Source of the DNA: Flaviflexus massiliensis | GTDB lineage: Bacteria; Actinomycetota; Actinomycetes; Actinomycetales; Actinomycetaceae | Length of the DNA: 64,000 nt | Assembly: GCF_001375495.1 (NCBI RefSeq) | Contig: NZ_LN831056.1 | Span: 62,001-126,000 of the forward strand | Direction of reading: 5' to 3' | Part shown: piece by piece, positions 1 through 64,000 of the stretch | Layout: each line of letters begins with the position of its first letter | How positions within the stretch are numbered: position 1 is the stretch's first letter | Program-made: the position numbers and the translations under genes | The notes under the pieces: model-generated | The model's input: the letters and a program-made list of their open reading frames with translations, nothing else | Database searches by the model: none | What the model was told of the DNA's origin: nothing

Positions 1-20
1 TTGAGCGGCGATCGCGATAA

Positions 21-200
21 CTACGAGGAGAAGACAATAATTCCCTCAACATTGAGTTCCAGCATCGGGTTTAACTTCTTTACGGGCGTTGCTGGATTGC
101 TACCTCCGTGAGCGACCACAACCTCAAGGTCGCGCTCCCGCATCGCTGATTCGGCTCCTTCCACTTTCTCCCCAGCAGGCTCGTCCTCCATCAGGGGAAA
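21..200 (-). pseudogene. LacI-like regulator fragment
   Basis: On the minus strand an open frame with no credible start runs to a TAG at 21-23. It encodes residues resembling the start of the periplasmic-binding-like effector domain of LacI-family regulators: a stretch ending in VVVAHGGSNPATPVKKL, followed by ELNVEGIIVFSS. That matches the usual pattern in which a short helix is followed by a strand ending in V-(D/E)-G-I-I. The DNA-binding domain and the rest of the effector domain are missing. It directly abuts the truncated permease frame, so both look like remnants joined by deletion. The identity is by motif only. Confidence 0.35.
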
Positions 201-559
201 GGTGTCGGTACGCCAATGAGGAAGGAAAAGAAGACCGTGACGAGAGCAAGGACCAAGGTATTGGCGAGTGGATCCCGGAAACTAATGGGGGACACATCCG
301 AAGTAAAGACTCTGTGTCGAGAGAAGGCGGTCCAGTCACGTGCGCTTCTATCCGTTCGGAACGCATTGCCGCACCCCGCCTGGACTGACGACAGGAGGAG
401 GGAGAAGACGGCAGCAAGAATCATGTATCCGAAGAACATGACAATTACGACGCCCATGAAGGTTGCACGATTGCGTAGCGCAATTTTCACCTGATATCTC
501 GAAAAGCGCTTCGGAGAAAAAGCTTTCTTGGTAGCGGGTATTGAACGATCCAAAGTCAT
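191..559 (-). pseudogene. Truncated ABC transporter permease (sugar type)
   Basis: A 122-residue frame that has a basic N-terminus, one membrane segment (around residues 33-57, VVIVMFFGYMILAAVFSLLL) and then DPLANTLVLALVTVFFSFLIGVP. The last stretch is the typical start of the transmembrane core of binding-protein-dependent permeases (NTLxLAL...GVP). A full permease is about 270-300 residues, and here the frame stops right after the second hydrophobic segment. The following bases read as an unrelated LacI-like fragment in another frame, which suggests a deletion joint near position 195. It is most likely non-functional. Confidence 0.4.
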
Positions 560-731
560 GCAAACTCAATTCGTCGGAACATGCACCCCAACGAAAGGTC
601 TCCAAAATAAACGCCGAGTCCCGTCATCGAAAACATGTCTAAAACTCAAATGAAACGTTCTACAAGTCAGTTGCGATGGTGCATTGAGTTCGAGGTGCGT
701 ACGGAGTCTGGGAGCGTGAACTGATGGCAGA

Positions 732-774
732 AATATTGGTGGATCTTGAGCTTTACCCGAGATCCACCAGTATT
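732..774 (-). terminator. Terminator of the molybdopterin oxidoreductase gene
   Basis: Arms of 15 bases (732-746 and 760-774) pair with one G-U and enclose a 13-base loop. It lies just downstream of the minus-strand oxidoreductase stop codon at 791. Confidence 0.6.
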
Positions 775-790
775 CTCTTGGCTGGCAACT

Positions 791-3226
791 CTACTGGAGT
801 TTGACCTCAACCATGGAGGAATTCAATGTCTGTCCAAGCGAGATTGGGTCGAGCTTACTAGGTGTCAGCTGGCTAGGATTCTCCTTCTCATTGGTGATGC
901 CCCAACCGGTTGTGACACTAATGACGCCCGGACGTATTTGGTCTGTGACATCTGCAGTCGCTTCCATCGTTCCCCTGTCGTTAAACACCGAGACTTTCCC
1001 GCCGTGAACGATCCCGCGCTGGTTAGCGTCTGACGAGTTAATTTGCACTACCTGTCCCGGCCAGATCTCCGTCAAGTTCTGGTGGTGAATAAAGCTTGAA
1101 TTGACCTGATTATGGTTGCGCCTATTGACCAGTTGGAGCGGGTATTTTTTCGCGAGTTCTCGGTCCACCCAGGGAGCCTCAACTGGCTCCTTGTATTCGA
1201 GGATTGGGTCAAAACCCTTCTGCTGCAAATAGGTGGAGAAGAACTCGATCCGACCGGAGGGGGTGTTGAATTTCTTGTCCCCGAATGGAATCCACTTCTC
1301 TGGTGCGACGAGCACGGGCCCTTTCTCAATTTCTTCGAGTGATACGCCAGTTGGCTCGAGTACATTGCGGATCAGATCATCGATCGGCCTGTCGAAATCT
1401 TCACCGAAGCCTAGTCGCTTGGCGAGTTCGGTCAGTATCCAGTGATCGCTCCGGGACTCATAGAGTGGTTCGATTGCTTGCTCCATGAGCTGGATGTAGC
1501 GGCTTCGGATCCCGGCAAGAACGTCTCGAGTCTCAAACGAAGTGCAGGCTGGTAACACGATGTCTGCGTACTTTGCCGTGGAGGTCATGAAGGGATCTTG
1601 GACGACAACAAAGTCCATGCGCTCAAATGCCTCGATCATGCTGTTCGTATCGGGGTGCTGGGTCATGACATTCGTGCCAGCCACGTAAAGCATACGGACC
1701 TTGTGCGGTTTTTCTTCGAGCAGGTATTTGGCTACCGCTGTCTGGGGAATTGGTTCGATCGGGGGATTGTCCTGTAATGGAACGGGGGAACCAATCGGCA
1801 CAAATTGAGTGACACCACCATTGTCGTTCACCCCGCCGCCAAGTACGCCGATGTTGCCCGTCAGTGCGGCGAGGTAGATGTGGCTCAAAACAAGGAGAGT
1901 TCCTTGGTCAGTGCGTTGAGCGCCTGCCATGTTCTGAATGATGGTAGCTGGCTTGGCAGCGGCGTATTCTCGGGCGAGATTCAGTGCATCCGAGCGAGGA
2001 ATCTGCGTGAGCGCTTCGACGGCCTCGGGAGTGTACCGTTTCGCGATCGCTGCCATCCACTGATGGACCGGCTGGTATTTGGCGTTGTCTATCTCGAAGG
2101 AGCCATACAGTGCGGGCTTAATATCGCTCTGGCTTGATGGCACATGTTTGCCTGTTTCTTCATCCCAAACAAAGAACGTGGGGTTCTCCGAATCGCCGTC
2201 ACCCGATGTGGTGAGGAGTTCCAGGTCCTGGAGACTAATGGGAAGTTCTGTGCCGGGTGTCCAGTTCTTCGATTCAGCCTCAAGGTCAATCCCGTCTTTG
2301 CCGAGCTTGACTAGGAACGGAGCGTTCGTGTGCTCCTTGACGTAGCTTTCATCGAAGAGTTTCTCGGTCATGATCGTATTGATCATTCCAAGTGCTAGAG
2401 CAACATCCGTTCCGGGACGAATGGGTAGCCACATATCGGAGTGCCCGGCAGTTTCGCTATGTCGAGGATCGATCGTGACTAGCTTTGCGCCATTATCTCG
2501 CCGGGCCGCAACGATGTTCTTGAAATATCCGACATTGGAAACGGCAGGGTTGTTTCCCCATGCTATGAAGTACCTGGAGTGGATCCACTCATCGCGGAAT
2601 TCTGAACGGTTTCCGCCCAAGGCGGCATTGAAGCCCTCGGTGACGCCTGGGCAGCACAGTGAGGAAATTGTCGGAGTTGCCCCGCCAAAGCGGTTCCAGA
2701 AGGCGGAAAAGAGGCCTGATATTCCAGTCGAAAGTGAGGACCAGTTGCCGGTTCCACCCAGGGGTAGAAACGCTTCGTTTCCACTCTCACTCCGGATGGT
2801 TTTCATTCTGTCGGCGATCGTGTCTAATGCTTCGTCCCAGGAAATGCGTTCCCATTCCCCGGCCCCACGTTCTCCTACCCGCTTCATCGGGTAGTGGAGT
2901 CGGTGCGGGCTGTACAGCTGGTTGATCCGAGATGTGCCTCGACCGCAGGCCATGATGTTGAAGTTCGGATCGCCCGTAATCTTCTTAACTTGACCGTCTT
3001 CCACGTGGATCAAGAGGGCGCAGTGTAAGCACTCGGGAGTATTCGCGGACCGGAAGAGAAGGGACTTGCTGTCCGAATTCGAGTTTTCAGCCGAAACCTT
3101 TTGAAGCCCGAAGGAGAGTCCACCAGTAACTGCGGCTGTTCCGCCAAATGCGGCAGACCACTTCATAAAGGCTCGTCGGGACGGTCTTTGCCTCGAAATT
3201 GTGTGTTGACTAGTGTTGGTGCTCAT
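791..3226 (-). CDS. Tat-exported molybdopterin oxidoreductase (DMSO reductase family)
   Basis: An 811-residue catalytic subunit of the DMSO-reductase superfamily. The start chosen is the ATG at 3226, preceded by GGAG seven bases upstream; an in-frame codon 72 bases earlier has no such site. A twin-arginine signal (SRRAFMKWSAAFGGTAAV) near residues 17-34 implies export of the folded, cofactor-loaded enzyme. The Fe-S motif region reads TPECLHC...ACGRG, giving only three of the four cysteines usual for the [4Fe-4S] cluster. SSLCCPG sits where the molybdenum ligand residue normally lies, suggesting a cysteine ligand. The C-terminal part is a molybdopterin-dinucleotide binding domain. No Fe-S or membrane-anchor subunit gene is adjacent, so the electron partner and substrate are unknown. 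Confidence 0.85.
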   Translation of the reverse strand: MSTNTSQHTISRQRPSRRAFMKWSAAFGGTAAVTGGLSFGLQKVSAENSNSDSKSLLFRSANTPECLHCALLIHVEDGQVKKITGDPNFNIMACGRGTSRINQLYSPHRLHYPMKRVGERGAGEWERISWDEALDTIADRMKTIRSESGNEAFLPLGGTGNWSSLSTGISGLFSAFWNRFGGATPTISSLCCPGVTEGFNAALGGNRSEFRDEWIHSRYFIAWGNNPAVSNVGYFKNIVAARRDNGAKLVTIDPRHSETAGHSDMWLPIRPGTDVALALGMINTIMTEKLFDESYVKEHTNAPFLVKLGKDGIDLEAESKNWTPGTELPISLQDLELLTTSGDGDSENPTFFVWDEETGKHVPSSQSDIKPALYGSFEIDNAKYQPVHQWMAAIAKRYTPEAVEALTQIPRSDALNLAREYAAAKPATIIQNMAGAQRTDQGTLLVLSHIYLAALTGNIGVLGGGVNDNGGVTQFVPIGSPVPLQDNPPIEPIPQTAVAKYLLEEKPHKVRMLYVAGTNVMTQHPDTNSMIEAFERMDFVVVQDPFMTSTAKYADIVLPACTSFETRDVLAGIRSRYIQLMEQAIEPLYESRSDHWILTELAKRLGFGEDFDRPIDDLIRNVLEPTGVSLEEIEKGPVLVAPEKWIPFGDKKFNTPSGRIEFFSTYLQQKGFDPILEYKEPVEAPWVDRELAKKYPLQLVNRRNHNQVNSSFIHHQNLTEIWPGQVVQINSSDANQRGIVHGGKVSVFNDRGTMEATADVTDQIRPGVISVTTGWGITNEKENPSQLTPSKLDPISLGQTLNSSMVEVKLQ

Positions 3227-3808
3227 CTTCGCGCTCCAAATTCTTTTTCGCATTCCCGTTGATAGCGGTATGAGCATATGACCGAGAACTTGGTCCAAAT
3301 GGCACCAAAGTCCCGATTAGTTTTCCGGTCGGCCTAAACAGCGTAGCGGCTTGCTTTTTAAGTGGGACAATTCGGCCTAATCGGATGGAGAATGTGACAA
3401 ATGAGCCTGCGACCAGCAGTTTTAGTCCGTACGTCCAGGTGCATTTATCGCAAGGGTGAAGTGCCGAAATTGTCCCTTATGGGCTCGTGAGAATAGCTGG
3501 TTTCCTTATGGGTGGGTGCCCCATTGGGTTTGCTCACGTCTTCAGGCCGTTGTTGTGGTTCCGTGAGTGCGCCCTTGGCTGTGGCGGTGCTTGTGAAATT
3601 CTTCTTTGCAAGAACCGGGCTTGGAAGGGTGACTTGCGTGATGGGACCAGACTTGTTCCTCCGTGTGTCAAGCAGAGTTGTAAATGCCAGCCCAACAAAA
3701 TGTGAACAAAAAGTGAGCACTTCATGTCGAGAAGGTGTCTGACTCGTGCAATAATCGGTCTGGCTATGCGACACGGTCGCGCGGCAAGTCTTCGATTATT
3801 GGAGTGGC
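3227..3808. promoter_or_regulatory. Divergent intergenic region with 11-bp direct repeats before pitA
   Basis: This 580-base gap separates the minus-strand oxidoreductase from the plus-strand phosphate transporter and must hold both promoters. About 100 bases before pitA, TGAAC (3703), TGAGC (3714) and TGTCG (3725) recur with an exact 11-base period. Eleven-base direct repeats are the form of actinobacterial PhoP boxes, here in the complementary orientation (GTTCA). The last unit is poor, so this is only a candidate site. No coding sequence is credible here. Confidence 0.25.
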
Positions 3809-5428
3809 ATGACAACTTCGTCACCGAAACCCAACTCTGCTGAGGAGCTCACCCTAAGGGACGAGCAGGGGAGGAACACCGGCTGGAATATCTTCTTTGC
3901 GATATTGATGGCCGTGGCATTCTTCGTCTTTGTTCGATGGGGGCTCGACTATATCGGGGTTGATGCCAACATCCCCCTCTTCTTCCTCTCCGCACTATTC
4001 GGGCTGTTCATGGCCTTCAATATTGGTGGCAACGATGTTGCGAACTCGTTTGGTACCTCGGTTGGGGCCGGCACTCTCACCATCAAGCAGGCCCTCCTCA
4101 TCGCCGCCGTCTTTGAAGTCAGCGGGGCCATCATCGCCGGTGGGGAAGTGACGGACACGGTGCGGTCGGGAATTGTTGACCTGAACGTGGCCAACCTTGA
4201 CCCGAACGACTTCATGTATGTCATGATGAGCGCGCTTCTGGCCGCCGCTATCTGGCTCCTTTTCGCCTCCCGCATGGGATATCCCGTCTCGACCACGCAC
4301 TCGCTCGTTGGCGGTATCGTCGGTGCCGCTCTGGTCATCGGCTACGTGACGGACATGGACAACCCGCTCGACATGGTGCAGTGGTCCGAGATCGGCAAGA
4401 TCGCCGTTTCCTGGGTGCTGTCGCCGGTCCTTGGCGGGATCGTTTCCTACCTCATGTACCGCTGGATCAAAATCCACATTCTGCAGTTCAACGAACGAGC
4501 AGATGCTGCTTTGGCGGCTCTGGCTGATGAGCGGAAGGAGCACTCCCAAAAGCACACAAAGTCCTTCCAGGCGCTCTCTGAGCTCCAGCAGGTGGCGTAC
4601 ACCGGTGCTCTGCAGCGCGACCAGGAGAAGCTCAGTTCCGGCAATTATGAAATTGATGAGCTGGAGTCCGACTACTACCGTGAGCTGAAGCGACTCGACC
4701 GGAAGGCGGATAAGGTCGACTCTTTCCGTGCGCTTGAGAAGTGGGTTCCCGTCCTTGCCTCCTTCGGTGCCCTCGTCATCGCCTCCATGCTGATCTTCAA
4801 GGGCCTGTCCAACGTCGATCTGCAACTGTCGCTCGAATCCAAACTGGGCGTCCTCGCCATGATCACCGCAGCCGTGTGGATGGCAACCTCCATCCTCGTA
4901 CGCCTGCTCAAGCGCAAGTCCCTGCAGCGTTCCACCTTCCTCGTGTTTGCGTGGATGCAGGTGTTTACCGCCTCGGCCTTCGCGTTCTCGCACGGGTCGA
5001 ATGACATTGCCAACGCGATCGGCCCGTTCGTGGCGATCCTCGACGTGCTGCGCACGGGAACCGTTAACGCTAGCTCCGCCGTTCCCACGATTGCGATGGT
5101 CACCTTCGGCATTGCTCTCGTTGTGGGGCTTTGGTTCACGGGACGCAACGTGATCCGCACGGTTGGTACGAGCTTGACGAAGATGCATCCCTCATCCGGC
5201 TTCGCGGCCGAACTAGCTGCCGCCATGGTCGTCATGGGAGCATCGGTTCTTGGCCTGCCAGTGTCCTCCACCCATATCCTTATCGGTGCGGTCCTGGGCA
5301 TCGGTGTAGCCAATAAGGCGGCTAACTGGCAGCTCATGAAGTCCATTGGCATCACCTGGGTGGTAACACTGCCCGTCGTGTCGGCGCTGTCCGCGGGGAT
5401 CGTTCTCGGCCTCAGAGTCATCTTTTAA
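3809..5428 (+). CDS. pitA: Inorganic phosphate transporter, PiT family
   Basis: A 539-residue membrane protein of the PiT family, which takes up phosphate (as a metal-phosphate complex) using the proton gradient. The two family signature repeats are present: [14 protein letters not shown] near residue 72 with [13 protein letters not shown] after it, and the C-terminal copy [14 protein letters not shown] with [15 protein letters not shown] charged cytoplasmic domain of about 90 residues (roughly 220-310) separates the two membrane halves, as in bacterial PitA. GGAG lies seven bases before the ATG. It stands alone, and the candidate Pho-like repeats upstream would make sense for its regulation. 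Confidence 0.93.
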
Positions 5429-5685
5429 GTCAGAACCCGAGGTTATCTTGTAACAGGAGCACAGGCTTGAAGATGTGGGCCTATCATTTCCTCGGAGTGC
5501 GGCGACCAGGCACTCTTAACTCGTGAGGGTGTTGAGGCGGACGCTACCACCTAGGCCCCTCATCTCTGCCAACTGTTGGGATTTCTGCACTGAAGCGGTG
5601 GTGGCAGACCGGATGAGCAGGGGGAGTGGGAGCGGCTCTGAGCTTTGCGCTGGTCGTTTCTTCGATTGAGGGGGCTGCAAAAGGT

Positions 5686-5724
5686 GGCTCCCCACCACCA
5701 CGGTGCGGTGTGGGATGGGGAGCC
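5686..5724 (-). terminator. Terminator of the small SFPASDPP gene
   Basis: An 8-base inverted repeat (GGCTCCCC / GGGGAGCC) whose loop has further pairing. On the minus strand it is followed by a short T run. It lies just beyond the stop of the small minus-strand gene. Confidence 0.5.
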
Positions 5725-5746
5725 GGATATCGCTGAAGTGAGTTGA

Positions 5747-5920
5747 TCAGTAGCGGCCGGGCGGGTCGCTAGCCGGAAACGAGCCCCTTCCTGATTGATC
5801 AACTAGCTTGCTGAGCCTTTTCTTGCGCTTCTGTTTTGCTTTCAACTTTTTCTTCGCCGACGATTCTGCGACCTCCTGTACAGCGGTCTCGTCGACGTCC
5901 TTGTTCAGTTCGATCATCAC
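5747..5920 (-). CDS. Small basic protein with C-terminal SFPASDPP motif
   Basis: A 57-residue protein of unknown function. The ATG at 5920 is chosen because AGGTGG lies eight bases upstream; in-frame GTG/ATG codons slightly earlier fit the ribosome site less well. The middle is a lysine-rich helix (KKKLKAKQKRKKRLSKL). The end reads SGRGSFPASDPPGRY, matching a short conserved tail, E/G-SFPASDPP, seen in many small actinobacterial proteins. A stem-loop with a T tail follows on the same strand. The motif, ribosome site and terminator together support a real gene, but nothing visible gives its role. Confidence 0.6.
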   Translation of the reverse strand: MMIELNKDVDETAVQEVAESSAKKKLKAKQKRKKRLSKLVDQSGRGSFPASDPPGRY

Positions 5921-6372
5921 CATGACCACCACCTGTGATTCCCACCATATATGCAGGTAGGGAGGGAGTCGATGGTGGATTGAGGGGATGCCAAGGTTGG
6001 AAAGAAACGGGTGTTCTCAGGAAACTGTGACCGTCATCAGCACCCAGTCCTGGAGAGTGACCAAAGCTGCGAGCCGGCAGGTGAAGAGTTACGAGATAGA
6101 ACGAATGGGTGTGCAGGCTGTTTTCTAGCCGCGGAAGGCGGGCGGAATGACCCTGAGCTTTTGATCTTGAAGAACACTTCAGTATTATCTGCGTAATGCT
6201 CGAGTATCCGAGCTACTTCCACCGCCATATAACCTAGTTGTATTTCCTTGGGAGGTTGTGAACGGGGTGTGATTTAGGGAAGGCCTCCGGGCAGTATGGG
6301 GTTACCACAACTCCTACCAGGCCCGGAGGTCTTCATGACTCACGCTAACGCACCTTTCAGCCTGGTGGGGTG
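5921..6372. other. Intergenic region with a GC-rich hairpin
   Basis: No convincing coding frame. An inverted repeat (CCTCCGGGC / GCCCGGAGG, about 6285-6334) lies just downstream of the IS110-type transposase. It may belong to the element's non-coding end or be a terminator. Confidence 0.3.
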
Positions 6373-7778
6373 CCCCTATCTTTTCTGTCAAGGGTTATGA
6401 GGCTACTTTGGTTGGCCCGGTTTCGTAGAAAGTGCCATCGCGAAGCATCGCAAACATCACCGCAACGCGTCGATGGGCTAGGGCGATGACAGCCTGGTTG
6501 TGACGTTTACCAGCAAGACGTTTCTTTTCATAGTAATTTCGCGAAATAGGGTCTGCCCGCAGTGAGGCAAATGCTGAAAGAAACATCGCTCGTTTCAGGC
6601 GTTTATTGCCCGTGTGTGAGACTGTTTCAGACTTTATCGAGGTCCCCGATTGCCGGGTCCTGGGTGTCAGCCCTGCATATGAGGCAAGATGAGCAGCAGT
6701 GGCGAATTCTTTGCCGGCAAGTTCTGAAATAGTCACCGCAGCCGTCCTGACCCCAACACCGGGCATCGAGGTCAGGACCTGGTAAAGAGGGTGTTTAGTC
6801 ACCAGCGCCTCAATGTGGTGTTCAACATCGGCCCGTTGACGATACAGCCCTTCCAGCGTGCTGGTCAGATGGGGAATCACTGTCGCCGCCGCGTTGGTGC
6901 CGGTCACCGTGACCGTTTGAGTGCCCAAAGCTTCGATGATTTCGGCTGCCCATACTTGCCAACGACGGGCACCGTGCTTCTTCAGTTTCGCTCCGACGCG
7001 GGCTTTTCCGGCCTTCTTCAACGCCTGCGGAACAGGCCAGGCCTGAAGTACCGCCAAAATAGCAGGATGATCCAACCGTGGCCCAATGATTTGTTCCAGT
7101 CCTGGATGGATTTGGGTGAACAGCCCGCGAACACGATTGCGCGTTTGAGTAATCTGACGAGCCAGATCATCATCAAACCCGGTGAGCATTCCCAGTTCTG
7201 CCTCGTTCTCATCCACCCGCCGAAGAGTTCTGAGAGTATGCGGCATAGTGCGAGCTGCTTCAGCAATGATGTAGGCATCCCGCTGGTCCGTTTTGGCATT
7301 ACCCGGATACAAATCAGCAATTCTTCGCATCGCTAGCCCTGGAAGATAAGCGATAGTGATGCCTAAATCTTGAGCCACTGCCACTGCAAGTGCACCGATG
7401 GTCGCAGGCTGATCTACGACCGCCAACACCCGCCCTTGACCGGTCAGCTGCTTGTAAATTTCTTGAAGTTTCGTTTCATCGTTAGGAAGCGAGTGGGAGT
7501 AGATCTGCTGGCCGATGCTGTTGACAGCTGTTCCCAGTGATCTGTTTTTCCCACATCGATGCCCAGCCAAATATCAAAGTGTTGAGGTTCCATGACGTGT
7601 CGCCTTCGAAGTAGAAAAACCGTGTGTTAAATCGTTGGCTTCTGGTGGCAAACACCTCTCGTCTTACACCCACGTTACGACAGGCATCTTCTGGTGCCAC
7701 GCCCCTGATCAGCAATCACGAGTGTGCCTGTCCGACCCCGGTGACAACACCCCCCCGGATCATTTAAAAGACAGGGGA
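6373..7778 (-). mobile_element. IS1111-type element (IS110 family)
   Basis: The stretch is bracketed by an 11/12 inverted repeat, CCCCTATCTTTT at 6373-6384 and AAAAGACAGGGG at 7767-7778, enclosing one IS110-family transposase gene. Subterminal inverted repeats of about this length are typical of the IS1111 subgroup, while other IS110 elements lack them. True ends probably lie several bases outside the repeats and cannot be fixed without an empty site. Non-coding DNA of about 180 bases before the transposase, and the hairpin-bearing DNA after it, are candidate locations for the bridge RNA that guides these recombinases. Confidence 0.55.
6395..7593 (-). pseudogene. IS110-family transposase, N-terminal frameshift
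   Basis: A DEDD-type serine recombinase of the IS110 family. From the ATG at 7593 the frame reads MEPQHFDIWLGIDVGKTDHW, which carries the first catalytic aspartate (GIDVGK). The rest of the protein (TAVNSIGQQIYSH onward) continues in the next frame. One G missing from a GGG run (plus-strand CCC, 7533-7535) explains the shift. The downstream part has the expected NAKTDQRDAY catalytic segment and the C-terminal transposase-20 domain (TSMPGVGVRTAAVTISEL; SYAGLTP; KRLKRAMFLSA). A shorter frame starting at 7570 lacks the first aspartate, so the protein is inactive unless the shift is programmed or a sequencing error. Confidence 0.8.
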
Positions 7779-7865
7779 AAATAATCATGCCGGGATCGTT
7801 CAGCCAACATACCCATCATCTAAGAATCTGGGTTCTCAATAAAGTAACGGGGGCCAGAGTTACGG

Positions 7866-8201
7866 ATGGAGAATGGAGTCATGCACAAGGGACGCCGCTA
7901 CAAGGCTGAAGAGAAAGCCGCTGCAGTCAGGATGGTGCGTACCCTCCGTGCCGAGCTTGGTACGAGCCAAGGAACGACATCGCGCGTCGCAGAACAGCTC
8001 GGCTACGGGGTTGAGTCGGTACGAGCGTGGGTGCGCCAAGCTGACATCGATGACGGAGTCAAAGCCGCAGTCACGACCGACGATCAAACACGAGTGCGAG
8101 AACTCGAGCAAGAGGTGCGTGAGCTCAAGCGCGCGAATGAAATCTTGAAACGGGCCGCGTCTTTCTTCGGGGCGGAGCTCGACCGCCAACATCGGAACTA
8201 G
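7866..8201 (+). CDS. IS3-family transposase OrfA
   Basis: A 111-residue DNA-binding protein with a helix-turn-helix at about residues 15-60 (AEEKAAAVRMVRTL...VAEQLGYGVESVRAWVRQ). A leucine-zipper coiled coil (RVRELEQEVRELKRANEILKRA) follows, as in IS3 OrfA proteins. Its TAG overlaps the GTG of orfB by one base, the usual arrangement for producing an OrfAB fusion by -1 frameshifting. It may still be made but cannot support transposition alone. Confidence 0.75.
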   Translation: MENGVMHKGRRYKAEEKAAAVRMVRTLRAELGTSQGTTSRVAEQLGYGVESVRAWVRQADIDDGVKAAVTTDDQTRVRELEQEVRELKRANEILKRAASFFGAELDRQHRN

Positions 8202-9121
8202 TGCGGTTTATTAACGCGAATAAGGACGATATCGTCGCTGGTCGGCGGCTCGGGGTCGAGCGCATCTGCAAAGTATTGCAGGTGGCCCCGTCTACGTATT
8301 ACGCCGCGAACGGCAGGCCAGCATCAGCCCGGCAAATTCGGGATGCGGAGGTCGCGCCACGGCTGCTTGAAATCTGAGAGGCGAACTACTGCGTGTATGG
8401 GGTGCGCAAGCTCTGGAAAGCCGCGAAACGTGCTGGCATCGAGATCGGTCGTGACCAGGTCACAAGGCTCATGAAGATTCTCGAGATTGAAGGGGTGCGT
8501 CGCGAGAAACGGCACAAGACCACGAAGCCTGATTCGAAAGCACCACGGCACCCCGATCTCGTGAACCGCGTATTCAGTGCTGCCGCGCCGAACCAGTTGT
8601 GGGTGACGGATTTGACGTTCGTGCCGACCTGGCAGGGCGTCGCTTACGTCTGCTTCACCATTGACGCGTTCAGTCGCGCGATTGTGGGATGGCGGTGTGC
8701 ATCGAACATGAAAACCGGGACGGTGCTTGATGCGATCGAGATGGCCCGCTGGTCACGGGGCAGGCATCTTCCAGGCCTGCGTTGCCACAGCGATGCGGGC
8801 AGCCAATTCACGTCGATTCGTTACGGTGAGCGTCTTGCTGAGATCGGAGCGACGCCCTCGATCGGGACCGTTGGTGACAGCTATGACAATGCCCTCGTTG
8901 AGACGGTGAACGGCTATTACAAGGCTGAGCTTGTGCGCGGGCCCGCCAAACCGGGGCCGTGGAAAACGGTCGATGATCTCGAGCTCGCGACACTGGGCTG
9001 GGTGCACTGGCACAACACGAAACGGCTCCACGGCTACCTCGGTGATGTGCCACCGTTCGAGTACGAGGAATCGTTCTATGCTGGGGTTACCAGTGCCAAA
9101 GAACTGGTAGAAATCAAATGA
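8201..9121 (+). pseudogene. IS3-family transposase OrfB with internal stop
   Basis: This encodes the rve-type integrase core: N-terminal HTH_21-like region, then VTDLTFV, CHSDAGSQFTS and DNALVETVNGYYKAEL supplying the D, D and E of the catalytic triad. The frame from the GTG at 8201 is interrupted by TGA at 8375-8377 (reading LLEI-stop-EANYCVYGV), where related proteins have an amino acid before E-A-N-Y. A single-base change from TGG would explain it. The piece after the stop, from about 8393, retains all three catalytic residues but lacks the N-terminal helper domain. Confidence 0.75.
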
Positions 9122-9174
9122 GCTGAGTCTCCACTAAACCCAGGGCGATTCAGGTTGTCTTTCGTTTCCAGATG

Positions 9175-9424
9175 AGAAGTTTGCGCTTCTACGTAGCCGG
9201 CGCGCGATATTGCGTGCTCAGGACGTTACCGGAGAGCCTTACGAAATTGAGAGACGACCGGTTGGTTCGCCCGCATTCTCCAGCACGAATACGATCACCT
9301 GCACGACACTCTCTACGTCGACCGGCTCACCGGAGACGATGCTGCAACGGTTTCGAGAATCGTCCGCGAACGCTCCTGGGGCCGCCCGGGGCTGGCATGG
9401 ATGCCCAAGTTGCCACCGAGTTAA
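9175..9424 (+). pseudogene. Peptide deformylase C-terminal fragment
   Basis: Only the last third of a deformylase is present. One frame reads RAQDVTGEPYEIE; after a frame change near 9252 the next reads GWFARILQHEYDHLHDTLYV, followed by DRLTGDDAATVSRI and a stop at 9422-9424. HEYDH is the family's metal-binding HExxH motif, and GE-P-x-E-x-E...GWFARILQHE is the normal order. The part carrying the GxGLAAxQ and EGCLS motifs is missing. It starts about 20 bases after the IS3 right end, so that element probably truncated it. Confidence 0.7.
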
Positions 9425-9544
9425 TTGGTGAATACGTACGAAGCCAGGCTCACGCGTTCAAATCCTTGATGGGAGTACGAATGCTTACACCGAAAGTACA
9501 CTGCGTTATTTGGCACATTGTTTTCCACTTCCCACACAACGATG

Positions 9545-9580
9545 AGGCAGGCTACTTAGTCCGGCCTATGTAGCCTGCCT
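9545..9580 (-). terminator. Terminator of the Tm-1/TIM-barrel operon
   Basis: Perfect 11-base arms, AGGCAGGCTAC and GTAGCCTGCCT, with a 14-base loop. It lies 28 bases beyond the stop of the last gene of the minus-strand operon. Confidence 0.65.
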
Positions 9581-9607
9581 TATCAACGTGCGCCGCAGTA
9601 ATTAACC

Positions 9608-10459
9608 CTACTTACGCAGTGGCGCCGCCTTGAATGCTGCCGTCGCCTCTTGGAGGGGTTCCTCCACGGGAATCCGCTCCGCACTCGATGCACCGAGGAA
9701 TCCGACGGCTTGTGAATGCTCGTACGCATAGACGGTGTCTTCGGGGTAAGCAATAGCGCCTCCGTGACAGAAGACCATTACATCCGGGTTCTCAGCCCGT
9801 GCAGCGTCGCCAATCTCATCGACGAGTCGGCACGCGTTAGCCAAGTCCTCTTCCTTGGACATTGTTGACCCAATCGAGCCCCCACGTGTGAGGCCCATGT
9901 GTGCAATAACAACGTCGAGGCCGGCCTCACCTACCATGGCACCTTCTTCAGGACGGAACGCATAGCCCATCGTGAACAAGCCAAGATCTTTGGCGATCTT
10001 GAGAGCCTCCAACTCCTTGCCATAGCCCATTCCGGTGGTCTCCAACTCTTGACGAAACCTGCTGTCCCAATCAATGAGTCCAACGGTCGGAAAATTCATG
10101 ACACCAGAGAAGCCAAGCCTCTTCAGCTCTTCCAAAAACACAGGCATCTGCCGTGTTGGATCTGTCCCACAGATTCCACCGATTACTGGAGCTTCTTTGA
10201 CTATTGGCAGAACCGTTCGGCTACCGAGTTCGATAACAATGTCGTTCGCATCCCCATAAGGCATAAGCCCGGCTAGAGATCCGTGGCCATCCATTCGGTA
10301 CCTTCCGGAATTGTATACGCCGATAAGATCAGCGCCGCCCTTTTCAGCAAACTTTGCCGATATCCCAGTACCGGCTCCGACAATAACGACCGGGCGCCCA
10401 TTCTCAATTTCCTTATTTAGTCTTGTGACAACTTCATCGCGGGTGTACTGAATTGACAT
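9608..10459 (-). CDS. PEP-hydrolase-like TIM-barrel protein (copy 1)
   Basis: A 283-residue member of the TIM-barrel family annotated as phosphoenolpyruvate hydrolase-like, related to the C-terminal half of plant Tm-1. Visible features are a glycine-rich start (VIVGAGTGISAKFAEKGGADLIGVYNSG with a gap to GLMPYGDAN), PVIGGICGTDP, the segment GFSGVMNFPTVGLIDW, IAHMGLTRGG and a C-terminal CHGGAI...GFLGASSAERIP, consistent with phosphate-loop positions of a barrel. Its ATG follows the upstream gene's stop after one base, with GGAAGG in that gene's tail as ribosome site. The reaction catalysed by this family is not established, so the enzyme name is provisional. Confidence 0.8.
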   Translation of the reverse strand: MSIQYTRDEVVTRLNKEIENGRPVVIVGAGTGISAKFAEKGGADLIGVYNSGRYRMDGHGSLAGLMPYGDANDIVIELGSRTVLPIVKEAPVIGGICGTDPTRQMPVFLEELKRLGFSGVMNFPTVGLIDWDSRFRQELETTGMGYGKELEALKIAKDLGLFTMGYAFRPEEGAMVGEAGLDVVIAHMGLTRGGSIGSTMSKEEDLANACRLVDEIGDAARAENPDVMVFCHGGAIAYPEDTVYAYEHSQAVGFLGASSAERIPVEEPLQEATAAFKAAPLRK

Positions 10460-10460
10460 A

Positions 10461-11231
10461 TTAGGAACCTTCCTTCTTTACTTTGTTTTCTTTGTATGAC
10501 TGGACAGCAGCACTGATGCCCTGAATTACCGGCGTTGTCTCGAGTGCGGACCCGCCGAGGAATCCGTCAGCACCGGAAGCTTCGAGGGCATCACGGACGG
10601 AATCTGGATCACTGAGGAGTCCACCATGAATGAGAGTAAGCGCATCTGGATTCTCTTCTCGGACGACATCATTCATCCGAGCAAGGAGGGTATGCGCTTG
10701 CTGAATTTCTTCGACGTCGCGTGATGGGCTAGTAATTCCAAGCATCAGACCCACATGGCTCGCTCCAGTGGCAGCCATCTTGCGCGCCTCTTCTTCATTC
10801 CACGCCCAACCGAGACAGAGCATTTCTCGTTCAACCGCAAGCTTGGCTAACTTCAACTCCATCGAATATCCCAAGCCCGCAAGCTCAAGATGTTCTCTGA
10901 GCTCACCGGAGTAAATTCCAACGAATGGCTCATTCGTTACCCCAGCAACACCACTACTCTTGAGTTCATCAACGAGTTGGGGCAGTCTTTCGCGCCTGTC
11001 GTGTGCTCCCACCCCTGCAATAACTGGAACATCTCCGGCAACTGCAAGGATCTCCGGGAGCGCCGACCTGACGAGTTCATTTGGGTCGTCATATGGCAGA
11101 AAGGCAAGTGCGGAGGGTAGGCCCGCCGCTCGGTAGATCGCTGTCGAATAGCAAGCGAGAAGATCTACACCGCCTGCCACAGCTCCGGCTGCAGTGAGAC
11201 CACACCCTACCCCTGCCGCAACGATGCTCAT
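10461..11231 (-). CDS. PEP-hydrolase-like TIM-barrel protein (copy 2)
   Basis: A 256-residue paralogue of its downstream neighbour. It shares the pattern of barrel strands: GVDLLACYSTAIYR, LPYDDPNELV, VPVIAGVGAHD, GVAGVTNEPFVGIYSG, HVGLMLGITSPS and LIHGGLLSDPDSV...GFLGGSALETTP. The ATG at 11231 is chosen because it overlaps the upstream stop as ATGA and has GGGAG six bases before; an in-frame TTG at 11243 is less likely. The overlap implies coupled translation with the Tm-1-like gene. Divergence between the two barrels suggests distinct substrates or a heteromeric enzyme rather than recent duplication. Confidence 0.8.
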   Translation of the reverse strand: MSIVAAGVGCGLTAAGAVAGGVDLLACYSTAIYRAAGLPSALAFLPYDDPNELVRSALPEILAVAGDVPVIAGVGAHDRRERLPQLVDELKSSGVAGVTNEPFVGIYSGELREHLELAGLGYSMELKLAKLAVEREMLCLGWAWNEEEARKMAATGASHVGLMLGITSPSRDVEEIQQAHTLLARMNDVVREENPDALTLIHGGLLSDPDSVRDALEASGADGFLGGSALETTPVIQGISAAVQSYKENKVKKEGS

Positions 11232-12472
11232 TTCTTCTCCCAAAGCTTCGTAAACTCAGCCAGGACAGCATCCGTAAACGTTGTGCTATTGATGGGCGCA
11301 TCTACTTCGACGATGGGGATGTCATCCCGGAGCCCGGCACGAATCTCGTCAAACAGAGCACCATCAGCAATTGGGTCGTAGTATGGTTGCCCTTCCTCTC
11401 CGAGTGCCGAGAGCCCTCTGAGAGGGATAACGACAACCGTTGGGCCTGTAGCTATGTTGGCCTTCTGCGTGAATATTTTGCCAAGTGCCGTACTCTCATC
11501 GATATTCGTCCGGCAGATAGTCACAGCTGAGTTATGAACATGCACTCGCCGTTCGGGAACCTGGAACTCTTTGGGAACCGTGTGTTCTGCGCCAAAGTTG
11601 ATGACTTCCAGGGCCCCCGGCACCAGAACTTGCGGGATCCCTGCAAGCCCAGCCGCTTCCATTCTGTTTGGACCGGCGGTCAGAACGCCACCGACAAGCT
11701 CATCTGTAAGTTCACTTGTCGTCAAGTCAATGACAGCATCAACAAGGTTGTCACTGACAAGGCCCTCCATCGCGCGGCCTCCAGCCCCGGTAGCGTGAAA
11801 AACAGTTGTCTCAAACCCTCGAGATTCGAGTCCAGCCTGCACTGCCATGACAGCCGGGGTAGTCACACCAAACATGCTGATCGCAACGAGGGGCTGACCT
11901 GACTCTTCAATGCTGGAGTCATCGGCATAACCTTCCGCCATACCTGCAGCTGCTCTCGAGGCATTCCTCAAAACCCTGCGAGAGATTCGATTGAGGCCAG
12001 CAATGTCTGTTACCGAATACATGAGTGAAATATCGCGGGTACCAACATAAGGCGTGACATCGCCACTCGCCATTGTCGACACAAGTACCTTGGGAACTCC
12101 AACAGGGAGAACCTGCATCGCCCTACCGATAACGGACGAGCCGGATGACCCACCAAAGCCGAGGACGGCCCCGATATTTCCTTCGTGATTCAACCGTTCC
12201 AATACTATTGCCAGGCCTTTAGCCATGGCATCGAGCGCCCGTGCTCGGGCACTGCCCTGCTCACCACCGCGCCGCAGTTCGTGGATGTCCTCCCCGGCAA
12301 GCCCTGCCAGTTCACTTGGTCCCACGCTCACCGGTACAGCAGAAGACTCTGTCTCGAATACACCAATATTGATGACTTTCCAGGTTGCACCAACCTTTTC
12401 CAGTTCATCAACGACGAAACAGACCTCAGCTTCTTTGGTGTCAATCGTCCCAATTACAATTACGTCTCCCAT
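11228..12472 (-). CDS. Tm-1-like ATP-binding protein (UPF0261)
   Basis: A 414-residue protein of the UPF0261/Tm-1 family. The start VIVIGTIDTKEAEVCFVVDE is the family signature, followed by GAVLGFGGSSGSS (nucleotide-binding glycine loop), VSTMASGDVTPYVGTRDI and FHATGAGGRAMEGL. In plants the homologous domain of tomato Tm-1 binds ATP and is fused to a TIM barrel. Here the two halves are separate genes, translated in order. Of two adjacent ATG codons the second (12472) is better spaced (five bases) from GAGGTG. It is the first gene of a three-gene operon and is divergent from the MocR regulator. Confidence 0.85.
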   Translation of the reverse strand: MGDVIVIGTIDTKEAEVCFVVDELEKVGATWKVINIGVFETESSAVPVSVGPSELAGLAGEDIHELRRGGEQGSARARALDAMAKGLAIVLERLNHEGNIGAVLGFGGSSGSSVIGRAMQVLPVGVPKVLVSTMASGDVTPYVGTRDISLMYSVTDIAGLNRISRRVLRNASRAAAGMAEGYADDSSIEESGQPLVAISMFGVTTPAVMAVQAGLESRGFETTVFHATGAGGRAMEGLVSDNLVDAVIDLTTSELTDELVGGVLTAGPNRMEAAGLAGIPQVLVPGALEVINFGAEHTVPKEFQVPERRVHVHNSAVTICRTNIDESTALGKIFTQKANIATGPTVVVIPLRGLSALGEEGQPYYDPIADGALFDEIRAGLRDDIPIVEVDAPINSTTFTDAVLAEFTKLWEKK

Positions 12473-12636
12473 CATTCACCTCTTTGTGTTGGGGTTTCTC
12501 AAACTCTCCCCGGATTTCACTACTAAACCAATGACCACTTAAGACTAAGTGGCAATGGTCGAGTCCAATTCACACCGATAGGATGGAACTCACGATCTCA
12601 AATAGGGGGCGCAGATGAATTCGAGTGGAGTGGACT
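12473..12636. promoter_or_regulatory. Divergent control region with inverted repeat
   Basis: This gap holds both promoters of the Tm-1-like operon and the MocR gene. CCACTTA-AGAC-TAAGTGG (12535-12552) is a perfect 7+7 inverted repeat, flanked by CCAATG and CAATGG that extend the symmetry imperfectly. Its position between divergent genes fits an operator for the MocR protein, which usually autoregulates and controls the adjacent operon. Confidence 0.4.
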
Positions 12637-14049
12637 GTGTCAGACCGGATTTCAGGTAGCAGGCTCGCTCGCCAACTCGCAGGGTGGGATGGCAAGGATG
12701 GTGCACTGCACACGCTTCTAGCTCACGCAATCCGTGAGTTGATTCGAAGCGGCGCCATTGCTCGGGCAACCACGCTCCCGTCACAGCGCGAACTAGCGCA
12801 GGCGCTAGCAGTCAGCAGAACTACTGTCGGCCATGCCTATCAGGAACTGGGCGATGAGGGATGGATCTCAACTCATCACGGTTCTGGAACTCGAGTACGA
12901 ACCACGGCATTACGCTCTGGTCCGCTGGCTGAGGACGATCGATTAGGTACCTACGCCATACCATCAGAATCATTTGATTTAAGTAGCGGCGTCCTTTCAA
13001 CCTCGCCTTTATTGCGGCGGGTGTTGCGCAGCAATTGGGACCAAGATCTTCGCCGGTTATCGTCAAACGATCGCTTCATGCCTTGGGGGATCAATGAGCT
13101 TCGCGTTGCAGTGGCTCACTACTATGCAGAGGTCAATACTCCTACCGAGCCCGACCAAGTACTCGCAACAAACGGTTCACACCATGCACTGACGCTTCTT
13201 GTCTCATGCTTACTGGAACCTGGCGATACCGTGCTGGTTGAAGACCCTACCTATCGCGGTGCCCTTGATGTTTTTAGTCGTCGCGGAGTAAATGTCGTCG
13301 GCATAGCATGTGATGACGACGGACCTATTCCAAGTGAACTGATCGCAGCAATCCGTAAGCACACGCCGCGAATGATTTATACGATTCCAACAGCACACAA
13401 CGTCACCGGAATTACTTGGTCCCCACGGCGCAGAGAACAGATTGCCGACAGTATTAGACAATTTGGGGTTCCCCTCCTCGATGACGGTTCAACAGCTGAC
13501 CTACATTCCGGCCCCCACCCCGGTCATCTAGCCTCACTACTGCCCGCGGAACTGTCGATCACGATCGGTTCACTGACAAAGTTATTTTGGTCCGGTCTGC
13601 GTGTGGGATGGATACGTGCCACCGAGCCCGTATTGAAGGCCGCTCTAAATGCACGTGTCACAAGCGACCTAGCCGGTTCCATTCCATCACAAGTTCTCAC
13701 AAGCGCATGTTTGCCTATTGCTAATGATGCACGCACGTTGCGGAGAAAAGAATTAGGTCATACGCGAACACTCGCCACATCACTGATCAAGGACTGGTTA
13801 CCGACATGGGAGTTTGACGAATCCCGAGGAGGCGCGTGCCTCTGGATCAACACAAAGGTCAATTCAGTCCAACTTGCCTCCCGTCTCCGCCGGAACAACA
13901 TTCTAATCGTGCCCGGTCCCGATTTTTCTCCATGTGACAACTGGCAGACACATGTCCGAATCCCTTTGGGGGATCCAGGCCTGCTCGAGGAAGCAATACC
14001 CGCAATAAGCAAAACCGTTGGAATTTTAAATTTTGACGAGGATATGTGA
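12637..14049 (+). CDS. MocR/GntR-type regulator with aminotransferase fold
   Basis: A 470-residue regulator. Residues about 15-85 form a GntR winged helix (ALHTLLAHAIRELIRSG, LPSQRELAQALAVSRTTVGHAYQELGDEGWI). Residues about 110-465 form a fold-type I aminotransferase domain with SLTKLFWSGLRVGW, where K315 is the PLP-binding lysine, and YTIPTAHNVTG. The GTG at 12637 is preferred because GGAG lies six bases upstream. MocR proteins sense PLP-linked or amine ligands and usually regulate the divergent neighbour. That makes the Tm-1/TIM-barrel operon the likely target and suggests an amino- or amine-containing inducer. Confidence 0.88.
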   Translation: MSDRISGSRLARQLAGWDGKDGALHTLLAHAIRELIRSGAIARATTLPSQRELAQALAVSRTTVGHAYQELGDEGWISTHHGSGTRVRTTALRSGPLAEDDRLGTYAIPSESFDLSSGVLSTSPLLRRVLRSNWDQDLRRLSSNDRFMPWGINELRVAVAHYYAEVNTPTEPDQVLATNGSHHALTLLVSCLLEPGDTVLVEDPTYRGALDVFSRRGVNVVGIACDDDGPIPSELIAAIRKHTPRMIYTIPTAHNVTGITWSPRRREQIADSIRQFGVPLLDDGSTADLHSGPHPGHLASLLPAELSITIGSLTKLFWSGLRVGWIRATEPVLKAALNARVTSDLAGSIPSQVLTSACLPIANDARTLRRKELGHTRTLATSLIKDWLPTWEFDESRGGACLWINTKVNSVQLASRLRRNNILIVPGPDFSPCDNWQTHVRIPLGDPGLLEEAIPAISKTVGILNFDEDM

Positions 14050-14270
14050 GGTACGCGGTCGAATTCCCCCGGGCCTACAATCCTTGGCGACACCCACTCT
14101 AGCCACCATATGCGGGGACCACATGATTGAAAGTCGTTCCCGATCTAGGTGAGTCACGGGGAACAACAGAAGCGCCGCGAGCAAACCGTTCCCTATTGGT
14201 ATCAGGAGTTCTGCGCACAGATCCGGTCACTAACCGTCAGGCCGATGCCCGTAGCGCCTGCACGTAAACT
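14050..14270. other. Intergenic, no feature seen
   Basis: Between the MocR stop and the ISL3 remnant I see no coding frame, terminator or repeat that I can support. Confidence 0.5.
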
Positions 14271-14483
14271 GGCTCTTCATAATTAAGCGTGTGATTCGGG
14301 TTTTGCGCGTCGTGCCATAAAACGGGGTCGGGACCTTTCATGATTGGAATAACAGCAAACCACTTTTAAAGACCCCGACACGGACAAGACTATCTTCACC
14401 GACCCGGATCTTGATACTTTCTACGGCCTGGACGGCATGGGCCTGACCGCGGTGGGACTGCATGTCAAGCCCCGAGTTTTGTA
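14271..14483 (+). pseudogene. ISL3-family element remnant (left end and transposase start)
   Basis: GGCTCTTCAT at 14271 resembles the GGCTCTTC-type ends of ISL3 elements. The frame from about 14366 reads FKDPDTDKTIFTDPDLDTFYG, then LDGMGLTAVGLHVKP and a TAG at 14481-14483. D-P-D-L-x-T-F-x-x-L-x-x-x-G-L-x-x-V-G-x-x-x-x-P is the conserved beginning of ISL3-family transposases. Everything after about 45 residues is lost, with IS3 element B starting about 30 bases later. The assignment is by motif memory. Confidence 0.5.
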
Positions 14484-14509
14484 GAGGGATTTCTATCTGG
14501 AAATTGATG

Positions 14510-15397
14510 TCAACGCCCGAGCAGGCTGCTCCGCGTGGACTGCCTCGAACTCAACGGGAGGCACGTGCCCGATCTCGCCATGAAGACGGCGATGGTGTAC
14601 CAATCGACCCACTCCGCCATCGCGACCTCGACATGCGACACATCCCGCCACGGCCCGTGATTCCGGACCAACTCAGCCTTGAACAACGAGTTCAAAGCCT
14701 CCGCCATCGCGTTGTCATACGAGTCACCACGGGACCCGACCGACGCGACAGCATCCTCCACCGCGAGTCGCTCCGCGTAGCGCACGGCACGATACTGAAC
14801 TCCACGGTCGCTGTGATAGACCAGACCGGACAGATCCTCACCATCACGCCGACGTGTCCAGATCCCCATCTCCAGCGCATCGATCGCCAACGCCGTGTAC
14901 AACCGCGTTGACACCTGCCAGCCCACGATCCGAGGCGAGAACACATCCAGGACGAACGCGACGTACACCCATCCGGCGAACGTCCGCACGTACGTAATAT
15001 CCGCGACCCACAACTGATTGACCGTCTCTGCCGTGAAGTCACGATTGACGAGATCCGCAGGCCTGTCCGTCTCCGGTGCCGGCTTCGTCGTCCGGGGCCC
15101 CTTGGCTCGGCTCACGCCGCGGAGTCCCGCCGTCCTCATCAGCCGCTCCACGGTGCACCAGGCTACGTCACGGCCCTGTCTGCGTAGTTCGGCATGGACC
15201 TTCCGCGCTCCGTAGACGCCGTAGCTCTCCTTATGCACCTGTGTGATCTCCTCTGTCAGCTCCGCAACCCACCGGCGCCTCGGTGAAGGCTTGCGGGTGC
15301 GGTGGGCGTAGTAGCTGCTCGAGCCGATCTGCACCACCCTACAGATCGGCTCGACCCCGTGCTCATCCCTGTGCGCGTCGATGAACGCGCACATCAC
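14510..15397 (-). pseudogene. IS3-family transposase OrfB with C-terminal frameshift
   Basis: The frame contains an HTH_21 region (SYGVYGARKVHAELRRQGRDV) and the rve core with VADITYV, YHSDRGVQY and DNAMAEALNSLFKAEL providing D, D and E. Near 14597 it leaves the expected frame: VDWYTIAVFMARSG replaces what the next frame gives as DWYNHRRLHGEIGHVPPVEF, the normal conserved C-terminus. Loss of one A on the minus strand (tacaac to tacac) explains it. Because the triad is intact but the C-terminal region is scrambled, activity is doubtful. Confidence 0.75.
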
Positions 15398-15720
15398 CGC
15401 GAGGGGCGGTCGAGCTCCGCCGCGAAGAAAGCCGAGGCTTGCCCCAGGATCGTGTTCGCACGCCTGAGCTCGCGGTTCTCCCGTTCAAGCTCCGCCATCC
15501 GAGCCGCGTCTTCCAACGTAGTACCCGGCCTGAAGCCTTCATCAACCTCGGCCTTCTTCACCCAGGTACGCAGCGCTTCGGGGTGGACACCGAGTTGCTC
15601 GCCGATCCGATTGAACGCGCCCCTGCGAGCTTCGGGATCTTTGCGCGGATCGATCGCCATCCTCGTTGCTCGCTCGCGTAGCTCGTCGGAACACTTTCGT
15701 GGTGCGACCATGCCGCCCAT
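15394..15720 (-). CDS. IS3-family transposase OrfA
   Basis: A 108-residue protein with the OrfA helix-turn-helix (CSDELRERATRMAID...IGEQLGVHPEALRTWVKKAEV) and a coiled coil (AELERENRELRRANTILGQA). It overlaps orfB by four bases, the usual IS3 arrangement for -1 frameshift fusion. It has no visible lesion, but its partner is frameshifted. Confidence 0.75.
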   Translation of the reverse strand: MGGMVAPRKCSDELRERATRMAIDPRKDPEARRGAFNRIGEQLGVHPEALRTWVKKAEVDEGFRPGTTLEDAARMAELERENRELRRANTILGQASAFFAAELDRPSR

Positions 15721-15866
15721 CCTTCCGGGTTATCGATGTCTCCATTAAACCCAGGGCGATTCACAATGTCCCAGACTGAACATTCGGGATTAACGCCCCG
15801 CACTGTTTCGTTTGGAGTGCCCTGTCGTGGTGGCACCCGTTACTCAGTTCTGTGTCGTTGATCGTG

Positions 15867-15883
15867 TTCAATCAGTGATTGAA
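15867..15883. terminator. Short palindrome after the MFS gene
   Basis: TTCAATCA-G-TGATTGAA is an 8-base perfect inverted repeat just downstream of the minus-strand MFS gene. The stem is AT-rich and lacks a T run, so it may be a weak terminator only. Confidence 0.3.
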
Positions 15884-15913
15884 AGTGCCCTATCAGGCGT
15901 TGATTGTTTCCAA

Positions 15914-18225
<2,312 letters not shown>

Positions 18226-18227
18226 AA

Positions 18228-18242
18228 TTGCACTGACTGCAA
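18228..18242. promoter_or_regulatory. Candidate TetR operator
   Basis: TTGCACTGACTGCAA is a perfect 5+5 inverted repeat with a five-base spacer, three bases upstream of the TetR ATG. Placement over the translation or transcription start of an autoregulated efflux operon is typical for TetR-type operators. Confidence 0.45.
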
Positions 18243-18437
18243 GAATGCACAAGGTGAAAGAAGGTTCCCCACATCACCCACATTCATAATCATCAATTAA
18301 TGACTGGTAGCCAGCGGTTTTCGCCCGCTTGAGAAATCTCTAGAGTGTGGGGCTCGGCTTGGCTGATAGGGTGCCATGCCGCACGGCCAAATTGGCAACA
18401 AATGCAACTGGTGAAAGTATTACAGGCATTACAGTTC

Positions 18438-18472
18438 TTGCGGGCATTGCGGGCATTGCGGGCATTGCGGGA
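18438..18472. repeat. 9-bp tandem repeat
   Basis: The unit TTGCGGGCA recurs three to four times in a row in the intergenic region between the TetR and YggS genes. It lies about 100 bases before the YggS start. Confidence 0.8.
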
Positions 18473-18569
18473 TTGTCGGGTGGCTGTCCGGTGAGCTACT
18501 GCGCGAGACGTGAGAAACTGCGTGGTGGCACAATGGGTGAGGTCAGTATTCCAACGGGAGAGTGGTGCC

Positions 18570-19325
18570 ATGTCGTTTTCGACAGCGACAACGATCGAGG
18601 ATTTCCAAGAAAACCTTCGCGCGGTCCGCGAGAAGATGGACAAGGCTGCGGAGCGGGTCGGTCGGGATTCCTCGGAGGTTAGGCTCCTCCCAGTTTCTAA
18701 GACCGTTCCCGAAGAACGTATTCGCCTTGCGATCGCTGCCGGTGCACACCAGCTGGGGGAGAACAAGGTTCAGGAGGCGAAGCGCAAGCACGCCAACCTG
18801 ATTGATGAAGATGTGAAGTGGTCAATCATTGGCCACCTCCAAACCAACAAGGCTAAGGACGTTGCCGCCTTCGCCAGCGAATTCCATGCCCTTGATTCCC
18901 TCCGAGTGGCCGAGGCTCTTGACCGCAGGCTGGAGCTGGTGGGGCGGTCCCTCGATGTCTATGTCCAGGTCAATACCTCGGGAGAAGAATCAAAGTACGG
19001 CCTCGAGCCCGAGGTCGTTCCTGACATGTTGAACGCGTTCAAGGGCTTCGAATCCCTCAACGTCAAAGGGCTGATGACTCTGGCGATCTTTTCCGACGAT
19101 AAGGAAGCAGTCCGAACTTGCTTCCAGCTCTTGAAAAGGCTGAGGGATGAGGCGAGGGATCGGGACCCCGATCTGATCGGTCCCGGTGAACTCTCCATGG
19201 GCATGTCCGGTGACTACGAGATCGCCATCGAAGAAGGCGCGAACATTGTCCGCGTTGGCCAGGCCATTTTCGGAGCCCGTTCGACCACGGATGCGTATTA
19301 CTGGCCGGGCGGGACTACGAAGTAG
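18570..19325 (+). CDS. YggS/PROSC-type PLP homeostasis protein
   Basis: A 251-residue PLP-binding protein with an alanine-racemase-like TIM barrel. Such proteins hold and buffer pyridoxal phosphate and have no known catalytic activity. The signature LLPVSKT carries the PLP lysine K44, and HQLGENKVQE, WSIIGHLQTNK and LSMGMSGDYEIAIEEGANIVRVGQAIFG follow in family order. The ATG at 18570 has GGGAG ten bases upstream. In actinobacteria the gene normally sits in the division cluster; here it is alone. Confidence 0.9.
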   Translation: MSFSTATTIEDFQENLRAVREKMDKAAERVGRDSSEVRLLPVSKTVPEERIRLAIAAGAHQLGENKVQEAKRKHANLIDEDVKWSIIGHLQTNKAKDVAAFASEFHALDSLRVAEALDRRLELVGRSLDVYVQVNTSGEESKYGLEPEVVPDMLNAFKGFESLNVKGLMTLAIFSDDKEAVRTCFQLLKRLRDEARDRDPDLIGPGELSMGMSGDYEIAIEEGANIVRVGQAIFGARSTTDAYYWPGGTTK

Positions 19326-19467
19326 TCAGCGGCGCCGCCCAATGGGCGGTACTTGGCCAGTGTCTGTGTGATGTCCGGTCAGGGTCTGTGGTTGTCGGAT
19401 CTATTGCAAGCTACAACGGATTGCCACCACTGTGGTCGTGCTCTTTAGGTTCGCTTAGGGATGGGCC

Positions 19468-20106
19468 CTAATGGTAAACCGTGGGATCAAGCGATGCACG
19501 GAATGAGGCTTCATCCAGGCTGGTGGTCCACACCCTGGTTTGGGTTCGGAGATTTCCGCGGGTGTGCCTGACATTCGGGGAGAACCACTTCACCAACTCG
19601 ATACGAGATTGGCGGTAGGTGGCGGCTTCGTCGACCGCGGGCGCCAAGTCCGTATCGCGGCTAGCGAGTATAACGACATCGTAAAGGCCGGAACGCGCGT
19701 GCTTGCACAGGGCTAAGGCGCACTGAACATCGACACCCTTTTCCTGAGGAGGAATGCTCCAGTCATTAGTTCTGTTCTCGTAGTCGTACCGGTACTTCAG
19801 CGGCCGGTAGGTTACTCGAACGCGACCGTGCCCTTCCTTCTCCCACTGCGACTTTTGGGCCAAATTGCGCTTGTAGGAGCGGTGCGGGTCCTCAACATCC
19901 GGAAGCCCTCGAAACACATCGACGAACTTGAGTTCAAACTTCTCTGCGAGGCCGGGTGGTGGGCTCGCATTCTTTGCTGCAATGAGCTGATGTCCAAAGC
20001 GCCACGGGGAAATCAGCGAGTGTTCCTTGGCCTGACTTGGCATGAAAACTTCATGGCCCGTCATGTGGAGATTCTGGTAGTCAATGACGATAGCAACACT
20101 AGCCAT
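19468..20106 (-). CDS. NYN-domain (PIN-like) protein
   Basis: A 212-residue protein of the NYN family, predicted nucleases with a PIN-like fold. It starts SVAIVIDYQNLH, where the aspartate is a predicted metal ligand. It continues to EKGVDVQCALALCKHARSGLYDVVILASRDTDLAPAVDEA, with the second and third acidic positions (GVDV, SRDTD) expected for such an active site. The ATG at 20106 has GAGGTGG six bases upstream. RNA cleavage is likely from the fold but no target is apparent, and the gene stands alone. Confidence 0.8.
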   Translation of the reverse strand: MASVAIVIDYQNLHMTGHEVFMPSQAKEHSLISPWRFGHQLIAAKNASPPPGLAEKFELKFVDVFRGLPDVEDPHRSYKRNLAQKSQWEKEGHGRVRVTYRPLKYRYDYENRTNDWSIPPQEKGVDVQCALALCKHARSGLYDVVILASRDTDLAPAVDEAATYRQSRIELVKWFSPNVRHTRGNLRTQTRVWTTSLDEASFRASLDPTVYH

Positions 20107-20496
20107 AAATGCCACCTCTTATTAAAATAAACCCTGCCAATTCCGGAGAATGGCAGGGAGCTATGACCTTATTCTAGTCCCGTTCGGCCAGAACGTCAAA
20201 TGACTTGCGTCCCGTTGCTGGCAATTGAAGTGCCCTCGTTGAGCCCTGAGATAAGCCACTGTGCCCTTTCGTCGGTGCCACAACTATGGCTATCTCACTA
20301 CCCACGCCCAAGGAGTTTGTGTAGTCCAGTCTTATCTGTCGTCCCTTGCTCTCGGTGTCTCGGCCAGAGCCCTCACAATCCCTGATCTCACTGTGCCGGT
20401 TTGATAGGTCGGCGGTGTCTGCTCAGCGAGCTGGCTCGACGGGACGACCCGGTCGATCTCTCTGACTGTCGGGGACGACCCCGTGGGAGATCGATT
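20107..20496. other. Intergenic, no feature seen
   Basis: Divergent gap between the NYN gene and the antiporter gene. It must contain both promoters but I see no distinctive repeat or coding frame. Confidence 0.4.
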
Positions 20497-21777
20497 ATGT
20501 CTCAGGAAACCAAGCCCCGAGTTATCACCGCTTCAGAAATCCTTCGACTGGTTGTCGGAGGGGGCGCGTATATTGCTCTGGCTGTGTCCGGTTCATTACT
20601 TCAACCGCCAATGTCGACCGCGACTCTATTCATGGCACTCGTTATCATCATCGCGGTTATCACCGCCTGTTCCTTCGGTGTCGTGAAGCAGGCGGAGGCA
20701 CTGGCACATCGCCTCGGGGATCCTTACGGATCTCTGGTACTGACGCTCTCAATTGTTCTTATCGAGGTCATCCTTATCTCTGCTGTGATGCTAGGCCCAG
20801 GTGAGCACGCCACCATTGCCCGTGACTCGGTAATGGCAGTATCGATGATCATCCTCAATCTTGTTATCGGCATCTGCCTCATCGTTGGTGGTCGCAAGTA
20901 CGGCAGGCTGCGGCACAACCGAAGGGGAGCAGGAGCCTATCTCGCCATGATCGGCACTCTCGGAGTCATTGCCTTTGGAATCCCGCCACTCCTTGAGGGC
21001 GGCTCCTACCCGACTGCACTGGCAATCCCGATCGCCATCGCCACGATGGTTCTCTATGCTGGCTTCCTTTGGCGACAGATGGGGCCCGCGGCGCGGGACT
21101 TCCAGGAAGTTGATTCTGACAAAACTATTCAGACTGGAGTCGGCTCGGGAGAACGCTCTTCCCAGGAAGCTGGTTCGAATAGTGCCGCGGGTCGGGATAT
21201 TAGTTCAGCAAGTGGGGATGTTGGTTCTGATGGTGGGGACTCCCGATCCCTAGCACCCACATCTGTTGGCGTGACGGAGCAAGAGTCGGCAGAACTATCG
21301 ATCGGTGCTGTACTCAAGCAGCACCGTAAGGAGATCCTGGCCCGGGTTCTTCTCCTCATTGGCCTCGTGCTCCCGATCGTGCTTCTGTCACACGACATGG
21401 CGGTTCTGGTGGATGAAGCACTGATCGCGCTGGGGGCTCCACCGGCTCTCGCCGGTCTCCTGATCGCCATGATTGTGTTCCTGCCCGAGTCGATCACGAG
21501 CGTCCGCGCGGCCCTTGCCGGGGAGATTCAGCGGGTCAGCAATCTCTGTCACGGAGCACTTGTGTCGACACTGGCTTTAATGATTCCCGCTGTACTCCTG
21601 ATTGGAATGATGACAGGACAGGACGTTGCTCTTGCCGAGAGCTCCATCAACCTGGTCCTGCTTGGACTGACAATGCTCCTGACCATCGGTGTCTTTACTC
21701 GGAAGTCCGTTTCCAGCGGGGCAGGGGTTGCTCACCTGGCACTCTTTGTCGCGTACGTTCTGGCGCTGATGATCTGA
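20497..21777 (+). CDS. ChaA-like calcium/cation:proton antiporter
   Basis: A 426-residue membrane protein of the CaCA superfamily. The two inverted halves carry the acidic ion-binding motifs LSIVLIEVILIS (first alpha repeat) and MIVFLPESITSVRAAL (second). A hydrophilic loop rich in Ser, Gly, Asp and Glu, about 60 residues long (roughly 210-275), separates them. The ATG at 20497 has GGGAG seven bases upstream. Likely role: export of Ca2+ (or Na+/K+) in exchange for protons. Confidence 0.85.
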   Translation: MSQETKPRVITASEILRLVVGGGAYIALAVSGSLLQPPMSTATLFMALVIIIAVITACSFGVVKQAEALAHRLGDPYGSLVLTLSIVLIEVILISAVMLGPGEHATIARDSVMAVSMIILNLVIGICLIVGGRKYGRLRHNRRGAGAYLAMIGTLGVIAFGIPPLLEGGSYPTALAIPIAIATMVLYAGFLWRQMGPAARDFQEVDSDKTIQTGVGSGERSSQEAGSNSAAGRDISSASGDVGSDGGDSRSLAPTSVGVTEQESAELSIGAVLKQHRKEILARVLLLIGLVLPIVLLSHDMAVLVDEALIALGAPPALAGLLIAMIVFLPESITSVRAALAGEIQRVSNLCHGALVSTLALMIPAVLLIGMMTGQDVALAESSINLVLLGLTMLLTIGVFTRKSVSSGAGVAHLALFVAYVLALMI

Positions 21778-22057
21778 CCGATTTCAACCCTGACAATCTG
21801 ATCGGAATGTAACCCTCGTAATTTGTCAGGCCTAGAACGCCTGTGAATAGTGGGGGACCCAGGATCGTAAACCCTGCGATGGCACTGGTGACAAGGCTGA
21901 GTGGTTTGCGGTGCGCTAGATTTCCCAATCCTGTGAAGGGGCGTGCTCGCCGCGAAAGGCAGCTGCTTGATTAGTTGAACTATTGACTTGAGTAGGGACC
22001 GCTACCACGCTTGCACGTACCGCGTGTCAATGCAGACGCAGAAAACTGGAGCGTGCA

Positions 22058-23085
22058 ATGAAAGCCGTAAGAATTCACGAATACGAGAAAATGCCGTTCC
22101 TTGATGAAGTCGACAATCCAAAGGTCACAGGGCCTTGGGATGTCATCGTCAAAGTCGGCGCAGCCGGTCTCTGTCGTACAGACCTCCACGTTATCGAAGG
22201 CCTGTGGGCCCCGATCCAGAACCCCGACCTCCGCTACATCCTCGGCCACGAAAATGCTGGCTGGGTAGAAGAAGTCGGTAGCGCCGTCTCCAATGTCAGC
22301 GTTGACGACACCGTTATCATGCATCCCCTCGTCACGAGCGGGCTGTGCCCAGCCTGCCGTGCCGGGCAAGACTCGCACTGCTCGAACTCACGCTTCCCTG
22401 GCCTCAACGCAGACGGTGGGATGGCAGAGTTCCTCAAAACCAATGCTCGAGCAGTCGTTAAGCTCGATGCTTCTCTCCAACCCAAGGGCATCGCTGCGCT
22501 CGCAGATGCTGGCCTCACCGCGTACCACGCGGTAAGGAAGGCCGCGAAGTGGCTCTTCCCTGGAAGCTATGTCGTCGTCATTGGTTCGGGCGGACTCGGC
22601 CATATTGGTCTTCAGTCCCTCGTTGCCCTCACCTCGGCACACATCACGTTGTTGATCGTTCCGAGAAGGCCCTCGAGCTTGCCAAGAGCCTCTGTGCTCA
22701 CGAAACCGTTCTCTCGGGTGGCGATGAAGCCACACTGGATCAGGTTCAGGAGATCACCGGGGGCGGAGCCGACGTTATCTTCGACTTTGTTGGTGAACAA
22801 GGAATGGAGAAGGTTGGCCCCAGAATGCTTAAGGGCAGGGGTGACTACTATGTCATTGGTTGCGGCGGCAACGTCGACCTTTTGACGATTGACATTATCT
22901 CTCAGGAGATCAACGTCATCGGTAACCAGGTGGGAACCTACCAGGACCTCGTTGAGCTCATGACACTGACGGCCGAAGGGAAAATCTCTCTGACCACTGC
23001 CGTCTATCCACTCGAGGCATATGCGGATGCCATCAACGATTTTGATCAGGGCCGACTTGTCGGGCGAGGCATTCTCGTCCCGTAG
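22058..23085 (+). pseudogene. Zinc alcohol dehydrogenase, single-base frameshift
   Basis: A medium-chain NAD(P)-dependent alcohol dehydrogenase of about 343 residues if restored. The first frame has the catalytic zinc ligands (GLCRTDLHV, GHENAGWVEEVG), the structural zinc cysteines (CPACRAGQDSHC) and the Rossmann motif GSGGLGHIGLQ. After ALTSAHIT, at about 22648, the match moves to the next frame, which reads VVDRSEKALELAKSL to the end GRLVGRGILVP. One missing base between ATCAC and GTTGTT accounts for this. GGAG precedes the ATG. It is either a recent mutation or a sequence error. Confidence 0.85.
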
Positions 23086-23143
23086 TCCGTAGCAAGATGC
23101 CTGGGTGAATCAGATAATTGACGTGCCCAGAATCTATCGCTAA

Positions 23144-23190
23144 GGCTGTGTGTGTCCGTGTGCAACTAATAATCGCGGACACTCACAGCC
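23144..23190. terminator. Bidirectional terminator
   Basis: Arms of 15 bases (GGCTGTGTGTGTCCG and CGGACACTCACAGCC, one mismatch) with a 17-base loop. They lie between the convergent dehydrogenase and PD-(D/E)XK genes. Confidence 0.6.
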
Positions 23191-23247
23191 GTCGGCTTTG
23201 TCTGCGTGACCAGTCCTTGGCTCATAGGGAAAGTCGTATGGAGAATG

Positions 23248-24297
23248 CTATGAGGATTGGAGATTCCATTTGGACCATTCTCGACCCCGTAGGAAGTTAG
23301 CCAGTTCCTTCGCATTTGAAACCTCCGTGGGAATATCGCGGAAGTACTGCTTTGATCCGAACATGCCACCGGGCGTATCCTTGCGAAAGTCGGTTTCCTC
23401 AACTTCTGAAAGTACAAACACTTGCAGATCATAATCTTTGAGTTCAGCACGACGATCGGCATTCGCTTCGATAAAGTCCATTGCCCTTTGTTTGAGATTC
23501 GCAGAAGCTGAAGGTTCGGTAAAAGGAGAAGAGTGCTTTATTTCTGTGGTGAGCCTCTGGTTCTCATCGAGGCTAACAATGACGACGCCTTCGATTTCTG
23601 ATACTCGAGAGACTGTCTTATCTTTATATGCTCCCAAGTACCTTGCCCGTGCATGAGAGTAGTGGCCGCCAGTATCCGGGCAACAATAAATGCCGAAGTT
23701 ATCAATTTCGTCAATCTTTTGCCCGTTATTTACAACGTCGAGAATGCGTTGCCATTTTGGAATAAGTCCCTCACCATTGAGAAACTCCTCAAATTCCGGC
23801 AGTAATGAATTGAAAGCCCCGGAGGTCGAGGTGGCGTTGCTTTGAATCGATTCGAGGAGTTTCTGGAATGTAGTGGAAGTTACCTGAACTCCGCGGGTAG
23901 CAGCGGCTTCGGCTTCCTCAGTGAACCGCTCCTCGGGCCGGATTTCTTCTGGAGAGAGCAGGACAAGAACGGATGTGTCATCGCCTACAACATCAGGCAT
24001 GGCGTTGATATGGTTTGCTATCTGAGGCCTAGTAAACCAGTCGGAGAGTTTGACCTCGAATCTGACTGTAAATCGTCTCTGATCGATAACGAGGTCTGGA
24101 ATTGACCGACCGAATCGTGTCTGTTGGCGAAATGTTGGGCCCACTTCAACAGAGTTATCGTTTAGCAGAGCATTGAGAGTTTCTTGGAATCCGGTCGCAT
24201 CTTCTTCATGAAGTAGCTTCAGCATTAGTCCGACATAGTTTGTAACTCGGTTCTCCCGCTGACTGTAGGTGTTGAATGCGGATATTTCTCGGGACAT
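23248..24297 (-). CDS. Orphan PD-(D/E)XK nuclease-like protein
   Basis: A 349-residue protein. An N-terminal part (ENRVTNYVGLMLKLLHE) resembles those of restriction-like proteins. The residues RFGRSIPDLVIDQRRFTVRF followed by EVKL give P67-D68...E81-x-K83, the PD-(D/E)XK active site. The remaining 260 residues are not recognised. There is no methyltransferase, helicase or partner gene next to it, and its ribosome site is weak. It may be a solitary nuclease, a type IV-like restriction enzyme or a defence gene, but the function is not shown. Confidence 0.6.
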   Translation of the reverse strand: MSREISAFNTYSQRENRVTNYVGLMLKLLHEEDATGFQETLNALLNDNSVEVGPTFRQQTRFGRSIPDLVIDQRRFTVRFEVKLSDWFTRPQIANHINAMPDVVGDDTSVLVLLSPEEIRPEERFTEEAEAAATRGVQVTSTTFQKLLESIQSNATSTSGAFNSLLPEFEEFLNGEGLIPKWQRILDVVNNGQKIDEIDNFGIYCCPDTGGHYSHARARYLGAYKDKTVSRVSEIEGVVIVSLDENQRLTTEIKHSSPFTEPSASANLKQRAMDFIEANADRRAELKDYDLQVFVLSEVEETDFRKDTPGGMFGSKQYFRDIPTEVSNAKELANFLRGREWSKWNLQSS

Positions 24298-24747
24298 TAG
24301 GTTAGTCTCAATTCTTAAAATAATGATGCCATTGTACTGGTATTTACTGCACTAGATATCAATACTGGGAAGTTCTCTGAGTCCAAGGCTGTGTGCTGAC
24401 AAAGAGTGGAAGAGATTTGGCAATCTCTCCATGAGCAACTGGCGTGCTGAGCATGGGAACAGCTTCGATCTTTTCTGAAGGGGTGTGTGGCAGCCGAACC
24501 TGCCGCGCATTATCGCCTCAGCGTCGGTCAATTGACGAGCGGGATAGCCGCTCATAAGTCGGCCGATCACGTTGTTTTGTAAAGCTTGATAAAGGGTGAT
24601 ATTTCGCGGAATTGAGACCTGAAGTGGACGAGTGTGCGGCCGCTCGCCTAGACGTGTAACCCGTTGTAGTGTGAAGGGCAGCACGTCGTTAACGTGTCGG
24701 GTGGCCGTGCCCTGGCTACTCGGAAACCTGACAACAATGAGGTAGTC
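24298..24747. other. Divergent intergenic region before dhaK
   Basis: No confident gene. A small inverted repeat CACGT-CGTTA-ACGTG lies at 24682-24696, 51 bases before the dhaK start, and could be an operator. A minus-strand frame at 24352-24650 has no recognisable product. Confidence 0.3.
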
Positions 24748-25746
24748 ATGGCACTTGCGAAAAAGATTATGAACGATCCGGAAAACATCGTTGACGAGAC
24801 CCTGGATGGTCTCGTTGCGATCTCGAACGGACTGCTGACCCGAGACCCCGGTTCTCGCGTTATTCGTAGCACCAAGAAGGAGCAGGGCAAGGTTGGCCTG
24901 CTCGTGGGCGGCGGCTCCGGCCACGAACCCATGTACGGCGCCTTCGTTGGCCCCGGCCTCGCGAACGCTTCCGTCTCCGGTGACATCTTCGCAGCCCCCG
25001 CACCCCAGCACGTCCAAGAAGCCATCGAAGCGGCCGACGCTGGTGCCGGCGTTCTGATCGTCTACGGAAACTACGCCGGTGACGTCATGAACTTCGACAT
25101 GGGTGCGGAGATGGCGGAAGACGATTCGGATATCGAATCCAAGACTGTCCTCGTCCGTGACGATGTTGCCACCGACGATTACGAGGGCCGCCGCGGCATC
25201 GGCGGAGCCTTCTACGTCGTGAAGGCGGCCGGTGCTGCGTGTGCCAAGGGACTCTCCCTTGAAGAAGCGGCCGCCGTGACCGAACGCGTCCAGTACAACA
25301 CCCGCACGATCGGTGTTGCTGTTCGCGCCGGAGTCCTGCCCCACACCGGCAAGCGCACCTTCGAACTCGGCGATGACGAAATTGAGATTGGGCTGGGCAT
25401 GCACGGCGAAGTCGGTGTTGAGCGCTCGAAGATGATGAGCGCCGATGAGCTGACCGAGAAGATGGTCAACATGATCACCGAAGACCTGCCGTACGAGTCC
25501 GGTGACCGAGTCGCCGTCCTTATCAACAACCTGGGTGCGACAACCCAGATGGAGTTGCTCGTTGTTTACCGCAAGGTTGCCGAGCTTCTCGAGCAGAAGG
25601 GCATCACCGTCGGCCGCACCGACATCGGCGCACACTTCACGTCGCAGGACATGGCGGGACTGTCCCTCACCCCCCTCAAGCTCACCGACGAAATCGAAGA
25701 ACTCATCGCGGCTCCCTGCGAATCCGTTCCCTACACCCAAGGCTGA
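24748..25746 (+). CDS. dhaK: Dihydroxyacetone kinase substrate-binding subunit DhaK
   Basis: A 332-residue DhaK subunit, which binds dihydroxyacetone covalently through a histidine for phosphorylation by DhaL. Family motifs present are VGLLVGGGSGHEPMYGAFVG, VLIVYGNYAGDVMNFDMGAE, and IGLGMHGEVG with the substrate histidine at H219. The ATG at 24748 has GAGGT about six bases upstream. dhaL follows after three bases. In PTS-type systems a DhaM phosphoryl donor is also needed, and none is present in this window. Confidence 0.93.
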   Translation: MALAKKIMNDPENIVDETLDGLVAISNGLLTRDPGSRVIRSTKKEQGKVGLLVGGGSGHEPMYGAFVGPGLANASVSGDIFAAPAPQHVQEAIEAADAGAGVLIVYGNYAGDVMNFDMGAEMAEDDSDIESKTVLVRDDVATDDYEGRRGIGGAFYVVKAAGAACAKGLSLEEAAAVTERVQYNTRTIGVAVRAGVLPHTGKRTFELGDDEIEIGLGMHGEVGVERSKMMSADELTEKMVNMITEDLPYESGDRVAVLINNLGATTQMELLVVYRKVAELLEQKGITVGRTDIGAHFTSQDMAGLSLTPLKLTDEIEELIAAPCESVPYTQG

Positions 25747-25749
25747 CAC

Positions 25750-26435
25750 ATGTCAGAAACAGTAAATATCGACCAGATCCGTACCATCCTTCTCGCGGCC
25801 TGCCAGGCCATTGTTGACGCGAAGGAAGAGCTGGGGGATGCTGACCGTGCCACCGGCGACGGTGACCACGGCGTCGGCATGTCCCGAGGCTTCGGAGCTG
25901 GTATCACCGCCCTCCAAGGCGCAGAACTCGCCACCGTTGGCGATGCCTTTAAGGAAGTCGGAACAGCAGTCCTGTCCACGAGTGGTGGAGCCTCCGGAGC
26001 AGTCTTTGGAACCATGTTCCGCGCACCCGCGAAGTCCCTCGACTCCGACACCCTGGATGCTGAGGGCTATGCCTCAGCACTCGAAGTGGCCGCCGAGAAG
26101 GTGCAGGCACGGGGCAAGGCCGAACCCGGCCACAAGACCATGCTCGACGCCCTCATCCCGGCCGCCGAAGCCGCCCGCCAGCACACCGCTGACGGCCTCG
26201 CGGTAGCGGCACGCGCCGCGGCGGAAGGTGCTGCCAGTCCGCTGACGGCCTCGCGGTAGCGGCACGCGCCGCGGCGGAAGGTGCTGCCAGTGGACGAGAG
26301 GCAACGAAAGACATGATTGCCAAGGTCGGGAAGGCCAAGTCACTCGGTGAACGCAGCCGCGGCCACGTCGACCCGGGCGCCATGTCCGTCACGATCCTCC
26401 TCGAAGCAATCGCCGACGGGATAGAACAGGCATAG
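25750..26435 (+). pseudogene. dhaL: Dihydroxyacetone kinase subunit DhaL, broken by 53-bp duplication
   Basis: DhaL carries the nucleotide that phosphorylates DhaK-bound dihydroxyacetone. The metal-binding region ATGDGDHGVGMSRGF, TSGGASGAVFG and AEPGHKTMLDALIPAAEAA are intact. A perfect 53-bp tandem duplication (26186-26238 and 26239-26291) then shifts the frame, and translation ends after PLTASR near 26259. Removing one copy restores a 210-residue protein ending GREATKDMIAKVGKAKSLGE and GHVDPGAMSVTILLEAIADG, the normal C-terminus with its nucleotide-lid residues. As sequenced, the kinase should be inactive. Confidence 0.9.
26186..26291. repeat. Perfect 53-bp tandem duplication inside dhaL
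   Basis: Two identical 53-base copies lie head to tail, each starting CCGCTGACGGCC and ending GGTGCTGCCAGT. The length is not a multiple of three, so the copy number decides whether dhaL is in frame. Confidence 0.95.
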
Positions 26436-26484
26436 CTCATCAGCGTCAGTTCTTGCAGTGAGCAAGTGCTGATCGGAAAAGTAT

Positions 26485-26512
26485 GATTCCCCGGACCTCG
26501 GTCCGGGGAATC
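26485..26512 (+). terminator. Terminator of dhaKL
   Basis: Perfect 12-base arms GATTCCCCGGAC / GTCCGGGGAATC with a CTCG loop, 50 bases after the restored dhaL stop. Confidence 0.75.
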
Positions 26513-26597
26513 ACTGTTTATAGTCAGCCGATCGTTCGAGCTCGATCGCGATGAGAACCAGGGGTTATTAGAGCCAGGGACTATTAGGTAGAAGGTA

Positions 26598-27644
26598 TTA
26601 GCCGTCGGTGACGACAACCTTGAGGTGTTCCCCAGCGCGGGCCGCTTCAAATGCCTCGTCCGCTTTATTGAGCGGGAAGGTGGCGGTGATAAGGGGAGAG
26701 AAGAGCCCGGGTGCGCTCGCGAGCAGGTCGAGAGCTTCGCGGCAGTCCGCATTATTGTTCGCGGTGGAGCCGGTGACGACCAGCTCGCGGTAATGGATAA
26801 GGTTCGCGTCGAGTGGGATCTCGCCACCGCCGGAAGGGAGCCCGGCGAAGAAGTTGATTCTGCCCCCGACGGCGCTTGCCCGAACAGCATCACCAAATAC
26901 TGTTCCCTTCGGGGTGGCAACGACGGTGGCGTCAGCGCCCGCCCCGTCAGTTACCTCCAGCACCTGCTCGGCAAGATCTCCTGCCCTGGGGTCGAGCGTG
27001 ACATCGGCACCGAGCTTGGCAGCAAGTTCCCGGCGCGGTGCAGACGTCTGGGAGACAATTACCTTGCCGACGCCGCGGTGGTTGGCAATGAGGAGGGCAA
27101 TGAGTCCGATTGGTCCTGCCCCACAAATCAGCAGTGTGTCATCGGAGGTGATGTTGAGGGGGCGCAGCCCGCGCAGGACCGCGGCAATCGGTTCTGTCAG
27201 GGCCGCAACCGTGAGGTCGAGTCCCTGGGGGATGGGGAGGAGGTTGCCGTTGGTGATCGCGGATGCGGGGACGAGGATCTTCTCGGCAAAACCACCATTG
27301 AACGTGAGCCCGAAGGCTTCGTAATTCTCGCACAGGTTCTGGAAACCGCGCCGGCAGGGGCGGCAGGTATTGCAGGAAATATTGGGGGCGAGAGCAACGG
27401 CCGTGCCCGGTGCATACCTCTCATCGCCCGACCTGTTGTCTGTCACGATGCCGATTGCTTCGTGACCGGGAATCCGGGAGGTGCCGGGAGGGAAGAAGCG
27501 GTGCTCGCCGCGAGCAATCTTGAGGTCGGTTCCGCAAATGCCATTGGAGGCCATGGTGACCACGAGTTCGCCCGGCCCGGGTCCGGGATCGGGTGCTTCG
27601 ATGAAACGGAGCGTGCTGTCCGTGTGGAACTCGTATGCGAGCAT
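26598..27644 (-). CDS. Zinc-dependent alcohol/polyol dehydrogenase
   Basis: A 348-residue medium-chain dehydrogenase of the sorbitol/threonine dehydrogenase type. It shows catalytic zinc ligands in NGICGTDLKIARGEHRFF and GHEAIGIV, the structural zinc site CNTCRPCRRGFQNLC, and the NAD motif ICGAGPIGLIALLIA. The ATG at 27644 with GGGGAT just upstream is preferred over a TTG four codons earlier. It is convergent with dhaKL. Oxidation of a polyol to a ketose or of glycerol to dihydroxyacetone would fit the neighbourhood, but the substrate is not shown. Confidence 0.87.
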   Translation of the reverse strand: MLAYEFHTDSTLRFIEAPDPGPGPGELVVTMASNGICGTDLKIARGEHRFFPPGTSRIPGHEAIGIVTDNRSGDERYAPGTAVALAPNISCNTCRPCRRGFQNLCENYEAFGLTFNGGFAEKILVPASAITNGNLLPIPQGLDLTVAALTEPIAAVLRGLRPLNITSDDTLLICGAGPIGLIALLIANHRGVGKVIVSQTSAPRRELAAKLGADVTLDPRAGDLAEQVLEVTDGAGADATVVATPKGTVFGDAVRASAVGGRINFFAGLPSGGGEIPLDANLIHYRELVVTGSTANNNADCREALDLLASAPGLFSPLITATFPLNKADEAFEAARAGEHLKVVVTDG

Positions 27645-27911
27645 GACTATCCCCAATTCATGACGGTGGTCGTTGAGGCAACCTTACCGGCATGACCCAC
27701 CCGGGGCCTGAAACTGCCCGGCGTAACACCTGTGTTCCTGGCAAAGTTGGCATCTCCTGCTCATCTGCTGCGCATCTGATTCGTTGATCGCTACTTAAGC
27801 GGATTTTAAGGGTTGCGAGTTGAGAAGATGGCCACCTCTACGCCCCACAAAATGCGACATGGGGAATACTGGGGAGTAAACCAGAACTAGTTTGTGACTT
27901 GGAGCTTGTGA

Positions 27912-28745
27912 ATGACGGAGCAAATGTGGGACGCGATTGAAGCGAACGAACACGATGTTCGCCTGGTCGTGTGCGACATGGACGGAACGTTGTTGGACGA
28001 TGATGGCAACATCCCGGAGGCATTCTGGCCCCTGCTGGACAAGATGCTGGAGCGTGGGATCGTCTTCGCCCCCGCCTCGGGGCGACAGCTCGCCACCCTG
28101 AAGAAAATGTTTGGCCACGAAGACGAGATCCGCACCTACATTTCCGAGAACGGCACCTTCGTCATGAGTGACGGTGAGATTGTGTCGATCACCCCGATCG
28201 AGAGGGCGGACTACATCCAGTCCGTCGACATCATCCGCAACATCGACTACCGAAATGCTGGAGTCGTGGTTGGTGGCGCCAAGGGAGCCTACGCAGAACG
28301 CAAGGACCAGGAGTTCGTTGACAAGATCCGCACCTACAACCGTGCGCTCACCCTCGTTGATGATCTCAAGAACGTTGACGACCAGATGCTGAAGATGGCG
28401 ATCTACGACTTTGACGGAATCTCAAGCAGGGTTCTCGAGGACCTGGCGATCCTTCCCGACACCGCCAACGTCGTCCTCTCGGGCGACCGCTGGATCGACA
28501 TCATGTCAGCGGCAGGCAACAAAGGCAAGGCGGTTGCCGACCTGCAGCGTGCCCTCGGTGTCACCCCGGAACAGACCGTCGTCTTTGGTGACTACCTGAA
28601 CGATCTGGAAATGATGAGGCGCGCCCACCTGTCTTTCGCCATGGAGAATGCGCACCCCACGATCAGGGAAACGGCACGCTACATTGCTCCCTCCAACACC
28701 AAACAAGGGGTCTTGAGCGTCCTCAGCATGCTGCTCGACGCATAG
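27912..28745 (+). CDS. Cof-type HAD phosphatase
   Basis: A 277-residue haloacid dehalogenase-superfamily phosphatase. Motif I is VVCDMDGTLLDDDG with both aspartates, motif II is FAPASGRQ, and motif IV is VVFGDYLNDLEMM; the cap is of the Cof (C2B) type. Such enzymes dephosphorylate sugar phosphates, nucleotides or PLP in the cytoplasm. It is transcribed alone and ends at a strong stem-loop. Confidence 0.9.
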   Translation: MTEQMWDAIEANEHDVRLVVCDMDGTLLDDDGNIPEAFWPLLDKMLERGIVFAPASGRQLATLKKMFGHEDEIRTYISENGTFVMSDGEIVSITPIERADYIQSVDIIRNIDYRNAGVVVGGAKGAYAERKDQEFVDKIRTYNRALTLVDDLKNVDDQMLKMAIYDFDGISSRVLEDLAILPDTANVVLSGDRWIDIMSAAGNKGKAVADLQRALGVTPEQTVVFGDYLNDLEMMRRAHLSFAMENAHPTIRETARYIAPSNTKQGVLSVLSMLLDA

Positions 28746-28766
28746 GGCGAAGCGAAAGTAAATACG

Positions 28767-28809
28767 ACAACGACAGTGAGGGCGCCAATGGCGCCCTCAC
28801 TGTCGTTGT
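28767..28809 (+). terminator. Strong terminator after the HAD gene
   Basis: Perfect 20-base arms with a three-base AAT loop (28767-28786 and 28790-28809), beginning 21 bases after the HAD stop codon. Confidence 0.8.
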
Positions 28810-29254
28810 TCCTGACATTTGTTAGCCACATATTTCGGTCACGGGCACTCCTCATATTCCGGACCTGGAATCGCACGCCCGCGTCATTTGGCAGAAATCA
28901 TTTTCGGAGTGGGACCTCGGGGAGGGTGTACCCAGTTACTGCGATGGTTGAAGGCGACTGCCACCACACACGGGCAGAGCTACCTTGCGCGAACACCTGG
29001 CCCATTGGGAAGCTGGCTCAATCCACCATGGCAATGTTGATATTTCATTAATTACTGAGGTCAAATTGGGTCAATGCTTATGTTCAGTGAAACTCCACCG
29101 CTATTAAATAATGTGAAGGGAGTCGACATGTTTTGTTTACGATGATTGTTTCTTCTGTTCACCTCGTGTTTGTCTGATTTCGATAGCTTCTTGCAGGTAT
29201 ATGCCGGGAAAGTTCAGATCCGGCCAGGCAAACACGAAGAAATAGAGTGCAGTT
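28810..29254. promoter_or_regulatory. Long leader/promoter region of the giant surface protein gene
   Basis: A 445-base gap in which AT content rises over the last 200 bases. At 29128-29145 a five-codon frame (MFCLR, stop) has an AAGGGAG ribosome site five bases upstream, 110 bases before the giant gene. No other gene is credible. Confidence 0.35.
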
Positions 29255-32200
29255 TTGAAACGAGCGTTGACGCTACTCGCGTCCTTTATTCTGGCTTTCA
29301 CCGTTGCCACTCCCATTGCTCAGGCCGATGAGCTGGGATTGAGTGGAACGGGAACAAGCGAAGATCCCTACCAAATTGCAACCGCGGAAGAGCTTGATGC
29401 GTTTGCGGATTCTGTCAACGATGCGAGTGACGATGGGCTCGGGGGAGCAACGACTTCCTCCCACGCCAAGCTTGTTTCGGATATTGACTACAACTCTCAG
29501 GTGTTCACCGGGATCGAGACCTTCTCCGGTGTGCTCGATGGTGATGGCTACACAATCTCAAACATTGTTTACGGCCCGAGCTCGGCAGCTGGGACTCTTG
29601 GCTTCGTCCGGAACCTGACTGGCGGCACCATCACCAACCTTGGCATCGATGGTGTGACGGGTACGAGCGAGAACAGCCAGAACGTGGCGGGCCTCGTTCT
29701 GAAGGCAACAAAGGGCGCCACGGTAACCGGCAACTCCCTCACCGACCTCAACCTCACGACCGGTGCGCCCTACGCGGGTGGTCTCGCATACGAAGCTGTC
29801 GAAGGTGCCGAGGTGTCGAACAACTATGTTCAAGGCTCCATTACTGCCGCTCGCTACGCTGCCGGCATTGCCGGTTACGCGCGCTACGACGTGTCTTTGG
29901 AAAACAACCTGGTTGACACCGACATTGCTGTCACCGGCGCACTCGTGCGCAGTGCGTTTGGGCTTGCTTTCCAGGGCAGCTCGGCTGAATACGTTAACAA
30001 GGGTGTCACCGAGGTCTACAACAACGTCATCCTTGGTGGCGAACTGACCTGGAACAAGAACGTCGCAACCGAGACTCAGAACGCGAACCGTGTTGTGTCC
30101 CTCCCGCACAGCTCCGGAGGACTCGACACCGGACTGCTCGTTGCTGGGAACCTCGCAAGCGATGCTGTGACCATTGATGGTGCGGTCCCGAGCGACTCGG
30201 TTCTCAACGGCGATACCGTTGCTGCCGACGAGCTAACTCAGGAAACCTACCAGGGACTGGGCTGGGATTTTGAAAACCAGTGGACCTGGAGTGATGAACT
30301 CTCACGCCCCATCCCTACAGCATTCGCTGCCGGTGAGGGTGAAGAACCCACCGAAGAACCTTCGCAAGAACCTTCGGAAGAGCCCACCGAAGAGCCTACG
30401 GAAGAACCAACGGTAGAACCCACTGATGAACCCACCGAGGAGCCGGTAGCTCCGATCGCTGGACTCGAAGGGGAAGGAACTGAAGATGCTCCCTTCCTCA
30501 TTGGTTCCGCTTCCGACCTCGATACTCTTACTGCGGCCCTGAACGAGGCTGCAACGAGTGCACCCGGCACGCTTGAGTCCTCTCACGTCCTTCTGACCGC
30601 AGATATTGACTATGCGGGGGAGACATTTGTTGGCATCGATACCTTCACCGGTGTCCTTGACGGTGATGGGCACACGATCTCGAACATTTCGTACGGGCCA
30701 AGCGCTTCCTCGAAGTGGCTAGGTCTGATCCGCAACCTCACCGGAGGCACCGTCACTGATCTTGGACTGGATGCGGTCACCGCGATTTCCACCGACGGTC
30801 AGGTCGTGGCCGGTATCGCCGTGAAGGCAAACGGTGGCGCCACTATCGAAGGCAACCGGGTCACCAATATCGAACTTCAAACCGCTCAGGATTACGCGGG
30901 TGGCCTCGTCTACGAATCTGCTGATGGTGTCGATATTCTCAACAACCAGGTTTCTGGCGAGATCACGTCTGCACGCTACCCCTCCGCTATCACGGGCTAT
31001 GCTCGCTACGACGTTGATGTGGAACGCAACCACATTGATGCGACCATCACCTCGACGGGAGATCGGGCACTCGGCGGCCTGGTGCTCGGATACCAGGGCA
31101 ATTCCGCATCTGGCGCAACCCGTGGAGCAACGAACCTGCGAAGCAATGCGCTCGCGGGCGGCAGCGTGGCATGGGATGAGGAGGCGCTGACCGGAGCGCC
31201 CGGTGCGCACCGCGTTGTTGGTGCGCCCCACTCGAGCGGCTACCTCGTTCTGACGAACAACCTTGCCGCTGACACTGTCACCGTGGGTGGCGAAGTGCCA
31301 GCATCCTCACCCAACGAGGGTGACACAACCCCGGCATCCGCCTTCTCGGAGAAGGAGACCTATGCGGGGATCGGCTGGGATTTCACTGCCGACTGGGCAT
31401 GGGATGAGGAAGCATCGCAGCCAGTCCCGGCAGCCTTCCTCCCCGATGGCCTCGACGAGCCAGGAGAAGAAGAACAGCTCGCCATTGATGGTCTTGAAGG
31501 GCACGGAACGGAGCAGGAACCGTTCCTGGTAGGCACGGCCGATGAGCTCGCGACCTACGTGACCGCCGTCAACGAGTCCGTGGAATCCGGTATCGGCAAC
31601 CTCGAATCGGGTCACGTGCAGTTGACCGCCGATATTGATTTTGGTGGACGCACCCACCCCGGCATCACCCGCATCACGGGAAGCTTCGATGGCAATGGGC
31701 ACCGGATCACCAACATTGTTTACGGCCCAGGGGCGAACTCGAACGAGCTTGGATTCATCCGCGCGCTCGATGGCGGTGAACTGAGGAACCTGACCATCGA
31801 TGGTCTCGTTGTCGAAGAGACCGGTGACTTCCGGGTTGCTGGCTTTGTCCTCGTCGCCAACAACCATGCCGTCATCGACGGCAACTCGCTGACGAATGCT
31901 CAGCTCACCTCAGGCAACCAGTACGTGGCGGGCCTAGCCGTCACGGCAGAGTACGAGGCGACCATCACCAACAACTGGGTGCACGGCAACTTCACCTCCA
32001 CCCGCTACGGCTCCGCCACCGTCGGCTACGGCCGCCACGGTGTCACGGTGAAGAACAACCTCGTGGACGCCACCGTTGTGGCAACGGGCAACCGAGCCCA
32101 CGCCGGCCTTCTGCTCGGCTACATGGGTGGTACCGGCGGCGGTGAGGGCGGCAGTGTTCTCACCAACAACGTTGTCTACGGCGGGCTTGTTGACTGGCTC

Positions 32201-35200
32201 GACGGTAAGGATGCTGTCATCTCCTCCATCGTCCTCGGCCAGTACGGCAATGGCGGCTGGCAGGTTGAGAACAACCTCGCAAACGAGAACATTCTCGTTG
32301 GTGGTCAGAAGGTGGAAGGGCCGGGCGAAAACAATGCGAACGGCACCGCGACCTCCCTCGCCGACCTGCAAACCCAATCAACCTATGAAGACCTCGGCTG
32401 GGACTTTGCGAACTCGTGGGTGTGGAATGAGGAGCTTTCCCACCCGGTTCCGGTACGTGCTGTCGTACCGGGCGATCTCACCGAGCACCCGGGTGCTGGG
32501 GGAGAAATCGAAGGACTCGACGGTCGTGGAACCGAAGCGGATCCGTTCCTCATCGGTTCAGCAGCTGACTTGAACCTCATGGCTGCCGAGTTGAACGCGA
32601 ACCCGCTCGGGCTCAACACCTCCCACTTTGCGCTCTCGACAAACATCGACTTCGCCGGTGGCACCTTTGTTGGTATCGACCAGTTCCGCGGAGTCCTCGA
32701 CGGCAATGGATACAAGATCTACAACCTCACCTACGGGCCCTCGGAAACGAGCGATGAACGGGCGCTGATCCGCCAGCTTGATGGCGGTACGGTCGAGAAC
32801 CTGACAATCGATGGGGTCGTGACCCACATCTCCCAGGCCTCCCAGGTTTCGGCGCTGGTTTCCACGGCCTCCAATGGCGCCATCATCGACGGCAACACGA
32901 TCATCAATGCCGACCTGTCGACCGGAGCCCAGTACGTGGCCGGCCTCGCCGCCAACGCTCAGAACGGTGTTCAGGTCACGAACAACTGGGTGGAGGGCAC
33001 GTTCCGTTCGGCACGTTACCCGGCCGCAGTCGTTGGCTATGGTCGCTATGGCACGACGATCCAGAACAACCTGGTGGATGCAAATGTGTCCTCGCGCGGC
33101 AACCGCGCACACGGCGGCATGATCCTCTCCTTCATGGGCAGCTTCTCGCAGGACCAGGACATGGGCATTGCAACCGGCAACGTCATCAAGGGTGGTCGCG
33201 TCCACTGGAGCGGTGGCGCAGGCGGCATCCTCGCCGGTCGCGTGCTCGGCCAGTATGCCAACGGTGGCTGGCTCGTTGCCAGCAACCTGGTCAGCGACCA
33301 GGTTCAGCTCGGCAACTCCGTCCCCACCGAACCGGGTGCTGCAAACGAGCAGGGCACGAACCGGACCGTGGAGGAACTCTCCACCCAGCAGACCTACCTT
33401 GATCTCGGATGGGACTTCGAGCACGCCTGGGTGTGGGATGAGGGGCGGGGCCACCCGGTTCCTCAGCGTTCCTTCCTGTTTGGTTCCGGAACTGAGGCTC
33501 AGCCGTTCACGATCGACACCCCGGAAGACCTTGAGTTCCTGGCTGAGGCCATCAACTCCGGTGACGAGTCGATGCTCGGCGGAAAGCACTTCGCCATCAC
33601 AGCCGACCTGGACTTCGAGGGCAGGGATCCCTTCCCGGGCCTCGACCGCTTCGACGGGATTGTTGATGGGCGTAACCACACGATCAGCAACATCACCCTT
33701 TCGGCAAGCGACTCCTCGCACGATCGAGCACTGATCCGTGACCTGACCGGCACTATGTCCAACCTCGCATTCGACAACGTTGAGGTCGAGGGTGGGGAAG
33801 GCTCCGTCGCTGTCCTTGCCGTTACGGCAGGGGACGGGGCTGACATTCGGTCCATCGCCATCCACAACACGACACTCGTCGCTCCGAAGGCAGAGGTTGC
33901 GGGCGGTCTCGTTGCACACGCTTCCGGCACAGCCACGATCGATCAGAACCTCATCGACATCACCATCGAGGGTGGAAACACCGTGGGCGGTGTTGTCGGC
34001 ACGGCAGCAGATTCTGCAACCGTCTCGAAGAACCTCGTGACCGCCACCATCACCCGCACCGTTGCCGGCTCGGGAGGCGCGGGACTCGTGGTCGGTGACC
34101 CGCAGGGCTCAGCCACAATCACCGGCAACGTTGTCCTTGGCGCGAGCGTTGACTATGAGGGTGAGAGCGATGAGTTTGCTGGCCGCATCCTCGGCAACAC
34201 CGATGGTGATAGCTGGGTCGCTGATTCCAACCTTGCCTTCACCGACACTTTGATCCTTGGTGAGACCGTCACCGGTCCCGGATACAAGAATCAGCACGGT
34301 GCGGATGCGGATGCTGCGATGCTCGCAGACAAGGCCACCTACGAAGAGCTGGGCTGGGACTTTGCCGAGCACTGGCGCTGGGACGCCGAATCCGGGCTGC
34401 CGATCGTCAAGTACGTGCTTCCGGAGGAGATGCCGAACCGCATCACCAACACCTTCTACGGTGACCCGGAAACCCGCCGTGCCTTCACCTGGTACCAGGA
34501 CTCGATCACCGATCCGGCTTCCGCTACCGTTCGCATGTCCACCGACCCGGAGTTCACGGAAGAAACCACGGTTGATGCGGAGCACCGCACCGCAACCCAC
34601 GGTGAAACCGTCTACCAGGCCGTTGCCACCGACCTTGAGCCGGGAGTGACCTACTACTACAAGGTGGGTGACTCGGCCGAGGAAATCTGGTCCGAGACCG
34701 GTACGTTTGTCACGGCCGATGGGGAGAGCGACTTTACGTTCATTGACCTCACCGACACGCAGGCGAAGGGACCGGCGGAGGCGGACATGTCCGCCCACAC
34801 GATGAGCCAGGCACTGGAAACCCTGCCGGAGGCAGAGTTTATGGTCCACAACGGCGACGTCGTACAGGACTCCAATCCCGAACAGGACTGGGTTGACCTG
34901 CTCGGTGCAGCACAGGATTCCCTGCTCGCCACCACGATCGCCCCTGCCTCGGGCAACCACGACATGCATCCTCAGACCTTCGTTGACCACTTCATGCTCG
35001 AACATCCAAACGAGCAGAATACAGAAACGGGAGCCTACTACTCGTACACCTACAACGGTGCGCACTTCATGGTTCTCAACACCAACGAGGACGAAGAAAA
35101 GTCGATCACCGATGAGCAGCTGGCCTGGCTCGAACAGGACGCCGCCCAGGCTCGCGAGAACGGTGCCCAGTGGACGATCCTTGTCATGCACAAGGGCCTC

Positions 35201-38200
35201 TATACGGCCGGCAACCACGCCGAAGATCCCGACATTGTGGAGATGAGGAAGGAACTCGTTCCGGTCATCGACCGCCTCGAAATCGACCTTGTTCTCCAGG
35301 GCCACGACCACTACTACTCGCGCACCAAGGTGCTGTCCTACGACGAGAACGGCACCGAGCTCGTCAGCCCCGTGGAAACCACAAGGTTCACCGAGGTTGT
35401 CAACGGCAAGCGCTACGAGTACGCGGTCAACCCGGACGGCACGATCTACTACATGCCGAACACGGCCGGAGCCAAGCACTACCGGCAGATCGGGGAAACC
35501 GAATCCTTCATCCTCGAAGCGTTCCTCGACCTGTTTGACCGGCTCGGCACGCCCCGCCAGGGCACAGTCCAAAGCTTCACCGGCATCAATGTCACCGACA
35601 ACAGACTGACCGTGGAGGTGTACCACATCTCCGGAACCGGTACGCCAGTCCTCGCTGAGGCCTTCGGTATCGACCGTCAAACCGAAGCCGTCGCGGCCCT
35701 CATTGACGCGCTTCCCGATGCTGACGACGTGACCGAAGAGCATGCGGAGCAGATCGAGCAGGCACGCGCAGCGGTTGATTCACTGCCGCGCTCGGCTCTC
35801 GATATTCTCCCCAACCTCGATCGCTTGCTCGCGGCCGAGAGGGCGCTCGCGGAACTCCAGGGTCTCGTGTCCCCCGAAGGGGATGAGATTATGTGGCGCG
35901 ACAGCGCCGCCACCTCCCGTGAGGCCATCACCGTCCGCAATGATTCGAACAAGGATTTCGAGAACGCTCCGGTGAGGCTCACGATCGGCAACACGCCCGA
36001 TGTTGGCTCCGATACGGTGACGATTGCGGGTGAAGATGGGAAGGTGCTCAGTCACGAAGTTGAGTCCTGGAACCCCGGCTCCACCTCGATCATCTGGGTC
36101 AAGGTCCCGGTCCTCGCAGCTCACGACATCACCTCCCTGTGGGCCTACTACGGTGGCGAAGGCCTCGGCAACGACCCGGCCGATGTGTGGTCGCAGTATG
36201 CGCTCGTCGACCACCTCATGGAACCGGTCGCCGAGGGCGAAAGTCGTACCGACTCGACCGGACGTAACACCGGTACCGTCCACGGTGGTGACCTCGAGGT
36301 CACGGACTCCGAGCAGGGCACGAAGCAGACCCGCTTCGACGGCGCGAAGATCCAGTACCCGGGCAACATCGGTGGCGGCTACTCGCAACTCGCGGTCTCG
36401 ACCGTGTACTCCTTTACCGAGGAGAACCTATTGGCCTCGAGCACGACCGGGGGAGCAGTTGTTGGTAAGCAGCGGCCCACGGACTCGGCCGACCCCGCCT
36501 ACGCGCAGGTGGTCGCGGTCGATGGGTCAACGCACACGAGATACAACTCAAACGCACACACGGTGGAGGTGCCTGCCGATGGCAAGCCCCACCTCGTGAC
36601 CCAAACCTACGATGGCATGACCCTCGCGATCTTCGTTGATGGTGTCCAGCAGCACGAGGCCATGGTCGAGCGGGTTCCGACAAACTCGGATCGCACCGTC
36701 CAGACCACCATCGGTGACCTCTACACGGACGACAACTCGGCGTATGCACCCTTCCATGGGCACATTGACGACGTCCAGATCGCCGGATTCCCCTTCATCC
36801 CCGAATACGAGGCATTCCGCTACGAGAACTACTTCGGTGACGCTGTCACCTACGGGGACCGTCACGAGAAGGACGCACTCTCACTCGTCATCGGTTCCCC
36901 CGCGAACGGCACCACCCACGAAGCCGGACTCATCCCCGTCTCCGGAACCGTCTCCGAACGATCCGTGCTCACCGCACAGATCGGTGAGGACACGATCTTC
37001 GAGGGCGAGATCCCGGCCGGCCAGTTCACGGTCGACGTGCCCATCAACCCGGCAGGCGACCAAGAGATCACCTTCACCGCCACCTCCCTCGACGAGGTGC
37101 GCACTGGGACCGACGCGATCAGCGTGACGATCACCGATACGACCGCACCGAACCAGCCGATTGTCTCCGATGATTCGGCCACGCAGGCAGGTCCCGATGC
37201 GGAGGTGACACTCTCGGCCACGCCGGACACGGCTGACCTGGAAAAGGTCACCGCCCAGTTCTTCGCCAATGAAACCGTTGAACTGACGGATGACAACGTG
37301 ACGGTGCGCGAAGGCAGCACGACTGATCGCACGCCCGAGAACATCACGCCAGGCTCGGGTGCCCCCGCCGCTCTTCACCCCGCGACCGTGGGAGAGAACG
37401 AGAATCCCTACCAGATCTACGAGATCGAAGTTGGGGAGGCATCCGAATACCACCTGACGTGGTCGGGAACGGGCGATGATCGCATGGTGTCCGCCTGGGT
37501 CTACGACCATGAGACAGCCGAATGGCTGTTGAAGGACGAGGGTGCGGACGCTGATGGTGGGGAAGTCTCTCTCGACATCACCGCCCAGGCTTCCGAGAAC
37601 GCTGTCCGCGACGGCAAGATCACGGTGCTCGTGTGGCGTGGCATGACCTCTCTCCCATGGGGTGACGACCACGTGTACGAGCAGTACCCCGACGGGGCGA
37701 ACTTTGATTGGGCATTCAACCACGTACCCGACACCCAGCTCTATGCTGAGGCGACGCCATGGATGATGAACGACATGTTCAACTACATCGTGGCCGATGC
37801 TGACGAACGCAAGACTGAGCTTGTCATCCAGGCAGGCGACTGGGTCAACCGCGAGTACCTGTTCGATGAATACCAGTGGCGCACGGTCGATCCGTCCGCC
37901 CAAGCCATGGAACAGGCCGGCATCCCCATCATGATCTCCTGGGGCAACCACGACTACTCTGAGGACCGCAACGGCCGCGTCATGCTCCCGAAGTACTTCC
38001 CGATGGAACGCTTCGAAGCAAGCACGGAAGGTAGCCAGTTCGAGTTCGGTGGCAGCTACGACATCGACAACTTCTATTACACGAGTAATATCGAAGGCTC
38101 GAAGCTCCTCATCCTGTCTCTTGGCTACTGGTCATCCAACACCGATGACGACCCGGGTATTACCTGGGCGCAGGAAGTAATCGAATCACACCCCGACCAC

Positions 38201-39877
38201 CAGGTCATCCTGCTCAGCCACGACTACCTGACGGCGAGAGATGACGAGAACCCGTACTCGAACCCGAGAATCAACGACATGATCGTTGACAAGTATCCGA
38301 ACGTGAGACTTGTCCTCACCGGACACAACTCAGGTTCGTACGTCTCCACCCGCGAGCCCGACCACGGCACCCGTTCCTACGGAATCCTCTCCGACTACCA
38401 GACGAGACCCTGGGGTGGGCACGAGTTCTACAAGAACATCTCGGTCGATGCCGAGAACGGACTCCTCTACGTCAACACGTACTCACCGTGGTTGGACACG
38501 TGGACATCGGACGGGCGCTGGCACTCACCCATCAGTGAAGACAAGGTGCCCGGATTCCACGGAGACGACTCTGAGAACTTCGTTCTCGAACTCGACCTCG
38601 GATTCAACACGACACGAACACTGTCCACCAGTGGCCTGACGCTATCCGAAGGCGAACCCGTCGCAATCGGAGAACCCGTTGAGCTCGTCGGAGCTGAAAC
38701 CGGAACCGAGGTCCTCACCGACCTTGAGCTCGATCGCGAATACGAATGGTTTGTGGAACTCACCGACCAGGAAAGCCACGTCACCCGGTCGGTTACCTCC
38801 CGCTTCACCATCGGTGACGAGGTCCCCGCACCGAACGCCGACCAGTACGAGCCTGAAGCAAACGACCTGGTCGTCACGGCAGGGAAGTCGGGTCAGACCC
38901 AGGTGACCTTCACCCCCGACCTGGGAGACGATGTCACGGTTTCGTACGAGGTTGCTTCAGAGCTACCAGCAGGCTGGGACGTGAACGTGACGGCCGCAGG
39001 TCTGGTAACCGTTGCTGTCCCAGCAGATCATGAGGACGGAACTGAACAGATCGGCCTGACTGTCACCTACGGTGATGGGTCGACCGACGAGCTGTCGTTC
39101 GCAGTGTCGGTGGAATCGGTAGGCGAGCCGGAAGAACCGGAGCAGCCTGAAGAGCCGGAGGAGCCTAGTGTTCCGGTCGGGGATCTGAAGGGTAGCGTGT
39201 TCTTCCTTGCGAACGATTGGCGCAGCACGAACCAGGATCTGGCGGTGTCCTTCGGTCGCTACGATGACACGGTTCTCGTTGGTGACTGGGACGGTGACGG
39301 CAAGGATTCCCTCGCCGTGCGCCGCGGGCACACGATCTACCTGAGCAACAAGATCAGCTCCGGTAACTCCGAAACCTCCTTCAAGTACGGTCGCGACAGC
39401 GACGAGGTTCTTGTTGGTGACTGGAACGGGGATGGGAAGGACACAGTTGCGGTCCGCCGCGGCAACACCTTCCTTCTCAAGAACACGCTGGCCGGAGGCA
39501 ATGCCGATGTTTCCTTCAACTACGGCAAGGCAACAGATGAGGTGCTTGTTGGTGACTGGAACGGCGACAAGGTCGATACGATCACGATTCGCCGCGGCAA
39601 CGAATTCCACGCCAACAATGCCCTCACCGGTGGCAATGCCGACCTGAAGTACCGCTACGGCAAGGCAGCCGACCTAGCTTTCGCCGGTGATTTTAATGGG
39701 GACGGAGTGGACACTGTTTCGGTGCGCCGCGGAAACCGCTTCCACATCAACAATGCGCTGACCGGCGGTCCCGCCGAGTGGAGCATCGGGTACGGCAGGG
39801 CAACTGACAGGGTCCTGGTGGGTGACTGGGACGGCGATGGCATCGACACCCCGGGTGTCAACCGCCAGGTCAAGTAA
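29255..39877 (+). CDS. Giant secreted multidomain protein with two metallophosphoesterase domains
   Basis: A 3,540-residue exported protein. TTG at 29255 is the only usable start, since a stop lies at 29243 in frame; it encodes a signal peptide (LTLLASFILAFTVATPIAQA). Five related modules begin near residues 29, 401, 742, 1084 and 1407, each opening G-x-G-T-x-x-x-P-(F/Y)-x-I and containing FxGVLDGxGY/H-type glycine-rich turns, as in GLUG-like beta-helices. A Glu-Pro-Thr linker spans 361-396. A purple-acid-phosphatase-type N-terminal domain (1725) precedes phosphoesterase 1 (1826-2130: HNGDVV, SGNHD, GHDHYY). A DUF2341/LamG-like region follows (2212-2520), then an Ig-like domain and phosphoesterase 2 (2817-3076: QAGDW, SWGNHD, TGHNSG). 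Five DWDGDG-type FG-GAP-like repeats (3308-3540) end it. No LPXTG anchor is present. Likely role: extracellular phosphate-ester hydrolysis with glycan binding. Confidence 0.85.
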   Translation: MKRALTLLASFILAFTVATPIAQADELGLSGTGTSEDPYQIATAEELDAFADSVNDASDDGLGGATTSSHAKLVSDIDYNSQVFTGIETFSGVLDGDGYTISNIVYGPSSAAGTLGFVRNLTGGTITNLGIDGVTGTSENSQNVAGLVLKATKGATVTGNSLTDLNLTTGAPYAGGLAYEAVEGAEVSNNYVQGSITAARYAAGIAGYARYDVSLENNLVDTDIAVTGALVRSAFGLAFQGSSAEYVNKGVTEVYNNVILGGELTWNKNVATETQNANRVVSLPHSSGGLDTGLLVAGNLASDAVTIDGAVPSDSVLNGDTVAADELTQETYQGLGWDFENQWTWSDELSRPIPTAFAAGEGEEPTEEPSQEPSEEPTEEPTEEPTVEPTDEPTEEPVAPIAGLEGEGTEDAPFLIGSASDLDTLTAALNEAATSAPGTLESSHVLLTADIDYAGETFVGIDTFTGVLDGDGHTISNISYGPSASSKWLGLIRNLTGGTVTDLGLDAVTAISTDGQVVAGIAVKANGGATIEGNRVTNIELQTAQDYAGGLVYESADGVDILNNQVSGEITSARYPSAITGYARYDVDVERNHIDATITSTGDRALGGLVLGYQGNSASGATRGATNLRSNALAGGSVAWDEEALTGAPGAHRVVGAPHSSGYLVLTNNLAADTVTVGGEVPASSPNEGDTTPASAFSEKETYAGIGWDFTADWAWDEEASQPVPAAFLPDGLDEPGEEEQLAIDGLEGHGTEQEPFLVGTADELATYVTAVNESVESGIGNLESGHVQLTADIDFGGRTHPGITRITGSFDGNGHRITNIVYGPGANSNELGFIRALDGGELRNLTIDGLVVEETGDFRVAGFVLVANNHAVIDGNSLTNAQLTSGNQYVAGLAVTAEYEATITNNWVHGNFTSTRYGSATVGYGRHGVTVKNNLVDATVVATGNRAHAGLLLGYMGGTGGGEGGSVLTNNVVYGGLVDWLDGKDAVISSIVLGQYGNGGWQVENNLANENILVGGQKVEGPGENNANGTATSLADLQTQSTYEDLGWDFANSWVWNEELSHPVPVRAVVPGDLTEHPGAGGEIEGLDGRGTEADPFLIGSAADLNLMAAELNANPLGLNTSHFALSTNIDFAGGTFVGIDQFRGVLDGNGYKIYNLTYGPSETSDERALIRQLDGGTVENLTIDGVVTHISQASQVSALVSTASNGAIIDGNTIINADLSTGAQYVAGLAANAQNGVQVTNNWVEGTFRSARYPAAVVGYGRYGTTIQNNLVDANVSSRGNRAHGGMILSFMGSFSQDQDMGIATGNVIKGGRVHWSGGAGGILAGRVLGQYANGGWLVASNLVSDQVQLGNSVPTEPGAANEQGTNRTVEELSTQQTYLDLGWDFEHAWVWDEGRGHPVPQRSFLFGSGTEAQPFTIDTPEDLEFLAEAINSGDESMLGGKHFAITADLDFEGRDPFPGLDRFDGIVDGRNHTISNITLSASDSSHDRALIRDLTGTMSNLAFDNVEVEGGEGSVAVLAVTAGDGADIRSIAIHNTTLVAPKAEVAGGLVAHASGTATIDQNLIDITIEGGNTVGGVVGTAADSATVSKNLVTATITRTVAGSGGAGLVVGDPQGSATITGNVVLGASVDYEGESDEFAGRILGNTDGDSWVADSNLAFTDTLILGETVTGPGYKNQHGADADAAMLADKATYEELGWDFAEHWRWDAESGLPIVKYVLPEEMPNRITNTFYGDPETRRAFTWYQDSITDPASATVRMSTDPEFTEETTVDAEHRTATHGETVYQAVATDLEPGVTYYYKVGDSAEEIWSETGTFVTADGESDFTFIDLTDTQAKGPAEADMSAHTMSQALETLPEAEFMVHNGDVVQDSNPEQDWVDLLGAAQDSLLATTIAPASGNHDMHPQTFVDHFMLEHPNEQNTETGAYYSYTYNGAHFMVLNTNEDEEKSITDEQLAWLEQDAAQARENGAQWTILVMHKGLYTAGNHAEDPDIVEMRKELVPVIDRLEIDLVLQGHDHYYSRTKVLSYDENGTELVSPVETTRFTEVVNGKRYEYAVNPDGTIYYMPNTAGAKHYRQIGETESFILEAFLDLFDRLGTPRQGTVQSFTGINVTDNRLTVEVYHISGTGTPVLAEAFGIDRQTEAVAALIDALPDADDVTEEHAEQIEQARAAVDSLPRSALDILPNLDRLLAAERALAELQGLVSPEGDEIMWRDSAATSREAITVRNDSNKDFENAPVRLTIGNTPDVGSDTVTIAGEDGKVLSHEVESWNPGSTSIIWVKVPVLAAHDITSLWAYYGGEGLGNDPADVWSQYALVDHLMEPVAEGESRTDSTGRNTGTVHGGDLEVTDSEQGTKQTRFDGAKIQYPGNIGGGYSQLAVSTVYSFTEENLLASSTTGGAVVGKQRPTDSADPAYAQVVAVDGSTHTRYNSNAHTVEVPADGKPHLVTQTYDGMTLAIFVDGVQQHEAMVERVPTNSDRTVQTTIGDLYTDDNSAYAPFHGHIDDVQIAGFPFIPEYEAFRYENYFGDAVTYGDRHEKDALSLVIGSPANGTTHEAGLIPVSGTVSERSVLTAQIGEDTIFEGEIPAGQFTVDVPINPAGDQEITFTATSLDEVRTGTDAISVTITDTTAPNQPIVSDDSATQAGPDAEVTLSATPDTADLEKVTAQFFANETVELTDDNVTVREGSTTDRTPENITPGSGAPAALHPATVGENENPYQIYEIEVGEASEYHLTWSGTGDDRMVSAWVYDHETAEWLLKDEGADADGGEVSLDITAQASENAVRDGKITVLVWRGMTSLPWGDDHVYEQYPDGANFDWAFNHVPDTQLYAEATPWMMNDMFNYIVADADERKTELVIQAGDWVNREYLFDEYQWRTVDPSAQAMEQAGIPIMISWGNHDYSEDRNGRVMLPKYFPMERFEASTEGSQFEFGGSYDIDNFYYTSNIEGSKLLILSLGYWSSNTDDDPGITWAQEVIESHPDHQVILLSHDYLTARDDENPYSNPRINDMIVDKYPNVRLVLTGHNSGSYVSTREPDHGTRSYGILSDYQTRPWGGHEFYKNISVDAENGLLYVNTYSPWLDTWTSDGRWHSPISEDKVPGFHGDDSENFVLELDLGFNTTRTLSTSGLTLSEGEPVAIGEPVELVGAETGTEVLTDLELDREYEWFVELTDQESHVTRSVTSRFTIGDEVPAPNADQYEPEANDLVVTAGKSGQTQVTFTPDLGDDVTVSYEVASELPAGWDVNVTAAGLVTVAVPADHEDGTEQIGLTVTYGDGSTDELSFAVSVESVGEPEEPEQPEEPEEPSVPVGDLKGSVFFLANDWRSTNQDLAVSFGRYDDTVLVGDWDGDGKDSLAVRRGHTIYLSNKISSGNSETSFKYGRDSDEVLVGDWNGDGKDTVAVRRGNTFLLKNTLAGGNADVSFNYGKATDEVLVGDWNGDKVDTITIRRGNEFHANNALTGGNADLKYRYGKAADLAFAGDFNGDGVDTVSVRRGNRFHINNALTGGPAEWSIGYGRATDRVLVGDWDGDGIDTPGVNRQVK
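39178..39877 (+). repeat. Five C-terminal FG-GAP-like repeats
   Basis: Within the giant gene, units of about 46 residues (138 bases) repeat five times around V-L-V-G-D-W-(D/N)-G-D-G-x-D-T-x-x-V-R-R-G. D-x-D-x-D loops suggest calcium binding. The repeats may attach the protein to the cell envelope. Confidence 0.8.
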
Positions 39878-39905
39878 CACCTAACCAGAGCGCCCTGAGT
39901 GCATG

Positions 39906-39941
39906 TGAGCCCGGTTCTTCCTGTGGAAGATACCGGGCTCA
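39906..39941 (+). terminator. Terminator of the giant gene
   Basis: Ten-base arms TGAGCCCGGT / ACCGGGCTCA with a 16-base loop, about 30 bases after the stop codon. Confidence 0.75.
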
Positions 39942-40143
39942 TAGCTTTATCCTCCGCTCTCTCCTCCGTTTTATCTTCCATCAAGCGCCCGCAACCTACG
40001 GACTTTTAATCCGGAAGAGAGAACCAGTTGTTTGGAGCAACTGATCTGTATTGGTGGGCGAGGGTGCCGGGTCGTTTGCTGAGTAGAGGATGCACCGTGA
40101 CACCCAGGACCGCTGAGTGTCAGCACTTTCTTGAATAGAAGAT

Positions 40144-40169
40144 GGCTGGCACCCCACGGGGTGCCAGCC
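40144..40169 (-). terminator. Terminator of the DUF4352 gene
   Basis: Near-perfect 12-base palindrome GGCTGGCACCCC / GGGGTGCCAGCC. It lies 54 bases beyond the minus-strand stop codon at 40223. The 39942-40143 stretch before it holds nothing else that I can see. Confidence 0.7.
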
Positions 40170-40222
40170 TGGTGACCGCTAGTTGTGAAAGGACTGATAA
40201 GGCAACTAGTGGAGGTGGAGGG

Positions 40223-40927
40223 TTAGTTGAGGGTGACGGGGATCGGGTCGTCGAAGAAGCCGCTTGCTCCGAACTGGATCTCGGTGACCGTCGCATCAGC
40301 CGGAATGTCGTACAGGAGGTATCCCTCGACGGTGACTCCTGGGTTGATCTCTTCAGCGCTCAAAGCGTCGTCCATGAAGATCGCGTCACTGGAATCAGTG
40401 TGCTGGCGTGACTGATCATCGATGAGCTTGTGACTACTCGCAAAGAAGTAATGGGCTTCGTTCGAAGTGTTGGTGACGGTCACGAAGACTCGCACGTACT
40501 GTCCAGTTGCTTCCTCCTGGAAGTATCCGCTTTCGACCGTGGCAAGTCCGGCCTCGTAGGAGGTGACGGTGATGTCGAATTCACCATTGTTGATCGTGGA
40601 GCCAACACCGGGTGCTTCTTCAACAGCTTCCTCGGCTGGTTCAGCAGCCTCTTCTGGGGCTTCCTCTGCCGGAGCGGCCTCCTCTTCAGCCGGTTCTGCC
40701 TCAGCTTCGACCACGTCAGGCTGTGCACTCTCTTCAGCCTTGGGAGAGCTGGGCTGGCTGGATGACTGGGAGCTTGAGGAGGTGCGAGTGGTGCGGTTGT
40801 CGTTGCTGTCTTCGCCGCCGAATGCACTGACGGCGATGATGGCGACGATGAAGATGAGGATGGCGGTGAGGAACTTGTGGCGGGCGAACCAGCTCTTTTT
40901 CTGAACGGGGGCATAGTTGCGAGACAT
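40223..40927 (-). CDS. Membrane-anchored DUF4352 protein
   Basis: A 234-residue protein from the ATG at 40927 with AAGGAAA as ribosome site. A basic cytoplasmic start (YAPVQKKSWFARHKF) precedes one membrane helix (LTAILIFIVAIIAVSAF, about residues 20-36). A low-complexity stalk of Ser, Pro, Glu and Ala follows (about 40-110), then an outer domain of about 120 residues beginning GVGSTINNGEFDITVTSYE and containing YVRVFVTVTNTSNEAHYF, the Ig-like DUF4352 pattern. It lies on the outside of the cell and is divergent from a histidine kinase, so it may modulate or be controlled by that system. Confidence 0.8.
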   Translation of the reverse strand: MSRNYAPVQKKSWFARHKFLTAILIFIVAIIAVSAFGGEDSNDNRTTRTSSSSQSSSQPSSPKAEESAQPDVVEAEAEPAEEEAAPAEEAPEEAAEPAEEAVEEAPGVGSTINNGEFDITVTSYEAGLATVESGYFQEEATGQYVRVFVTVTNTSNEAHYFFASSHKLIDDQSRQHTDSSDAIFMDDALSAEEINPGVTVEGYLLYDIPADATVTEIQFGASGFFDDPIPVTLN

Positions 40928-41051
40928 GAGATTTTCCTTTGCTTTGGATCGGTACACCCTCAATCTATTTTTGGGTCCCCTCCTCCCACATCGGCCATTC
41001 GGTCAGACTTCACTGACCGAAAGGATGAGTTCAATACAGGGGGCGCTACTT

Positions 41052-42383
41052 ATGATGATGGGTATGGCCAAGAAGAGTTCACGCGAAAAACAGAACCCCA
41101 GTAAATGGGAGAGCTTTCGCATGGTCGTGTTGACCCCCGTGGCATGGTTGCTCATCGTCTCCCTGTCCACAGCCCCGTGGCTCCAGGCCTCGGCAGATAG
41201 TGCCGATACCTCCTTCCTTTTCGATGTGTATGGCTGGCTAACGTTCCTCGCTGCGCTGGGTGCCTGCTACCTGATTTCCCAAAGACGGGACGATACTCGG
41301 CGGGTGACGTTTGGTCTGGCCTTCCTCCAAGTTCTCTTTCCCATCGGCCCCGTGCAGGGAATTGCGATGCCACAGTTCATGCAATCGCAACGGGCTGGGG
41401 ATGTGTGGCGCATGTCGATCATCTACGTTGCCTCCCTCACCTTCATTACCGCCCGTGAACTCTTGTGGATGCCGGAGGGCTCATTTCTTCGCGAGCTCGG
41501 TTACTCGAATCAGAATGGTGAGGTAACATCCGACTATTCGGCTGCCACCCTGCTCGTCACCCTTAGCCTCATCGTTCCCCTGTGGATGGGATATTCGCGG
41601 CGCACGAAGAGCCAGATTGCGGCGAAGGATGATGAGCTCGGGGCCAAGGAAGAGCAGTTGGAAGAGACATCGGACAGGCTTCGGGAAAAAGAATTGGTCG
41701 CGGAATCTGCCACATCGGAACTGATCCGCAAGGAAGAACGCGAACATATTGCGCGGGAAATCCATGACACCCTTGGTCATCAGCTCGCCCTCATTAGCCT
41801 CAACTCCGGGGCGTTGGAGATGATGGTGGATGCGCCAGAGGCAAAGGAACAGGCGCAACAGATCCGTCACTTCGCCCAAACAGCAACCGATGACCTTCGC
41901 TCCGTTGTGCAGATCATGAGGGACGGAGTTGGTGGCAGCGGAGTCAACCAGCAAAACTACACGCTTGCCGAACTCCATGACGTGATTGAGAACGTCATGG
42001 CAGTGGGCGGAGCCCTCAACTCAAGCGTCATGATCACCGACCCCGACAAAGCACCCTCCGTCCTGACAAAAGCGACCTATCGGATCGTGCAAGAGCTGCT
42101 GACGAACGCGATGAAGCACTCACCGCAAGAACGCATCAACCTCAAGGTCCAGGGTGGTCCCAGCCAGGGCATCACCATCCAGACCGTGAATCCGCTCAAG
42201 TCCAGCGATCTCGATCCTGCTGATGTGGCACGCGTCCGCTCGGGTGATGGGAAGCTGCACAAGAGCAAGCTCACGAGCGCCAGAGAACGTGCCGAGGCCG
42301 TGGGCGGAACACTCGAAGTGAAGAAAGAAAACGGGAAGTTCTTTGTCGACGCCTGGCTCCCGTGGACTATGCCGGCCCGGTAG
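41052..42383 (+). CDS. Sensor histidine kinase (NarL-partner type)
   Basis: A 443-residue membrane kinase. The ATG at 41052 has AGGGGG eight bases upstream. Five or so hydrophobic segments occupy residues 10-180. A coiled coil (DDELGAKEEQLEETSDRLREKE) leads to a HisKA_3 domain with EHIAREIHDTLGHQLAL, where H238 is the phosphorylation site. A degenerate HATPase_c domain follows with VQELLTNAMKHSP as its N box. The response regulator gene follows within 12 bases, forming a two-component system. The sensed signal is not evident. Confidence 0.9.
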   Translation: MMMGMAKKSSREKQNPSKWESFRMVVLTPVAWLLIVSLSTAPWLQASADSADTSFLFDVYGWLTFLAALGACYLISQRRDDTRRVTFGLAFLQVLFPIGPVQGIAMPQFMQSQRAGDVWRMSIIYVASLTFITARELLWMPEGSFLRELGYSNQNGEVTSDYSAATLLVTLSLIVPLWMGYSRRTKSQIAAKDDELGAKEEQLEETSDRLREKELVAESATSELIRKEEREHIAREIHDTLGHQLALISLNSGALEMMVDAPEAKEQAQQIRHFAQTATDDLRSVVQIMRDGVGGSGVNQQNYTLAELHDVIENVMAVGGALNSSVMITDPDKAPSVLTKATYRIVQELLTNAMKHSPQERINLKVQGGPSQGITIQTVNPLKSSDLDPADVARVRSGDGKLHKSKLTSARERAEAVGGTLEVKKENGKFFVDAWLPWTMPAR

Positions 42384-42394
42384 ACTGTCTGCTT

Positions 42395-43072
42395 GTGACA
42401 GATGAGAGACCGATCAAGCTGATGATCGTTGATGATGACCAGTTGACGATCCGTGGGCTCTCCAACATCGTCCAGTACGGTGCGAAAGACATCGAACTGG
42501 TGGGTGCGGCGAATGATGGTGGGGAGGCCATCGCTCAAGCCGTGATCCTCCGCCCCGATGTCATCCTCATGGATGTGGTCATGAAGAAGATGAACGGGAT
42601 CGAAGCCACCCGGAGGATTCGAAGCCAGCCAGGAGCTCCCGAAATCATCGTCCTCACCACCTTCGATGCCGATGGGGAACCACTCAAAGCGATCGAAGCT
42701 GGAGCGGCCGGATTCCTCCTCAAGTCCGAAGACCCCGAGAGGATCCTCGACTCCATCAGGGAGGTTGCCGCAGGCGAGGGAGCTCTCTCGCCCCGCACCG
42801 CCAAACAAATGGTTGCTCACGTGCGTGCCATCGCGGCCGATCCTCAGATCAGGGAGGCCGTGGCTCTCGTTCGCACCCTGACCGAGCGGGAGCGAGAAGT
42901 TGCAGATGCGGTGACCGCGGGCATGTCCAATGCGGAAATTGCTAAGAAGCTCTTTGTTTCAGATGGCACTGTCAAATCCCACCTGACAGCGATCCAACAG
43001 AAGTTTGGTGTCACGGGCCGCGTGCTCATAGCCGTCATCGTCACGCGAGCCCAATACGCCCTCGATGCCTAA
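42395..43072 (+). CDS. NarL/FixJ-type response regulator
   Basis: A 225-residue regulator with receiver domain IKLMIVDDDQLTIRGL, phospho-acceptor D60 in VILMDVVMKKMNG, and conserved VLTTFD...GAAGFLLKSE. A LuxR-type helix-turn-helix follows (TLTEREREVADAVTAGMSNAEIAKKLFVSDGTVKSHL). The GTG at 42395 is chosen because it begins the receiver domain just after the kinase stop; its ribosome site is weak, consistent with coupled translation. Confidence 0.9.
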   Translation: MTDERPIKLMIVDDDQLTIRGLSNIVQYGAKDIELVGAANDGGEAIAQAVILRPDVILMDVVMKKMNGIEATRRIRSQPGAPEIIVLTTFDADGEPLKAIEAGAAGFLLKSEDPERILDSIREVAAGEGALSPRTAKQMVAHVRAIAADPQIREAVALVRTLTEREREVADAVTAGMSNAEIAKKLFVSDGTVKSHLTAIQQKFGVTGRVLIAVIVTRAQYALDA

Positions 43073-43111
43073 CGGATGCTGAGGCTCCGCATCTCATAGC
43101 TGGGTGACGTC

Positions 43112-43358
43112 GGGGTCTCCTTTTCTTCTCGTTACTGTTCCCTTCCCTTCCACTCTGTACTCTTTTCCGTTTGTTGTCTCCTCTCCTTCAGCCGAATTCT
43201 GAATCGTTTTTGCGTTCGTTTTCTGATTCTTTGTTCGTAGCTACGAATGGGTACAAAGTTCTGTTCCGCCGGTGCGGAAATGTGCATTAAATGGCGAGTT
43301 GTTGCGGATAAGTGGGTGGGATATGGTCAGGTTATTCAAGCCTTTTAAGGAGAGAAAA
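43112..43358. promoter_or_regulatory. Pyrimidine-rich leader and palindrome before the molbindin gene
   Basis: From 43112 to about 43235 the plus strand is strikingly rich in C and T. It ends at TTCGTAGCTACGAA (43234-43247), a perfect 14-base palindrome. The molbindin gene starts 112 bases later. The palindrome may be an operator. Confidence 0.35.
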
Positions 43359-43571
43359 ATGAAGCTCAGCGCACGGAATCAGCTCAAGGGAACCGTCGTC
43401 GCCATCGACAAGGGCGCCGTTAACTCCATCGTCAAGATCGAGGTTGCTCCCGAGGTTGTTATCACCTCGTCCATCACCAACGCTTCCGTTGAGGAACTTG
43501 GCCTCGTCGAGGGCGCAGAAGCCTACGCTGTCATCAAGGCTTCCTCCGTCCTCGTTGGCACCGATAACTAA
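43359..43571 (+). CDS. mop: Molybdate-binding molbindin (single Mop/TOBE domain)
   Basis: A 70-residue protein that is a single Mop domain: MKLSARNQLKGTVVAIDKGA, VNSIVKIEVAPEVVITSSIT and a C-terminal AEAYAVIKASSVLVG. Such proteins form hexamers that store molybdate or tungstate in the cytoplasm. The ATG has AGGAG seven bases upstream. It is far from the Mo enzyme at 0.8 kb, but both point to active molybdenum metabolism. A stem-loop terminator follows. Confidence 0.93.
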   Translation: MKLSARNQLKGTVVAIDKGAVNSIVKIEVAPEVVITSSITNASVEELGLVEGAEAYAVIKASSVLVGTDN

Positions 43572-43596
43572 ATTCTCTGACGCAAGTCGGATCTAG

Positions 43597-43634
43597 GTCC
43601 TCCCGCCCCGATCGGTGATCGTGGTGGGAGGTCT
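43597..43634 (+). terminator. Terminator of mop
   Basis: Imperfect 18-base stem (CCTCCCGCCCCGATC against GATCGTGGTGGGAGG, with a mismatch and G-U pairs) with a three-base loop, followed by TTCTTTG. Confidence 0.65.
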
Positions 43635-43715
43635 TCTTTGTCTAGGGCTGTTCGCTGTTGGCGGGTAGGGCAGGAGAAGGGCGACGAACCCAGGTGAACG
43701 TGGGAAGATAACGGC

Positions 43716-44768
43716 ATGAGTCACATTCCTTTCCAGCCTTCGCCCGACCGTTACGATCAGATTCCGTTCCGCAACTGTGGCGATTCGGGACTGCAGCTCC
43801 CAGTCATTGCGCTTGGACTATGGCATAACTTTGGCGATGATCGCCCCTTCCAAACCCAGCGTGACATTGTCCGTCGCGCCTTTGACCTTGGTGTCTTCCA
43901 CTTCGACTTAGCTAATAACTACGGCCCGCCCACGGGCAGTGCGGAAGAAAACTTTGGTCGCATCCTCAAGAAGGACCTCGCACCCTTCCGTCATGAACTC
44001 ATCCTCTCCACGAAGGCGGGATGGAATATGTGGGACGGCCCGCACGGCTTCGGAGGCTCCCGCAAGTATCTCCTGACCAGCCTCGACGAGTCCCTCGAAC
44101 GTCTCGGAACCGATCACGTCGACATCTTCTACCACCACCGCCCCGACCCGGACACCCCGGTCGAGGAATCGATGCTGGCACTCCACCAGGCCGTGGTTTC
44201 CGGCAAGGCCCTCTACGCCGGCATCTCCTCCTACTCGGCAGAAGCCACCAAGGAAGCGGCTGTGATCATGAGGGAACTCGGCACCCCGCTGGTTATTCAC
44301 CAGCCCTCCTACTCGATGCTCAACAGGTGGATCGAAGAAGGCAACCCGTCGCTCCTGGAGACAACTGCCGAGGAAGGCATGGGAGTCATTGGATTCTCTG
44401 CCCTCGCCCAGGGCTTGCTGACCGACAAGTACTTGAACGGCACACCGGAAGATTCGCGGCTCGCGCGCGGCCGCGTGAATGAAGATTTCTTCACCGAAGA
44501 GACCCTCGGCCACGTCCGTGCCCTCAACGAGATTGCCGATGGCAGGGGACAGACGTTGGCGCAGATGGCGATTGCCTGGGTGCTGCGCGACCAGGGTGAG
44601 AAGACCCTGACCACGGCCCTCATCGGTGCCTCCTCCGTCTCCCAGCTGGAAGACAGCGTTGGCTCGGTCAAGAACCTCGACTTCACCGACGAGGAACTTG
44701 CGGCCATCGACGAGCATGCCGTCGAGTCCGGTATCAACCAGTGGTGGGGCGCAACCGAATCCCGCTAG
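43716..44768 (+). CDS. Aldo/keto reductase, YghZ/Gpr type
   Basis: A 350-residue NADPH-dependent aldo/keto reductase of the AKR14 (YghZ) type. In E. coli this enzyme reduces L-glyceraldehyde 3-phosphate and methylglyoxal. It has the tetrad region HFDLANNYGPPTGSAEENFG with the catalytic Asp and Tyr, STKAGWNMW supplying the lysine, and DIFYHHRPDPDTP with the histidine. The C-terminal cofactor segment reads TTALIGASSVSQLEDSV. It is transcribed alone and ends at a classic terminator. Confidence 0.9.
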   Translation: MSHIPFQPSPDRYDQIPFRNCGDSGLQLPVIALGLWHNFGDDRPFQTQRDIVRRAFDLGVFHFDLANNYGPPTGSAEENFGRILKKDLAPFRHELILSTKAGWNMWDGPHGFGGSRKYLLTSLDESLERLGTDHVDIFYHHRPDPDTPVEESMLALHQAVVSGKALYAGISSYSAEATKEAAVIMRELGTPLVIHQPSYSMLNRWIEEGNPSLLETTAEEGMGVIGFSALAQGLLTDKYLNGTPEDSRLARGRVNEDFFTEETLGHVRALNEIADGRGQTLAQMAIAWVLRDQGEKTLTTALIGASSVSQLEDSVGSVKNLDFTDEELAAIDEHAVESGINQWWGATESR

Positions 44769-44806
44769 CCAACCAGGCTCAGCATTGCTGATCTGAAACA
44801 AACGTG

Positions 44807-44838
44807 TCCCGCCGGTCAACCGACCGGCGGGATTCTTT
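44807..44838 (+). terminator. Terminator of the aldo/keto reductase gene
   Basis: Perfect 11-base arms TCCCGCCGGTC / GACCGGCGGGA with a four-base loop, followed by TTCTTT. Confidence 0.85.
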
Positions 44839-45032
44839 ACTCCTTCGAGGACCGGGGTTCTTCATTCAAGGACCAAGGCCACTTCCCGGGAGGTGAGGGC
44901 GGGTGGAATACATTCCGGAGGTGTTAATTATTCGCTGTCCTTTCGAGGAATTTTGGCGCGTGAATCGGCGGTGCGTGACAGGATATTCAAGAGAATGATG
45001 AAGTGCATATTTGCGGAACAGAATGAGTTGTC

Positions 45033-46256
45033 ATGAGTGATCTTGTTTCGGGACCGAGGGGCCGCCATCTCCTCTACCGGCTCGCTGAACTGTCCGATGA
45101 GAGCGGGGAACTTGCTCGGGCAATGATGAGCCTGGAGATGCGACTAGCACCGAGCGATGACAGTACGATCATGCCGTCCTTCCAGCCCTTAGGATTCTTT
45201 AGTCGCCTCTTCTACCGTATCGATGATGAGGATGGGACATTCAGTTTGCGGTTCCCTCGCCTGGGCTTGCCGTCACTATGGTCTCCCGTCGTCTGGCTAA
45301 GAAGCAGGCGGCCGGTGAGGAGCATGTCCTCCTGGTCAGCTCGAGCTGTCCGAGGACCCGGCTTCGATAGCGAGAAGAATCTGGTGACACCGGCAGGCAT
45401 TGCTGCTCGCATAGACACTCTTCCAGGCAGCTCGGATCTAGAACTATTGAGCCAAGCACTGGAGATCTCCGTTTCATCGGCCATGTACTGGCAGGAACCG
45501 GAGATGGTTGATCGGATCCTCGACAATCCTGTCATCATCGCAAGCCTCGCCGCATTCGAAACCCGCTCCGGCCTCACCCCCACCATGATTGAGAAACTCT
45601 CGGCAGGAGAGGAGCTAAGCATTGAGTGGATCATGGATCTGCCGATCGTCGAAGGCGAGCAGGGTGATGCTGAGGCTGATGTAGTCCTCGATCGGTGGGC
45701 GTTGAACACGATGGCGAACGTGAAGGCTGCCGAGCGGGAACGTCCCACAGATCCCACTGCGAACTGGTCCGGTAATTGGTTCTCCATCCCTCCCTACGGG
45801 CTTGTGTCGAGCAATAGACAAGCACCGGACGGGGTGCCGGCAGGCTTGCGTTACGTAGAGGATGGGTCGATCTGGGAACGTGCCGTGATACGCAAGATCA
45901 CGGCCGAGGCGCACATGTTCGTCATTGATTCAGTGACTGACTGGGTGCGATTGTGCGATGCTCACCCGCTGGATGTGACAGCAGAGGTCAGGCACGACTG
46001 GTATCGGACCACGGGTAGGGACAGCACCTGGATCATTCCCAACTGGCGGGATGTTGCTCGGGACTGGGGAGCGGTTCGAATGACTATCAACGGTTATCTC
46101 ACCTCCGCCACGAAGGCCATTCGGGTGAGGGATGGGGAGTCAATGATTGCGGGCTGGAATCCTGGGCAAACCTACTGGCTCACCGATGTGGAGCAAGGTT
46201 TGCCAGAGACCTGGATCCAGGTTGACTACGACCAGTGGGAGAAAGCGGAAGAGTAG
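45033..46256 (+). CDS. Unrecognised 407-residue protein
   Basis: I do not recognise a family. The protein has no signal peptide or membrane helix. It is hydrophilic and rich in Trp and Arg, with a central acidic region (IVEGEQGDAEADVVLDRWALN). The C-terminal half has several tryptophans in W-x-D/P contexts (HDWYRTTGRDSTWIIPNWRDV, AGWNPGQTYWLTDVEQG). The frame is long and unbroken with normal codon use, so it is very likely real. The ATG at 45033 has no obvious ribosome site. It stands between terminators. Confidence 0.7.
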   Translation: MSDLVSGPRGRHLLYRLAELSDESGELARAMMSLEMRLAPSDDSTIMPSFQPLGFFSRLFYRIDDEDGTFSLRFPRLGLPSLWSPVVWLRSRRPVRSMSSWSARAVRGPGFDSEKNLVTPAGIAARIDTLPGSSDLELLSQALEISVSSAMYWQEPEMVDRILDNPVIIASLAAFETRSGLTPTMIEKLSAGEELSIEWIMDLPIVEGEQGDAEADVVLDRWALNTMANVKAAERERPTDPTANWSGNWFSIPPYGLVSSNRQAPDGVPAGLRYVEDGSIWERAVIRKITAEAHMFVIDSVTDWVRLCDAHPLDVTAEVRHDWYRTTGRDSTWIIPNWRDVARDWGAVRMTINGYLTSATKAIRVRDGESMIAGWNPGQTYWLTDVEQGLPETWIQVDYDQWEKAEE

Positions 46257-46317
46257 AAGTCTCGGACTGCTTTACTCCACCCGTTATTGTGTGTGGTTAG
46301 CGAGATGTGGATGTTCC

Positions 46318-47538
46318 CTAGAGGATCCGGTGCAAGGCTTCCATAGCCTCGCCCGGTGCTCCATCAGTGAGCGTGATGCTGGTGGCCCCAAGCCAGCCGC
46401 CTAAGCGTTTCAATTCTCCAGCGAGTGCCCGATCCGTGTCGGGACGCTCGTAGCCGGGCTCGTACCAGGCTCCCTTGACGAGCAGTGTTTGGGACTTCCG
46501 GTCGAGGGCAAGGTCCGTACGTGCGGGGATTGTGCCGTTGTGGAGGAGGGGAAGCGAGTAGTAGCCGCGGGTACGTTGGGCTTCCGGGGTGTAGATGCCG
46601 ATCCGGTAGTGCAAACCAAATAGGCCATGAGCTCTATTCCGTTCAAAAATCAGCGGATCAAACGGTGACAGGAACGTCGTTCCCGTGACGGAGCGGGGAA
46701 TGATTGTGGAGGTGGGGAGGAGGTGATCGGGACGGTCAGGGACCTGAACCCACTGCGCGGTTCCATCGGCCACCAGGTCGTCGAGTGCCGGCTTGACGTC
46801 CCTCTGATTGAGGCGGAAGAAATCGGCAATCGTAGCCGGCGTTCCGATACCAACCTTGTCGAGCGAGATCTTCGTCAGTTCCCGGATTGCTGTGTCGCGA
46901 TCCGCGGGCGGAATGTTCGCAACCGAGGGTGGGAGTGTTTGCTCGGTGAGGCCGTAGATCCGGTGGAAGTGGTGGGTGCGGCCAGCAGCCGCCACCCTGT
47001 CCTCATCGAACAAGCTCTCAAGGATGACTTTGACTGAATTTCTTGACCAGGCGTGGTCCGAGGTGGTGGTGAGAAGAGCCTGCTCCTCATCCGTCAGTTC
47101 TTCATCCGCCAACCACTCCATCACCTGCTGGGAAGTGGCGGGCGACTGGGAAATGCGGTGAAAGATTCGTCTCTTCAATGTGGCTGATGCTGGATGTTCA
47201 TCGAGTGCGTGTCCCGAGTTCCATCTGCGACTAAAGCCGGCCAGCAGGCGGTGGGTGGCGGGCGGGACGTAGCAGGCCTCGTGCCCCCACTGCTCGAGAA
47301 TGAGTCGCGGCTGCTTGTTGAATGCATCCTCCAGCAGAGTTGTGTCATAGGGGCCGAGGCGAGAGTAGAGCGGCAGGTAGTGGGCTCTGGCCAAGACGTT
47401 GACAGTATCGATCTGGAGCACCCCCATGCCCTCCACGAGCCTGCCGATGTCGCGGCGAGTGCGGGCAGGGCGTGGCTTGTCGAGGAGCTGGGCGCGGATG
47501 GCTATCCGGCGGGCCTGGTCGATGGAGATAGTTCGCAC
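46318..47538 (-). CDS. YcaQ-family winged-helix DNA glycosylase
   Basis: A 406-residue member of the YcaQ/AlkX (HTH_42) family, which includes glycosylases that unhook interstrand crosslinks from DNA. Family features are ISIDQARRIAIRAQLL at the start, LQIDTVNVLARAHYLPLYSRLG, LEQWGHEACYVP, and the late TFLSPFDPLIFERNRAHGLFGLHYRIGIY. The GTG at 47538 has AAGGGA six bases upstream, better than the GTG 21 bases earlier. It is a single gene with no repair neighbour. Confidence 0.85.
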   Translation of the reverse strand: MRTISIDQARRIAIRAQLLDKPRPARTRRDIGRLVEGMGVLQIDTVNVLARAHYLPLYSRLGPYDTTLLEDAFNKQPRLILEQWGHEACYVPPATHRLLAGFSRRWNSGHALDEHPASATLKRRIFHRISQSPATSQQVMEWLADEELTDEEQALLTTTSDHAWSRNSVKVILESLFDEDRVAAAGRTHHFHRIYGLTEQTLPPSVANIPPADRDTAIRELTKISLDKVGIGTPATIADFFRLNQRDVKPALDDLVADGTAQWVQVPDRPDHLLPTSTIIPRSVTGTTFLSPFDPLIFERNRAHGLFGLHYRIGIYTPEAQRTRGYYSLPLLHNGTIPARTDLALDRKSQTLLVKGAWYEPGYERPDTDRALAGELKRLGGWLGATSITLTDGAPGEAMEALHRIL

Positions 47539-47691
47539 GGATTGTCCCTTCGGTGCCACGGCGGATTACAGCAGTTGGCCATTGCTGAACTTCACGTGCC
47601 CAGGTTCGACATGGGTCGGAACCGGCGGCCCTGTACTTGCCGAATCAGACTACCCGTCTCTTGGGCACATGACAGAGGATAGGGGGACGTG

Positions 47692-48576
47692 TCAGTCGAC
47701 GTTCTCCCCGCCTTCACCCTCCCCGCGCTCCCTCAAAGCGCTACTGCCGGGTGAATTTGTGTTGTCTTGGTCTGGGACGTGGATGGCTGGCCCGGAAGAT
47801 TGAAGCTCGGCCGAGGGGCCGGACGGCCGGGAACCGCGGTTCTTCTTGGCCTTTTTCTGCGTACCGGTGTCCTTCTTCTTGAGTGGGCTGGTGAAGTTGT
47901 AGGAGAGACGCGAGGTTCCCTTGCGGTGCAGATGGAAGAGCGTGGTGCGGTTGAGTCGCGTGTATTCCTTCTCCTGATAGTCAAAGACGGGCAGGCTCCA
48001 CTTGAAGTAGATCGCAATGACTCTGAGGAGGAACACGGTGAGAAGGGAGGTGATGATCGTGATGCCCTCGCTGACTCCGAGTTCCAGCATTCCGAGGTAC
48101 ACGAACACGCCTGCCGGTACGACGGAGGCGTAGAGCTCCTTGTGGAAGACGAGCGGGATACGGTTGCAGAGAATATCGCGTAGCACACCCCCCATGATCC
48201 CGGTGATAAGGGCGGAGACGAGCGCAACTATGAGGCCGTGCCCCATGTCCTGCGCCACCCTGATGCCGAAAACCGTGAACACGGCTAGGCCCACCGAGTC
48301 CAAGACAAGAAACAGCACCCTGAAGTACTTCATGAGTGACGAGGTGAAGACGGTGATGAGGGCCGCGACGCTCACAATGATGAGGTAGTGCGGATTCTCC
48401 ACCCAGGTCAGCGGATAGTGGCCCAGAAGCATGTCGCGAACGGAGCCACCTCCGAGGGCGGTCACGTTCGCAACCATGATGACCCCGAACAGGTCCATTT
48501 TCTGCCTGCCAGCTGCCAGTGCGCCCGTCATCGCCTCGGCGGTGATACCGATGATGAACAGGACAGTTAAGAGCAT
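47692..48576 (-). CDS. TRIC-type cation channel family protein (UPF0126)
   Basis: A 294-residue membrane protein with two repeats of three helices: LLTVLFIIGITAEAMTGALAAGRQKMDLFGV...ALGGGSVRDMLLGHYPLTWV and VLDSVGLAVFTVFGI...GIMGGVLRDILCNRIPLVF. The GGG-x-x-R-D motif occurs in each repeat, as in prokaryotic trimeric intracellular cation channels. A cytoplasmic tail of about 100 residues, basic and Ser/Gly/Pro-rich, is longer than in most relatives. Confidence 0.9.
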   Translation of the reverse strand: MLLTVLFIIGITAEAMTGALAAGRQKMDLFGVIMVANVTALGGGSVRDMLLGHYPLTWVENPHYLIIVSVAALITVFTSSLMKYFRVLFLVLDSVGLAVFTVFGIRVAQDMGHGLIVALVSALITGIMGGVLRDILCNRIPLVFHKELYASVVPAGVFVYLGMLELGVSEGITIITSLLTVFLLRVIAIYFKWSLPVFDYQEKEYTRLNRTTLFHLHRKGTSRLSYNFTSPLKKKDTGTQKKAKKNRGSRPSGPSAELQSSGPAIHVPDQDNTNSPGSSALRERGEGEGGENVD

Positions 48577-49114
48577 GCTGACTCCTTGAGTCGGAGGGGA
48601 TTGAGCCGTATCAAGTTTATGCGCCTCCCAGGTCCTGTTCTAGGGAGAAAGGACACGGCCCAGGCGGCTACTCAGTGCTTCTTACATTCACCAAGCCGTG
48701 TCAATGTCCAGTTTCTGAGATCTGTCGGTGGGGATAGCGAAAGTTGATAGTTTGACTACATCGCAATTCTGCGAGTTGTCGAACTTGAGGACAATCTATG
48801 TTGTCATTCCTCCATACGCGCACCGCGCCCACCGCTGGGACAGCCACGGTTGCCTGTATGTGTTGTTCGATGCGTTGTCGAATGATCTAGTAGCGCCCCG
48901 CGCTCACCCCGTGAGCACCATCTGTTGATGCGTTGCTGGTCAAAAATGATCGGCCCACACCCATGCCTGCCGTGAGGGACACGACTGTGTTCGATGGCGG
49001 TAGCCGGATCTGACCCGTAGCGACTCAGAAGATGCCCTTCACCAACCCCACAGGGGTGCGTCAGCCATCCCTCTTTCACGTATCTCAACCCTTTTATCAA
49101 ATTTGGAGACATCC
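48577..49114. other. Intergenic region before yeeE, no gene seen
   Basis: A 538-base gap between divergent genes. I found no riboswitch, tRNA or convincing coding frame. A short hairpin (CCCCACAGGGG, about 49046) lies about 60 bases before yeeE. Confidence 0.4.
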
Positions 49115-50179
49115 ATGATTATTACCGGTTTACTCTTGGGCTTAGCTCTCGGCTTCGTGTTCCAGCGAGGACGATTCTGTGTAACGGGAGCGTTCCGTGA
49201 CGTGTGGCTGAGCGGATCCAGACGCTGGTTCACGGCCTTCCTGGTCGCCATCGCCATCCAGGCCGTCGCCGTGAACGCCATGATCTCGGCAGGCTGGATC
49301 AACCCCAACATTCCCACCCTGGCACTGGTGGCCGTGGTTGGTGGGTCCTTCATGTTCGGTGTCGGTATCGTGCTCGCCGGTGGTTGCGCCACCGGCACCT
49401 ACTACCGCAGCGGTGAGGGACTGATCGGTTCCTGGGTCGCCCTGATCTTCTACGCGCTCAGCGCCGCAGTCATGAAGTCAGGGCTGGGAGCGGAGTTCAC
49501 CGCCAGCCAGCGCGACGAAACCCAGAACGCCACCACCATCCACGACACACTTGGCATTTCTGTTTGGTTTCTCGTTCTTCTCTTTGCTCTGTTTGTGGGG
49601 TGCCTGCTCGTTCAGCAGGTCCGCAAGACCAAGGCACCCCTCGCAACTCTCCCACCAAAGAAAACGGGCCTTGCCCACCTCCTGTTTGAAAATAAGTGGA
49701 CCCCGAACACGACTGCCGTCATAGTCGGCATTCTCGCAGCGATCGCCTACCCGCTCTCGCAGGCAACCGGACGCAACTCGGGGCTCGGCATCACCACCCC
49801 GTCAGCCAATATCGTGGAATTCTTTGCCACTGGGGACACGACCCTCATCGACTGGGGTGTCATGCTCGTCCTCGGCATCATTCCCGGCTCCTACATTGCC
49901 GCCAAGTTCTCGGGTGAGTTTCGGTTCAGGGCGCCGGATGCTCCGACCACCATTCGTGCAATCGCGGGCGGCACGCTCATGGGAACCGGAACCGCGGTGG
50001 CGGGCGGATGCTCGATCGGCAACTCCCTCGTCCAAACCGCACTCTTCTCCTGGCAGGGCTGGACCGCACTCCTCTTCACCTTCCTCGGTGTTGGATTCGC
50101 AGCCAAGTCCTTCGTCCAAACCCACCGCCGTGCCGGTGCCGTGGTAAGCGAAGTTCCCCAGGTTGCCGAAGTCCGCTAA
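49115..50179 (+). CDS. YeeE/YedE (TsuA-like) sulfur-compound transporter
   Basis: A 354-residue membrane protein of the YeeE/YedE family, for which thiosulfate uptake has been shown for TsuA. Key segments are FQRGRFCVTGAFRD near residue 13, VLAGGCATGTYYR near residue 92, and VAGGCSIGNSLVQT near residue 300; each carries a conserved cysteine that passes the substrate through the membrane. The ATG at 49115 has GGAG seven bases upstream. A TusA-like gene follows about 190 bases later, the standard partnership (YeeE-YeeD). Confidence 0.9.
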   Translation: MIITGLLLGLALGFVFQRGRFCVTGAFRDVWLSGSRRWFTAFLVAIAIQAVAVNAMISAGWINPNIPTLALVAVVGGSFMFGVGIVLAGGCATGTYYRSGEGLIGSWVALIFYALSAAVMKSGLGAEFTASQRDETQNATTIHDTLGISVWFLVLLFALFVGCLLVQQVRKTKAPLATLPPKKTGLAHLLFENKWTPNTTAVIVGILAAIAYPLSQATGRNSGLGITTPSANIVEFFATGDTTLIDWGVMLVLGIIPGSYIAAKFSGEFRFRAPDAPTTIRAIAGGTLMGTGTAVAGGCSIGNSLVQTALFSWQGWTALLFTFLGVGFAAKSFVQTHRRAGAVVSEVPQVAEVR

Positions 50180-50365
50180 CAACACCGCTCGAAGCAGTAC
50201 TTTCCGTAAGTCCCAGAGCACCTATCCCTCCACTAGCTCCACAGCAGAAGCCGCGGGCATCGCAATGCTTGCACGTGTGGAACAGGTGAAGCCAAGCATT
50301 AAGAAACCAAAGATCAACCCAGCCCGTGTGATGTGATCCCGGGCAGCAAAGAAAAGGATGACAGG

Positions 50366-50659
50366 ATGGCTTTTCTGAAACTCAAGAAAGAACAAAAGAA
50401 ACCGGTCGAACAGACCGTAGCAACCGGACCAACAAAGAAATACCGCCTCGACACCATCGGCCAGGTCTGCCCCTTCCCGCTCGTCGAAGCGAAGCGAGCA
50501 ATCCAACCCCTGAGCTCGGGAGATGAGCTGCAGATCGACTTCGACTGCACCCAGGCAACCGATTCGATCCCCGCATGGGCGGCCGAGAACGGCCACGGGG
50601 TCACCGACTTCCGTCAGCTCGACGAAGCAACCTGGAGCATCACCGTTCAGAAAGCCTAA
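50366..50659 (+). CDS. TusA/YeeD-like sulfur carrier
   Basis: A 97-residue protein with a 30-residue lysine-rich extension and a TusA domain (YRLDTIGQVCPFPLVEAKRAI). The cysteine in the CPxP motif carries or hydrolyses sulfur delivered by the adjacent transporter. The ATG at 50366 is preceded by AGGATGACAGG. It shares a terminator with yeeE just downstream. Confidence 0.9.
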   Translation: MAFLKLKKEQKKPVEQTVATGPTKKYRLDTIGQVCPFPLVEAKRAIQPLSSGDELQIDFDCTQATDSIPAWAAENGHGVTDFRQLDEATWSITVQKA

Positions 50660-50742
50660 GACGTGCGGGCGGGAGGATGTCTGTGCCGATCACCGACTGA
50701 ATCCCGCCTGCAAGGTCGCATCCGCGATAGTGCGACCCGACC

Positions 50743-50770
50743 GTGGGGACCGGTACTTTCCGGTCCCCAC
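50743..50770 (+). terminator. Terminator of the yeeE-tusA unit
   Basis: Perfect 11-base arms GTGGGGACCGG / CCGGTCCCCAC with a six-base loop. Confidence 0.7.
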
Positions 50771-50840
50771 ACCTGTGCCACGGATGGTGCAGGAAGTTTA
50801 AAGCCGATACCGAGATAGAAACTAGTGCCGAAATATCCGT

Positions 50841-50920
50841 GACCTCAACAAAATCAGGACCTCAACAAGAACTAGGACCTCAGCTGAATCCGGGGACTCA
50901 ACAAGCGGGGCCGCAACAGA
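50841..50920 (+). repeat. Imperfect 17-19-base tandem repeats
   Basis: Four degenerate units beginning GACCTCAACAA / GACCTCAACAA / GACCTCAGCTG / GACTCAACAAG follow each other upstream of the mevalonate operon. In one frame they spell Gly-Pro-Gln-Gln-like repeats, but no start codon with a ribosome site supports a protein. Confidence 0.5.
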
Positions 50921-50965
50921 AAATTTCCGGAAAGAAGAGTATTCGTAGGCAATTGGAGGAGAATC

Positions 50966-51013
50966 ATGGGGTGTGCCGATAGGCGTGTTGCCGCGGCGAT
51001 TTGCCGCGTGTGA
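50966..51013 (+). CDS. Candidate 15-codon leader peptide
   Basis: ATG at 50966 has GGAGGAG five bases upstream, the best ribosome site in this stretch. It encodes MGCADRRVAAAICRV and stops at 51011-51013, 111 bases before the mevalonate kinase start. Two cysteines and three arginines in 15 codons could allow attenuation, but no anti-terminator structure is obvious. It could also be a decayed gene start. Confidence 0.35.
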   Translation: MGCADRRVAAAICRV

Positions 51014-51124
51014 GTACTGTCATGAGCAGTTCAGGTAACATATATACCGCATTCAGGGCATGGCCAAGATAACCTAGATTGTGTACTTTAAGTAAGTTCA
51101 ACAAAACTGCGTTGTTCCGCGGGC

Positions 51125-52255
51125 ATGACACCCCGAGCGGAACGTGAAGTGAGTATGTACAAGCCGGAATCTAACGATCTAGAGGTCCCAGTCCAGCCGG
51201 AGGTGGCAACCACCCCTGGCGCACAGCTGTCTGTTGGGACCGAGCGACCGCTCAAGAACCTCCGCCACGGCGGGCTGGGAAGCGCGCATGGAAAGTCGAT
51301 CCTCATGGGGGAGCACTCGGTTGTTTATGGTGCACCGGCCGTTGCCCTACCGCTCCTCGACCTCCAGACCGCAGTCTCGGTCCGCGCCTCAAAGACCGCA
51401 ACCATCACCTCCGACCTCTACACGGGACCCTTGGCGAAGGCGCCAAAAGAACTCCGCCCCGTCATTACCGCCCTGCGAGCAACCGCCCACCACGTAGGCC
51501 TCAACATTGAATCCTGCGAGATTGTCATTTCCTCAACCGTGCCACTGGAGAGGGGACTCGGCTCCTCAGCCGCAGTCTCGGCAGCCATGGTGGCCGCAGT
51601 GAGTAACGCTGCCGGCGTGACCTTATCCGACTCGGATGAGTTCAAGCTCGTCCAAATCGCCGAGAACGTTGCTCACGGAACCTCCTCGGGACTGGACGCT
51701 CACACGGTACGTTCACTCACCCCTGTCCGGTTCCAAGGCGGCAAGCCCTCCGATGTGCACGTAGCTAAACCCTTCACCTTCGTTATCGCAGACTCCGGCA
51801 CCTCCGGATCCACCTCGGCAGCAGTCAACGGCGTGCGCATGCTCCGAGAACAGAGCCCGCGATTCGTTGACGGCATCATCAATGGCCTGGCGGATCTGGC
51901 CGAACGAGCCATGGTTGCCCTCGGCGAAGGTAACGAATACGACCTCGGATCTTCCATGAGGGAGGGACAGGAGCAGCTGACCCGGCTGGGAGTATCCGCT
52001 CCAGCACTCGATGCGCTCATTGAAGCAGCTGATAAGGCAGGCGCCCTCGGTGCGAAACTCACCGGCTCGGGCCTGGGCGGATGCGTTCTTGCGCTCGCCA
52101 AAGACCAAGATCATGCCCGGGAGCTCATCGCAGGCTTCGAAGCAGCCGGAGCCAGCCGCGGCTGGAAGACCTCACTTGTCCCTTCGCATCTGGCTGAGGA
52201 ATACCAGCATCCCACGGGCCATGAGGGCCTTTTCGACAACCAGGAGAATGCGTGA
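51125..52255 (+). CDS. mvaK1: Mevalonate kinase
   Basis: A 376-residue GHMP kinase phosphorylating mevalonate, the first gene of the mevalonate operon. Motifs are GKSILMGEHSVVYGAPAVALP (motif 1), VPLERGLGSSAAVSAAMV (ATP loop), and LTGSGLGGCVLAL (motif 3). An N-terminal extension of about 50 polar residues precedes the kinase domain; a second ATG at 51155 (MYKPESN) could be the true start since neither has a strong ribosome site. Its TGA overlaps the next GTG by four bases. Confidence 0.92.
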   Translation: MTPRAEREVSMYKPESNDLEVPVQPEVATTPGAQLSVGTERPLKNLRHGGLGSAHGKSILMGEHSVVYGAPAVALPLLDLQTAVSVRASKTATITSDLYTGPLAKAPKELRPVITALRATAHHVGLNIESCEIVISSTVPLERGLGSSAAVSAAMVAAVSNAAGVTLSDSDEFKLVQIAENVAHGTSSGLDAHTVRSLTPVRFQGGKPSDVHVAKPFTFVIADSGTSGSTSAAVNGVRMLREQSPRFVDGIINGLADLAERAMVALGEGNEYDLGSSMREGQEQLTRLGVSAPALDALIEAADKAGALGAKLTGSGLGGCVLALAKDQDHARELIAGFEAAGASRGWKTSLVPSHLAEEYQHPTGHEGLFDNQENA

Positions 52256-53256
52256 CCGTAACCGCTCGGGCGTACCCCAACATCGCTCTCGTCAAATACT
52301 GGGGCAAAGCCGATGAGGATCTGATCCTTCCCGTTGCTGGCTCAATGTCGATGACACTCGATGACTACCCGACAACGACCTCGGTCACCCTCGCCGACAC
52401 GGAGACGTTCAACCTCAACGGAACAGAGCAAGACGGTGCCGGCTCAGCACGTGTGCACACGTTCCTTGGGTTCATTCGAGACCTTGCCGAGAAGCAGGGC
52501 CTGCCAACGGCTACGGCCCACGCACGGGTCGTTTCCGTCAACGAAGGCCCCACCGCTGCCGGTATGGCGTCCTCGGCCTCGGGCTTCGCTGCGCTCGCGG
52601 TCGCAGCTGCCGCCGCCTACGGCCTCGACCTGGACACGAAGGACCTGTCGCGCCTGGCACGGCGCGGTTCTGGATCCGCGAGTCGCTCGATTATTGACCG
52701 CTTCGCGGTGTGGCACGCTGGCGATGATGAATCCTCCTACGCGGAAGAGATTCAGGCCCCGGACATGGCCATGATTTCGGTTCCCGTCGCCACCGGTGAG
52801 AAGGCTGTGTCCTCCCGCAAGGGCATGGTGGCAACCGCCACCACCTCGCCGTTCTATCCCGAATGGATCACCTCGACGGAGCAGATCCTTGAGGAAATGA
52901 TTGATGCCTGCACCGCGGGTGACTTCACGACGATTGGTGAAATCGCCGAGGTGCACGCGATGCGTATGCATGCCGTTATTGCTGCCTCCCGCCCCTCAAT
53001 CCGCTACCTCAACTCCGCCAGCCTCGACGTCTTTGACCGGATTGCGCAGCTACGTGAAGAAGGGATCGAAACCTACGGAACGGCGGATGCTGGTCCGAAC
53101 GTCTTCGCGATTACGAAGCCCGGGGATGCTGCGGCGGTTGCGAAGGCATTCGCCCCGTTCACGCGCGATGGGGATGCAAAGATCCTGTTTCCCGGTCGGG
53201 GAGCCCACCTTGTTGATACGGATCAGGTACGGGCGGGGACCGGTGAGCAGCCGTGA
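52252..53256 (+). CDS. mvaD: Diphosphomevalonate decarboxylase
   Basis: A 334-residue enzyme that converts mevalonate 5-diphosphate to isopentenyl diphosphate. It shows TARAYPNIALVKYWGKADEDLILP at the start, AGMASSASGFAALAVAAAAA, ARRGSGSASRSI and TADAGPNVFAI with the catalytic aspartate. The GTG start overlaps the previous stop (GTGA), and its own stop overlaps the next GTG in the same way, so the genes are translationally coupled. Confidence 0.94.
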   Translation: MTVTARAYPNIALVKYWGKADEDLILPVAGSMSMTLDDYPTTTSVTLADTETFNLNGTEQDGAGSARVHTFLGFIRDLAEKQGLPTATAHARVVSVNEGPTAAGMASSASGFAALAVAAAAAYGLDLDTKDLSRLARRGSGSASRSIIDRFAVWHAGDDESSYAEEIQAPDMAMISVPVATGEKAVSSRKGMVATATTSPFYPEWITSTEQILEEMIDACTAGDFTTIGEIAEVHAMRMHAVIAASRPSIRYLNSASLDVFDRIAQLREEGIETYGTADAGPNVFAITKPGDAAAVAKAFAPFTRDGDAKILFPGRGAHLVDTDQVRAGTGEQP

Positions 53257-54332
53257 CCATTCAGGCATCCGCCCCCGGCAAACTCTTCATCGCCGGGGAG
53301 TATGCGGTGGTGGAACCGGGACAGCACGCTGTTCTCGTTGCTGTTGATCGTTTCATCACCATCACCCTGACTCCCTCGACCGACACTGGCAGGATTCATT
53401 CCGCCGAGTACGGGAGGTTGCCGGTGGAATGGCGGCGTGACGAGACCGGGCAAGTCGTTGCCCAGGATCACCCGTACGACTATGTCATGTCGGCACTGTC
53501 GACCGTGGAGCGGCTGCGTGAAGAACGCGGGATCGCACCCTCCTATTTTGATCTGCACATTGAATCTGAGCTCGACGATGCTGAGGGCCAGAAGTTTGGT
53601 CTCGGCTCCTCGGCGGCCGTTGTCGTCGCCACCATTGCGGCGATCAATTCCTTCTACGATCTCGGGCTGTCAACGATGGACCGATTCAAGCTGGCCATGC
53701 TCGCCACGATCGCGGTCTCTCCCCGCGCTTCGGGCGGGGACCTCGCGTCGTCAACCTATGGGGGATGGATCAACTATTCCTCCCCGAACCGGGAAACGCT
53801 GCGCGAGTACGCTGCCTCCCACACGGTGACCGAATCACTGTCCGGGCCGGGCTGGGACGAGTGCGAGATTGAAGTGATTCCCGCCCCCAGCAACATTCGA
53901 CTCCTTGTTGGATGGACGGGTTCGCCGGCCTCAACGAGCGCACTCGTGGGCTCCGTGAAGAAGGCAAGTCCCAAGGACAGTCCCGACTACGGCACGTTCC
54001 TGTCCCGCGCGGCAGACACGGTGAAGAAGCTGACCGATGCCCTCAAGGCAGATGATTTTGCGGCCTCGGGTCAGCAGCTGAACGAAATGAGGCAGTGCCT
54101 GCTATTCCTGCAGGAATCCTCCGGGATCGTCATCGAAACCGATACACTGACTGCACTGTGTGAGATCGCGGGTCGTTTCGATGCTCCGGCGAAGCCAGCC
54201 GGAGCGGGTGGTGGTGACTGCGGGATCGCTTTCGCGAACGCAGATACCGATGTGACTGCGATCTGGCAAGAATGGGAGCAGGCAGGAATCCGCCCGCTCG
54301 ATCTTGCCGTGTACTCAAAGGGGGATGCGTGA
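53253..54332 (+). CDS. mvaK2: Phosphomevalonate kinase
   Basis: A 359-residue GHMP kinase phosphorylating mevalonate 5-phosphate. It begins IQASAPGKLFIAGEYAVVEPG, has the ATP loop FGLGSSAAVVVATIAAI and ASGGDLASSTYGGWI, and ends with AGAGGGDCGIAFA. Four-base GTGA overlaps link it to both neighbours. Order and family match the bacterial (phosphomevalonate) branch of the pathway. Confidence 0.93.
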   Translation: MTIQASAPGKLFIAGEYAVVEPGQHAVLVAVDRFITITLTPSTDTGRIHSAEYGRLPVEWRRDETGQVVAQDHPYDYVMSALSTVERLREERGIAPSYFDLHIESELDDAEGQKFGLGSSAAVVVATIAAINSFYDLGLSTMDRFKLAMLATIAVSPRASGGDLASSTYGGWINYSSPNRETLREYAASHTVTESLSGPGWDECEIEVIPAPSNIRLLVGWTGSPASTSALVGSVKKASPKDSPDYGTFLSRAADTVKKLTDALKADDFAASGQQLNEMRQCLLFLQESSGIVIETDTLTALCEIAGRFDAPAKPAGAGGGDCGIAFANADTDVTAIWQEWEQAGIRPLDLAVYSKGDA

Positions 54333-55423
54333 TCGTCTCATCTCGCAAGGAAGACCACATTCGCCTCGCAGCCGAGCAACAGAAGAACCCGGCTCCCAGG
54401 GCTTACGATGACGTGTCGTTCATCCACCACGCCCTCGACGGCGTCAACCGGGACCGAGTCTCGCTCGATACTCAGGTGGGGCCACTGACTTTCAATGCCC
54501 CCTTCTACGTGAATGGCATGACCGGTGGGACAGAAACGGCCATGACCATCAACCGGAACCTGGCGATCGCCGCCGCATCCGCAGGCATCGCCATGGCTTC
54601 GGGTTCCGTGGGTATTGCCCTCGACTATCCCGAAACGGCCGCGTCTTTCACGGTGATCCGTGACGAGAACCCGGACGGCATCGTGTTTGCCAACATTGGT
54701 GCCGGGCGGAGCGTGGCTGATGCGAAGCGGGCGGTCGACCTGCTGAGTGCCGATGGGTTGCAGTTGCACGTCAATGCCGTGCAGGAAACGATCATGCTCG
54801 AAGGTGACCGGGACTTCTCGACCTGGCTTCCCCTCATCGAACAGATCGTGGCTGGACTCGATGTTCCCGTTATCATCAAGGAGGTCGGTGGCGGACTCTC
54901 CGCCAAAACCCTCCTCGCCTTGAGGGACGTGGGCGTGCAGTTCGTTGACGTGGCCGGCACGGGCGGGACCGACTTCGGCAAGATTGAAAACAGCCGGCGC
55001 GACGGCGGGCACGACGATTATTCGTTCCTCCACGGCTACGGTAACTCCGCCGTCCAGTGCCTGCTCGATGCTCGCAGCGCGGGACTGATCGGCGGAGAAG
55101 CCGTGGATGATTTTGCGATCCTCTCGTCGGGCGGTGTGCGCAACCCGCTCGATGTTGTCAAGAGCCTTGCGCTCGGGGCGCGTGCGGTCGGTGTGGCCGG
55201 TTCGTTCCTGACGGTTGCGCTGAACGAAGGGCCGGAGGCAATGACCGAGGTCCTGGAGGCGTGGAAGTCGCGTCTGGGGGAGATGCTGGCTCTCATGGGA
55301 GTCACGGCTCCTTCCCAGATGGCATACACTGACATTCTGATTCGGGGAGAATCCCGTGACTTTGCTGAAGATCGTGGAATTGACCTAGCATGTCTTGCGC
55401 GACGGAGCCAGGAGAGAAAATGA
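54329..55423 (+). CDS. fni: Type 2 isopentenyl-diphosphate isomerase
   Basis: A 364-residue FMN- and NADPH-dependent isomerase that interconverts IPP and DMAPP. The GTG at 54329 overlaps the previous stop (GTGA) and starts VIVSSRKEDHIRLAAEQQ. Other features are FYVNGMTGGTE, the LQLHVNAVQE strand, KEVGGGLSAKT, VDVAGTGGTDFGKIEN, and the phosphate site LSSGGVRNPLDVVKSLALGA. Its TGA overlaps the mvaA ATG (ATGA). Confidence 0.94.
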   Translation: MIVSSRKEDHIRLAAEQQKNPAPRAYDDVSFIHHALDGVNRDRVSLDTQVGPLTFNAPFYVNGMTGGTETAMTINRNLAIAAASAGIAMASGSVGIALDYPETAASFTVIRDENPDGIVFANIGAGRSVADAKRAVDLLSADGLQLHVNAVQETIMLEGDRDFSTWLPLIEQIVAGLDVPVIIKEVGGGLSAKTLLALRDVGVQFVDVAGTGGTDFGKIENSRRDGGHDDYSFLHGYGNSAVQCLLDARSAGLIGGEAVDDFAILSSGGVRNPLDVVKSLALGARAVGVAGSFLTVALNEGPEAMTEVLEAWKSRLGEMLALMGVTAPSQMAYTDILIRGESRDFAEDRGIDLACLARRSQERK

Positions 55424-56475
55424 GCCAATCCACCTATTCAGAAACAACCGTAACCGCGATCCCGACTCGCTGGGTTGGTCCCATCCGGTTCAGCGGTAAC
55501 GCTATCGAGGGCGAATTTGATGTTCCCCTCGCCACCTACGAGACGCCCCTGTGGCCCTCGGTCGGTCGCGGTGCGAAGGTGTCGCGACTCGTTGAAGGCG
55601 GCATCGTCGCCACGGTGGTGGATGAGCGGATGACACGCTCCGTGATGTTCACCTCTGAGTCGGCTGCGGATGCTCATCGTGCCGCCACGACCATCACCTC
55701 GCGCTTTGACGAGCTTGCCGCGGTTGTCTCGGCGGGCTCGCGTTTCGCTCAGCTCATCGAGATCCACCCCGAGATCGTCGGGAGCCTCCTCTTTGTCAGG
55801 TTTGCATTCCGGACGGGGGATGCCTCCGGGCACAACATGGCGACCCAGGCCTCCGATTCCCTCATGTCCACCATCCTGTCCTGGAATCTGGGACTCGGAT
55901 ACGGCTCAATCTCGGGGAACTTCTGCACCGATAAGAAGGCTACCGGAATCAACGGTGCCCTCGGTCGCGGCCGCAACGTTCACGCCGACATCCTCATTCC
56001 CCACGACATAGTTGCCTCCACGCTCAAGACCACAGCAGAAAAGACCACGGACCTCGTGGTGCGGAAGAACTACGTGGGATCCACAATCGCGGGAGCACTA
56101 CGCTCCTCGAACGCACACTTCGCCAACATGCTGCTCGCCTTCTACCTGGCAACGGGCCAGGATGCTGCAAACATCGTTGAGGGCTCGCAGGGCTTCACGT
56201 ATGCGGAGAACCGGGACGAGGGCCTCTACTTTGCTTGCTCACTGCCCCACCTCATCGTTGGCACGGTCGGCAACGGCAAGCACCTCGAGCACGTCAACGT
56301 CGCCATGGAGAGGCTGGGATTGCGCGAGGACCGCGAACCCGGTGAGAACACGAGGCGGCTCGCCGCCCTCATCGCCGGAACAGTTCTCTGCGGCGAACTG
56401 TCACTGCTCGCAGCACAGACAAACCCGGGCGAACTCATGGCAGCACACGTTAACTTCGAGCGCGGCAAGAACTAG
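55420..56475 (+). CDS. mvaA: Hydroxymethylglutaryl-CoA reductase
   Basis: A 351-residue HMG-CoA reductase, the committed step to mevalonate. The ATG at 55420 has AGGAG six bases upstream and overlaps the fni stop. Motifs are MTRSVMFTSESAADAHRA near the start, FAFRTGDASGHNMATQASD (dinucleotide and substrate region), NFCTDKKATGINGALGRG with the catalytic lysine, and a histidine near the end (HVNFERG). The order of motifs resembles the shorter bacterial forms. Confidence 0.93.
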   Translation: MSQSTYSETTVTAIPTRWVGPIRFSGNAIEGEFDVPLATYETPLWPSVGRGAKVSRLVEGGIVATVVDERMTRSVMFTSESAADAHRAATTITSRFDELAAVVSAGSRFAQLIEIHPEIVGSLLFVRFAFRTGDASGHNMATQASDSLMSTILSWNLGLGYGSISGNFCTDKKATGINGALGRGRNVHADILIPHDIVASTLKTTAEKTTDLVVRKNYVGSTIAGALRSSNAHFANMLLAFYLATGQDAANIVEGSQGFTYAENRDEGLYFACSLPHLIVGTVGNGKHLEHVNVAMERLGLREDREPGENTRRLAALIAGTVLCGELSLLAAQTNPGELMAAHVNFERGKN

Positions 56476-56505
56476 GTGCGACGCACCCAAAAAGGAGAAG
56501 AACTC

Positions 56506-57654
56506 TTGAAAATCGGTATTCACGATCTTGATATCGCGACCACGCATTACGTTCTGAACTTGGATTCGATGGCGAAGGCACTCGATATTGATCCCAACAA
56601 GTACCACATCGGTCTCGGACAGGACGAGTTCTCCGTCCCAGCACCCGATGAGGACGTTGTGACCATGGGAGCCGAGGCGGTGGCACGGTTGCTCGAGCGC
56701 CACGACAAGTCCAAGATCCGCATGGTCCTGTTCGCCACCGAGACCGGTATCGACCAGTCCAAGGCCGCCGGAGTGTTCGTGCACGGACTGCTTGGACTGC
56801 CCCAGTCCGTGCGCACGGTCGAATTCAAGCAGGCCTGCTACTCGGGAACCGCAGCGATCCAGACCGCGGTCAACCACGTCGCCCGCTACACGGACGATCA
56901 GGTGCTCGTCATTGCCTCCGACATCGCCCGCTACGCGGCCGACTCCGGTGGTGAACCCACGCAGGGAGCCGGTGCGGTTGCAATGCTCATCACCGCCAAC
57001 CCCGCCCTCGTGGAGATCGAACCCGACTCGGGTGTGTTCACGGCCGACGTTAACGACTTCTGGCGTCCCAACGACTCCTCCACGCCGTTCGTTGAAGGAA
57101 AGCTCTCCCTCGATGCCTACCTCGATGCGACGATCGGGGCCTGGGATGATCTCGTATCGCGCAGGGGAGTGAAGATCGATGACATTCACCGCTTCCTCCA
57201 CCACCAGCCGTTCACGAAGATGGCACGCAAGGCCCACACGAAGCTCGCCGAACATGTTGGTGTCGAGCTCGGCCCCGAGCTGATCGAAGAATCCATGGCC
57301 TACAACCGTCGCCTCGGCAACTCCTACACCGCCTCCCTCTACTTCGGTTTGGTGGCGCAGCTGCACGGCAACGATGACCTGGCAGGGAAGCGGCTCGGAC
57401 TGTTCTCCTACGGCTCGGGTTCCGTCTCAGAATTCTTCACCGCAGTGGTCCAGCCCGGCTACCATGACCACATCTATCCGGCACACGTCGCCGACTCACT
57501 CGACCGTCGCGTCGAAGTGTCCTTCGACGAATATCGGGAACTACACGCCGCCTACAACGGGGCCTCCGAAAACTACGAGACCGAGGAGGTGACGCAGGCT
57601 CCCTTCCGGTTCGCTGGCGTCACCGACCGTGTTCGGCAGTACGAGACTCGCTAG
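56506..57654 (+). CDS. mvaS: Hydroxymethylglutaryl-CoA synthase
   Basis: A 382-residue HMG-CoA synthase condensing acetyl-CoA with acetoacetyl-CoA. The TTG at 56506 has AGGAG eight bases upstream and begins KIGIHDLDIATTHYVLN. The nucleophile is C111 in VEFKQACYSGTAAIQTA, and the histidine in HRFLHHQPFTKMARKAH and FSYGSGSVSEFF complete the active site. It is the last gene of the operon, 30 bases after mvaA. Confidence 0.94.
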   Translation: MKIGIHDLDIATTHYVLNLDSMAKALDIDPNKYHIGLGQDEFSVPAPDEDVVTMGAEAVARLLERHDKSKIRMVLFATETGIDQSKAAGVFVHGLLGLPQSVRTVEFKQACYSGTAAIQTAVNHVARYTDDQVLVIASDIARYAADSGGEPTQGAGAVAMLITANPALVEIEPDSGVFTADVNDFWRPNDSSTPFVEGKLSLDAYLDATIGAWDDLVSRRGVKIDDIHRFLHHQPFTKMARKAHTKLAEHVGVELGPELIEESMAYNRRLGNSYTASLYFGLVAQLHGNDDLAGKRLGLFSYGSGSVSEFFTAVVQPGYHDHIYPAHVADSLDRRVEVSFDEYRELHAAYNGASENYETEEVTQAPFRFAGVTDRVRQYETR

Positions 57655-57692
57655 AGTATCCCGACTACTGGATTACTGAATCACAGATTTCT

Positions 57693-57723
57693 TGAAGGCG
57701 TGCACCGATGGTTTACGCCTTCA
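57693..57723 (+). terminator. Candidate terminator of the mevalonate operon
   Basis: Nine-base arms TGAAGGCGT / ACGCCTTCA with a 13-base loop, 38 bases after the mvaS stop. There is no T run. Confidence 0.5.
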
Positions 57724-57833
57724 GCCATCCCCACCCTGAAGCAACCTAAAGATGCGAGTTTCCTGGTTGGTTTCGTGGTGAGTTTGCCGGTCGCTGATTG
57801 CCGGGTGCCTGCATGCCCGCCGAGTGGGTGTTG

Positions 57834-58514
57834 CTAGCCGAGGATACCCGCGGGTGTGACGCCCTCCGAGGGCTGGATAACAACGAAACCGGGGCCGTGG
57901 AAGCCGAGCTGGAATGACTCACCGGAGCCGCGTCCGATGAGTGAACTCATCTTAAAATCGTTCTTCAGAGTCGGAGTGAGGTTCGGGGACCAGCAGATCG
58001 CTGCCTGCGGATCGACAAAGGTTGGCTGCTGTGAGCAGTCAAGGATCATGGGTTGTCCATGGCTGGTGAGTGCGATCGTCCCGTGACCCTGAATGTGAAG
58101 GTTAAAGAGGCCTCCCGACATGACCCCAACATTGCCGAGGGACCGAATATCCCAGTCCAGGTTTCCATCAAAGGCGAGGAGGTTTCCGGTGTTAAGGGTG
58201 ATGGCCTCACCCTCGAGTTCCATGAGGAAAATGTTGTGGGCCTGGCGGGCGAAAAACACTTCACCCTGACCCCTCACCTTCATGAGACTCCCGCCCTCAC
58301 CCGACGCGAACTTTTTCAGCATCCTCATGCCACCGCCGGAGCCCTGGTAGGCGAAGTCCATGTGCCCCTGGTAGGAAACCATGACTCCCTGGGCTGCGAC
58401 AATCTCTTTCGAATCGGGTTCGAGGCGACAACGCAACATCTTGCTTGACTGCAAGCTCCAGCGCTCACCGGATTGAACCTCTTTGTTCGCTTGATCAAAG
58501 AGTGTTGATCTCAT
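57834..58514 (-). CDS. AIM24 family protein
   Basis: A 226-residue beta-rich protein of the AIM24 family (TIGR00266-type). Visible repeats include VAAQGVMVSYQGHMDFAYQG, GEVFFARQAHNIFLMELEGE and ESFQLGFHGPGFVVIQPSEG; the last is the family's usual ending. Of two adjacent ATG codons the second (58514) is better placed after GAGG. The molecular role of the bacterial family is unknown. Confidence 0.85.
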   Translation of the reverse strand: MRSTLFDQANKEVQSGERWSLQSSKMLRCRLEPDSKEIVAAQGVMVSYQGHMDFAYQGSGGGMRMLKKFASGEGGSLMKVRGQGEVFFARQAHNIFLMELEGEAITLNTGNLLAFDGNLDWDIRSLGNVGVMSGGLFNLHIQGHGTIALTSHGQPMILDCSQQPTFVDPQAAICWSPNLTPTLKNDFKMSSLIGRGSGESFQLGFHGPGFVVIQPSEGVTPAGILG

Positions 58515-59278
58515 CATGTCCTCACTTACAACGGTGTTCGGCGGAAGGAGAGGCCACAAGGACGACCTCTCAGGCCCGCTCCCAGCCTAGAGTCCGTACG
58601 ATCCCGTGAGGGGGTGCAACCTGGGAAGGATTCCCCGCTACTGGAGGATCGTTCAAGTAGTAGGCCCAGGTGAACGGACTGTTAGCGGGGCCAGAGTGAA
58701 AAATTGAAGGGAGCCGCTCGGGCTTATAGGCCTGTCTCCTCGATCATGGCGCGAATCTCCTGTGCGAGCGCACTCGGATTGTCGCTTGCGAGGAAGTGTC
58801 CACCTGGAACAGTCACGAAACGAGATTCCTCCAGCTCCCCAACGATCTGTTCAATGCTCTCGGATCGAGCGTCATCCTTCACCCCATACAGCACAGCAGT
58901 TGGCATAGTCAGCCCCGGCAACGTTGTTTCAGCCTCGTAGTTGTGTGCCGCGGTCAGAATGCCCTTGAATCCGTCCTTGTCGTATCCGGCAGGGATCGGG
59001 AGGAGCTTCTTCGGAACGAAGCGTAATGAGCGCAAGCGCTTAATGAGGTCATCGGGCGAGGAGTTTGCTGGCAGGCCAACCAGAACGACGCCTCGAACAA
59101 ACTGGGGATGATTGGCCGCGAACTCGGTCGCGATCTTGGCGCCGATCGACGTACCAACCAGGACAGTCGAGGTGACTCCCACCGCGCTGAGGTGATCACC
59201 GAGAGTGAGGGCAGCCTGCTCGATGGAATAGGGCTGCTCCGGCTCGCACAGCTCACCGTAGGGGTCAAGTCCCGTGTA

Positions 59279-60690
59279 GTGGTGTAGCGGTCTAGCTTTC
59301 GGCTCGGTATGAAGTTCGGGGTTTTGGGTTAGGCGGTTAGCTGGTGTTGGTCGCCATGATCACCTCCTGGGTGGTGCATGAGGTGTTTGGTGTGTTCGAG
59401 TGCGGACAGTGACATGTAGCGCTTTTGTTGGATCCAATCGTCGTGTTGCTCGGCAAGAACCGCACCGACAAGCCGGATGATGGATTCGCGGTTCGGGAAG
59501 ATGCCCACGACATCGGTGCGCCGGCGGATCTCCCTGTTTAACCGCTCGGTGGGGTTGTTCGACCACACCTTCGTCCAGACTGGTTTCGGCGCTGCGGTAA
59601 ACGCCAACACCTCATCAAGCGACTCCTCCAGATAGGCCGCAACCTGCGGGAATTTCGGCTCCAACAAGTCGACGACCTCCCGGGCTTGTCCCCAAGTAGA
59701 TGAGGCATCGGGTTGCTGGAAGATGGTCTGGAACATCGCAGAGACCATCGGCCACTGTGTCTTCGGGACCTTTTCGTAGAGGTTTTTCGCGAAGTGGGTG
59801 CGGCACCGCTGCCACGACGCATCAGGCAGCACTTCAGAAATGGCGTGCTGGATGCCTTCGTGGGCGTCACTGGTTATAAGGAAGACACCACAAAGCCCGC
59901 GGGCTTTTAAGTCCTGGAAGAAGCCTTTCCACGATGCGTTGGATTCCGCAGTGGCGACATGTATGCCGAGCATTTCGCGGTACCCGTCAGCGTTAACACC
60001 GGTGGCCAAAAGTACGGAGCATTTGACCACCCGGCCGCCTTCGCGCACTTTGATCGTCAATGCGTCGCAGGACAGGTAGGCGTACCCGCCGGGATCGAGT
60101 GGGCGGTTTTTGAAGTCTGCGACCATCTCGTCGAGTTCTTCCGACATGCGCGATACTTGGGATTTCGACATGTTGGAAATCCCAAGTGTTGCCACCAGGT
60201 CATTCATCCTACGGGTGGAAACCCCTTTGAGGTAGCAGGTCGCGATCACAGTCGATAAGGCTCGTTCGGCCCGTGAACGTCGCTCTAACAGCCAGTCCGG
60301 GAAGAACGCGCCGTGGCGCAGCTTCGGTACCGCCACATCGATCGTGCCGACCCGGGTGTCGAGGTCTCGGTGACGGTACCCGTTACGGTGGTTGACCCGC
60401 TCAGCAGAAGCGACGCCGTATTCAGCCCCGCAGACGGTATCAGCCTGGGCGGAGAGGATCTGGTTGATAAACCCTTGCAGCATCTGACGCATCAGATCCG
60501 GGGAAGCCTGTGCCAGCAGATCGTCCAGATAGGTTGCAGGGTCGATAGAATGCGGAGCAGCGGTCATCGTTACGTGCCTTTCGGTGAGATGTGGTAGTTG
60601 AGTCGAAAGGTTACTGACGGTGGCCGCCCCAATATTTCCCAAGGCCCACCATCAGAAAGCGTTACACCACACTAAGGGACGCAACCCACC
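59279..60690 (-). mobile_element. IS256-type element (mutator family)
   Basis: It carries one intact transposase gene. Terminal repeats GTGGTGTA (59279) and TACACCAC (60663-60670) are perfect inverses. Gene reconstruction implies 20 extra bases (60671-60690) belong to the insertion, and GTA flanks it on both sides. The usual 8-bp target duplication is not visible. Confidence 0.75.
59329..60567 (-). CDS. IS256-family transposase
   Basis: A 412-residue mutator-type transposase from the ATG at 60567, with AAGG nine bases upstream. The DDE residues lie in YLSCDALTIKV, VFLITSDAHEGIQHAI and NPTERLNREIRRRTDVVGIF. The zinc-like segment RCRTHFAKNLYEKVP is also present. The frame is full length with no lesion, unlike the other transposases in the window, so this is the most recently active element here. 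Confidence 0.93.
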   Translation of the reverse strand: MTAAPHSIDPATYLDDLLAQASPDLMRQMLQGFINQILSAQADTVCGAEYGVASAERVNHRNGYRHRDLDTRVGTIDVAVPKLRHGAFFPDWLLERRSRAERALSTVIATCYLKGVSTRRMNDLVATLGISNMSKSQVSRMSEELDEMVADFKNRPLDPGGYAYLSCDALTIKVREGGRVVKCSVLLATGVNADGYREMLGIHVATAESNASWKGFFQDLKARGLCGVFLITSDAHEGIQHAISEVLPDASWQRCRTHFAKNLYEKVPKTQWPMVSAMFQTIFQQPDASSTWGQAREVVDLLEPKFPQVAAYLEESLDEVLAFTAAPKPVWTKVWSNNPTERLNREIRRRTDVVGIFPNRESIIRLVGAVLAEQHDDWIQQKRYMSLSALEHTKHLMHHPGGDHGDQHQLTA

Positions 60691-60889
60691 GTAGGACAGG
60701 AGTTTCGCATCGGGATAGTCGACGAGGTCGGCTAGCTTCTCGTACGTCGCCGCCTTCTCTCCCATACCATCAATGAAAATGAGCTGATTTGTCATGAGAG
60801 TGAGCATACGGGCTCAAGGCCGTCCTGGTCAGAGTTTCCGGTCAACGTTAGCCAACTGTTCACCATCCTTGATTGAGACAATAAACAGA

Positions 60890-60922
60890 CTGGTGCCCGT
60901 GTAATTTATACGAGGGCACCAG
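60890..60922 (-). terminator. Terminator of rpiA
   Basis: Arms CTGGTGCCC / GGGCACCAG with further pairing in the loop, about 50 bases beyond the minus-strand rpiA stop. Confidence 0.65.
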
Positions 60923-60970
60923 GCGAAGATTTCCTTAAAGACGGGTGGAGTTCCTCAAGGTCGGGGATGG

Positions 60971-61705
60971 CTACTGTGAGCCCACACGAACCTCGTCAGC
61001 ATTGAAGCCGGGCTCAACAAGGGAAGCGGTACCATCTTCGCGGCCGACAATGACACCGGAGGACATGGCCGGGAAAATACCGTTCTCGACAACACCCGGG
61101 ATCTGGTTCAGGGCGATGGCGAGCTCGAGAGGCTGGGTGAGGGTGCCGAGGTGAGCATCAACAATGTAGTTGTCGTTGTCGGTGATGACGGGGGAGGACT
61201 CTGTCATACGGCGCTCCACCCTAACATTCGACCAGCCCATGCGCTCCAGCAGGCTCGCAATGTTCTTGATCGTCGTCCCGTAATAGGCGGGCGTGACCTC
61301 AATCGGCAGCGGGAAAGCACCGAGGGTGGTGACGACCTTGCTCGGATCTACAACGGTCAGCATCTTCGCTGAGTTGGTGGCGATAATCTTTTCCCACAGG
61401 AGGTTCGCGCCACCGCCCTTGATCATGGAACCATCGGGTGCGATCTCATCCGCCCCATCAACACAAACGTCCAATTCATCCAGCTCATCCAGCTCCACGA
61501 GCGGCACACCAAGCTCGAGAGCGAGTTTCCGTGAGGTGCTGGAGGCGGGAGAACAGACGACGTTCAATCCCTCGCCAATGCGCTTGGCGAGGGCACGAAT
61601 GAAATGCCAGGCGGAGGTCCCGGACCCGAGCCCGACCTTCTGCCCATCCTCAATGAGGGAAGCTGCGTAGATTCCGGCGGCGATCTTTGCCTGTTCTGCG
61701 GACAT
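60971..61705 (-). CDS. rpiA: Ribose-5-phosphate isomerase A
   Basis: A 244-residue isomerase of the pentose phosphate pathway, interconverting ribose 5-phosphate and ribulose 5-phosphate. Motifs are VGLGSGTSAWHFI, the active-site DVCVDGADEIAPDG, and IKGGGANLLWEKI with the catalytic lysine and glutamate. Note KGGGAN rather than the more usual KGGGGA. It is downstream of an AI-2E transporter gene on the same strand, about 47 bases away. Confidence 0.93.
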   Translation of the reverse strand: MSAEQAKIAAGIYAASLIEDGQKVGLGSGTSAWHFIRALAKRIGEGLNVVCSPASSTSRKLALELGVPLVELDELDELDVCVDGADEIAPDGSMIKGGGANLLWEKIIATNSAKMLTVVDPSKVVTTLGAFPLPIEVTPAYYGTTIKNIASLLERMGWSNVRVERRMTESSPVITDNDNYIVDAHLGTLTQPLELAIALNQIPGVVENGIFPAMSSGVIVGREDGTASLVEPGFNADEVRVGSQ

Positions 61706-61752
61706 GTAAGACTCTCCTTTGGTGCTCTGTCAACGATACGACAAAGTAGCGA

Positions 61753-62985
61753 TCACTTGCTGTCAGGCTGGTTTTCTGAGCTGACCTTGGGCAGTGACTT
61801 GCGTGGCGGATCGGGCTTGTAGAGAACCTTGATGACGGCCCAGATGACGGAGAGGATGGGGATGGCGATGATGGCGCCCGTGAGGCCCGCCAGGTACGTT
61901 CCCGCCAGCACACCGGCGGCGATGACGACCGGGTGCAGGTTCACCTGCTTGCCCATGACCAGAGGCTGGAACACGTCTCCCTCAAGCTGACCAATGAGAG
62001 CCACACCGACGAGAACGAGGAGGGCCGTGATTGGGCCGTTCGCGGCGAAAGCGACGATCGTCGCGATAATCATCGCAATCGGCGCACCGAAGAGGGGGAT
62101 AAAAGCACCGATGATCACGATGACCGCAAGCGGTGCGGCGAGTGGCACCTTGAGGATCAAGAGCAGAACAAAGGCGAGGATACCGTCGAGAACGGCGACG
62201 ATGATCGTGCCGCGAGCATAGCCGGAGAACGCAATCCAGCCGGCGTGGGCCGCCTCATGGGTCCTATCCCGGTTCCGCTCTGGCAGGAGGTTCAGGAACC
62301 ACAGCCACATCTTGCTTCCCGACATGATGAAGAAGATCGCGGCCATGAGAGCTAGTGAAAAGATCATGAGGAGGTTGCCGATGACAGAAGCGGAGCTCAT
62401 GATCTGGGAAGAAATCTCTCCCGTATTCGATTGCACCCAGTCAATTGCGGACTCCGTGAGGCTATTGAGCCACTCTCTTACGTCATCCGCCGTCACACTC
62501 CACGGCAACGCGCTGTTCTCCAGCAGATCGAGAAGGGAATCGATGCCGTCCGAAAACTGGTCTGCTAGATCGTCCCACTCGCCCTGGACCGAATACACGA
62601 CGTAGGTGACAATGCCGGAGAAAATGCCGACCACGAGAATGAACGCGAGGATCATGGCAAGGACCCGTGGCATCCATCGATCAAACAGGTCTGTAATCGG
62701 CCTGAGCACCGAGGTGAAGACTAACGCGAGGACGATACCGATGAAGATAAAGGACACCTGCGTGGTCGCGAAAACAATGAGGGATATGAAAATGATGATC
62801 CCGATGAGATACCAGGAACTCAGCCCGTACTTGGCGAGCTGTGGGGACACCCCCACGGAAGTCCCCGGCAGGGTTGGAGTCTCCCCCACTCGATGCTGAG
62901 TGCGAGTATCAGATTGGGGAACGGGAGCAACAGCCGTCACCCTGGTGCGATGATCCGCGCGTGATTTCCGACGAAACAATGCCAT
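61753..62985 (-). CDS. AI-2E family transporter
   Basis: A 410-residue membrane protein of the AI-2E exporter (PF01594-type) family. A hydrophilic start of about 50 residues leads to YGLSSWYLIGIIIFISLIVFATT and pairs of helices. The C-terminal family signature PLFGAPIAMIIATIVAF, then GDVFQPLVMGKQVNLHPVVIAAGVLAG is clear. Members include autoinducer-2 and Na+/H+ transporters, so the substrate is open. Confidence 0.88.
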   Translation of the reverse strand: MALFRRKSRADHRTRVTAVAPVPQSDTRTQHRVGETPTLPGTSVGVSPQLAKYGLSSWYLIGIIIFISLIVFATTQVSFIFIGIVLALVFTSVLRPITDLFDRWMPRVLAMILAFILVVGIFSGIVTYVVYSVQGEWDDLADQFSDGIDSLLDLLENSALPWSVTADDVREWLNSLTESAIDWVQSNTGEISSQIMSSASVIGNLLMIFSLALMAAIFFIMSGSKMWLWFLNLLPERNRDRTHEAAHAGWIAFSGYARGTIIVAVLDGILAFVLLLILKVPLAAPLAVIVIIGAFIPLFGAPIAMIIATIVAFAANGPITALLVLVGVALIGQLEGDVFQPLVMGKQVNLHPVVIAAGVLAGTYLAGLTGAIIAIPILSVIWAVIKVLYKPDPPRKSLPKVSSENQPDSK

Positions 62986-63117
62986 GTGACCTCCTGGGTG
63001 ACCTTCGTAGAAGTGAATCCAGAACTTAACCTACCCGACTTCTTTGCGCTGTGAACATCTGACCACAAGAAACGTTGATACTCGGTGGCCACGATTGGAA
63101 TCGAAGGGCGGAAAGCG

Positions 63118-63149
63118 TTGAGGGCGAGACCACGTGGTCTCGCCCTCAA
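63118..63149 (-). terminator. Terminator of the catalase gene
   Basis: A 32-base perfect palindrome (arms TTGAGGGCGAGACCAC / GTGGTCTCGCCCTCAA) 54 bases past the catalase stop. Confidence 0.8.
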
Positions 63150-63203
63150 GGCATCGGTGTTGCTATTGCTAACCGGGTTGTTCAGTGGCGCACTGCCGCG
63201 GTC

Positions 63204-64000
63204 TTACTTGGACTTCTCCTTGTAGGATTTCTCGATGCGCTCGCCGACTTCCTGGTCGATGTTCTTCCAGTATTCGAAGACGCGGGAGAGGACAGGCTCC
63301 TCCACATCCGTCAGGAGCGAACCGACAACGGTTTCAACGAGGCGATCGCGCTCACCATCGTCGTAGACCTCGCGGACAAGCGTGTGTGCCTGACCGAAGT
63401 CATCATCCTCAGCGTGGAGCGAGTAGGCTGCGCGCACCATCTCTCCGTCTGCCTCCCAGCCGTTCTCGACAGGTCCCTGCGTGTCCTGGTAGGCACGGCC
63501 GTACGAGTTCGGTGCGTACACGGGGGCGTTGCCCGTGTGGTGGTACTGCATCGCACCTTCCTTGTTGTAGGAGTTCGTGGAGGTGATGGGCTGGTTGACG
63601 GGCAGCTGGTTGTAGTTCGTGCCAATGCGGTGACGCTGAGCATCCGGGTAGGAGAACACGCGGCCGAGCAGCATCTTGTCCGGGGAGACGCCGGTGCCGG
63701 GAACGGTGTTCGCGGGCGAGAATGCGGCCTGCTCGATCTCGGCAAAGTGGTTGGTCGGGTTCTCGGTCAGGGTAAAGCGACCGACCTTGATCAGCGGGTA
63801 GTCCTTCTTCGAGATAGTCTTGGTCAGGTCGAAGGGGTTGAAACGGTAGGTCTTCGCATCCTCGTAGGGCATGACCTGAACCGAGAGGGTCCACGACGGG
63901 AAGTCGCCATGCTCGATAGCCTCGAACAGGTCGCGGCGGTGGACGTCGCCATCCTCGCCAGCGAGCCTCGCTGCCTCTTCGTTCGACATGTTCTCAACAC
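63204..64000 (-). CDS. katA: Catalase, 3' part (runs off the window)
   Basis: The C-terminal 265 residues or so of a monofunctional haem catalase; the gene continues beyond 64000. Features include [39 protein letters not shown], and [20 protein letters not shown] with the proximal haem tyrosine (R-x-F-S-Y). The end reads [20 protein letters not shown], the usual small-subunit catalase tail. It decomposes hydrogen peroxide in the cytoplasm. Confidence 0.95.

Follow-up and report, generated by a model that had tools for sequence, protein, structure and literature searches.

Introduction

UPF0261 proteins and PEP-hydrolase-like TIM barrels are widespread and are the source of a plant virus-resistance gene. 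As the UPF0261-TBST gene pair, they co-occur and co-evolve in bacteria, archaea, and fungi (Yang et al. 2016, PMC5028733), and the plant fusion of UPF0261 and barrel has likewise been published (PMC5028733). In tomato Tm-1 (3wrv, 3wrw, 3wrx, and 3wry), one UPF0261 domain and one PEP-hydrolase-like barrel form a single chain, and work on the full-length protein suggests that it serves some purpose apart from virus resistance (PMC5028733). In the searchable literature, we found no published reaction for the UPF0261-barrel pair.

Among bacterial proteins, a described relative of the barrels is Mll9387 of Mesorhizobium loti (2P10, "putative phosphonopyruvate hydrolase"), whose function is putative only and which we take to belong to the PEP/pyruvate superfamily. 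The PEP_hydrolase name of PF09370 comes from annotation only. For UPF0261, the nearest bacterial structure is 9MPY, that is Saro_1862 of Novosphingobium aromaticivorans with acetovanillone bound. Acetovanillone catabolism in this bacterium is reportedly started by the single-component kinase MarK, which may or may not be Saro_1862.

Herein, we analyzed a cassette in the window (the whole DNA stretch under analysis, 64,000 nucleotides) that carries one UPF0261 gene and two barrel genes, B1 and B2, opposite a MocR gene. Both of its families are those of the UPF0261-TBST pair, which at the sampled loci is usually one coupled operon, but the cassette adds a second, divergent barrel, and its trio has a separate evolutionary history. 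The pair itself is known and widespread; as a variant of it, the two-barrel form is rare. A sequence-only reading had put forward a candidate undescribed system here; since the pair has already been described (PMC5028733), this term does not apply to the cassette, although the two-barrel form is unusual.

Organization of the cassette

The four genes were found at the positions previously read from the sequence, with Pfam domains that confirm their assignment (Table 1).

Table 1. Coordinates of the cassette features in the window
Feature	Position	Strand	Evidence
UPF0261 (Tm-1-like ATP-binding domain) protein, 415 aa	11228..12475	-	PF06792 + PF23189
Barrel B1, divergent PEP-hydrolase-like TIM barrel of "NEPF" type, 256 aa	10461..11231	-	PF09370
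Barrel B2, ordinary PEP-hydrolase-like TIM barrel, 283 aa	9608..10459	-	PF09370, 2p10 match
MocR-type (GntR + aminotransferase-like) regulator, 474 aa	12625..14049	+	Pfam, NCBIfam
Divergent intergenic region with candidate operator inside	12476..12624	no strand	inverted repeat
Strong hairpin after B2, possible terminator	9545..9580	-	folding

The two Pfam domains of the UPF0261 protein scored 183 and 267 bits, both above the cut-off, and together spanned the whole protein. B2 and B1 matched PF09370 with 358 and 215 bits, respectively (cut-off 33.8). The UPF0261 and barrel genes are adjacent, on the same strand, and coupled, forming an operon pair. Coupling through ATGA had been proposed for both barrels. 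It holds for the overlap between the UPF0261 stop and the B1 start, for which 11231 is the best position, but not for the B1/B2 junction, where a single base separates stop from start (TAA-T-ATG). As expected for Tm-1 halves encoded as separate genes, UPF0261, B1, and B2 are three distinct reading frames and show no Tm-1-style fusion. Considering that there are two barrels to one UPF0261, instead of one each, the cassette was filed as a variant of the UPF0261-TBST pair. The barrels are only 33% identical over 264 columns, indicating that they are not recent copies of each other, in line with the earlier view of them as non-identical.

Approximately 27 nt past B2 lies a hairpin in a region with a folding energy of -40.4 kcal/mol (z -5.3). 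It has no clear T-run and is absent from the consensus terminator scan. Because the hairpin is strong but lacks this run, the single terminator proposed for the operon is a likely, unproven candidate.

Genomic setting

The cassette is flanked by an IS110 gene (6395-7570) and IS3-type genes (7866-9121 and 14510-15720), in agreement with the suggestion of accessory DNA amid IS elements. The GC3 of the four cassette genes was 0.49-0.56, whereas the majority of the window's large genes, though not every one, had 0.60-0.77; in the copies of the congener (G098), it was 0.62-0.74. The congener's cassette has different neighboring genes from those in the window. The IS flanks, the low GC3, and the differing neighbors fit acquisition as a unit. 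No further pathway enzyme or transporter was found next to the cassette in the window.

Several other features of the window were recorded. A gene remnant beside the IS3 element, at 9263-9421 (+), corresponds to the tail of peptide deformylase (PF01327), and an ALIL pseudoknot (RF01497, an IS3-type frameshift element) lies at 15320-15433 (-), inside the IS3 copy that adjoins the cassette. A guanidine-II (mini-ykkC) riboswitch match of 40.4 bits was located at 20436-20483 (+). A 3540-aa frame at 29255-39877 (+), with purple acid phosphatase-like, metallophosphatase, Laminin G-like, and Rib domains, encodes a giant surface-type protein.

The ordinary UPF0261-barrel pair

A second operon, of the ordinary type with UPF0261 and a single barrel, is present elsewhere in the window's genome. 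A scan across a collection of genome contigs with UPF0261 alone gave one locus. Among the sampled loci, at least 84 of the 117 distinct barrels had a same-strand UPF0261 gene within 400 bp, a rough lower bound from a count that includes loci with cut ends. Ordinary pairs were also present on plasmids, where they adjoin sugar ABC transporters, cupins, Gfo/Idh oxidoreductases, and GntR and TetR regulators, and nothing on these plasmids exceeded 36% identity to B1. Viral scans returned one barrel and no UPF0261. At a Haloterrigena locus (L099:5722-8215, +), a cupin gene lies between the barrel and UPF0261 genes and is coupled to them.

Two-barrel cassettes share a common descent

The two-barrel cassette was found in four genomes, which represent two bacterial families and show two gene orders. 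Its genes do co-occur elsewhere, contrary to what would have refuted the earlier reading. In the congener, the layout including MocR is identical, and UPF0261, B1, B2, and MocR are 80%, 72%, 91%, and 71-73% identical to those of the window, respectively. In a Propionibacteriaceae MAG (L007), the corresponding values are 67%, 60%, 82%, and 46-47%, with the divergent MocR gene ~2 kb away. B1 has therefore evolved faster than B2 toward both genomes. In another genus of the family (G057), the order is B2-B1-UPF0261, the identity is ~40%, and no MocR gene adjoins. In the family survey, 18 of 213 genomes had any barrel and 3 of 213 the two-barrel form. Samples at the order, phylum, and class levels yielded no further case of the four-member B1 clade, and a B1-profile search at the class level yielded no further B1.

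In a tree of 84 barrels, the four cassette B1s formed one clade (support 98), and three barrels from another family of the phylum were their sisters (support 98). In a tree of 90 UPF0261 proteins, the four cassette members also came together (support 95, inner forks 99). All supports are SH-aLRT only. The branching order was alike in the B1 and UPF0261 trees, and the cassette members were separate from the ordinary paralogs in their own genomes. The branch leading to G057 is long, which makes its placement less sure. The dN values were low, and dS was high or saturated. The cassette trio has been inherited together as a unit, and B1, the third component beside the UPF0261/B2 pair, is old and evolves separately. 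The cassette is an old, mobile, MocR-linked three-gene variant of the widespread pair.

Residue pattern of barrel B1

To compare the barrels, we used the 36 polar positions with a fixation of at least 95% across 48 ordinary barrels, in B2 numbering. On average, B2s kept 30.7 of these positions, B1s 17.8, the sisters of B1 20.7, and the fused sensor barrels 21.0. In 7/7 B1-type barrels, the invariant H187 was replaced by M, T99 by H, and T125 by F, the last within the NEPF motif. Y49, R55, N72, D100, N122, E140, E149, H232, S258, and E261 were kept, E266 was gone, and R262 was gone in part. The signature of B1 (GAHD and NEPF) and the replacements recur in two families and in a further, more distant group within the phylum, and set these barrels apart from all the ordinary ones sampled.

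This distribution bears on the idea that B1 has the same activity as B2 and is retained because it raises dosage or slightly broadens the substrate range, with the cassette as a paralogous copy of the operon. The host does have an ordinary UPF0261-barrel operon as well, and the domain families are alike. However, a signature that crosses two families and a more distant group, unlike all sampled ordinary barrels, is hard to match with redundancy, which we regard as improbable.

B1 could also be a non-catalytic partner that stabilizes or tunes B2 in a mixed B1-B2 oligomer, leaving UPF0261 and B2 as the only enzymes. Its faster evolution, an N-terminal helix that is missing in 3/4 cassettes, and the loss of E266 and partly of R262 would suit such a role, as would the B2-type barrel that stands alongside B1 in all four cassettes and in G619. 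But the core polar residues are kept, and every one of the seven B1-type barrels has T99H, H187M, and T125F, a better fit to a new function than to decay, and a non-catalytic B1 is on the whole unlikely.

A role for B1 as a ligand sensor, which senses the substrate and signals to MocR or UPF0261 through no DNA-binding part of its own, has parallels in AraC-fused barrels that lie opposite UPF0261-barrel operons in family members and in a sigma-54-fused barrel between UPF0261-barrel pairs in Terrarubrum. B1, however, was not grouped with the fused barrels in the tree and has no output domain. It keeps H232, which is replaced by Y or E in 6/6 AraC- or sigma-54-fused barrels, and the cassette already has a sensor in MocR. 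A sensor B1 thus appears quite improbable.

B1 looks like a reworked enzyme rather than a sensor or a dead copy: it retains H232, lost in the sensors, and has fixed replacements that are specific to it, a combination that speaks for altered catalysis. The catalytic roles of the named residues are putative, as judged from conservation. A tentative reading is that the cassette is a three-component UPF0261 system in which B1 gained a new active site, with a histidine moved between strand ends, for a catabolic step that the ordinary pair does not have, under a UPF0261-linked MocR subfamily.

The AraC-fused barrels are themselves likely to be barrels turned into sensors. They were seen opposite and beside UPF0261-barrel operons at L037:8213-9376 (-) and L038:7017-8225 (+), and also in G079, G092, and G093, with H232 replaced by Y. 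On a Terrarubrum flagellatum plasmid (L103:11208-13058, -), a barrel is joined to a sigma-54 activator and a Fis HTH, between two UPF0261-barrel pairs.

The MocR regulator

The divergent, linked MocR that had been read from the sequence was confirmed: a winged HTH (GntR) and an aminotransferase-like domain were assigned by Pfam, and its gene is separated from that of UPF0261 by a 149-bp gap. YczR-type MocRs, the best NCBIfam match, have the same two domains but are yczE-linked, whereas the regulator of the window is UPF0261-linked and scored 354.5 bits against a YczR cut-off of 487.4, indicating a MocR-type protein that is not YczR. The gap contains an inverted repeat, CCACTTA-AGAC-TAAGTGG (12534-12551), that is partly kept in the congener and is a candidate operator.

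Across eight genomes, the three cassette-linked MocRs (window, congener, and MAG) were mutually closer than the window's protein was to any other MocR. After these, the window's protein was closest to the MocR next to G057's ordinary pair (35%), and other long matches were ~28% identical. The mutual closeness of the cassette MocRs suggests a UPF0261-linked MocR subfamily. MocR regulators generally have inducers of the amino compound or PLP-adduct type. The amine or amino-acid inducer proposed for this cassette may apply, as only an inference from general MocR biology.

Structural comparison and the relation to Tm-1

The closest solved structures of the UPF0261 protein were Tm-1 (3wrw/3wrx/3wry) and 9mpy. 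The UPF0261 part of Tm-1 is ~34% identical to that of the window; Saro_1862 has 36-37% identity and a full-length family match. As a hint to the substrate side, 9MPY demonstrates the binding of an aromatic ketone by a member of the UPF0261 family; it shows neither the reaction nor the substrate of the cassette. B2 and B1 fall in the same family as Mll9387 (274 and 118 bits, respectively), although B1 departs from this family at several otherwise invariant sites. The AlphaFold model of B1, made from two sequences, had a pLDDT of 53, with 2p10 as its best match (Z 9.8, rmsd 5.2 over 155 residues). That of UPF0261 was moderate (pLDDT 63; 3wrw, Z 23.5, rmsd 11.4 over 348). Considering that the models are poor and moderate, respectively, the active-site geometry was left unread. 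Matches of the N half of UPF0261 to UDP-GlcNAc 2-epimerase (Z ~12, ~150 residues) were set aside as fold resemblance only.

An antiviral or defense role, as in tomato Tm-1, would be in keeping with the homology between UPF0261 and the N-terminal Tm-1 half and with the IS-rich accessory setting. However, neither PADLOC nor PHROGs gave a match for the cassette, and the neighbors of its relatives are metabolic. We rejected this role on these grounds as barely credible.

Metabolic neighbors and proposed function

The operons of B1's sister barrels contain RuBisCO-like, TPI-like, MBL-fold, xylose-isomerase-like, and amidohydrolase_2 genes. One of these operons, in G619, has a B2-like barrel, an amidohydrolase, and a B1-type barrel in succession, and in G078, G205, and G206 the UPF0261-barrel pair occurs with amidohydrolase_2, RuBisCO-like, and MBL genes. 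Directly behind the MocR gene of the MAG cassette is an MBL gene, whose product is 46% identical to the MBL protein of a UPF0261/barrel/RuBisCO-like/amidohydrolase operon. No close relative of this MBL was found in the window's genome, and no RuBisCO-like gene in G057. The RuBisCO-like gene of the window's genome was considered as a pathway partner and dismissed, as it lies far off at an unrelated-looking locus and is not linked. RuBisCO-like proteins are known from apiose catabolism, as quoted in PMC6302742.

Given these neighbors, a catabolic role is likely; of the earlier "catabolic or detoxifying" proposal, the first part stands, but nothing supports the second. Our main reading, to which we give a probability of about 0.45, is that the cassette is a mobile catabolic module in which UPF0261 and two non-equivalent barrels act on a carbonyl compound or a sugar-acid compound, with a substrate that is likely of the sugar-acid or the aromatic-ketone type. 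UPF0261 and B2 would represent the widespread pair, with B1 as a third component. UPF0261 would bind a nucleotide and a small carbonyl substrate and activate the latter, and B1 and B2, PEP/pyruvate-type TIM barrels by fold, may perform carbon-carbon cleavage or hydrolysis on the activated substrate or its product. The step of B1 would be different from, or later than, that of B2, because its active-site set was changed and not lost. MocR would turn on the operon in response to an amino compound linked to the substrate, or to the PLP adduct of that compound.

The ordinary pair and the reworked trio in one genome offer a natural comparison. The fixed changes of B1, the loss of H232 in the sensors, the linked MocR, and the catabolic neighbors point to the residues and substrate classes worth testing first.

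A large putative catabolic region was also observed at L106:1-13743, with three PEP_hydrolase-like barrels and UPF0261. It further contains RuBisCO-like, TPI-like, MBL-fold, xylose-isomerase-like, and amidohydrolase_2 genes and a sugar ABC transporter.
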